Shown here piece after piece: positions 1 through 30,891 of a DNA stretch of 30,891 nucleotides (position 1 is its first letter; each line of letters begins with the position of its first letter). The stretch lies in IMG/VR virus record IMGVR_UViG_3300010354_006493, positions 1 through 30,891 of that record; one strand, 5' to 3'. A model generated the notes under the pieces. That model was given only the letters and a program-made list of their open reading frames with translations, was not told where the DNA came from and searched no databases. Made by a program: the position numbers and the translations under genes. The DNA comes from a virus.

Positions 1-1
1 A

Positions 2-184
2 GTTAAGAGTATTCTTTCTAATCTAAATACATATGGATTAGCATTTCCATTTGATCATGAATTATCATTTTGGTTAGAAATTGATTCTAGCAATGTTTAC
101 TGGTTGGAACCACCAATAGTTAAACAAGGTTCGCAATGTGGATTGTTTAAATCACTTTTACAGAATGGAGAAAATTTAGTATGA
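2..184 (+). CDS. C-terminal end of a probable glycosyltransferase (family 25-like), 5' truncated
   Basis: An open frame runs in from the left edge and stops at 182-184, giving about 60 residues. The readable end includes FPFDHELSFWLEI and WLEPPIVKQGSQ, which resemble the C-terminal end of family 25-type LPS glycosyltransferases in marine phages (a P-x-D segment, then an EPP-x-V-x-QGS segment). The stop overlaps the next start as ATGA, so the two genes are probably translationally coupled. Only the tail is visible, so the catalytic core cannot be examined. The family call rests on remembered resemblance and is tentative. That it is a real coding end is well supported by frame, overlap and the neighbouring sugar genes. 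Confidence 0.45.
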   Translation, partial: VKSILSNLNTYGLAFPFDHELSFWLEIDSSNVYWLEPPIVKQGSQCGLFKSLLQNGENLV

Positions 185-810
185 TTTATAATTTTAAATA
201 TTCAGATATGTCTAGGCACGAAGTCTCGACATACCTAGAGACAAAAAAATTCAAAAGGGTTTTAGATGTCGGGGCAGCAGCACATGGATGGAGTGCAAAA
301 TATCTTTCGCATTATATAGATATAAATCCATGGAATAACTCTAACGTGAAGGGTTTCCATGGCAATATTTCTTTGTATTCTACATGGAAACCAGTATTAG
401 AAGATGTTGCTATAAATGGTAAATATGATTTTGTTATATGTACGCATACTTTAGAGGATATTGCTTCTCCACAGTTTGTGTCTGAGATGATATGTGAGAT
501 TGGCAATGAAGGATATATTGCAGTTCCTTCAAAAAATGTAGAATTATCTAGAAATATAAATGGCCATTTTTATGGACATATACACCATAGATGGATTTTT
601 AATAAAGAATCTGATGATTTTGTAGCATATCCAAAATTAAATTTTATTGAATATATAGACTGGACTAAAACAATATCTAAATTTCACGGATTTAATGAAA
701 TTTGTTTTTTCTGGAAAGATTCATTTAAATTAAATGTGGTGAATAATGATTTTATGGGTCCAAATCCAGGTGCTGTGGTTTCTTATTTTAATGGATTGAA
801 TAATGAATAA
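181..810 (+). CDS. SAM-dependent methyltransferase, class I-like
   Basis: A 209-residue protein with a glycine-rich SAM-binding loop, LDVGAAAHGW, at residues 28-37. An acidic strand end follows (YIDINPW, 45-51), then a motif IV-like segment YDFVICTHTLEDI near 83-95. This is the layout of a Rossmann-fold methyltransferase. The substrate cannot be read from sequence. Its place between a glycosyltransferase tail and an FkbM methyltransferase suggests sugar O-methylation. It overlaps the upstream gene by 4 nt and the downstream gene by 8 nt, so it is part of a tightly packed operon. A conserved second half with many aromatic residues (HFYGHIHHRW) has no function I recognise. Confidence 0.6.
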   Translation: MIYNFKYSDMSRHEVSTYLETKKFKRVLDVGAAAHGWSAKYLSHYIDINPWNNSNVKGFHGNISLYSTWKPVLEDVAINGKYDFVICTHTLEDIASPQFVSEMICEIGNEGYIAVPSKNVELSRNINGHFYGHIHHRWIFNKESDDFVAYPKLNFIEYIDWTKTISKFHGFNEICFFWKDSFKLNVVNNDFMGPNPGAVVSYFNGLNNE

Positions 811-1405
811 AGTAATTAATTTTTTACTACAAAATAAAATACAAAGTGTTTTAGATATTGGAGCGAATTTAGGTGAATGGTCTTCGCATGTAAAACAAAA
901 TATTCCAAGTATTAAACTACATTCTATAGAAGCAAATCCAACTTGTGAAGAATTTTTAAAAAATAGAAATTTAAATTACTCTATTGCTTGTTTATCTGAC
1001 AGCATAAAAACAATAAAATTTTTTATAGATCCAAATAACAAAGTATCTACTGGTTGTTCTTACTATTTAGAAAATACTAACTTTTTTATTGATGAAATGT
1101 ATATTGAGTTACAAACTAAAACATTAGATTCCCTGATTGCAGACTCCTATGAATATATTAAACTAGATACTCAGGGATCTGAACTCGACATAATAAAAGG
1201 TGGCATGAATCTTATTTCTAGAGCAAAATATCTACAGTTAGAAACATCTCTAATAGAATACAATAAAAATTCTCCCTCAAAAGAAAAAGTTTTTATGTTT
1301 TTAGAGAAAATTAATTTTAAACCATTAGAGTTAGTTGAAACTCATCATATGAATGGTAAAATAATACAAGAAGATTTTGTATTTAAAAATACAATCTTTA
1401 ATTAA
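803..1405 (+). CDS. FkbM family methyltransferase
   Basis: A 200-residue protein, about the usual FkbM domain size. Motif I is DIGANLGEWS at residues 18-27, followed by the acidic strand SIEANP at 41-46. The family-typical C-terminal segment LDTQGSELDIIKGG lies at 121-134. FkbM proteins are SAM-dependent O-methyltransferases that often act on sugars or polyketides, and they are common in phage and bacterial surface-glycan clusters. It overlaps the previous gene by 8 nt and sits among nucleotide-sugar genes, so a role in capping or decorating a glycan is the natural inference. The actual acceptor is unknown. Base composition is very AT-rich, like its neighbours. Confidence 0.8.
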   Translation: MNKVINFLLQNKIQSVLDIGANLGEWSSHVKQNIPSIKLHSIEANPTCEEFLKNRNLNYSIACLSDSIKTIKFFIDPNNKVSTGCSYYLENTNFFIDEMYIELQTKTLDSLIADSYEYIKLDTQGSELDIIKGGMNLISRAKYLQLETSLIEYNKNSPSKEKVFMFLEKINFKPLELVETHHMNGKIIQEDFVFKNTIFN

Positions 1406-1447
1406 TTTGTGGTAGGGTTTGTTTATTGCGAGGTAATAAAAGTTATT

Positions 1448-2140
1448 ATGAATTTAATTATTGTTGTTTCTCACTTTAACGATGATCTTTCTTGGATTGT
1501 TAATCAAACTAAATATGATTATATTGTATATTCTAAAAATGAATCATCTGTTTTGCAATATAAAATTGAACCTTCTAAATTAAAAATAATGATAAACAGA
1601 GGAATGGAAGCTTCTGCTTACCTTAAATTTATCATAGATAATTATAATAATTTACCCGATCATGTTGCATTTTGCCATGGTCATGAATTTTCTTGGCATC
1701 AAGCACCAAATAAAACTATAATTGATCATTTAATTGGATATAATGGAGAAGAATATTATCCATTGAATGATCCTTATAACCGTAATTTACTTCATGATGA
1801 TTGTCTTGATCCGCGCGTATGGAGTGAAGTAAAACAATGCTGTATTGATATTAATTTAGAAATACCATCAAAACTTGAACATACTCATTCATCTCAATTT
1901 ATTGTGACTAAACAATGTATATTAAACAATCCTGTATATTTTTATTTAAATTGTTATAATTGGTTGATGAATCAAACTGTTATGTCTGACTACAATGCGG
2001 ATAGAGCATTTGAACAATTATGGTATTATTTATTGACAGGTAAAAATATAGAACCTAGATGGTGTGGTTATGTGCCATCTATAGGAAATTGTGATTTGAC
2101 AAAAATAGAAAAAAGACGCATATCTGGGACATACTATTAA
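1448..2140 (+). CDS. DUF3431-like protein
   Basis: The frame is open from a GTG at 1409, but the ATG at 1448 is the better start. It places the conserved beginning (MNLIIVVSHFNDDLSWI) at the N-terminus and has GAGGT about 13 nt upstream. The resulting protein is 230 residues. It has the DUF3431 pattern: an N/D-DLSW segment, YDYIVYSK, INRGMEASAYLKFI, then a DNLP-like stretch and CHGHEFSWHQ. DUF3431 proteins occur in fungi, bacteria and phages near glycan genes, and no reaction is established to my knowledge. The position inside the sugar cassette suggests a glycosyltransferase-associated role. This is an inference from context. Confidence 0.6.
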   Translation: MNLIIVVSHFNDDLSWIVNQTKYDYIVYSKNESSVLQYKIEPSKLKIMINRGMEASAYLKFIIDNYNNLPDHVAFCHGHEFSWHQAPNKTIIDHLIGYNGEEYYPLNDPYNRNLLHDDCLDPRVWSEVKQCCIDINLEIPSKLEHTHSSQFIVTKQCILNNPVYFYLNCYNWLMNQTVMSDYNADRAFEQLWYYLLTGKNIEPRWCGYVPSIGNCDLTKIEKRRISGTYY

Positions 2141-2153
2141 TTGGTGATAAATT

Positions 2154-2987
2154 ATGAAATATTCAATATTTGGTGGAACTGGTTTTATTGGTAATAACTT
2201 CATTAAAAAATATTCAACAGATTCTATTTTAATCAGAAAAGATTTAAACATACCAAAATCGAATAATGTTTTATACTTGATAAGCACAGTTGATAACTAC
2301 AATGTTCATACAAATCCATACATTGATATTGATACAAATCTAACTAAACTAATAGATGTGCTGGAAGGGTGTAAGCAAATAAACAATCCAGATTTTATTT
2401 TTAATTTTGTAAGTTCTTGGTTTGTTTATGGAAAAACAAATGAATATCCTGCAAAAGAAACTAGTTGGTGTAATCCAACTGGGTTTTATTCTATTACAAA
2501 ATATGCAGCAGAAAAGATGTTAATTTCGTATTGTCAAACTTTTAATATAAAGTATAGAATATTTAGATTGACAAACATAATTGGACTAGGTGATAAAAAA
2601 GTGTCAAAAAAGAAAAATGCACTCCAATATATGATTAACTGTTTAAAAAATAATGAAGAAGTAAATTTATATGATGGTGGTTCTCATGTTCGTGATTATA
2701 TGGATGTAGAAGATGCATGTACAGCAATCCATCTCTGTATGGAAAAAGCACCCATAAACGAAGTTATAAATATTAGTAATTCTGAACCATATTCAATTGG
2801 TGAATTAATTACTTATGCTGCAAATAAATTCAATTCAAAAAGCATTATTAATTCTATTAGTTCAACAGATTTTCATAAAATCGTTCAGATTGAAAATATG
2901 TGTTTAGATAATACTAAATTGTTGTCTTATGGATATGTTCCATCGATAACAGTAAAACAATCAATTGATAAAATATTGGAGATTTAA
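2154..2987 (+). CDS. NAD-dependent epimerase/dehydratase (extended SDR)
   Basis: A 277-residue protein with the dinucleotide-binding signature GGTGFIG at residues 7-13 and the active-site pair Tyr112/Lys116 in YSITK. Ser88 lies in the preceding catalytic strand (NFVSSWF). A downstream LYDGG-x-x-VRDYMDVED stretch is typical of nucleotide-sugar SDRs. It would act on an NDP-hexose as a 4-epimerase, reductase or dehydratase, but these cannot be told apart here. It ends in a TAATG overlap with the RmlB-like gene, so the two are probably translated together and act in sequence on the same sugar nucleotide. It is slightly short for a full epimerase (usually about 300-340 residues). Confidence 0.75.
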   Translation: MKYSIFGGTGFIGNNFIKKYSTDSILIRKDLNIPKSNNVLYLISTVDNYNVHTNPYIDIDTNLTKLIDVLEGCKQINNPDFIFNFVSSWFVYGKTNEYPAKETSWCNPTGFYSITKYAAEKMLISYCQTFNIKYRIFRLTNIIGLGDKKVSKKKNALQYMINCLKNNEEVNLYDGGSHVRDYMDVEDACTAIHLCMEKAPINEVINISNSEPYSIGELITYAANKFNSKSIINSISSTDFHKIVQIENMCLDNTKLLSYGYVPSITVKQSIDKILEI

Positions 2988-3880
2988 TGAAAATTGTAAC
3001 TACTGGTGGTCGTGGATTTATTGGAAGTCACTTTGTTGAATTGTGTTTACAGAATGGTCATATTGTTGTTGATATTGACTACATGGGGTACTGTTCAAAT
3101 AAACAACTTTCTTTTGATTCTAATCCAAATTATACACACATCAATCACGACATTGCATCAATCGAACACATACCTTTATGTGATGTAATAGTAAATTTTG
3201 CTGCCGAAACGCATGTGGATAATTCTATAAACGATACCCATCCATTTGTGCATAGTAACATAATGGGTGTCCATAATTTATTAGAAATAATAAAAGGAAA
3301 ACCAGAATATGAACGACCACTCTTTGTTCAGATAAGCACAGATGAAGTTTATGGTGATATTTTAGATGGAGAGTTTGTAGAAACTGATATATTAAAACCC
3401 AGCAATCCATATTCTGCAACAAAAGCAGCTGCTGAAATGCTAGTGATGAGTTATCATAGAACATATGGAATAAATTATATAATAACAAGAAGTTCAAATA
3501 ATTATGGAGAAAGGCAATATGAAGAAAAATTAATTCCTAAGTCCATTAATTATTTGAAATCTGGTAAGAAAATACCATTACAGGGAGATGGTTCTTATGT
3601 TAGGGATTGGATCTATGTTAAAGACAACGTAGAGGCAATTTATCATGTTATGACTGGCAAGTTCAAGAATGATATATTTAACATTGGTGCTAGAAATAGA
3701 TTAAAAAATATAGAAGTTGTTCGTACCGTCCTGGATTGGATGGATAAGGATGAAACTTCTATTACTTATGTTCCAAATCGATGGGGACAAGACTTGCGTT
3801 ATGCTTTGAGTATTGATAAAATACAATCTACTGGTTGGAGTCCAAAACATAATCAAGGAATATATAAATGGTTCAATTAA
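2987..3880 (+). CDS. dTDP-glucose 4,6-dehydratase-like protein (RmlB/RfbB type)
   Basis: A 297-residue extended SDR. NAD loop GGRGFIG is at 7-13, AAETHVDNSI at 72-81, catalytic STDEVYGD with Thr118-Asp119-Glu120, and Tyr142/Lys146 in YSATK. SSNNYGERQYEEKLIPKSI follows at 169-187, then QGDGSYVRDWIYV. These are hallmark segments of RmlB, which converts dTDP-glucose to dTDP-4-keto-6-deoxyglucose. It is 30-50 residues shorter than most bacterial RmlB proteins, with a lean N-terminal half. It overlaps the 3-dehydratase gene downstream by 13 nt. RmlB normally uses dTDP sugars, whereas the neighbour belongs to a family best known on CDP sugars, so the nucleotide is uncertain. Confidence 0.85.
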   Translation: MKIVTTGGRGFIGSHFVELCLQNGHIVVDIDYMGYCSNKQLSFDSNPNYTHINHDIASIEHIPLCDVIVNFAAETHVDNSINDTHPFVHSNIMGVHNLLEIIKGKPEYERPLFVQISTDEVYGDILDGEFVETDILKPSNPYSATKAAAEMLVMSYHRTYGINYIITRSSNNYGERQYEEKLIPKSINYLKSGKKIPLQGDGSYVRDWIYVKDNVEAIYHVMTGKFKNDIFNIGARNRLKNIEVVRTVLDWMDKDETSITYVPNRWGQDLRYALSIDKIQSTGWSPKHNQGIYKWFN

Positions 3881-5214
3881 CACATACCGATAGCATAACA
3901 CAAAAAATTAAAGAATTAGTTTCATTTAAAATTGCGCATTCAAAAAAAGAATGGATTCCTGGCAGGGATTATGTTCAGTATGCTGGGTCTTATTTTGATG
4001 ATGAAGAATTCATTGCTGGAATTGAATGTTTTCTTGATGGTTGGTTGGCGTTGGGAGAAAATGGAATTAGATTTGAAAGGCAGTTTAAAGAAAAATTAGG
4101 AAAGCAATATGGTGCTTTGACGAACAGTGGTTCTAGTGCAAATCTTTTAATGATATCTGCATTAAAGTCAAAGAATCTTTATAATTTTCAATCTGGAACA
4201 AAAATTATAACTCCTGCTGCGGGATTTCCAACCACAGTAAATCCCATAATTCAAAATGGTTTTACTCCTATATTTGTTGACATTGAACTTGATACTCTAA
4301 ATCTTAATTTAGATCAAGTAGAAGAAGCAGCTAAAAAAGGTGCTAGAGCTTTAGTCTTTGCACATGTATTGGGCAATCCACCAAATATGGATCGTCTTAT
4401 GGAGATTGTAAACAAATACAATCTTATTTTGTTAGAAGACTGCTGCGATGCTCTTGGCAGTAAATATGATGGTAAACTTCTAGGTTCATTTGGGCAGTTT
4501 GCATCTTGCTCATTCTATCCTGCCCATCATATTACAATGGGTGAGGGTGGATTTGTTGCATGTCAAACCGAAGAACAAGAAACTGTGATTAAAAGTCTTC
4601 GCGAATGGGGTCGTGGGTGTTACTGTTCTGGTAAGGGATCAGCATGTCTTCGTAATGGTATGTGTAAACGAAGATTCAGTGATTGGTTGCCCAGTTTTCC
4701 TGGAGTAATTTTTGATCACAAATATGTCTATGAAGAGATTGGGTATAATCTTAAACCATTGGATATGCAAGCAGCAATTGGTTTAGTGCAAGTTAAAAAA
4801 CTTGATAAGATCATTGAGATTCGAAAGAAAAATTTCAATAGACTATATAATATTTTTTCAAAATATGAGAATGTATTTCATTTGCCAAAAGCAACTGAGA
4901 AGTCTGATCCTTCTTGGTTTGCTTTTCCTCTAACAGTTCGTGATGGTGTTTATATGAGGCGTAATGATTTTACAATGTATCTTGAGGATTGTAAGATACA
5001 AACTAGGAATTATTTTGGAGGAAATATTTTACTTCAACCAGCATATGATAAAATATATCCTGGAGATGCAAAGAAAGATTTTCCTGTATCGACTAAAGTA
5101 ACTACTGATACATTTTTTCTTGGAACAAGTCCTGTGATTACTGATCAGCAATTGGACTATATAGAGTTGAAGGTTAATGAATATTTTTACAAAGCTGATA
5201 ATGTTAGGGTATAA
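3868..5214 (+). CDS. rfbH: RfbH/E1-like NDP-4-keto-6-deoxyhexose 3-dehydratase (DegT/DnrJ/EryC1 fold)
   Basis: A 448-residue PLP/PMP-fold protein. The lysine that carries PLP in sugar aminotransferases is replaced: SFYPAHHITMGEGG (205-218 region onward) has His220 at that position. This is the mark of the E1-type 3-dehydratases (RfbH/DdhC), which use PMP and a [2Fe-2S] cluster to remove the 3-hydroxyl. Cys193, Cys251, Cys253 and Cys260 or Cys266 lie where E1 has its cluster cysteines; the last spacing differs slightly from the usual CX57CX1CX7C. Known E1 needs a flavin/Fe-S reductase (E3), and none is visible here. It would make a 3-deoxy or 3,6-dideoxy sugar. Length fits the family (about 435-450). 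Confidence 0.88.
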   Translation: MVQLTHTDSITQKIKELVSFKIAHSKKEWIPGRDYVQYAGSYFDDEEFIAGIECFLDGWLALGENGIRFERQFKEKLGKQYGALTNSGSSANLLMISALKSKNLYNFQSGTKIITPAAGFPTTVNPIIQNGFTPIFVDIELDTLNLNLDQVEEAAKKGARALVFAHVLGNPPNMDRLMEIVNKYNLILLEDCCDALGSKYDGKLLGSFGQFASCSFYPAHHITMGEGGFVACQTEEQETVIKSLREWGRGCYCSGKGSACLRNGMCKRRFSDWLPSFPGVIFDHKYVYEEIGYNLKPLDMQAAIGLVQVKKLDKIIEIRKKNFNRLYNIFSKYENVFHLPKATEKSDPSWFAFPLTVRDGVYMRRNDFTMYLEDCKIQTRNYFGGNILLQPAYDKIYPGDAKKDFPVSTKVTTDTFFLGTSPVITDQQLDYIELKVNEYFYKADNVRV

Positions 5215-5217
5215 ATT

Positions 5218-6441
5218 ATGAAACCAAAAATTACACTATGTATGATCGTGAAGAATGAGTCCCATATAATTCATGAGTGTTTAAACTCTGTTTATAAGCA
5301 CATTGATTATTGGGTTGTGTCTGACACTGGTTCCACTGATGGAACACAAGATATAATCAAGAATTTCTTCAAGGAAAAAGGCATTCCTGGAGAACTACAT
5401 CAAGATGAGTGGAAGAACTTTGGTCATAACAGATCACTAGCACTTCGTCACTGTGATGATAAAGCAGAATATGCATGGATGATTGATGCAGATGATGTTT
5501 TTGAGGGAAATTTTACTCTTCCAGATAATACAACTATTGATGGATTTGTGATAAGAATGGGAAGACCTGAATTTTCTTGGTGGAGGACTCAGATTTTTAA
5601 AGTTGATTCAAAATGGGAATATAAAGGAGTTCTTCACGAATATCCATCATGCTCAAAAGAACAACCAATTCTTGCTAAATTAGAAGGTAATTACTTTTTA
5701 AATGCAAGAACTTTAGGAGCACGAAATGTCGGCATAAGTGCAGTTGAAAAATATACAAGAGATGCTGAAGTTTTAGAACAAGCATTGGTAGAAGAACCAA
5801 CAAATACAAGATATCAATTCTATCTTGGTCAGTCATATTTTGACTCTCAGCAGTGGGAGAAGGCAGAACAAGCATATATTAAAAGAGCACACATGGGTGG
5901 ATGGGGCGAAGAGGTTTACTACTCTCTCTATCGTGTTGCAATTTGTAGAGCAATGCTAGACAGACCATGGCCTGAAATTCAAGCATCATTCTTGGATGCA
6001 TATAATTCAAGACCAGTAAGAGCAGAACCCCTATATCATATTGCACAGGTACTAAGAACAAAATTCAATCAACCAGCAGCAGCATTTGTGTTTGCAAGAG
6101 CAGCAGCAGAGATTCCACTTCCCAAGGATGATATTCTGTTTGTCGCAAATGCAATCTATGATTATGCAATCCTGGATGAACTCGGAGCAACAGCATTTTA
6201 TGCTGCCAAACCAGAGATCGGTTATCTTGCGTGTAAGAAACTGCTTGAGGAAGGAAAGATTCCCAAGTCTGAGGTTGAAAGAGTTCAGCAAAACTTTAAT
6301 CAATATAAAAATGTTCTTGCTGAAATTGCAAAGCAACAACAGCAAGTTCAACAGCAAATTAATAAACTACAGCAAGAAAAAGTAAAAACCACCACAATTA
6401 AATTTCCTAAATATAAGGAGAAAAAGAAAGCTAGTCGCTAA
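5218..6441 (+). CDS. GT2 family glycosyltransferase with TPR-like and coiled-coil C-terminus
   Basis: A 407-residue protein. The N-terminal GT-A domain begins with ITLCMIVKNES, continues with VSDTGSTDGT (34-43), and has the metal/nucleotide-binding acidic cluster MIDADD (88-93). Residues about 180-290 look like TPR-type helices (YQFYLGQSYFDSQQWEKAEQAY). The last 60 residues are a glutamine-rich coiled coil (KQQQQVQQQINKLQQEK) followed by a lysine-rich tail. Similar GT2 proteins are common in T4-like marine phages. It begins 3 nt after the 3-dehydratase, so it probably transfers the sugar made upstream. The acceptor is unknown; the TPR part may grip a protein substrate. It is the last gene before the fibre island. 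Confidence 0.8.
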   Translation: MKPKITLCMIVKNESHIIHECLNSVYKHIDYWVVSDTGSTDGTQDIIKNFFKEKGIPGELHQDEWKNFGHNRSLALRHCDDKAEYAWMIDADDVFEGNFTLPDNTTIDGFVIRMGRPEFSWWRTQIFKVDSKWEYKGVLHEYPSCSKEQPILAKLEGNYFLNARTLGARNVGISAVEKYTRDAEVLEQALVEEPTNTRYQFYLGQSYFDSQQWEKAEQAYIKRAHMGGWGEEVYYSLYRVAICRAMLDRPWPEIQASFLDAYNSRPVRAEPLYHIAQVLRTKFNQPAAAFVFARAAAEIPLPKDDILFVANAIYDYAILDELGATAFYAAKPEIGYLACKKLLEEGKIPKSEVERVQQNFNQYKNVLAEIAKQQQQVQQQINKLQQEKVKTTTIKFPKYKEKKKASR

Positions 6442-6470
6442 CTTTTCTCTTTATTAGGAAATGAGAGTTA

Positions 6471-8582
6471 ATGGGATTTCCTGTTTCCCCCCAACCATTA
6501 CCAGGTGATACTTATTCGGCAGAAAATAGAGTATGGACTTATGACGGATATGGATGGCGCTTTCTAGGCGCATCTGGATCCGTCAATGTCACATTAACGG
6601 GAAATGTTAACTATACTATAGGAAATACTGCTCCATCTGGACCAAACAGTGGAGATAAGTGGTTTCATATCAATGATGCTGTAGAATACACTTACATAAA
6701 AGATTTTGATAATACAAGTCACTGGATAGAAATAGGAATGGGTTGTCCTTCTATCGGTGGCGAAACTGGTATTAATTTTCCAGTAACTGAATGTATTGGT
6801 GACATTTACGAATATGATTCTAGAATATGGATCTATAAAGGATATGGTTGGAAAATTGTATGCCAGAATACTGGTGATTCTGAGTTTACTTTTGGATTAA
6901 CTGCTCCTAGTAGTCCAAACCCAGGGCATAGATGGGTAGACAGTGCGACTGGATTGCTTTATACTTTTGTTAATGATTATGATCCACTGGGTCAGACTGG
7001 TCAATGGGTAGCATTTTCAAACGCATCTGAAATTATAGGTCCAGTTGGACCAACTGGTAGTACTGGACCAACTGGACCTGCTGGACCCGCTGGTTATACT
7101 GAAATATTTGGAACTCCAAATCAAATTGGTGTAAGTACTGAAGGTTCTGGTGTTACTTTATACATTCCATCTCTTTTTCAAGTAGATGCAATAACAGCAA
7201 ATGAAATAGCATCAACTCAATATTATGGAACTGATATGGAGTTGTATGGAACATTGGATCTTCCATATGGAAATTTAAATGTTCCTTCTGGGGTTGTAAC
7301 TGCTCCACATCACGAAGGAAATCTTCGTTTAGGTGGGACAGAAATTCAAGTAAGAAATGCATCTGGTGGTCAATTAGTAAAAGGAACTCCAGTTTATATT
7401 GTTGATGATATTCCTGCATCAACGCATGTTGATGTTGATGTATCGTATTGTGATACTTACTATAAGGTTCCTGCAATTGGATTAATTGCTGGAACAATAA
7501 ATAACAATCAGCTAGGTTATGCAATAACTAGCGGTTTATTAACTGGCATTAATACTTCTAATTTTGCAGTTAATGCAGATCTTTGGGTTGCACCACAATC
7601 GCAAATACTTGGTGTGACATATGGGTTAACTGTAATAGAACCAGTAGGTATTACAGAATATAAACACAAAATAGGTAAAATAGTCAAATCAGATCCAACT
7701 AATGGAATTATTCAAGTTTTTGGTGGTGATGCATTTGGAAAAAATATTCCAAATTATATTCCATTAGAAAAAGTAAAATCTTCAGAAAATGCCGCAGTTG
7801 ATAATGTGCTGTTTATCAGTCAGAGTACAACTAGTATTGGATCTGATCCATTCTTTGTTAAAACTCGCATCCCTGCTATGGAAATCAGGTTAAATACCTG
7901 GACTTATGTTGATCCTTCACCAACACCCGCGTGGAATAATGTTACATATTTTGGTGTTTTTCCAGAATCTATTCCACAATCCCATCGTTGGATTAAGCAC
8001 TTTCCCGTATGGCGTGAAATTTATGATCCAGAAACACTAGAAAGTTCTGAACAGGGATGGGTTCATGGAACATATGGCAGAGGATTGAGTGGTATTTTTG
8101 TTGGTGGTGCTGTTGGTAATACATTTTCGGTTGAGTTAAATTACTCATCACCTGGTATTACTGGATTAACTTTTGGTACTATAACAACTGCTTCTACTAG
8201 TGATAAAATACTTTTGCAAAGAAAACCATCTGATAAGATGGAACTTATTACTGTTGGTGATCTTCTTTCGACAGTGACTTTATCACCACCTACAAACATT
8301 CCAGGTGATATATCACCATATAAATTTGCATTCTTTGATTCGTCTGGAAACCAATATAGTTCTTCTGAGAATAATGTTAAATCACAAATTCTTCGTGACA
8401 ATATTAATACCTTAAATGGGTGTACTGGTGCTGTGGGTATCACTGGAACTACAGGAGAAATAGAAGTAATTAATTCGTGTCCAAATATTATTATTGGATT
8501 GCCAGATGATGTTTCTATAACAGGAAATTTAACAGTAAATGGATTTTATTTTGGATTTATAGATGGTGGAACCTTCGAATAA
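6471..8582 (+). CDS. Virion structural/fibre protein with collagen-like stretch and W/Y-rich modules
   Basis: A 703-residue protein. The N-terminus has a W/Y-rich module (GDTYSAENRVWTYDGYGW), repeated about 100 residues later (GDIYEYDSRIWIYKGYGW). Each copy is followed by a P-x-x-G-x-x-W...Y..D...W unit. A short collagen-like G-P-T-G run lies near residues 193-209. The centre is beta-rich and Gly/Thr/Ser-rich, and the protein ends NLTVNGFYFGFIDGGTFE, sharing the island's DGG-Y/F terminus. No signal peptide or membrane segment is seen. Composition and neighbours indicate a tail-fibre or baseplate-associated virion protein. I cannot assign a T4 gene number. It follows a 29-nt gap holding an AGGA ribosome-binding sequence. 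Confidence 0.75.
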   Translation: MGFPVSPQPLPGDTYSAENRVWTYDGYGWRFLGASGSVNVTLTGNVNYTIGNTAPSGPNSGDKWFHINDAVEYTYIKDFDNTSHWIEIGMGCPSIGGETGINFPVTECIGDIYEYDSRIWIYKGYGWKIVCQNTGDSEFTFGLTAPSSPNPGHRWVDSATGLLYTFVNDYDPLGQTGQWVAFSNASEIIGPVGPTGSTGPTGPAGPAGYTEIFGTPNQIGVSTEGSGVTLYIPSLFQVDAITANEIASTQYYGTDMELYGTLDLPYGNLNVPSGVVTAPHHEGNLRLGGTEIQVRNASGGQLVKGTPVYIVDDIPASTHVDVDVSYCDTYYKVPAIGLIAGTINNNQLGYAITSGLLTGINTSNFAVNADLWVAPQSQILGVTYGLTVIEPVGITEYKHKIGKIVKSDPTNGIIQVFGGDAFGKNIPNYIPLEKVKSSENAAVDNVLFISQSTTSIGSDPFFVKTRIPAMEIRLNTWTYVDPSPTPAWNNVTYFGVFPESIPQSHRWIKHFPVWREIYDPETLESSEQGWVHGTYGRGLSGIFVGGAVGNTFSVELNYSSPGITGLTFGTITTASTSDKILLQRKPSDKMELITVGDLLSTVTLSPPTNIPGDISPYKFAFFDSSGNQYSSSENNVKSQILRDNINTLNGCTGAVGITGTTGEIEVINSCPNIIIGLPDDVSITGNLTVNGFYFGFIDGGTFE

Positions 8583-8585
8583 ATA
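8578..8585 (+). promoter_or_regulatory. T4-type late promoter-like box (AATAAATA)
   Basis: AATAAATA overlaps the stop codon of the upstream fibre gene and lies 16 nt before the next ATG. It matches the NATAAATA form of the T4-like late -10 element, which needs no -35 box. In such an AT-rich sequence an 8-mer can occur by chance. The support is its place in one of the few gaps of the island. Confidence 0.35.
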
Positions 8586-8590
8586 ATATC

Positions 8591-8596
8591 AAGGAG
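8591..8596 (+). promoter_or_regulatory. Strong ribosome binding site (AAGGAG)
   Basis: AAGGAG ends 5 nt before the ATG at 8602. It is among the best Shine-Dalgarno matches in the window and fixes that start. Most neighbouring genes rely on overlap instead. Confidence 0.7.
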
Positions 8597-8601
8597 AGAA
8601 C

Positions 8602-9036
8602 ATGCCAGCATCAAGATACGATATTTACGCAGAACAAGGAACCACATTTAAACTACACATGCAATATAAATTTGCTGGTGGTACTGGTATTAATCTTTCG
8701 AATTACACTGGAGAGATTCAAGTCAGAAGATCCATTCGAGATGACAAAGCATTGTTGTATATAACAACAAATGGTGTTACTGGTGGAGGTGTTACTGGTG
8801 ATTTTAATATTGGATCTAGTGGAGTTGCAGGAGTTGGTGGTATAAGTTTCAATACTGGATTGAATGGTGAATCTGGGGTTACTGGTGGCATTCTAATTCG
8901 TGTTGACAAAACAACAATGTCTAGAATTCCATATGGCAAACACTTTTATGATTTTGAGTTGACTAATCCATCTAACGAAACTGTAAGACTTACTGAAGGT
9001 TCTTTTGAGGTTTCTAGAGAAATAACAAGGATATAA
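8602..9036 (+). CDS. Small beta-rich virion protein (BppU/Ig-like N-terminal resemblance)
   Basis: A 144-residue protein beginning with RYDIYAEQGTTFKLHMQY, then LSNYTGEIQVRRSIRD, a glycine/valine-rich middle (VTGGGVTGDFNIG), and GKHFYDFELTNPSNETVRL followed by EGSFEVSREITR. The alternation and the closing 'EG-x-F-x-V-x-x-E-x-T' pattern recall small beta-sandwich virion proteins in marine T4-like phages and the N-terminal domain of baseplate upper proteins. It may be a fibre-attachment or decoration protein. The start is set by a strong AAGGAG. The stop directly abuts the ATG of the collagen-like fibre, so the two are probably co-translated and may interact. The exact family is not assigned. 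Confidence 0.6.
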   Translation: MPASRYDIYAEQGTTFKLHMQYKFAGGTGINLSNYTGEIQVRRSIRDDKALLYITTNGVTGGGVTGDFNIGSSGVAGVGGISFNTGLNGESGVTGGILIRVDKTTMSRIPYGKHFYDFELTNPSNETVRLTEGSFEVSREITRI

Positions 9037-10338
9037 ATGTCAATTTCGAATGATCAAGTAATACTGGTTATTACTACATTCAAACAAGATAATGTATCAA
9101 GTGCACAAATAAATGTTTCAAATATTGTAACACAAGGCGATACCTCGCCTAGACTTTTATCAAACAATACAGAACAAAATACGATTGTTGTTTCTAATGT
9201 TAAATCACCAGAAATATCAATTTATCCTACTACAAATATTTTAGTTCCATACGAGCAAAATGCAACAACTGTTCTTGTTGCAACTCCTATTGGTATGCAG
9301 GGAATACAGGGACCAAAGGGAGATAGAGGAACTACTGGTGCAACTGGATCGATTGGTCCTACTGGTCCTACTGGTGCAACTGGATCGATTGGTCCTACTG
9401 GTCCCACTGGTCCTACTGGTGCGGACTCTATTGTTCCTGGTCCTACTGGTGCAACTGGATCGATTGGTCCTACTGGTCCCACTGGTCCTACTGGTGCGGA
9501 CTCTATTGTTCCTGGTCCTACTGGTGCAACTGGTCCTACTGGTCCACAGGGACCAACTGGTTCTGGTGGAGTTCTTGGTTATTGGGGTTCGTTTTGGTCA
9601 AATCTGGATCAATCTGCTACTGCTGCTAATACTGGATATGCAATTACTTTAGAGAATACCGATCCAGATTCAAATGGTGTTTATCTTTCGAATGCCAGTC
9701 GTATAAATTTTCAACATGCTGGTGTTTATAGCATTATATTTTCAGTTCAATTTGCAAACACTCACGTTCAGATACATGATGCAAATGTTTGGTTTAAGAA
9801 GAATGGTTCTAATATACCAGACAGTGACAGCAAATGGAGTGTAGTGGAGAGTCATGGTGGTGAAGAAGGTCATGCAATTGGTGCTGTTAATCTTGTATTA
9901 AAATTAAATGCTGGTGATTATATTGAATTGTATTGGCAAACGAATGACACTAGGATTATTCTTCAAAATGATCCTGCTGTTCCCCCCGCACCAGCAATTC
10001 CATCCGTAATAGTTACCGCAACTCAGGTGATGTATACCCAAATTGGTCCTACTGGACCAACAGGACCACAGGGAATACAAGGACCAACTGGACCAACTGG
10101 AACAATTTCTGGAACATATGTTTCCTCAATTAAGGGTGTTTATGGTGCGGTTACTGCAAAGGGAGTAACAAACCAGGTAGAAATAACCACCCGTGGGACT
10201 TCTGAACTGCAAATTGGATTAACAGATAATGTCACGATAACTGGAAATTTAGAAGTTCAAGGTAATATAAATATTCTAGGCACTCTCAGTGTCGATCAAA
10301 TGATACAAAATGTCCAGTTGGACGGTGGAGAATACTAA
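9037..10338 (+). CDS. Collagen-like fibre with C1q/TNF-like jelly-roll domain
   Basis: A 433-residue protein. Residues about 86-178 are G-x-y triplets rich in GPTG, broken twice by ADSIVP. A second collagen-like run lies near 337-355. Between them, roughly 182-335, is a beta-rich domain ([30 protein letters not shown]) of the C1q/TNF-like jelly-roll pattern used in trimeric bacterial and phage adhesins. The C-terminus ends VQLDGGEY, the island's shared tail. It likely forms a trimeric fibre shaft with a receptor-binding knob. The collagen DNA contains a perfect 75-bp tandem duplication (9373-9522), so shaft length can probably change. The start follows immediately after the previous stop. Confidence 0.85.
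9373..9522 (+). repeat. Perfect 75-bp tandem duplication in the collagen shaft
   Basis: Two copies, 9373-9447 and 9448-9522, are identical base for base by hand comparison. Each encodes 25 residues of [10 protein letters not shown]...ADSIVPGPT type. A partial related unit precedes the array (from about 9337), and a diverged start of a third unit follows at 9523. The period is a multiple of three, so gain or loss of a copy keeps the reading frame. Confidence 0.95.
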
Positions 10339-11787
10339 ATGGCAGTTATTAAAGTTAGAAGAACAACAACATCAACCCCTCCCAGTGGGTTGACATTCGG
10401 TGAACTTACATATGTTCAGGGAATTACTTCTTTTTATGTAACTAACAGTGATGGAAATCCTGTTCGTATTGGTGCTGAGGTCGATACTAATACTTCACTT
10501 GGAACCAGTAATAATAAAGTTCCAACTCAAGGTGCAGTAAAATCTTATGTTGACTCAGCAGTTGCTGGTGCTGGAACAAATCAGTTCAATCAAATTGCTG
10601 TCTCGGGACAACCTGGATTAACCGCAGATGCTGCAAGTGATATTCTTACCTTTGCTACTGGTTCTGGTATCAGCATCACAACAACTGCTGCTACTGATAC
10701 TATAACCATTACAAACTCTGGTGTATTGTCTTTGACAGGAACTTCAAACGAAGTTGAAGTCAATGCAAGCACTGGTGCAATTACAGTAGGTCTTCCAAAT
10801 GATGTTACCATCACAAACAATCTTACTGTTGGTGGAAATCTAACAATCAATGGAACAACAACTACAGTCAATAGCGATGTTACTACTGTAGATGATCCAA
10901 TGATGCTTCTTGGTACATCTGGTGGTGTACCAATCACCGTAACCGATGGTGGAAAAGACCGTGGTATAGCATTTACATACTTTGATGGATCAGTTGGAAG
11001 AACTGGTTTCTTTGGATTTGATTCAAGCGCATCTAGATTTACTTACGTTCCAGTAGCAACGATTTCGGGTGATATTGTAACATCTGGCAACGCAGGTGAT
11101 GCACAATTCAAAGATGTGTATCTTTATAACGGCACAAATACTGGACAATTTACTCTAGGTTCTCTTTCTGGTAATAGAACTTATACACTCCCTGATGTAA
11201 CTGGAACAATCATCACAACTGGTGATACTGGAACAGTAACATCAACAATGATTGCAAATGATACCATCGTGAATGCTGATATTAATTCATCAGCAGGAAT
11301 CGTGGATACTAAACTTGCAACGATTTCTACACCAGATAAAGTATCAATTGCTGCTCTTAATATTGATGGTGGAACTGATATTGGTGCTGCCATCGCAGAT
11401 GGCGATTTGCTGATTATCGATGATGGTGGTGTTGGAACTAATAGAAAAACAGATGTTAGTAGAGTTCCAACTTATGTCTTTGGTAAAGTCTCTGGTGATA
11501 TAACAATTAATTCATCTGGTGTTGCTGCAATCGGATCTGCGGTAATTGTTGATGCAGATATCAGTGGAGCAGCAGCAATTTCAGATGGTAAACTTGCAAC
11601 AATTTCAACACCAAATAAAGTATCACTTGCTGCTATAGATTTAGATGGGGCAACAGAAACAACAACAATTATTGGAACTGATATTTTGTTTGTTGATGAC
11701 GGAGCAAATGGAACTAATAGAAAAGTTACAGTAAATAATTTGTTTAGTGCTACTAGCACTGGTGTAATCGACGGCGGATCTTATTAA
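10339..11787 (+). CDS. Modular fibre/virion structural protein (KIKR-GLT module family)
   Basis: A 482-residue protein. The N-terminal module IKVRRTTTSTPPSGLTFGE leads to a TQGAVKSYVDS segment at about 64-74, shared with five other proteins in the island. The centre holds the NGTTTTVNSDVTTVDDP unit and DGGKDRGIAFTYFDG, a module common in marine T4-like phage structural proteins. Then comes a NRTYTLPDVTGTI strand and an internal repeat of about 75 residues (DTKLATISTPDKVS... and DGKLATISTPNKVS...). It ends STGVIDGGSY. It is Gly/Thr/Ser-rich with no cysteine cluster or membrane segment. Likely a trimeric tail-fibre or whisker-like virion component; the precise position in the virion is unknown. 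Its start abuts the preceding stop. Confidence 0.75.
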   Translation: MAVIKVRRTTTSTPPSGLTFGELTYVQGITSFYVTNSDGNPVRIGAEVDTNTSLGTSNNKVPTQGAVKSYVDSAVAGAGTNQFNQIAVSGQPGLTADAASDILTFATGSGISITTTAATDTITITNSGVLSLTGTSNEVEVNASTGAITVGLPNDVTITNNLTVGGNLTINGTTTTVNSDVTTVDDPMMLLGTSGGVPITVTDGGKDRGIAFTYFDGSVGRTGFFGFDSSASRFTYVPVATISGDIVTSGNAGDAQFKDVYLYNGTNTGQFTLGSLSGNRTYTLPDVTGTIITTGDTGTVTSTMIANDTIVNADINSSAGIVDTKLATISTPDKVSIAALNIDGGTDIGAAIADGDLLIIDDGGVGTNRKTDVSRVPTYVFGKVSGDITINSSGVAAIGSAVIVDADISGAAAISDGKLATISTPNKVSLAAIDLDGATETTTIIGTDILFVDDGANGTNRKVTVNNLFSATSTGVIDGGSY

Positions 11788-11793
11788 TTAATT

Positions 11794-11800
11794 GAGGTGA
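11794..11800 (+). promoter_or_regulatory. Strong ribosome binding site (GAGGTGA)
   Basis: GAGGTGA lies 3 nt before the ATG at 11804, inside a 16-nt gap. It supports that start and suggests the coiled-coil protein is made in quantity independently of the fibre upstream. Confidence 0.6.
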
Positions 11801-11803
11801 ATT

Positions 11804-12349
11804 ATGGATGAAGTGAATTATAACGATAAAGTGATATTACCATTTCTTGAGAAAAAGTGCAAAGACCTACTTTCAATGAATATGGTGCTAGAAGCAAAAC
11901 TTCTAGTCGAGACTCAAAAGTATAAAGATTTTGAGCAATTTGCAAATAATTATACTGACGAGATAGACAGTTTAAAAGATACAATTGAACAAAAAAACTT
12001 TGAGATCAATACTCTTCAGTCTCAGATGAGTCATGTTCATTCAGAAAAGAATGCAGTCATTAATAGAATTGAAACTGAAAAGAATGCAGTTATCAATCAG
12101 ACTCAGACAGAACGAAATGATCTTTCCACACAAGTGAATACACTTACTGATCAATTAAAAAGAGAGACAAGTGTGAAGGACAGCATTCTGGCAGAGTATA
12201 ATATTCTCAAAACAAAATTTGATGATCTAAATATTCAGAGAAATACACTGATGCAAGAAATTCAATCATTAAAATCTGAACTTGAGATTGCAAAAGCAAC
12301 TCCTGTTAAAAAAAGCACCAAAAAGGATTTAGTACATGGCAACAATTAG
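11804..12349 (+). CDS. Coiled-coil protein lying between two paralogous fibre genes
   Basis: A 181-residue protein that is almost entirely charged and helical. Heptad-like segments run from about residue 10 to 165, with a short repeat (EKNAVINRIET then EKNAVINQTQT near 76-97). The C-terminus is lysine-rich (PVKKSTKKD). There is no enzyme motif, signal peptide or membrane segment. A strong GAGGTGA precedes the ATG. The last 14 nt overlap the start of the next fibre gene, so the two are coupled. I do not recognise a family. Given its place between two paralogous fibres, it might be a fibre chaperone, a coiled-coil shaft component or a trimerisation/assembly factor. That is inference from context only. 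Confidence 0.65.
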   Translation: MDEVNYNDKVILPFLEKKCKDLLSMNMVLEAKLLVETQKYKDFEQFANNYTDEIDSLKDTIEQKNFEINTLQSQMSHVHSEKNAVINRIETEKNAVINQTQTERNDLSTQVNTLTDQLKRETSVKDSILAEYNILKTKFDDLNIQRNTLMQEIQSLKSELEIAKATPVKKSTKKDLVHGNN

Positions 12350-13949
12350 AGTCAAACGATCTACCTTATCCGCAGCACCAACTGGTTTAACTTTCGGTGA
12401 ACCCGCGTTTGTTGATGGTATTAATTCTTTTTATATCACAAAGAATGACGGGACATCGCTACGAGTTGGTGCAGAGGTAGATACCAATACTGCACTCGGA
12501 ACAAGTAATAATAAACTTCCAACACAAGGTGCAGTAAAATCTTATGTTGATGGTGTTGTTTCTGGTGGTGCTGGTCTTGTGAGTTCTCTTAATGGACTTA
12601 CTGGTTCACTTTCTATTCAACCTGGAAATTCTATTTCTGTAAGTGCTGCAAATAAAATAATTACAATTAATAATACTGGTGTAACCTCAATAAATGGTTT
12701 AACTGGTGCAGTTACAAATGTAGCAAGAACTAGCACTACAAATACTTTTACTCCTCTTCAAACTTTTAATGCTGGAATTCAATCAACTGGTGCAACATTT
12801 AGTTCTGGATTAATTACTGTTGAACGAGGTATAGGTGTTGCTGGTAGCAGTGCAATTGTAAGAGTTGTTGGCAGTGATATATCGGATAATTTATATAGTT
12901 CAGATATACGAGCAAATGCTGCTGCTACAGCAAATACAACACATACACTTCCAGCAACAACTGGAACATTGTTGAATACTAATTCTGCATATGTGTCTGG
13001 TATTACTGGAACTGCAAATCAAATTACAGCAAGTGCTTCAACTGGTTCTGTTACTCTTTCACTTCCATCAACTGTAACGGTTCCTGGTGCATTGAATGTC
13101 ACAACCAATCTTACAGTAACTGGAAATCTCACTGTCAATGGATCTACAACAACAGTTAACAGTGATGTGATGACTGTTGATGATCCAATTATTACTTTGG
13201 GTCTTTCTGGTGGTGTACCAATCTCTGTATCTGATGGTGGAAAAGATCGTGGTGTAGCATTTACTTATTTTGATTCTACTGGAAAAACTGGATTCTTCGG
13301 TTGGGATGCAAGTGCTTCTCAATTTATCTTTGCTGGAAATGCAAGTGTTTCTTCTGAATCTGTAACTGTAACTTCATTCTCTCCAATACAAGCAAGTTCT
13401 GCTAAACTTTATAGTTCAACAAATGCAGTGAACGGTGTACTTACACCAACAACACTGGCATCTGAAAGAACTTATACGCTACCTGATCATTCTGGTACAG
13501 TTGTTGTTCCTTCTGATCTTGGAACATCAAATTATATTCTTAAAGCAAATGGCACAACATCACAACCAACTTGGGTTGCTCAATCAACACTTTCTGTTGG
13601 ATCTGCATCAACATTAGCAACTGCCAGAACAATAGGAATCACTGGTGATATCAACGGGACAGCAACATCATTTGACGGATCTGCAAATATTAATATTTCT
13701 GCTGTCATTGCTCCAAATTCAGTAGAACTAGGAACTGATACAACAGGTAATTATGTTGCAACACTTTCAACTTCAAGTACGGGTCTTTCTGTCGCAAATT
13801 CTGGTTCTGAATCCGCAGCAGTGACTGTTAATTTCTCGACAATTACAAGTGGTTTAAATATGGGAACATTCTCTTTTGCTACTGGAGAATTTACGAATAG
13901 TTCTGGAACTGTTTCAATTGGAACAGTTGACGGTGGAACATTCACTTGA
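12336..13949 (+). CDS. Modular fibre/virion structural protein (KIKR-GLT module family)
   Basis: A 537-residue paralogue of the protein encoded at 10339. The N-terminal module is IRVKRSTLSAAPTGLTFGE with TQGAVKSYVDG downstream. A NGLTGAVTNVART unit follows, then SDIRANAAATANTTHTLP, the NGSTTTVNSDVMTVDDP unit with DGGKDRGVAFTYFDS, and the terminus VSIGTVDGGTFT. DNA stretches are still close to the sister gene: about 62 of 68 bases at 12483-12550 against 10486-10553, and about 61 of 70 at 13206-13275 against 10918-10987, by hand alignment. This indicates duplication or recombination between them. The start lies inside the end of the coiled-coil gene, with AAAGGA about 10 nt upstream. Confidence 0.75.
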   Translation: MATIRVKRSTLSAAPTGLTFGEPAFVDGINSFYITKNDGTSLRVGAEVDTNTALGTSNNKLPTQGAVKSYVDGVVSGGAGLVSSLNGLTGSLSIQPGNSISVSAANKIITINNTGVTSINGLTGAVTNVARTSTTNTFTPLQTFNAGIQSTGATFSSGLITVERGIGVAGSSAIVRVVGSDISDNLYSSDIRANAAATANTTHTLPATTGTLLNTNSAYVSGITGTANQITASASTGSVTLSLPSTVTVPGALNVTTNLTVTGNLTVNGSTTTVNSDVMTVDDPIITLGLSGGVPISVSDGGKDRGVAFTYFDSTGKTGFFGWDASASQFIFAGNASVSSESVTVTSFSPIQASSAKLYSSTNAVNGVLTPTTLASERTYTLPDHSGTVVVPSDLGTSNYILKANGTTSQPTWVAQSTLSVGSASTLATARTIGITGDINGTATSFDGSANINISAVIAPNSVELGTDTTGNYVATLSTSSTGLSVANSGSESAAVTVNFSTITSGLNMGTFSFATGEFTNSSGTVSIGTVDGGTFT

Positions 13950-13964
13950 TGTGTATTTTTGTGT

Positions 13965-13972
13965 GATAAATA
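13965..13972 (+). promoter_or_regulatory. T4-type late promoter-like box (GATAAATA)
   Basis: GATAAATA sits in the 33-nt gap between two fibre genes, 10 nt before the ATG at 13983, and matches the NATAAATA late consensus. Transcription would start very close to the ATG, leaving little leader. No Shine-Dalgarno sequence is seen there. Confidence 0.4.
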
Positions 13973-13982
13973 GACATATACT

Positions 13983-15518
13983 ATGGCAAAGATTAAGATC
14001 AAAAATTCTGTTACACCAGGATTGGCCCCCTCTGGATTGTCATTTGGAGAAATGGCAGTTAATATTGTCGATAAAAAGATCTTTATTGGAAATGCCGTAG
14101 AGGGTGTCGTTACTCTTCACGATCAACAAAATGTTGTAACTTCTATAAATGGAACCACAGGTGCTATTACCAATGTAGCACGGACGAATGAAGGAAATAC
14201 ATTCTCCGTTCGTCAGGTGATGAGTGCTGGTATCAGTGCTGCGAATCTCATTGTGGCGGGTGGTGCTACATTTACTACTATTTCATCATCATCTACCACT
14301 GATTGCGTGGATATCCTTGCATCGACAAACGGCATCGGATTGCGAGTGGCTCAGAATATAGGTGGTGGTGCTGCAACTATCGGTGGTATTCGTCTTGGTA
14401 GGAGTACCACGACTGCATCCAATTATCTCCTGTACGCTGCGTCTGGAACCTTCTATCTCATCAACGGAACTGGTGGTGCTGATCCTCAATTGATGTCGTT
14501 GAACTCTATTGATGTGAATTTCAATGTTCCTATTCGTGGAGCAACATTCTCATCCACTGCGGGTCAAATCACGGTACAACGAAGTGGTGCTGGAGTTGGT
14601 GGAGAAAGTGCAGTTGTTAGGATTGTTGGTACAGATGCCCTCAACTTCCAATACAACTCGGACATCAGGGCAAACGCCTCAGTTGCTGCGAACACAACGC
14701 ATACTCTTCCCGCAGTCACAGGAACATTGCTGAATACAGCAAGTTCCTATGTGGTATCGGTGAATGGATCAACTGGTGCAATTACTAATGTTGCCAAAAC
14801 TAATACCACTCAGACATTTACTCAACTTCAGGATTTTAGTGCTGGTATTTCAGCATCTACAGGTACTAATGTAATTGATGTGATCGCAACAACAGATGGT
14901 TGTGGTCTTAGAATCGCACAGGCAGCGTCTGGATCTAACGCAAGAATTGGTGGAATACAATTAGGTAGAGGTTCAAGTAATACAGCAAATAGTTATATTG
15001 AAAATTATGTAGGACAACTTAACTTTTTCAATGGTATCAGTGGAACAAGTGAAACTCCTGGTACTAATATGCTTCAGTTATCTACCACCAGTGCGATATT
15101 TGGTGTTCCAATAGCTGGAGCAACATTCAGTGGGTTGATAAGATCAACTTCTGGAATATCTGCATCTGGTGGTATTACGACAGCTTCTTATGTTTACGCT
15201 GAAAGTGGATTTAGAGTTGGCTCTGGTGCAATCAATTCACAGACTGGAACAGCATATACTTTACTGGCAGCAGATAACGGGGAAATTATAGTTTGGAACA
15301 CCAGTGCAGGGGCAACTCTGACCATTCCATCTGGTCTTCCTGTTGGATTTAATGCAACTTTGATTCAAACAGGAACTGCTGCGATTGGCATCACTGGGTC
15401 TGGAACAACACTCAATAGTTTCGAAGGTAAATTAAGAACAGCAGGACAACATGCTGCGGTAAGTATCATTTCCTACAGCAGCAATGTATTCAATGTTGCT
15501 GGAGGACTAACGGCATGA
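13983..15518 (+). CDS. Modular fibre/virion structural protein with two diverged internal repeats
   Basis: A 511-residue protein. The N-terminus is IKIKNSVTPGLAPSGLSFGE, the island module without the TQxAV segment. Two related units of about 90-100 residues follow: one with GLRVAQNIGGGAATIGGIRL, the other with GLRIAQAASGSNARIGGIQL. Each ends near GATFS. A SDIRANASVAANTTHTLP unit like that of the 12336 protein lies between them. The C-terminal 100 residues (TLLAADNGEIIVWNTSAGA, PVGFNATLIQTG) are a common phage tail-fibre end domain. It does not end in DGG-Y. The first unit is far richer in G+C than the second, which points to mosaic origin. It ends in an ATGA overlap with the RCC1-like gene. 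Confidence 0.75.
   Translation: MAKIKIKNSVTPGLAPSGLSFGEMAVNIVDKKIFIGNAVEGVVTLHDQQNVVTSINGTTGAITNVARTNEGNTFSVRQVMSAGISAANLIVAGGATFTTISSSSTTDCVDILASTNGIGLRVAQNIGGGAATIGGIRLGRSTTTASNYLLYAASGTFYLINGTGGADPQLMSLNSIDVNFNVPIRGATFSSTAGQITVQRSGAGVGGESAVVRIVGTDALNFQYNSDIRANASVAANTTHTLPAVTGTLLNTASSYVVSVNGSTGAITNVAKTNTTQTFTQLQDFSAGISASTGTNVIDVIATTDGCGLRIAQAASGSNARIGGIQLGRGSSNTANSYIENYVGQLNFFNGISGTSETPGTNMLQLSTTSAIFGVPIAGATFSGLIRSTSGISASGGITTASYVYAESGFRVGSGAINSQTGTAYTLLAADNGEIIVWNTSAGATLTIPSGLPVGFNATLIQTGTAAIGITGSGTTLNSFEGKLRTAGQHAAVSIISYSSNVFNVAGGLTA
15501..15505 (+). promoter_or_regulatory. Ribosome binding site (GGAGG) inside the preceding gene
   Basis: GGAGG ends 9 nt before the ATG at 15515 and lies within the last codons of the fibre gene. 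It supports the overlapping start and strong translation of the RCC1-like protein. Confidence 0.65.
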
Positions 15519-16636
15519 TAATTCCAAGCTTCAAGGCTGGTATTTTTTCCTTTATTAAGCGAAATGCAGTAGCAGTAGTAAATAAAAAATTATATGGTTG
15601 GGGACTTAATACATTGTATCGATTGGGTCTTGGTGATACCACACAGAGAACATCACCAACACAATTGGGATCTGATGTAAATTGGGAATATGCTGGTTCA
15701 ATTGCTTTAAGTACACTTGCAGTAAAGACAACAGGAACTCTATGGGCATGGGGTAGAAACTCAAATGGTCAACTTGGCGTTGGGGATACTACAGATAGAA
15801 CATCACCCACCCAAGTTGGATCTAGCACAGATTGGTCTAAAGTTTATGGTCAGAGACACACAATTGCACTGAAAACAACAGGATCACTTTGGGCATGGGG
15901 ATACAACGGATATGGTCAACTCGGTCTTGGTGACCTCACACAGAGAACATCACCAGTCCAAGTTGGATCCGATACGACTTGGACTAGAATTGCTTGTGGT
16001 GCTGTACATACAATGGCAATAAAATCAAATGGAACATTATGGGGATTTGGAATTGCAAGTTTAGGTCAATTTGGAAATGGTACTTATAATCAATATTATA
16101 CTCCAACACAAATTGGAAGTGATACTAATTGGGCAGAGGTATCTTCTAAATCTTTTTCCACGCTTGCAATAAAAACAAATGGAACTTTGTGGGCAACTGG
16201 AAGAAATCAATCTGGGCAACTTGGACTTGGTGATACTACATTAAGAACAACATTCACTCAGGTTGGAACTGATACAAATTGGGCAAAAGTTTCATGTGGC
16301 AGAGATCACACGCTAGCAGTCAAAACAAATGGAACTTTGTGGGCATGGGGGAGAAACAGTAGCACACAACTCGGAGATGGAACTGGCACATACAGATATT
16401 CCCCCGTCCAGATTGGGTCTGCAACAAATTGGTCAAATGTCAGTGCTGGATATTATCACAGTATTGGACTGAGAAGTGATGGTACTTTATGGGCGTGGGG
16501 TAAAAATACAAATGGTCAAGTTGGTAATGGAACCACTTCGGCATATGTTGCGTCGCCAACACAAATAGGATCTAGTTATAGTTGGGGACACATTAGTGCT
16601 GGTAGGGAGCACACATTCGCAAGAACTAGTATTTAA
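15515..16636 (+). CDS. RCC1-type seven-bladed beta-propeller protein
   Basis: A 373-residue protein made of seven repeats of about 50 residues from residue 26 to the end. Each follows the pattern LWAWGxNxxGQLGxGDTT...SPxQxGSxxxWxxVxxGxxHTxAxKxxGT. The seven copies fill the protein, so a closed propeller is expected; the N-terminal strand AVAVVNKK may close the ring. RCC1-like folds are best known as eukaryotic exchange factors and also occur in bacterial secreted and adhesin proteins. Here the gene is translationally coupled (ATGA, GGAGG) to a fibre gene and surrounded by fibre genes, so a virion-surface or receptor-binding role is more likely than regulation. No signal peptide is seen. Confidence 0.85.
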   Translation: MIIPSFKAGIFSFIKRNAVAVVNKKLYGWGLNTLYRLGLGDTTQRTSPTQLGSDVNWEYAGSIALSTLAVKTTGTLWAWGRNSNGQLGVGDTTDRTSPTQVGSSTDWSKVYGQRHTIALKTTGSLWAWGYNGYGQLGLGDLTQRTSPVQVGSDTTWTRIACGAVHTMAIKSNGTLWGFGIASLGQFGNGTYNQYYTPTQIGSDTNWAEVSSKSFSTLAIKTNGTLWATGRNQSGQLGLGDTTLRTTFTQVGTDTNWAKVSCGRDHTLAVKTNGTLWAWGRNSSTQLGDGTGTYRYSPVQIGSATNWSNVSAGYYHSIGLRSDGTLWAWGKNTNGQVGNGTTSAYVASPTQIGSSYSWGHISAGREHTFARTSI

Positions 16637-16642
16637 CTTATT

Positions 16643-18430
16643 ATGATTATGCATTTTTTAAGTGGCTTGCCACGCAGCGGATCAACTGTTCTTTCTTCAT
16701 TATTGAATCAACATCCGCAAGTATATTCCACAAGCACAAGTGGTTTAGTTGAGATCATGGGTGCTGTTTGCACTACATGGGAGTCTTCTCCTTCCACTAT
16801 TGCTCAAGGCTCTGATACAGGTGAAGTTTATCAAATGTTGAAGTCTGTTATGGAAAGTAAATATGAGCATATATCCAAGCCAATAATTATTGATAAAAGT
16901 AGAGCATGGGTGAATCCAGCAATAATAAAAACTATGAGTAAGATTTTAGGAAGACCTCCTAAGATTATAGCAACTGTTAGATCCACTACTGATTGTGCTG
17001 CATCATTTGTTCGAGTGGCAAAGCCAGATGATATGAATGATTTTTTATCAAACTCTTCTTTAATTAAACACCTAAAGTCATCGTATACTTTACTTTCTGC
17101 TGGATTTAAAGAATTTCCAGAGAGTATTCTTTTTATTGACTATGACGATCTTATTTCAAATCCACAGAAAGAAATGAATAGAATACATGATTTTTTGGGA
17201 TTGGATAAGTATGAATATGACTTTCAACAAATTGATACGAATGTTGTAGCAGAGAATGATGAAAAAGCGTGGGGTATTAAAAACCTCCATAAGATATCAT
17301 CTAAACTCGAATATCAAAACAGTATAAGTAGCAAAGATGTTCTAGGATATTATTTTGATTCGTTTGATCAGTCTAAATTCTGGAAAGATTCCACGATAAA
17401 GATGGAAAAGAAAAAATTAGATTTATCGATGGAACTGTTGAAAGAGGGAAAAATAGAAGATAGTTTTTATATTTTAACGCAAGCAAGATTGGAAAATCCA
17501 AAATGCAACAGGATAGCATTTAATATGGGTTGGCATTTGATAAGACAGAATAAATTACAGGAAGGTATGCGATGCCTTGCGATGGGAAGATATGATAATT
17601 GTTTTGGTAATCCAAAACCAAATATCCCAACAGAGATATGGGATGGAAAAAGTAAAGGTAAAATTTTATATTATCTAGAAGGTGATATAGGAGATCAGAT
17701 TCATGCACTTAAATATGTGGAAGACATAATCAGAAGAGGCTGTGAGATTATTGTCGCGTGCTCTCCAGAAATATTCGACATAGTAAAATTATGTTCTGGT
17801 GTAAGTATGATTGTAAGTCATTTTTCCGTGAGCGGAATTTATCATGATTTCTGGATTCCATCTATGTCTGTTCTATTACCGCTAGGATATGAGTTTAAAG
17901 ATATAAAGAAAAATAGTTATATTAAGACTAATAGAAATAAAATAAATAAAAGAAAAAAAATAGGATTATATTTGAATGATAATTTTTGCAATGATAAAGA
18001 AAATAATAAATTATTTTTTAATTGGTTTTTAAATAATTTAAAAAATACAGATTATGATTTTATTTGTTTACATGATAATGATCTTGAATATTCAAAATTT
18101 ATCAAAAAACCAGAAATAAATAGTTGGATAGATATGATGAAAAACATAGAGTCGTGTGATATGATTATATCTACCAATTCAAATGTATCACATTTATCTG
18201 GAGCTATGGGCATACAAACATGGGCAATAACTCCTCTTCTTTGTAATTATACTTGGTTATCTCAGAATGATAATAGTCCGTATTACGAGTCTGTGACATT
18301 ATTCAAGCAAAAGAAAGTGGATGATTTGAAATGTGTGTTGAATCAGATAGAAGAAAAGATAAAAAATTTAAATAAAAATACTTGGAGAAGAACATGGCAA
18401 AATATGTTAAAGTTGAAAACAACGAAGTAA
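16643..18430 (+). CDS. Sulfotransferase fused to TPR / GT-B-like glycosyltransferase domain
   Basis: A 595-residue two-part protein. Residues 1-190 are a sulfotransferase: the PAPS 5'-phosphosulfate loop is LPRSGSTVL (9-17), the 3'-phosphate segment is TVRSTTDCAASFVR (111-124), and the typical DYDDLISNPQKEMNRI lies at 167-181. Residues about 255-325 look TPR-like. Residues about 335-540 resemble the GT-B fold of TPR-linked family 9/41 proteins, with YYLEGDIGDQIHALKYV (343-359) and the nucleotide-sugar-binding end CDMIISTNSNVSHLSGAMG (505-523). It would sulfate and possibly glycosylate a surface target. Two ATGs (16643, 16649) are possible starts. The 3' third is extremely A-rich. The terminus overlaps the next gene by 37 nt. 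Confidence 0.75.
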   Translation: MIMHFLSGLPRSGSTVLSSLLNQHPQVYSTSTSGLVEIMGAVCTTWESSPSTIAQGSDTGEVYQMLKSVMESKYEHISKPIIIDKSRAWVNPAIIKTMSKILGRPPKIIATVRSTTDCAASFVRVAKPDDMNDFLSNSSLIKHLKSSYTLLSAGFKEFPESILFIDYDDLISNPQKEMNRIHDFLGLDKYEYDFQQIDTNVVAENDEKAWGIKNLHKISSKLEYQNSISSKDVLGYYFDSFDQSKFWKDSTIKMEKKKLDLSMELLKEGKIEDSFYILTQARLENPKCNRIAFNMGWHLIRQNKLQEGMRCLAMGRYDNCFGNPKPNIPTEIWDGKSKGKILYYLEGDIGDQIHALKYVEDIIRRGCEIIVACSPEIFDIVKLCSGVSMIVSHFSVSGIYHDFWIPSMSVLLPLGYEFKDIKKNSYIKTNRNKINKRKKIGLYLNDNFCNDKENNKLFFNWFLNNLKNTDYDFICLHDNDLEYSKFIKKPEINSWIDMMKNIESCDMIISTNSNVSHLSGAMGIQTWAITPLLCNYTWLSQNDNSPYYESVTLFKQKKVDDLKCVLNQIEEKIKNLNKNTWRRTWQNMLKLKTTK

Positions 18431-18801
18431 TTCAGTGCTTGCATTATCTGCCAGAAAATGCAGTTGGTGATTGGAGAGAAGCAATAGAAATTGAACCATC
18501 ATTGATCCCAACAAGACAAATACGGGGATTTCATTCATTCGATTTGACAAAGACTCCAGTGGAAATAATATGGTCCGTTATTAATCTAACTGTAGATGAA
18601 AGAAAAAATACTTTACTGGGTGAACTTGATCAAAAATCATATGAGACAGTTCAGAAAGAATTGGTAAAGGAATTTGAAGGGCAGAGTTCTAATTTTGAGT
18701 TTGTACAACAGGCAATATTTTTATATAGAAATAAAAGAAATAATTTGCTGAGTTTCACCACTCACGAAGAAATAGACACATTTTTACTAGAAAATCCTTG
18801 A
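18394..18801 (+). CDS. Conserved-looking small phage protein, unknown function
   Basis: The ATG at 18394 is preferred over one 12 nt upstream because GGAG (18384-18387) is well spaced for it and MAKYVKVENNEVIQ is a natural N-terminus. The product is 135 residues with no signal peptide or membrane segment. It has a short beta-rich beginning, a W-rich middle (PVEIIWSVINLT) and a charged helical second half (DERKNTLLGELDQKSYETV). The outline resembles small accessory or assembly proteins near phage tail fibres, but I do not recognise a family. The first 37 nt lie inside the sulfotransferase-fusion gene. It is followed by a 75-nt gap that may hold a very small frame (18798-18875). Confidence 0.6.
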   Translation: MAKYVKVENNEVIQCLHYLPENAVGDWREAIEIEPSLIPTRQIRGFHSFDLTKTPVEIIWSVINLTVDERKNTLLGELDQKSYETVQKELVKEFEGQSSNFEFVQQAIFLYRNKRNNLLSFTTHEEIDTFLLENP

Positions 18802-18875
18802 TACATACATTAAGAGCAACTGCTGGATATACCGCACCTGTTGATATTATTGTTTCAGTTCTAGAAATCACATGA
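18798..18875 (+). other. Possible 25-codon micro-ORF or remnant of a fibre end
   Basis: In the -1 frame relative to the previous gene, codons are open from 18744 to a TGA at 18873-18875, one base before the next ATG. Read from the TTG at 18798 (which overlaps the previous stop as TTGA), it gives a 25-residue peptide ending GYTAPVDIIVSVLEIT. The composition looks protein-like, and the tight stop-start spacing is typical of this operon. It could be a tiny gene, a frameshifted extension of the upstream gene, or the remnant C-terminus of a deleted fibre. No good slippery heptamer or ribosome-binding site was found. Low confidence. Confidence 0.2.
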
Positions 18876-18876
18876 C

Positions 18877-19941
18877 ATGCCACTTAACTTTCCGAGCAAT
18901 CCTGCATTAAACCAATATTATGTCTTCAATGGTATTCGTTGGAGATGGAATGGTTATGCTTGGTTAGCAGCAGGAGTTTGTGGTGCTGGTGGAGTGTTTG
19001 CAGGAATATCTGGTGATTATGTCTCTGGAATAACTGGTGGTGCTGGTGTCACTGTATCAGGTCCAACTGGATTAGTCGAAGTATCTCTACGACTAGACGA
19101 ACCAAATATTGGTCCAATTGGTACTCCAATATCACATACTGCTCCCAGTTCATTTAGTGCAGATACAGGAACTGCTCGCAGGGTTGCATTCCTACAGGGA
19201 GATGGAAGTATTCAGTTTGACTTTATCAAAAACTATGATGTGTTTCGTCAAGCGGAATTTCAATTTGATATTAATACATTTACAATACCTGGATTAAATT
19301 TACAATTAGTTGGACAACTGGGAACACAATTAGATTTAAATCCATTCCAAGCACAAATGACATATAACCAATCTCCTATCGATGTGATGATTGATTTGCT
19401 TTCTCCATCCACTGGTGCTGTGTTTCCAATAACTGTGACTAGTCCAGGATTAGTAACACATAATTTTGTCTCTGGGGATTTTTTAGCATATAGAGGATTT
19501 AATGGTGTTAATGATTATTTTAGATTTAGACTTGGCGCTACTGGACAGAATAATGATGGCACTTTAAGTTATAAATCTAAATTATTTGACGCATATTATT
19601 ATAACAGTATATTTTATGGGACTAGTCAATCAATTACAGTAACGGGATTGGATTTTGCGTCGTTTGTTCCTGTTGCCAGTGTAACAAAATCATATACCAT
19701 AAATACAACTATACCGTTTGGAGATCCAAATCCATTTTATCTTTATTTTGCATATCCAGCAAGGTTAGGATCTGCAACATTTAGAGATAATGCAACCAAT
19801 CTGGAAGGTGGATTTGTTCAGCAAATAATCAATGGTGTGGGTGAGTTTTCATACACTAATACAAAAGGATTTACTGAAAATTATATAATTTACAGAAGCG
19901 AGCAGGGTAATTTGGGAACAGTCAGTATCACGGTGACATAA
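18877..19941 (+). CDS. Fibre/virion structural protein with W/Y-rich N-terminal module
   Basis: A 354-residue protein. It starts PLNFPSNPALNQYYVFNGIRW, then RWNGYAWLAAG, the same W/Y-rich module as at the N-terminus of the protein encoded at 6471. A Gly-rich linker follows, with ITGGAGVTVSGPTGLVEVSL near 50-70. The rest is beta-rich with many aromatic residues (YFRFRLGATGQN, FYLYFAYPARLG) and ends ENYIIYRSEQGNLGTVSITVT. It has no DGG-Y terminus. The TAATG overlap with the next gene indicates coupled translation. It is probably a tail-fibre or baseplate-associated adhesin with a C-terminal recognition domain. I recognise no specific family for the C-terminal 250 residues. Confidence 0.65.
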   Translation: MPLNFPSNPALNQYYVFNGIRWRWNGYAWLAAGVCGAGGVFAGISGDYVSGITGGAGVTVSGPTGLVEVSLRLDEPNIGPIGTPISHTAPSSFSADTGTARRVAFLQGDGSIQFDFIKNYDVFRQAEFQFDINTFTIPGLNLQLVGQLGTQLDLNPFQAQMTYNQSPIDVMIDLLSPSTGAVFPITVTSPGLVTHNFVSGDFLAYRGFNGVNDYFRFRLGATGQNNDGTLSYKSKLFDAYYYNSIFYGTSQSITVTGLDFASFVPVASVTKSYTINTTIPFGDPNPFYLYFAYPARLGSATFRDNATNLEGGFVQQIINGVGEFSYTNTKGFTENYIIYRSEQGNLGTVSITVT

Positions 19942-20612
19942 TGCCTATTGAACTAATATCAAATATTGCCCAGAAAAATCGTGCTGCAAATGTTTCAAAT
20001 ACAGCGTTTTTCTATTTGATGGACACTTCTAACATTGATTATAGGATTGCTGGTATACAGAACGATAGCAGTTTTGTTCCAACACTTGCAGATAACTTTA
20101 AATACATTTTAAGAAATACAGCGTCATTACATACTTCTTTTGGAACAATTACTGGTGTCCAGAACAACGATATAGTAATTTGTCAAGCTGGTTCGTTTTA
20201 TGTTTACGTCGATGTCAATAATTCTAAAACAAATCAAGGTGGATTAGTATATAATGACGCGGATGATAAACTTTATTACTACAACGGAGTTGATTGGAGA
20301 AGTTTAGGACTTGGATCTTTAGTTGGAACCGCAGATCAAATTCAAATCACTGGATCTACTGGAGATGTGCAGATCGGATTGACCCCCATTGTGATTGTTC
20401 AAAATATAATACAAACTCCGATATTAAGATTTGCAAATGGAATTACAATGGGATCTGTTGGTGATATTATTCAATTAACAGGAAACCTAAATATAAAAGG
20501 TAGTCTTCTGGTCGATGGAGAAGTCGTAACCAAGACCACCTTCTCAGGATACACATTAGATTCAGAACTAGAAACAGTAGTCAGTGTAGCAGTAGATGCA
20601 GGAGATTATTAA
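19941..20612 (+). CDS. Small virion structural protein with DGG-Y-like terminus
   Basis: A 223-residue protein. The N-terminal half (MPIELISNIAQKNRAANVSN, FFYLMDTSNIDYRIAG) ends in a small module with DADDKLYYYNGVDWRSLG at about 107-124, a short phage structural unit of 'displays Y-Y-N-G-x-x-W' type. A unit GTADQIQITGSTGDVQIGL and a strand LNIKGSLLVDGEVV follow. The terminus is SVAVDAGDY, a variant of the shared DGG-Y end. It sits between two larger fibre genes with TAATG overlaps on both sides. It may be a fibre adaptor or a short fibre; no specific family is recognised. Confidence 0.6.
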   Translation: MPIELISNIAQKNRAANVSNTAFFYLMDTSNIDYRIAGIQNDSSFVPTLADNFKYILRNTASLHTSFGTITGVQNNDIVICQAGSFYVYVDVNNSKTNQGGLVYNDADDKLYYYNGVDWRSLGLGSLVGTADQIQITGSTGDVQIGLTPIVIVQNIIQTPILRFANGITMGSVGDIIQLTGNLNIKGSLLVDGEVVTKTTFSGYTLDSELETVVSVAVDAGDY

Positions 20613-23600
20613 TGCCAACAAACCCAATTATTAAAATTAAGCGCGGAGAAAATCAACCACCACTCTGGAATGGTACAACGGGTATCACTTCTGGAGAATT
20701 TGCATATGATAAGGTAAATAATGTCCTATACATTGGTATTACTGGTGGGTATTGTGGTGCTGCCGCCGCTATTTTAGATCAGGTTCTGATTTCAGATAGT
20801 CATATGAATGTCATTCCTGTTGGAATGCAAATTTCAAATGATAATACATTTGGTGGTCCTGGAGCAAATGATGGAGATTATCTTGGATACGCATCAAATA
20901 CTGTTCCAACTACAAAAGCAGTAAAAGATTATGTAACCACCGTTAAAGCAAACACATCTGCTGGATTTACTTTCTATGCTGGTGAGGGTATTACATTTCA
21001 AATTGCAGATCCAACAGATCCACGGCAAGGCCTTACATTTATCAATACTGGTGTATTAAAAGGATTTACTGCTACAAATTTATCTGGAAATATTGTTGGT
21101 AATAATCGTATTGAACCACAAACTGCCAAAGACTTGTTAACTTTCGTTGCTGGAAGTGGTATTCAACTTTTCGGTGAAAACACAGCTAAGAGAGAAATTA
21201 GATTTACTAATATTGGTGTTACTGGCATCAATGGTCGTACTGGTGATATTAAAAATTATGATGTCATAACATCTCTTAGTGGATCTACTGCTGCTATTGG
21301 TCTTGCTGTTCAAGCAAATATAGTTCCGCAAACTCCTATAATTACTTCGCCTACCACTCCGTTAGGTAGTTTTATAATTGCACACGCAGATGAGGGAACC
21401 AATGCAGTTGGTACATTTGGTGGAATCGTTGCCAATGAATATACTACTCCCCAAATTACTGTAAATAAATTCGGGCACGTCACAGCAGCTACAAATGTTC
21501 CTGTAAATTTTTCAACTATTCTTCCCACAGGATTTACTGAAGCGGTAGAAGATATTGCTTATGTTGGAATTACTTCTGCAAACTTTAATCCAAGTTATGC
21601 TGGAATTTGTTTTGCATATGTGGATAATGGTACTGGTAGAGGAACCCTGTTTGCATTCAACACTGGTGTTCGTTCAATAGGAATTGTCGGCGGAACTGGT
21701 GCTTCTGGTGAAGCAAAACTTCGAGGAGGTCAAGGTGTTGCACTTTCATGGAGTGCTAATGCTGACAGATCAATACAAATTGATAACACTGCTCCATACT
21801 ATAGAACAATTGCAGCAACTAGAGCAAGTGAATTTAATGTTAATGGTGGTATCTATGATGGTGGTTATACTGGACCTGGAGCATTTCAACTTGTAAATGC
21901 TGACAGTTATCAAGAAACACTAAGAATGTATGCTGGTAGAGGTATTGGTATTTCTGCTGGTACATTTGGTGTTCAAGATGGTATAATGATCTGGAACAGT
22001 GGATTAAATACACTCACTGCACTAGATGAAAATGGAAATCCAGTCGGAACGGGTGGACTTTCTGGAAATGCCGAACTTCAAGCAGGAGCAAATATTACTC
22101 TTGCAAGAAATGGTAATAGGATTGTAGTTAATGCTTCTGGTGGTAGTTCCACTGGTTCTGTGACATATCTAAAGGCGGATTATAGTAGAGATCAAGATTT
22201 AAATACTGATGATGGTCAATACGATGGAACTGTTGGTGTAACTGGTGCTATTGAATTCATAGGAAGAAATGGTTTAATCACAAGACAGACTACCGCCAAT
22301 ATCGGCTCTGAGAATCCACCAGGAACGAAGGATGGTCAACTTTTTGTTGGTCTTTCCAGCAAGGTATATCTTCCAGCAAATCAGTTCCAAGCAGCAGGCG
22401 ATGCACCACATATCGTTGATCCTGATGATGCCACAGCATATGCTGTTTTAGGATTACCAAGAACAAGAGACACACTTGGCAATCCAGCTACCCTACTCCC
22501 AAAAGATGATTATCTTCTTCCAACTCAGTTTAATTATCTAAAGACAGATTCAATTGAGGGTGGTCTTACTGCTGCAATGTCATATGATTCGGGATCGCCG
22601 TTTTATCAGACGTATGTTGCAAGTTTAGAGTATCCCACTCCACCAGATCCAACTAAATCTACTCCAGGAAAAATTCTTATTCTTATCTCAAGAGAAGGTG
22701 AGTTGGTCCGTTCAAATGGCACTACAATTGCTGAAATTGACAGAGCACAAGCAGAAATTAGACTTCTGGGATGGCCTAATCCAGAAAATATGGGTGCATA
22801 TATCGATATTACATGGGTCGGCAATCCTAATACAAACGTAGACGATTGCCCAGCTCCTGGATGTGTTGGATTCCCCCCTAAACTTCCTTCTTGTGCTGTA
22901 GAGATTGATGGAAGTGGAGAATACAATGCAATCGGACAATATGTTGTAAGCGCATCAGCTAACAAACCAACAACTGTTGTAAATGGTAATTTTGTTGCAA
23001 AAGACTCGATGTATGTCACTGAAGACATTTGGTTGGCTGGAAATATTATTGATGCTAAAACTGGATGTCTATACACAAATCCTGGTGGTAATGGTGGACA
23101 ACCATTTAATGGATATCTTGTTGGTAATTTAACAGTTACAGGTGATGTTGCTGGTAGTCCAAGTCCACAGGGAAACATATATGTACATGGATCAGAAGCA
23201 TATTTCAATGTAAATAATTTTGCAATTGAAGACAATTTAATTAAGATCGGTGGAATTTCTGGTGGAGCAGCATTAAACGGAACTGAAACCCAAGGACACA
23301 GAGAAAGTGATCGTGGAATCATATTCTATACAAATATGGCAACTCCTGCACTTTCTGTTAAAGATGGTGCAAATTCTACGATTACAACTAATAAAAATAC
23401 ATTTGTTGGTATAGATCGCAGTGAAGGTGTATTTAGATTAATTGCAGATGCTACTATTACACCAGATGCTAATAACGCCGAAAGCGTTAGTGGTACTCCT
23501 CTTAGCATATATGCAGGAGATCTCAATAATGTTGGTGTTACTGCTGATAATAACGGGAGAATATATCTAAAGGGAAGATCTTCTACTACTCCTGTAACTT

Positions 23601-24028
23601 CTATAAATGCTGCTGGACATTTAACACTTACTGCTCCAACTACTAGTGCGCAGCAATCAACATTTGTTTTGGATAATCTTTCTCAATTGATCTTGGGTGC
23701 AAATTCTATTGTAAAAACCGCTGCTGGTACAGTAGAATTTTTACACGGTGTGACTTTTGGTGTTGGTGGTTCTCCAAGAACAACAAGTGATACAGCATCT
23801 GCTTCTCATAATTTGCAATTTACTTGGAGAAGAACTGATGGTGCTCCGCAACGAGTTGTAAATATGAGAAATCTTGGAGATAATTCAAAAACACAATTGG
23901 TTGATGTTGGTAGATATGCAACAACTGATGGTGTGGATCTTTCTTCCAGTGGTCAAGAGTCTCCACAGCAAGTATTATGGAATAAAACTCTATCCACTGG
24001 AACAATTATAGACTGTGGTACATACTAG
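20612..24028 (+). CDS. Large modular fibre/virion structural protein (1138 residues)
   Basis: The longest gene here. The N-terminal module reads IKIKRGENQPPLWNGTTG, then ITSGEFAYDKVNNVLYIG and VPTTKAVKDYVTT at about 102-114, the island-wide pattern. The middle has repeated beta-rich Gly/Thr units (EAKLRGGQGVALSW, YRTIAATRASEFNVNGGIYDG, and a later EGVFRLIAD segment). Near 840-880 a NFAIEDNLIKIGGISGG unit corresponds to the TVDDP module of the sister fibres. It ends STGTIIDCGTY, a DGG-Y variant with cysteine. A segment around residues 740-780 (DDCPAPGCVGFPPKLPSC) is unusually cysteine- and proline-rich for this island. Likely a long tail-fibre or baseplate fibre. Overlap TAATG upstream; a late-promoter-like box follows directly after its stop. 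Confidence 0.75.
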   Translation: MPTNPIIKIKRGENQPPLWNGTTGITSGEFAYDKVNNVLYIGITGGYCGAAAAILDQVLISDSHMNVIPVGMQISNDNTFGGPGANDGDYLGYASNTVPTTKAVKDYVTTVKANTSAGFTFYAGEGITFQIADPTDPRQGLTFINTGVLKGFTATNLSGNIVGNNRIEPQTAKDLLTFVAGSGIQLFGENTAKREIRFTNIGVTGINGRTGDIKNYDVITSLSGSTAAIGLAVQANIVPQTPIITSPTTPLGSFIIAHADEGTNAVGTFGGIVANEYTTPQITVNKFGHVTAATNVPVNFSTILPTGFTEAVEDIAYVGITSANFNPSYAGICFAYVDNGTGRGTLFAFNTGVRSIGIVGGTGASGEAKLRGGQGVALSWSANADRSIQIDNTAPYYRTIAATRASEFNVNGGIYDGGYTGPGAFQLVNADSYQETLRMYAGRGIGISAGTFGVQDGIMIWNSGLNTLTALDENGNPVGTGGLSGNAELQAGANITLARNGNRIVVNASGGSSTGSVTYLKADYSRDQDLNTDDGQYDGTVGVTGAIEFIGRNGLITRQTTANIGSENPPGTKDGQLFVGLSSKVYLPANQFQAAGDAPHIVDPDDATAYAVLGLPRTRDTLGNPATLLPKDDYLLPTQFNYLKTDSIEGGLTAAMSYDSGSPFYQTYVASLEYPTPPDPTKSTPGKILILISREGELVRSNGTTIAEIDRAQAEIRLLGWPNPENMGAYIDITWVGNPNTNVDDCPAPGCVGFPPKLPSCAVEIDGSGEYNAIGQYVVSASANKPTTVVNGNFVAKDSMYVTEDIWLAGNIIDAKTGCLYTNPGGNGGQPFNGYLVGNLTVTGDVAGSPSPQGNIYVHGSEAYFNVNNFAIEDNLIKIGGISGGAALNGTETQGHRESDRGIIFYTNMATPALSVKDGANSTITTNKNTFVGIDRSEGVFRLIADATITPDANNAESVSGTPLSIYAGDLNNVGVTADNNGRIYLKGRSSTTPVTSINAAGHLTLTAPTTSAQQSTFVLDNLSQLILGANSIVKTAAGTVEFLHGVTFGVGGSPRTTSDTASASHNLQFTWRRTDGAPQRVVNMRNLGDNSKTQLVDVGRYATTDGVDLSSSGQESPQQVLWNKTLSTGTIIDCGTY

Positions 24029-24036
24029 TATAAATA
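24029..24036 (+). promoter_or_regulatory. T4-type late promoter-like box (TATAAATA)
   Basis: An exact TATAAATA begins right after the stop of the 1138-residue fibre gene, in a 17-nt gap, 9 nt before the ATG at 24046. This is the canonical T4 late -10 element. It suggests the last two fibre genes may be transcribed separately late in infection. Chance occurrence of one such octamer in 31 kb of AT-rich DNA is possible; its position in a tiny gap is the argument for it. Confidence 0.5.
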
Positions 24037-24045
24037 CTTTATATT

Positions 24046-24897
24046 ATGAATCCTATATTGAAAATAAAAAGAAATGTAAATACATTTCCCACTGGTTTGA
24101 CCCCTGGTGAATTGGCAGTAGATTTAGGTATCAAGAAATTATATGTTGGTAATAATTCTTCAGTTTCTATTCCCATATCCGCTCAAGTAAGTTCTGATGT
24201 AACTTTGGGTGGAAGTAACGCAAGTCATGATGTTATTTCCACCCAGAATGCAATTAAAACATATATTGACAATACTTTAATAAATAATCCACCACCAGTT
24301 GCGCCACCAAAAGAAACTCTTTTGGCAAGATTTACTGGTCAGCAATTAATATCAAATGTTGCAATTACTCCTACAAATCAGTTTGAATTATACAATACTC
24401 CAATAATAACTCAAACTGCTAATATGGGAATTCAAATTGAAGATCCAAATGATCCTGTGTCTAGTGGTTTTTTTCAAACGACAAAAACCTCAATGACTTT
24501 AAATGTGAATTATAGTGTTTATTTGTCTTCTGTAGATACAAGTGTTATTGCAGCAGAAGGAACAAATTTAGGAACATTTAGATTGGTTGGTTTGAGATTG
24601 ATCAATAAAAGTAATTCAACTGCTAACTATTATGGAATTCAGACTGTTTTGCCAGCAATAGGAAATGAAAATGTTGGAGGACTTCAGGGATTGCCGACAC
24701 TAATCAATGGAAATGCTACTATTGTCTTACCAAAATATACAAGTACAGCAAAATGGGAAATACAATTAATATATCAAGTGAGATCAAATGATTCGACTTT
24801 ATTTATGGGTAATCTTTTAGATAATGTTATAGACCCTGTTGTATCAGATGGTTATGGTGTTAGAATAGAGATGATAAAGTTAGGAGAAGTACAGTAA
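24046..24897 (+). CDS. Short fibre: KIKR-GLT module plus beta-rich C-terminal domain
   Basis: A 283-residue protein. The N-terminal module ILKIKRNVNTFPTGLTPGE is followed by LAVDLGIKKLYVGN and STQNAIKTYID at about 66-76. A proline-rich hinge (NNPPPVAPPKE, 83-93) leads to a beta-rich domain of about 185 residues (MTLNVNYSVYLSSV, STAKWEIQLIYQVRSN), plausibly a jelly-roll knob. It ends GVRIEMIKLGEVQ with no DGG-Y tail. It is the simplest two-domain member of the family, one attachment module plus one knob, and so a useful reference for the larger paralogues. It overlaps the next gene as TAATG and is preceded by TATAAATA. Confidence 0.7.
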   Translation: MNPILKIKRNVNTFPTGLTPGELAVDLGIKKLYVGNNSSVSIPISAQVSSDVTLGGSNASHDVISTQNAIKTYIDNTLINNPPPVAPPKETLLARFTGQQLISNVAITPTNQFELYNTPIITQTANMGIQIEDPNDPVSSGFFQTTKTSMTLNVNYSVYLSSVDTSVIAAEGTNLGTFRLVGLRLINKSNSTANYYGIQTVLPAIGNENVGGLQGLPTLINGNATIVLPKYTSTAKWEIQLIYQVRSNDSTLFMGNLLDNVIDPVVSDGYGVRIEMIKLGEVQ

Positions 24898-25724
24898 TGG
24901 CAAATCCTATTATAAAAATAAAAAGAGGAAATGGAAAACCTCCTAGTTATTCTTTTGATGATGTAAATTTAGTACAAACTGGATTAACTGCTGGTGAGTT
25001 AGGCGTAAATTTAAATACTTCAAACAGTGGATATGTTTTGTATATCGGTGACAATACAGGCAGTGCAATAACATTTGGAGCAGAATTAGATTCAAATTCA
25101 AATCTTGGAATAAGTGATGTGAAAATTCCAACTCAGAAAGCAGTCAGGGATTATATTTCAACATATGTTCCATCATCTTCTTCGACAGAAGTTGTTTCTT
25201 ATTATAACACAGCAGTGCAAACGATTGCTGCCAACACAGAAGCTTCAGTTTTATTTCAAACACAAGAATTTGCAAGTCCTTCTACTGGAATTAGTGGATT
25301 AGCATTTAACACCAACAATACTTTTCAGTATAGTGGATCTGGTACAATATACTTATTGGTTTCTTATCAGATAACTTGGCAACAATTTGCTACTGCCAGT
25401 CAATCTTATAATAGTAGAAATATAGTTCGTTCTTCTTGGATTCAGAAATCTTTTAGTAGTTCTGTTGCTGCTGATAATGTGTATGGGTTTTCTACTATAC
25501 TTCTTCCTCCTCTAATAGCAACCGCTGCGGGGTCTATTGCTGGAACACAAACTGCCACTGCACTTATATCTCTAACATCAGGACAATCTTTTTCAATTAG
25601 AGCAAAAAATCATGGAACAATTCCTTCTGCTATTTTGAATACTGCCACAGTAAACAATACTGGAACAGCTGCACCTGTAGTTAATTTTAACAGAGCATCT
25701 AGAGTTCAAGTTATTAAGGTATAA
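24897..25724 (+). CDS. Short fibre: KIKR-GLT module plus C1q/TNF-like domain
   Basis: A 275-residue protein, built like the previous one. The N-terminal module is IIKIKRGNGKPPSYSFDD, then LTAGELGVNLNTSN, LYIGD and PTQKAVRDYIS at about 80-90, followed by a serine-rich hinge (VPSSSSTEV). The C-terminal domain of about 180 residues is beta-rich, with FQYSGSGTIYLLVSYQITW and LISLTSGQSFSIRAKNHG, matching the C1q/TNF-like jelly-roll pattern of trimeric adhesin knobs. It ends NRASRVQVIKV. Probably a paralogue of its neighbour with a replaced knob, giving a pair of alternative receptor-binding heads. It is the last gene of the fibre island; dUTPase begins 5 nt later. Confidence 0.7.
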   Translation: MANPIIKIKRGNGKPPSYSFDDVNLVQTGLTAGELGVNLNTSNSGYVLYIGDNTGSAITFGAELDSNSNLGISDVKIPTQKAVRDYISTYVPSSSSTEVVSYYNTAVQTIAANTEASVLFQTQEFASPSTGISGLAFNTNNTFQYSGSGTIYLLVSYQITWQQFATASQSYNSRNIVRSSWIQKSFSSSVAADNVYGFSTILLPPLIATAAGSIAGTQTATALISLTSGQSFSIRAKNHGTIPSAILNTATVNNTGTAAPVVNFNRASRVQVIKV

Positions 25725-25729
25725 TTTTT

Positions 25730-26245
25730 ATGAATCTTAAAATATACAAACTTTATGAGGATGCAACATATCCAGAATATGGAACATCTCAAGCAGCGTG
25801 TTTTGATTTATGTGCTTATATTTCTTACCAGAAAATTATCAAAGCATATTCCAAAAACAACGGTCTTTATGAAATTATAGCAGCACAGGATCACGAAAAT
25901 AAAAATTACATTGATATTCCTGCTGAGTGGAGAGTGCTGATTCCTACTGGTTTGATACTTGATATTCCTCAAAATCATTCTGTAAGAGTTTATCCAAGAT
26001 CTGGTCTTTCTAGCAAAAAAGGATTGAATCTCATTAATTGTGTTGGTATAATTGATGCTGATTATGTTGAAGAAATATTCATTCCAGTCTACAATAATTC
26101 ACAGGAAAGACTCAGAATCTATAATGGTGAACGAATTGCTCAGGCAGAAATGATTTATAATCAACGACCAATACTTGAATACATATATGAAAGACCCGAG
26201 CAAAAAGGTGACAGAACTGGTGGATTTGGTTCCACAGGTGTATAA
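25730..26245 (+). CDS. dut: dUTP diphosphatase
   Basis: A 171-residue trimeric-type dUTPase. It hydrolyses dUTP to dUMP and pyrophosphate, keeping uracil out of phage DNA and supplying dTMP synthesis. All five motifs are visible: motif 1 AACFDLCAY (22-30), motif 2 PRSGLSSKKGL (89-99), motif 3 GIIDADYVEE with Asp109/Asp111 (106-115), motif 4 ERIAQAE (134-140), and the flexible arm DRTGGFGSTG (161-170). It is about 20 residues longer than the E. coli enzyme because of an insertion between motifs 1 and 2. It marks the switch from virion genes to nucleotide and replication genes. It overlaps the next gene as TAATG. Confidence 0.92.
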   Translation: MNLKIYKLYEDATYPEYGTSQAACFDLCAYISYQKIIKAYSKNNGLYEIIAAQDHENKNYIDIPAEWRVLIPTGLILDIPQNHSVRVYPRSGLSSKKGLNLINCVGIIDADYVEEIFIPVYNNSQERLRIYNGERIAQAEMIYNQRPILEYIYERPEQKGDRTGGFGSTGV

Positions 26246-27579
26246 TGAACAATAAAATTGAAGAGGTTATAAACTTCCTTAAAAAGTTTGCAGACAAGAA
26301 TGGTGTTCCTATTATTGGTGGTAAAAATTGGAACGACCTAAATGAAAAATATACAAAACAAGAAATCAAAGATGGATTAGCGGAATATATTTCACGCGAA
26401 TCTGTTTTATTTCCATTTCCAGAGATAAAACAAAAAGATGTTGAAAAGAAGTTCAGAGAACTTCGTTGCACTCCATATACTGAATTTATCATGACAGATC
26501 CTGGTGTTGTCACTGAAAAATATAACGATTACAAATATCCATTTTCTACTTGTGGTAATTTTGTAATTACACATGGACATTATCACAATGATATTAGTAA
26601 CTATTTTCAGCAAAGAAATCGTTATGATTGTGGATCACATGGATTTGTTTCACCAAATGAATATTGGTACTCGCCTGATCTATTGCAAAGAATGAACTGG
26701 ACATTTTGGAGAATGGAAGACCGAGGAATCAATCATGACAAAATTCATTCATCTTTTAGACTGGGTGCTTATGTTGCTACACAATTTAAACCACATGTAG
26801 CAAAAACAGTTTTTGATTATGTTATGAATAAAACACAATCAACTGCAAAAACAATATTAGATTTTAGCATGGGATGGGGAGATAGACTTGCAGGATTCTA
26901 CGCATCTTCTGCTATGAGTTATATGGGAACAGATCCAAATGCTAATGTGTTTAGAGTTTATAAAGAACAATGTATTGCATACGAGATGTTGATTAGTGGA
27001 GAAAAACCACTGATTAAAGAATTTCAGATAAAAGTTAAAGATAATATCTTTGATGCATTTAGATGCATTGGTGCATCTGGCAAAGAAGTAGTTGCATATA
27101 ATGCTCCTGCTGAAGATATACTTCACATTATAAAACAAAATCGTTATGATTGTATTTTTACTTCTCCTCCTTACTTTGCAACAGAACTATATGATGAAGG
27201 TGGAGATGATTGGAAGCAGTCGTGGTTTAGATATTCACAATATGATAATTGGTGGGATAAATTTTACAAACCAGTAATGACTGCTTGCTTTGAATCACTT
27301 TCAGATAATGGAATCATGATGATAAACATCATGGATCCTAGTGTTAATCGAAAAAGATATAAAACATGCGATCAAATGGTAGATTTAATTAAGGATCTTG
27401 GTGGTAAGTTTGACGGTCAGGTTGGAATGAGAATTATGCAACGACCAAAAAACATCAAATCAGACGATCTAAAGAAGCACTTGTCTACAACATATATTGA
27501 AAACATTTGGTGTTTTTCTAAAAAAGGATTTGATCTTTCTCAAAAACCTGCTACACTTGAAACAATATTTGGAGAATAA
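26245..27579 (+). CDS. Amino-methyltransferase with SPPY motif, probably DNA N4-cytosine/N6-adenine type
   Basis: A 444-residue protein. The first 200 residues carry no recognised domain. The SAM-binding region is LDFSMGWGDRLAG (205-217), followed by a MGTDPN strand end (227-232). The catalytic motif TSPPYF is at 306-311, the S-P-P-Y form more usual in N4-cytosine enzymes. It ends with IENIWCFSKK, as in type II DNA methylases. No restriction endonuclease partner is present, so an orphan enzyme that protects phage DNA is likely. The location next to dUTPase and a DUF1599 protein fits nucleotide or DNA modification. The motif I form GWGDR is unusual; an RNA or other substrate cannot be excluded. 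Confidence 0.75.
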   Translation: MNNKIEEVINFLKKFADKNGVPIIGGKNWNDLNEKYTKQEIKDGLAEYISRESVLFPFPEIKQKDVEKKFRELRCTPYTEFIMTDPGVVTEKYNDYKYPFSTCGNFVITHGHYHNDISNYFQQRNRYDCGSHGFVSPNEYWYSPDLLQRMNWTFWRMEDRGINHDKIHSSFRLGAYVATQFKPHVAKTVFDYVMNKTQSTAKTILDFSMGWGDRLAGFYASSAMSYMGTDPNANVFRVYKEQCIAYEMLISGEKPLIKEFQIKVKDNIFDAFRCIGASGKEVVAYNAPAEDILHIIKQNRYDCIFTSPPYFATELYDEGGDDWKQSWFRYSQYDNWWDKFYKPVMTACFESLSDNGIMMINIMDPSVNRKRYKTCDQMVDLIKDLGGKFDGQVGMRIMQRPKNIKSDDLKKHLSTTYIENIWCFSKKGFDLSQKPATLETIFGE

Positions 27580-27580
27580 A

Positions 27581-27892
27581 ATGACCCGTGAAGAACTTTT
27601 TAAAATGCATGAAGACATGTCTAGATATGCTCTTGATTTGATGAAAAAGAAAAATGCAGACTATTCTGGAAGTGATGGTGTAAATCCATTTGCAAATTTT
27701 AAAAGAGCAGAAGCACTTGGTATATGTACAACAGAGCAAGCATTTCTTGTACGAATGACAGATAAAATGTCTCGTCTTTCTTCTTTCTCTGCAAAAGGAA
27801 AACTAGTTGTTGAAGATGAAAGTGTTTACGACACATTGATTGATATGATTAATTATTCTGTTTTGCTTGCTGCTTATCTTAAATCAAAATGA
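27581..27892 (+). CDS. DUF1599-like (nucleotide modification-associated domain 1) protein
   Basis: The start at 27581 is chosen because GGAG lies 6 nt upstream (27571-27574) and the frame further upstream only repeats the end of the methyltransferase gene. The product is 103 residues, all alpha-helical in appearance. KKKNADYSGSDGVNPFANF (about 22-41) is followed by LVRMTDKMSRLSSF and ESVYDTLIDMINYSVLLAAY. This is the DUF1599 pattern, related to MazG-type nucleotide-binding helices with E/D-rich ends. The family was linked in the literature to phage base-modification systems. Here it lies between the methyltransferase and a DUF6065-like gene, overlapping the latter by 4 nt. The substrate is unknown. 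Confidence 0.7.
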   Translation: MTREELFKMHEDMSRYALDLMKKKNADYSGSDGVNPFANFKRAEALGICTTEQAFLVRMTDKMSRLSSFSAKGKLVVEDESVYDTLIDMINYSVLLAAYLKSK

Positions 27893-28662
27893 AAATTACA
27901 AAATATAATATATCAAATTCACTTGATATTGAAGTACCAAATAAGAAACGCAAGTGGATGGATGATACGCATAATGCTTTTGCTTATCGTTGTCTTCCCT
28001 TAACCGTAGCAAATGGATTTGGATGGACAGTGATTAATCCATACAAATTTGTTGTCATGTGGAATGGTGGTAGAGAAGTAAAAGATGTACAAGTTCATGT
28101 CACTAATCAGAAGAGTAAATTAATTGTACAATCACACTTTGGATCTGGTGTTGTTACATTTAATCTTGGATTTCTGATACAGACAGAATCAAAGCATAAT
28201 TTATATGTGAAAGGTCCAGCAAACAATCCAAAAAGAGGAATAAGTCCACTTGAAGGTGTTGTTGAAACCGATTGGTTGCCATTTACATTTACTATGAATT
28301 GGAAAATAACTGAAGAAAATTATCCAATTATATTTGATGAAGGTGAACCAATCTGTACATTCTTTCCATTTGAAAGAGGATATCTGGAACAATGGCAACC
28401 AGAAATTCAAGAACTAAAAGATAATCCTGAACTCAATAAAAAGTTTACCGAATGGTCTGAGTCAAGAAAAGTTTATAATTCAACTCTCGCTACAAATGGG
28501 AATAAAGGAGAACGAGATTATCTTCGTGGGCAATATAAAAATGGTGAAAAGTTTGATGACCATCAAAGTTTTATAAAAGCAAATGACTTTACAAAGGTCG
28601 ATCCTCCTGTTATAATAGAACCCCCGTGCTATGATAACTGTTGTCTGGAAAATGAACAATGA
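27889..28662 (+). CDS. DUF6065-like protein
   Basis: A 257-residue protein with KKRKWMDDTHNAFAYRCLPL (19-38), then TVANGFGWTVINPYKFVVMW and a later FDEGEPICTFFPFERGYLEQ (149-168). These segments match my memory of the DUF6065 family in marine phages and bacteria; no function is established that I know of. The central part is beta-rich. The C-terminal 60 residues are charged and end in a cysteine cluster (PPCYDNCCLENEQ), which might bind metal. It overlaps both neighbours by 4 nt (ATGA), so it is translated together with the DUF1599-like protein and the polymerase, suggesting a role in nucleotide supply or replication. Confidence 0.55.
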   Translation: MKITKYNISNSLDIEVPNKKRKWMDDTHNAFAYRCLPLTVANGFGWTVINPYKFVVMWNGGREVKDVQVHVTNQKSKLIVQSHFGSGVVTFNLGFLIQTESKHNLYVKGPANNPKRGISPLEGVVETDWLPFTFTMNWKITEENYPIIFDEGEPICTFFPFERGYLEQWQPEIQELKDNPELNKKFTEWSESRKVYNSTLATNGNKGERDYLRGQYKNGEKFDDHQSFIKANDFTKVDPPVIIEPPCYDNCCLENEQ

Positions 28663-30143
28663 AATTTTACACAAATGTTTTTTATGATTTTCAGTCTATG
28701 CTTTATACTGAAATTCAACCAGATGGGTCACGAAAATATCTGTCACAAGAATTTACACCATCTGTATATTTGCCATCAAAAACAAAGACAGATTATAAAT
28801 CAATCACTGGTGAATATCTTGCAGAGATGAAATTTGACTCTTATGATTCCTACAAGGAATTCATAAAGAGTTATTCTGATGTCAAGAACTTTGATATTCA
28901 TGGCGATATTCAATCAGAATATCAATTCATTCATCAAAAATATGGCAGTGATCTTTCCTATGACTTCTCGAAGATCGATATCATGTACATCGACATTGAG
29001 ACACAATCCGAAGCAGGATGGCCTCAAATTGAGAACCCAGAGGAAAAGATCAATGTCATAACTGTTTCTTCTACACGCACTGGAAAAGCAACATTCTGTC
29101 TTGGTAAGTTTAAGACAAACCAGGATGTGCGAGTATTTGAGTTCACTGATGAAGAAGAACTCCTCAAGACATTTGTGGAATACTTTGCAGCAAATTATCC
29201 CGATGTTGTCTCTGGGTGGAACATTCGGTTCTTTGACTTTCCGTATCTTATCAATCGAATCAAGAAACTATTTGGATTTAAGTTTGCCAAGAAGTTATCT
29301 CCGTGGAACAAGATCAAGGATCGCTATATCACTCGACACACGGGCAAGGAAGAAATTTGTTATGATCTAGTCGGCATAGCAATGCTCGACTACTACGAGG
29401 TTTATCAGACATTTACATATGTCAATCAAGAATCATATGCGTTAAATCATATTGCATATGTTGAACTTGGTGAGCGTAAACTTTCTTATTCTGAATATGA
29501 TAACATCACTGAGTTCTATCGCAAAGATTTTCAGAAGTTTGTTGAGTATAACATTCGAGATGTTGAACTTGTACAGAAACTGGAAGAGAAACTTAAACTA
29601 ATTGAACTGGCAATTGCTCTTGCATATTCAGCAGGAGTAAACTTCAGTGATGTATTCTCACAGGTACGAACATGGGATGTTATTATCTACAAGTATCTTG
29701 ATGATCGTGGTATTGTGATTCCTCCTAAGCGCAAAGGTAGAAAGGATGAACAATATGCTGGTGCTTATGTCAAGGAACCAGTTCCAGGAAAATACAACTG
29801 GGTGATGAGTTTTGACTTGAATTCTCTATACCCACATCTTATCATGCAATACAATATCTCACCCGAGACATTGACAGAAGATGGTCTTCGTGGTGTTGTT
29901 TCACCAGAAGGAATTTTGAAAGCAGGAGTTGTGTCTATGACGCAACTTGAACACAATAAGAAAAAGAATCTATCTACTGCTGCGAATGGGACTACCTATC
30001 GTAAAGATGTTCGTGGATTCCTTCCTGAACTTATGGATAAGATGTATAAAGATCGTAAAATGTTCAAGAAGAAAATGATTGAGTCAGAAAAACATCTTGA
30101 GCAAATCAACGCGGAAATGAAACGTAGGGGATTGACAAAGTAA
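28659..30143 (+). CDS. 43: DNA polymerase gp43, N-terminal half only (family B; ends before fingers and motif C)
   Basis: A 494-residue protein. It has the proofreading exonuclease: Exo I YIDIE with Asp112/Glu114 (the same numbers as T4 gp43), Exo II NIRFFDFPYL with Asp193, and Exo III YNIRD with Asp301. The YAGAYV segment (366-371) and palm motif A SFDLNSLYP with Asp386 follow, continuing as NISPETLTEDG. The frame stops at TAA 30141-30143 after the helix EQINAEMKRRGLTK. Motif B (K-x-x-x-N-x-x-YG), motif C (DTD) and the thumb are absent; full T4-like enzymes are about 800-900 residues. This therefore looks like gp43A of a split polymerase. Whether it works depends on a separate gp43B, not in this window. 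Confidence 0.9.
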   Translation: MKFYTNVFYDFQSMLYTEIQPDGSRKYLSQEFTPSVYLPSKTKTDYKSITGEYLAEMKFDSYDSYKEFIKSYSDVKNFDIHGDIQSEYQFIHQKYGSDLSYDFSKIDIMYIDIETQSEAGWPQIENPEEKINVITVSSTRTGKATFCLGKFKTNQDVRVFEFTDEEELLKTFVEYFAANYPDVVSGWNIRFFDFPYLINRIKKLFGFKFAKKLSPWNKIKDRYITRHTGKEEICYDLVGIAMLDYYEVYQTFTYVNQESYALNHIAYVELGERKLSYSEYDNITEFYRKDFQKFVEYNIRDVELVQKLEEKLKLIELAIALAYSAGVNFSDVFSQVRTWDVIIYKYLDDRGIVIPPKRKGRKDEQYAGAYVKEPVPGKYNWVMSFDLNSLYPHLIMQYNISPETLTEDGLRGVVSPEGILKAGVVSMTQLEHNKKKNLSTAANGTTYRKDVRGFLPELMDKMYKDRKMFKKKMIESEKHLEQINAEMKRRGLTK

Positions 30144-30159
30144 AGATATATGGTATAAT
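30132..30159 (+). promoter_or_regulatory. Near-consensus sigma70 promoter with extended -10
   Basis: TTGACA at 30132-30137 (inside the last codons of the polymerase fragment) and TATAAT at 30154-30159 are both perfect, spaced by 16 nt. TGG precedes TATAAT, giving the extended -10 form. Expected transcription start is about 30165-30167, on or next to the ATG of the RNA methyltransferase at 30166. The promoter would drive the methyltransferase, basic peptide and tRNA early in infection by unmodified host polymerase. No comparably strong promoter was found elsewhere in the window. Confidence 0.85.
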
Positions 30160-30165
30160 GCGCGT

Positions 30166-30708
30166 ATGGAAAGCAGGAATGTAATTGACCACTACCACTA
30201 CTGGAAGCATGAAGCGATCATCGCAGACCTTGATGCAAAGCGGAACAATTTTACCGTTGTTTGTAGCAATCTGTATAACGACTTCAATATTGCTACGGTT
30301 ATTCGTAATGCGAATGCGTTCCTTGCTAAGAAGGTAGTGCTATATGGTGCAAAGCAGTACGACCGTCGTGGTACTGTTGGGACGCATCATTACACTCACT
30401 TCAAGCATACCAAGTCTCTATCTGAACTTGATGATGAGATCAAGTCTATTAGAGATACTAATACCGATGTTAGAGTCATTGGTATTGATAACATTCCTGG
30501 GGCAAGTCCAATCAATTCTTATATGTGGGATTCAACTATTCATTATATTCTTGTTTTTGGACAAGAACAGGTTGGACTGCCCCAGGAAATGCTTGACATC
30601 TGCGACGACATACTGTATATTAAGCAGTATGGATCTGTTCGTTCATTAAATGTAGGCACTGCAAGTGGAATTGCAATGTATGCCCTTGTATCAAACACAA
30701 TAGGATAA
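30166..30708 (+). CDS. SpoU/TrmH family RNA 2'-O-methyltransferase
   Basis: A 180-residue, single-domain SPOUT protein. Motif 1 is NDFNIATVIRNANAF (38-52) with Arg47, motif 2 LVFGQEQVGLP (129-139), and motif 3 IKQYGSVRSLNVGTASGIAMY (152-172, knotted SAM site). Such enzymes methylate ribose 2'-O in tRNA or rRNA. The middle (RRGTVGTHHYTHF, GIDNIPGASP) recalls chromosomal TrmH-like proteins of some bacteria. There is no N-terminal RNA-binding domain, as in TrmL-sized enzymes. It sits directly behind the truncated polymerase under its own strong promoter, and a tRNA-Gln gene follows 98 nt later. Acting on that tRNA or on host tRNA is a reasonable inference; the target nucleotide is unknown. Confidence 0.88.
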   Translation: MESRNVIDHYHYWKHEAIIADLDAKRNNFTVVCSNLYNDFNIATVIRNANAFLAKKVVLYGAKQYDRRGTVGTHHYTHFKHTKSLSELDDEIKSIRDTNTDVRVIGIDNIPGASPINSYMWDSTIHYILVFGQEQVGLPQEMLDICDDILYIKQYGSVRSLNVGTASGIAMYALVSNTIG

Positions 30709-30711
30709 ACT

Positions 30712-30801
30712 ATGAGTAGAAAAACACCACACCGTAAATTTGGTCGTCGTAGAAAGTTAGGTTCAAAGAAGCGACGAGCGCGTAAGTTAGCTAGAGGATG
30801 A
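30712..30801 (+). CDS. 29-residue extremely basic peptide
   Basis: A short frame starting at ATG 30712, 3 nt after the methyltransferase stop, ends 5 nt before the tRNA. It encodes 29 residues, 15 of them Lys or Arg, with a KFGRRRKLGSKKRRARKLAR core. There is no acidic residue at all. Such composition suits RNA or DNA binding, like tiny ribosomal proteins or nucleic-acid chaperones, but I do not recognise a family. Its setting between an RNA methyltransferase and a tRNA hints at an RNA-related role. Codon choice (CGT, AGA, AAG mixed) is unremarkable. It is too short to exclude a chance frame, but the tight spacing supports it. Confidence 0.5.
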   Translation: MSRKTPHRKFGRRRKLGSKKRRARKLARG

Positions 30802-30806
30802 GATGT

Positions 30807-30877
30807 TACCCCGTGGTGAAACGGTATCACAGGAGACTTTGGATCTCTTTTTCCTAGTTCGAATCTAGGCGGGGTAG
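30807..30877 (+). tRNA. tRNA-Gln (UUG)
   Basis: A 71-nt cloverleaf. The acceptor is TACCCCG (30807-30813) with CGGGGTA (30870-30876) and discriminator G. D stem GTGA/TCAC; anticodon stem GGAGA/TCTCT (one G-T pair) with loop CTTTGGA, anticodon TTG at 30839-30841. T stem CCTAG/CTAGG around TTCGAAT. The CCA end is not encoded. It reads CAA and CAG. It is the last recognised element before the window ends and is probably transcribed from the promoter at 30132. Confidence 0.93.
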
Positions 30878-30891
30878 TTAAGGGATTGTGG

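Follow-up and report, generated by a model that had tools for sequence, protein, structure and literature searches.

The fiber genes of the phage DNA analyzed here are paired in one direction, such that a gene ending in a short C-terminal tag is followed by a gene opening with a particular N-terminal module, and this pairing recurs in hundreds of loci from unrelated phages. We consider it probable that consecutive fiber proteins are joined tag to module, the tag of each docking into the module of the one after it, that serial fibers are built in this way in gene order, and that two such chains are encoded here. The window, by which we mean the whole 30,891-base IMG/VR record from an uncultured marine virus of bacteria, is probably a fragment. 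Its DNA polymerase is 47% identical over 491 residues to that of Synechococcus phage ACG-2014f, and this T4-like family B polymerase points to a T4-like, Kyanoviridae-like phage as the source.

Few parts of a phage genome are as hard to predict as its fiber genes, whose bodies have no common sequence and whose attachment partners are difficult to tell. A tag-module rule would order fiber segments, separate anchors (tag only) from middles (both elements) and tips (module only), and put names to many hypothetical proteins from phages of oceans and lakes. It also lends itself readily to a direct test of binding.

A module shared by six fiber-type proteins

A preliminary description of this DNA had proposed that six genes share one N-terminal module, and we confirmed that observation. 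All six open reading frames (ORFs) are present with the lengths claimed, from about 275 to 1138 residues, and each module was detected by a profile of the other five at E values from 2.5e-27 to 3.1e-4, versus 0.2 to 1.1 for the best decoys among 9,000 reversed ORFs. The module is always found at residues 1-100. On the plus strand, it lies at positions 10339 to 10578 in g10339 (leave-one-out E 2.5e-27), 12336 to 12575 in g12336 (E 1.3e-22; residues 1-140 are 52.9% identical to g10339), 13983 to 14156 in g13983 (E 3.1e-4; 34% identity to g12336 across 281 residues), 20612 to 20959 in g20612 (E 5.8e-9), 24046 to 24285 in g24046 (E 2.7e-18), and 24897 to 25187 in g24897 (E 6e-17).

The motif by which these modules had been described proved looser than claimed, as only the residues G, G, and E are invariant in our alignment. 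The weakest member, g13983, is linked mainly to g12336, has IKIKN in place of K-R, and lacks the TQxAVxxY segment found as a helix in the other five. In g20612 the motif reads TTGITSGE and is accompanied by long inserts, and in g24897 the proline is shifted to 12 residues ahead of GLTAGE. AlphaFold2 models of the two modules tested, those of g10339 (core pLDDT mostly 83-94) and g24897, share their strand order and both end in the TQxAVxxY helix, so the predicted N-terminal folds of this pair are alike rather than unrelated.

The bodies behind the module had been read as swapped shafts and heads. They do differ, but g10339 and g12336 are 52% identical across 202 residues of their bodies, and g24046 and g24897 are paralogues, related to each other beyond the module. 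The g10339 and g12336 bodies also match PHROG 697, a "structural protein" of T4-like cyanophages (E 2e-23 and 7e-32, respectively), in a match that covers shaft regions and not the module. The C-terminal head of g24897 (positions 25176 to 25721, plus strand) has the predicted fold of a C1q/TNF-like jelly roll, with VIA-align Z scores of 13.9 to 9h38_A, 13.7 to the C1q domain 4ous, and 12.6 to the short-fiber CBD of cyanophage A-1(L) (8ke9_A), and a Foldseek E value of 1.4e-6; this domain is plausibly a receptor- or sugar-binding tip. Sequence searches of the PDB with g24046, g24897, and two tag-bearing proteins (one or both elements) gave no usable match, and tblastn of g20612, g10339, and g24897 against phage records returned nothing useful.

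We regard the shared module as a divergent branch of Mtd_N, a fiber connector of phages and a module type that is already known. None of the six window modules had a Pfam match below an E value of 1, and none directly matched PF18454 (Mtd_N) above its curated cutoff. When modules of related loci were added to those of the window, giving an alignment of 32, 14 of the 32 matched PF18454, the best at 2.4e-15, and hhalign paired the window-family profile with an Mtd_N-like profile across 37 columns (probability 65%, E 6e-5), so that the family is continuous in sequence space with accepted Mtd_N members. Like Mtd of Bordetella phage BPP-1 (PDB 1YU0), the window modules have an N-terminal basic strand, a GE strand, and a third strand, while the TQxAVxxY helix of five of the six is extra. 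Superposition of the g10339 model on Mtd residues 7-49 placed 41 residues in register (VIA-align Z 2.6, below the safe level; rmsd 2.5 Å), and superposition on the N terminus of the phage hyaluronidase tail fiber HylP (2c3f) covered 60 residues at a similarly low Z of 2.8. These low scores make both superpositions only supportive. The module profile also aligns with the KxYVD segment of HylP, again with weak statistics, although HylP has a different body and an enzymatic function. Mtd is located distally on tail fibers, where its N-terminal beta-prism is presumed to be the attachment part (PMC10743442), and the module may therefore work as a fiber connector. The fiber gene upstream of mtd in BPP-1, bbp9, differs from the window genes in that it does not carry the tag.

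The C-terminal tag and the gene that follows it

Six proteins of the window, which also holds six modules, carry a short C-terminal tag with the consensus I/V-D-G-G-x-Y/F, all encoded on the plus strand. Tags without a module (T proteins) are found in g6471 (ORF 6471-8582; IDGGTF, then E, at 8559 to 8576), g9037 (ORF 9037-10338; LDGGEY at 10318 to 10335), and g19941 (ORF 19941-20612; VDAGDY at 20592 to 20609, conserved in the related contig L007). Both elements (MT) are found in g10339 (IDGGSY at 11767 to 11784), g12336 (VDGGTF, then T, at 13926 to 13943), and g20612 (IDCGTY at 24008 to 24025, conserved in L007 and in two further contigs, L005 and L006), and g13983, g24046, and g24897 have the module only (M). 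The genes g9037, g12336, and g20612 lie directly ahead of the module genes g10339, g13983, and g24046, respectively, and the g19941 tag overlaps the start of g20612. Between g10339 and g12336 sits a coiled-coil gene, g11804 (11804 to 12349, plus strand); this placement between an MT gene and a module-bearing gene recurs in L074, L075, L077, and L078, and a short gene followed by a module gene was seen in 6 and 10 loci in our two tag scans, among the matches listed. The g6471 tag and the g24897 module have no adjacent partner.

Tags of this kind are far more frequent than expected, with 47 non-redundant ORFs ending in DGGx(Y/F) in our first gene set versus 0.16 expected. Across 90 non-redundant tags upstream of modules, the successive positions are I/V, D, G, G, T/S/N, and Y/F, and there is no conservation further upstream. 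We scanned a viral collection for DNA encoding IDGGxY-stop with GAT and TAY codons (scan 1), and we replicated the scan with the disjoint codons GAC and TTY (IDGGxF; scan 2), both being samples of the collection and not a census. Among the matches listed, the tag fell at a gene end in 118 of 119 cases in scan 1 and in 111 of 120 in scan 2. The scrambled tag IGDGxY had 13 matches in the same collection; none stood at a gene end, and no frame containing one exceeded 35 codons. Tag codons vary (GAT/GAC, GGN), as does the spacing from tag to next gene (-1 to about 120 nt), which places the tag at the level of protein. It is a portable C-terminal motif. A search for natural fusions with an internal tag gave two internal matches, neither fused to a module. 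No phage paper on the tag turned up in the searchable literature, where our searching was not exhaustive, and neither the tag nor the rule that orders tag and module seems to have been described there.

The gene after the tag opens with the module far more often than other genes do. In scan 2, for which the module profile had been frozen beforehand, this was true in 78 of 102 cases among the matches listed versus 36 of 691 control pairs (odds ratio 59, p = 1e-57), while the previous gene had a module in only 4 of 83, again among the matches listed. When loci were instead selected by the module and not by the tag, 24 of 34 module genes followed a tag versus 1 of 374. Scan-1 loci had contributed to the profile that was applied to scan 1; scan 2 and the module-selected set are free of that dependence. 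Pairing also held after redundancy among bodies was removed, with the last 6 residues excluded (96/136 versus 47/1538, among the matches listed). The orientation is nearly invariable, with tag before module versus the reverse at 70:2 in tag-selected loci (among the matches listed), 24:0 in module-selected loci, and 7:0 in body-selected loci.

Many loci contain whole runs that read T-MT-M or A-T-MT-M, giving an anchor-middle-tip gene order within one operon. Here, A is a gene of about 113 codons in the family of g8602 (8602 to 9036, plus strand; YDIYAEQG), which matches PHROG 3304, "L-shaped tail fiber protein assembly" (E 6.8e-6). It often leads the runs, with no gene between it and the first T in 19 of 118 loci among the matches listed, and it is possible that g8602 is a virion-side anchor or an assembly factor. 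Where a non-module gene ahead of a module in a T-MT position is strictly untagged, it mostly ends in a degenerate tag, such as MEGGEF, VNGGNF, ITGGTY, and LDGESY. Some Mtd-type modules follow untagged genes, and module-module neighbors without tags also occur.

The one-to-one correspondence of tags and modules holds in most cases but not in all. S-SRM01 and S-SKS1, whose genomes are complete, each encode exactly one strict T protein and one M protein, 92 to 102 kb apart; in the cultured Synechococcus phage S-SRM01 they lie at 119597-120238 and 212414-214273, respectively. The tag protein of T4-like cyanophages is flanked by the A gene and gp13 and has no neighboring module, and G020, a 188-kb contig of the T4-like-cyanophage type, has one module. 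T7-like phages have tag proteins of 77 residues that precede a gene other than a module gene; the contigs concerned are mostly short, and the longer G001 and G010 have one module each. The rule is qualified by a second, adjacent tag in G001, which gives one T7-like contig of 33 kb two tags and one module.

Proposed serial fibers and alternative readings

We propose that the tag and the module would act as a plug and a socket, the phi-D-G-G-x-(Y/F) tag at the C terminus of the upstream fiber protein docking into the module at the N terminus of the next. T proteins would be anchored to the virion, one or more MT proteins would extend the fiber, and an M protein would end it and carry the tip. 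One chain in the window would then run g9037-g10339-g12336-g13983, and the other would run from g19941 through g20612 to g24046 and g24897. From the sequences, we infer that tag and module bind physically; the fiber proteins are presumably trimeric, and gene order would give the order along the fiber. In an AlphaFold2 read-through of the g9037 tail and the g10339 module, the tag was a low-confidence, undocked coil, which is weak counterevidence because the model was a single chain with a one-residue linker. Chances are about even that the tag and the Mtd_N-type module form a general code across T4-like, T7-like, and other phages, one that fixes the succession of segments and permits their exchange; if they do, fiber order and partners could be read from sequence alone.

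The preliminary description had offered a different arrangement, in which the six modules bind one shared virion site and alternative fibers compete or coexist there. The part that stands is that six fiber-type proteins have one N-terminal docking module, and a single module family on differing bodies is what a shared site would also produce. Parallel attachment is nevertheless improbable, since module genes lie directly downstream of tag genes in one orientation (70:2 among the matches listed and 24:0) in unrelated phages, half of the module proteins are themselves tagged, and the order of g20612, g24046, and g24897 is conserved. The preliminary interpretation is thus partly supported, and we have replaced its competing fibers with serial ones. 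Fiber genes do cluster, and together with the untagged module-module neighbors this could suggest that tag and module are simply common, independent fiber pieces that co-occur; such co-occurrence is even harder to credit, as clustering cannot yield the 70:2 asymmetry (among the matches listed) or the 24/34 versus 1/374 in loci selected regardless of tag.

An assembly role for the tag deserves more weight than either of these, although it too is unlikely. The tag could be recognized by an assembly factor or folding chaperone, or could cap the trimer, with adjacency to module genes reflecting co-translational assembly of one fiber. The frequent presence of the A gene, with its PHROG assembly annotation, ahead of T genes would fit such a role, as would tag genes that lack an adjacent module. 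It does not account for the consistent position of the tag ahead of the module, for terminal M proteins that lack a tag though folding is needed there too, or for the one-to-one match of strict T and M proteins in the two complete genomes. We also considered whether the tag reflects DNA, either as a Shine-Dalgarno sequence (GGNGG) for the next gene or as a recombination junction for fiber shuffling, given that in several genes of the window the tag codons stand immediately ahead of the following start. We rejected this very remote reading on the basis that glycine codons vary, that gaps of 50 to 120 nt are common with the tag still present, and that the codon-disjoint patterns GAT...TAY and GAC...TTY both locate the tag at gene ends.

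Segmented fibers and related loci

Serial docking has a working precedent in the neck fiber of Anabaena phage A-1(L), in which gp82, gp81, and gp80 form an anchor trimer, about 14 head-to-tail bead trimers, and a tip trimer, and in which physical order equals operon order (PMC10966104). The likeness would be only in how the fiber works; the proteins are not homologous and the joint is not the same, with neither tag nor module found in gp80, gp81, or gp82.

The T4 long tail fiber is likewise made of segments, gp34-gp35-gp36-gp37, joined end to end. PHROG families annotated "long tail fiber distal subunit" match related modules N-terminally.

The suggestion that the six genes are a swappable host-range toolkit is contradicted by related contigs, in which three of the six (g20612, g24046, and g24897) have full-length orthologues in fixed order. 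L007 keeps the order g18877-g19941-g20612-g24046-g24897-dUTPase-methylase-...-polB-TrmH with full-length orthologues, and L005 and L006 keep this order from inside g20612 onward, L006 retaining the C-terminal part of g20612 together with g24046 and g24897. The other half of the window is kept in L074, which encodes an FPxxP protein, g8602, ..., one g12336-like gene, the coil, a g13983-like gene, an RCC1 protein, and a sulfotransferase, and which has a single gene at the place of the window's g10339/g12336 pair.

RCC1-like and sugar-enzyme genes beside the fibres

Directly 3' of the fibre chain lies a gene for an RCC1-like repeat protein (15515-16636). The fibre clusters of viral contig L074 and of the cultured Synechococcus phage S-SRM01 likewise contain RCC1 genes, which suggests that these proteins may be fibre-tip or accessory components. 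Genes for sugar epimerases, an aminotransferase, a glycosyltransferase and a sulfotransferase flank the window's fibre genes (181-6441 and 16643-18430), much as sugar-enzyme genes surround the fibre genes of S-SRM01 and L074, and their products possibly modify fibres or host surface sugars.

Repeats, a second N-terminal module and a tagged small protein

The first gene of the first proposed fibre chain, g9037 (9037-10338), encodes collagen-like repeats and carries two identical 75-base units in tandem (9362-9436 and 9437-9511); the segment that comes next looks C1q-like by eye. A second type of N-terminal module, FPxxPxxGxxYxxxNRxWxYxGYGW, occurs in g6471, in two copies (residues 1-33 and 101-127), and in g18877. 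Judged by eye only, it resembles a foldon-like hairpin; contigs L074, L076 and L078 encode similar protein starts.

The fibre proteins' C-terminal tag also ends a T7-like protein of 71-84 aa (MSNYTKTTxFxxKDSL...SPTFTGTV...IDGGTY). We found this protein in L154, L175, L181, L189, L198, L212 and others, where no Mtd_N-like module gene adjoins it.

The DNA polymerase gene break

The family B DNA polymerase gene (28659-30143) stops after ~494 residues, ending ...EMKRRGLTK, and is directly followed by a TrmH/SpoU-like methyltransferase gene (30166-30708). Since the same break is kept in four further contigs (L005, L006, L007 and L077), the sequences argue that the polymerase is probably split, with two genes encoding it between them.

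Follow-up and report, generated by a model that had tools for sequence, protein, structure and literature searches.

How can a phage polymerase gene that stops partway through the protein, and is followed at once by genes of another kind, still provide a polymerase? The question is raised by the window studied here, the whole 30,891-bp stretch of IMG/VR record IMGVR_UViG_3300010354_006493, whose last 2.2 kb hold ORFs of 494, 180 and 29 aa and a tRNA-Gln(TTG) gene, all on the + strand (Table 1). A sequence-only reading of this DNA had proposed that the first ORF is the N-terminal half of a split gene 43, and that a promoter, a TrmH-like gene, a basic peptide and tRNA-Gln come after it; we find all of these following features between 30132 and 30878. 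As we argue below, the window very probably ends in a naturally split gene 43, with a two-chain polymerase and an island of tRNA and methyltransferase genes at the tip of the fingers. The last bases of the window, GGGATTGTGG, are the apparent start of the next tRNA gene, and relatives have tRNA-Leu(UAA) after tRNA-Gln at that spacing. An exact search with the window's last bases matched only L155 (the same as L016), which, like the window, ends before gp43B.

Table 1. Features at the 3' end of the window.
Feature	Position	Strand	Description
gp43A	28659..30143	+	N-terminal domain, 3'-5' exonuclease, palm motif A, first fingers helix; 494 aa
Sigma70-type promoter TTGACA-16-TATAAT	30132..30159	+	overlaps last gp43A codons and stop
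SpoU/TrmH-fold (SPOUT) RNA 2'-O-methyltransferase, predicted	30166..30708	+	180 aa
Basic peptide MSRKTPHRKFGRRRKLGSKKRRARKLARG	30712..30801	+	29 aa, just 3' of methyltransferase
tRNA-Gln(UUG)	30806..30878	+	in polymerase insert
GGGATTGTGG	30882..30891	+	apparent 5' start of next tRNA gene, cut by contig end

The identity of gp43A and the position at which it is cut can be read from several kinds of comparison. The ORF matches the Pfam exonuclease and PolB palm domains and PHROG DNA polymerase families of T4-type gp43 (at 1e-169 and 1e-151), one of which, 502 positions long, itself stops where the ORF stops. It follows the RB69 and T4 gp43 structures up to RB69 residue ~500, and contains motif A (DLNSLYP) while motifs B and C are absent, so that Pfam, PHROG and motif evidence agree with the earlier proposal of an N-terminal half that has the exonuclease and motif A and lacks the other two motifs. 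Alignment with unsplit polymerases places the cut at the tip formed by the two antiparallel helices of the fingers: gp43A terminates in ...EMKRRGLTK and gp43B starts ...LSNDELLKLKRQAE. When gp43A is modelled alone, its N-terminal and exonuclease part is confident, the palm segment 360-397 has a pLDDT of only ~30, and the chain ends in a long fingers helix (454-489); a disordered palm segment and a terminal fingers helix are what one would expect if gp43B completes the palm.

To find the missing half we gathered IMG/VR relatives for gp43A, for the methyltransferase and for gp43B. The resulting split clade consists mostly of uncultured T4-like phages known from metagenomes, and both halves are found around an insert in 22 distinct IMG/VR loci of the clade and in Synechococcus phage ACG-2014f; the nearest relative of the window with both halves is L005, whose gp43A is 82% identical. 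In these relatives gp43B carries an invariant K-x3-N-S-x-Y-G (motif B) and SDTDS (motif C) and a conserved C-terminal ...LESLF. Both gp43A and gp43B are under strong purifying selection (dN/dS ~0.04-0.17), and the records carrying both halves show no second DNA_pol_B gene. From these observations we infer that gp43A and gp43B are made as two polypeptides that would assemble into one polymerase, each chain contributing one helix of the antiparallel fingers pair, with the palm completed across both. One candidate for an unsplit member of the clade, L029, was set aside: its identity to L005 is 95-99% over residues 1-260 and ~60% over the remainder, and by this pattern it looks like a chimera or recombinant within gp43.

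Now we consider what lies between the two halves. Across the 22 loci the insert ranges from 182 to 7984 nt and always contains a tRNA gene, which is tRNA-Leu(UAA) in 20 of them. The methyltransferase is present in 18, the four inserts without it setting a limit on an explanation built on the island as a whole, and a homing endonuclease of the HNH or GIY-YIG type in seven. The constant cargo is thus tRNA, the frequent cargo the methyltransferase and the occasional cargo nucleases, and because the latter occur in only 7/22 inserts we regard them as sporadic passengers. The idea of an unusual interrupter devoted to RNA modification and tRNA is therefore borne out, while the accompanying statement that the insert has no nuclease needs to be narrowed: no homing endonuclease is found in the ~0.75 kb of insert that the window includes, but since the window ends there, the nuclease-free reading holds for the window only and not for the relatives. 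In the shortest inserts (L203 and L204, down to 182 nt) we find nothing more than tRNA-Leu(UAA) and an ORF for a short peptide that runs into the gp43B start. The explanation that we favour has the gap at the fingers tip housing tRNA-Gln, tRNA-Leu(UAA) and tRNA-Leu(CAA) together with the SpoU/TrmH-type enzyme, which would most probably 2'-O-methylate these phage tRNAs. We conclude that the cassette is swapped between phages, because synonymous differences in the methyltransferase (0.08 for L012 against L009, 0.17 for L021 against L090) lie far below those in gp43A and gp43B of the same pairs (0.76-1.40). In the SegB/tRNA region of T4, too, tRNA genes are linked to homing endonucleases, which drive the spread of these tRNA genes (PMC2988022, PMC13096335); the T4 cluster interrupts no essential gene, whereas the island of the clade sits inside the polymerase gene and in most members has no endonuclease.

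What does the methyltransferase modify? Its membership of the SpoU/TrmH (SPOUT) superfamily is evident from profile, motifs and fold: it matches Pfam SpoU_methylase, SPOUT motifs 1-3 including the catalytic Arg are invariant in 27 methyltransferase sequences, and its model (pLDDT 84) matches the structures of AviRb, TrmH, RlmB and TrmL, with Z of 18-20 for the TrmH/AviRb/RlmB type and the best match, AviRb, tied with TrmH at Z 20. Like TrmH, it has this fold, the three motifs and the catalytic Arg; unlike TrmH, it is only 180 aa long, has no C-terminal extension and falls below all of the NCBIfam equivalog cut-offs (RlmB, 52.5 bits against 160; TrmH, tRNA Gm18, 43 against 227; TrmL, tRNA-Leu C/U34, 28 against 190.6). 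Because the fold fits rRNA and tRNA enzymes equally, a host rRNA target is possible, with the enzyme modifying the ribosome in the manner of RlmB or AviRb rather than tRNA. We consider this unlikely, if the most serious of the competing readings: RlmB gives the best raw NCBIfam score and AviRb the best fold match, level with TrmH, but the gene is always linked with tRNA genes in two genomic contexts, the split gp43 and loci that lack gp43A and hold up to 18 tRNAs, and the protein has no fused ribosome-binding domain and an N-terminal helix positioned as in TrmH.

In favour of tRNA 2'-O-methylation, besides the linkage to tRNA genes, are two properties of the tRNAs themselves. In E. coli, TrmH modifies G18 in tRNA-Gln as well as in the class II tRNAs (Leu, Ser, Tyr); tRNA-Gln is accepted because its stretch between A14 and G18 is one nucleotide short (PMC11640301). 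The same classes dominate the island of the clade, Leu, Gln, Tyr or Ser accounting for 49 of the 59 tRNA genes across the 22 inserts, a count that is suggestive only as the loci share ancestry; and the D-loop of the window's tRNA-Gln, AACGGTA, has the short A14-G18 spacing. Because of this linkage, bias and spacing we infer that the activity is probably tRNA 2'-O-methylation, with G18 as the probable methylated nucleotide (Gm18). As for what the phage would gain, phage tRNAs can counter tRNA-cutting defences (PMC13096335), and this is one possible benefit of the island.

The split itself is not without precedent. In Aeromonas phage 25 the two halves, 43A and 43B, co-purify and polymerise DNA (PMC2988022), and the split gene 43 of phages 25 and 44RR is likewise cut at the fingers tip, with a gp43A of 498 aa against 494 in the window. 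The interrupter of phage 25 is a seg-type homing endonuclease and that of 44RR an untranslated spacer (Petrov et al. 2010, via PMC2988022); unlike those of the clade, these have neither tRNA nor methyltransferase. The Aeromonas phages, which the sequence-only reading had offered as the known case, thus stand as a precedent, but they are only distantly related to the clade and separate from it in the tree, and the closest split isolate is instead the cyanophage ACG-2014f. This Kyanoviridae-type phage has two annotated DNA polymerase CDS cut at the same place and a gp43A end (EAEMKRRGVL) near-identical to that of the clade; its insert consists of two small ORFs and has no tRNA or methyltransferase. 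In the literature searched, which was largely made up of papers outside subscription, no precedent was found for a gp43 interrupted by tRNA. While split gp43 is already known, then, the tRNA/methyltransferase interrupter, with its minimal form of a single tRNA, appears to be new.

This raises the question of how often the gene has been split. The split clade forms one group in the gp43A tree (15/15 rows and later 20/20, support 100/100) and again in a quick tree of gp43B, and on these trees we take it to be monophyletic. ACG-2014f and phage 25 share with the clade the position of the cut at the fingers tip, yet in the gp43A tree the former lies among unsplit cyanophages and the latter beside a T4 relative. 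The simplest reading is apparently of three independent splits at the fingers tip; the alternative is one split followed by re-fusions, that is, a split ancestral to the T4-like group whose unsplit forms arose by deleting the insert together with residues of the tip. It is true that the fingers tip of the clade's unsplit relatives is shorter than that of the split forms and of T4, and that the three changes can also be counted as a single gain followed by two losses. The split forms, though, occupy three well separated places among unsplit ones and carry inserts with no relation to one another (a segD-like endonuclease, two small ORFs, the tRNA island), so that we find an ancestral split distinctly improbable. 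Because three apparently independent breaks fall at the same position, we suggest that the fingers hairpin is a natural split point of the enzyme, one that may be useful for engineering split polymerases.

Could the halves nevertheless be rejoined into a single chain? Gene 43 contains group I introns in phage JSE and in Aeromonas phage 25 (PMC2993671), the PolB of phage MIJ3 contains a split intein (PMC6892783), and either type of spliced interruption would yield a single-chain polymerase. Such splicing is nonetheless highly implausible here. Rfam matches only tRNA in the window and ten related loci, with no group I intron; the ends of gp43A and gp43B extend only ~10-25 residues beyond shared homology, too short for intein halves, which are thereby excluded; some inserts hold little beyond one tRNA gene within the range of 182-7984 nt; and gp43B is provided with its own start, in some loci with a separate promoter as well. 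A chimeric assembly or a pseudogene is a still less credible account of the split: the contig does terminate within the insert and the L029 record looks chimeric inside gp43, but a gp43A stop within a few residues of the window's TAA (30141-30143) recurs in 35 distinct related sequences from many metagenomes, and is therefore no assembly error of the kind that the sequence-only reading had kept in view, while the absence of gp43B, its other reservation, is answered among relatives by the 22 distinct loci with both halves, and the two halves are strongly under purifying selection. We therefore return to the naturally split, two-chain polymerase.

If the gene is split by an island, how is the island expressed? 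In the window a 16-nt spacer separates the -35 box (TTGACA, 30132-30137) from a -10 box (TATAAT, 30154-30159), and another 6 nt lead to the ATG (30166). Two codons close to the gp43A stop, Leu-Thr, double as the -35 box, and for this reason the promoter of the insert can be said to be built into the polymerase gene. In 27/41 distinct upstream sequences the methyltransferase ATG is preceded, at a distance of exactly 6 nt, by a -10 box (at most one mismatch to TATAAT), and a Shine-Dalgarno-like motif occurs in just one of them. For comparison, among 190 ORFs in twelve loci there are 20 such -10 matches at distance 6, against mostly 1-6 and at most 11 at other distances, though the distance-6 matches are not independent because the twelve loci are related. 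With a -10 box in this position the transcript would start at the ATG itself, and it is thus probable, judging by these signals, that the methyltransferase has a promoter to itself and a leaderless mRNA. The same may hold for gp43B in some relatives: a similar promoter is found ~5-8 nt before its start in L012, L021, L026, L090, L115 and L121, and in other loci gp43B overlaps the preceding ORF. The leaderless promoters, together with the 31-32% identical methyltransferase of Rhodococcus phages, suggested an Actinobacterial host, which we do not adopt: a look at ten related records turned up no WhiB.

The pattern of substitutions marks the basic peptide as a real gene, synonymous differences among homologues (0.47-0.98) exceeding non-synonymous ones (0.07-0.26) as under purifying selection. 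It has no match in Pfam, PHROGs or NCBIfam and occurs outside the window in a handful of related loci, in L129 after the methyltransferase but outside gp43; our guess is a small RNA-binding or ribosome-associated peptide.

Taken as a split gene, this locus indicates that a core replication enzyme can persist as two chains throughout a clade, with the gap housing tRNA genes and a modification enzyme of tRNA type, and the minimal 182-nt form, one tRNA gene and a short peptide ORF, uncouples the split from homing endonucleases. The leaderless promoters, and a broken reading frame that we find in gp43B of some relatives, bear on how essential phage genes survive invasion. An identical 5-nt insertion disrupts gp43B in L006/L086, L037/L199, L186 and L201, which read ...GCA ATA GGT TAG GCA... 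where other loci read ...GCA ATA GGC AAC...; the insertion is found at 0/97 other readable sites. Directly upstream, L006 and L186 have the same GIY-YIG protein gene, identical in both, and their DNA identity is near 100% from this gene to the insertion and ~70% just beyond; L201 keeps the insertion and only a short remnant of the GIY-YIG tail. Because the sequence 3' of the insertion matches intact L005 exactly or L090 almost exactly, these events are recent, too recent as yet for selection to separate recoding from damage.

A +5 hop from GGU in these loci would restore AIG-NQY. In T4 gene 60 a homing endonuclease has split an essential gene, whose downstream half carries a bypassed insert with a Gly take-off codon and UAG directly after it (PMC5009743, PMC3014915). 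As in T4 gene 39/60-MobA, the downstream half in L006 and L186 has an out-of-frame insertion with a Gly codon and then UAG; unlike it, the insertion is of 5 nt rather than 50, the nuclease is GIY-YIG rather than HNH, and the recoding is putative, the insertion being one in the gp43B of relatives. We tentatively suggest, as an idea that is somewhat doubtful but worth stating, that a mobile tRNA island exchanged by homing uses the fingers tip as its landing site, and that the GIY-YIG-linked insertion is hopped (GGU-UA-GGC) or shifted over by the ribosome. Such an island would bring its own methyltransferase, use promoters at the end of gp43A and be retained because it lies inside an essential gene, and the 5-nt insertion would then be a second, independent example of T4's cassette of endonuclease plus ribosomal bypass.

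The C-terminal half of the split polymerase, gp43B, is interrupted by an identical 5-nt insertion (GGT TAG G...) in four related metagenomic loci (L006, L037, L186 and L201), and in each of them a GIY-YIG endonuclease gene, or the remnant of one, adjoins the interrupted gene; the insertion is absent at the other readable gp43B sites (97/97). By analogy, this pairing looks like the cassette of T4 in which the homing endonuclease MobA accompanies the gene-60 bypass.

Division goes further in the related locus L042, where the polymerase gene (6205-10939) is in three pieces, in the order 423-aa ORF, Mom-like gene (PF25680), 103-aa ORF (which encodes the first fingers helix), tRNA-Leu, HNH ORF (a weak match), 82-aa ORF and gp43B. 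L157 and L158, whose gp43 is unsplit, carry a Mom gene that is 90% identical to this one and lies roughly 2.7 kb upstream of the polymerase gene. In L029, residues 1-260 of gp43 (3618-6149) match L005, a split-gp43 relative, at 95-99% and the remainder at ~60%; judged from this pattern, the gene is a recombinant or an assembly chimera.

The RNA methyltransferase of the split-gp43 insert is surrounded by 16-18 tRNA genes in the related phages L124, L125, L128 and L135; gp43A, the N-terminal half, was not found near it in these four, nor was DNA_pol_B detected in the 118-kb record of L124. In the window, exactly 6 nt (30160-30165) separate the -10 box from the methyltransferase ATG, as in related loci. 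Genes of several families share this spacing, namely the methyltransferase, gp43B, a subset of the gp43A genes and others, suggesting that these phages may commonly use leaderless mRNAs.

In L005, L006 and L090 an additional, diverged DUF6065 copy sits between gp43A and the methyltransferase. Finally, the DNA N6/N4 methylase-type gene of the window adjoins both the dUTPase and the DUF1599 gene, and the three form a possible DNA-modification cluster.

Coordinates of interrupted gp43B genes, DUF6065 genes and candidate DNA-modification genes
Feature	Locus	Position	Remark
gp43B with 5-nt insertion	L006	5888-7032	
gp43B with 5-nt insertion	L037	5217-6361	
gp43B with 5-nt insertion	L186	1521-2665	
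gp43B with 5-nt insertion	L201	181-1289	
DUF6065 gene	window	27889-28662	immediately 5' of gp43A
DUF6065 copy, diverged	L005	9479-10327	between gp43A and methyltransferase
dUTPase gene	window	25730-26245	adjoins DNA N6/N4 methylase-type gene
DNA N6/N4 methylase-type gene	window	26245-27579	
DUF1599 'nucleotide modification associated' gene	window	27497-27892
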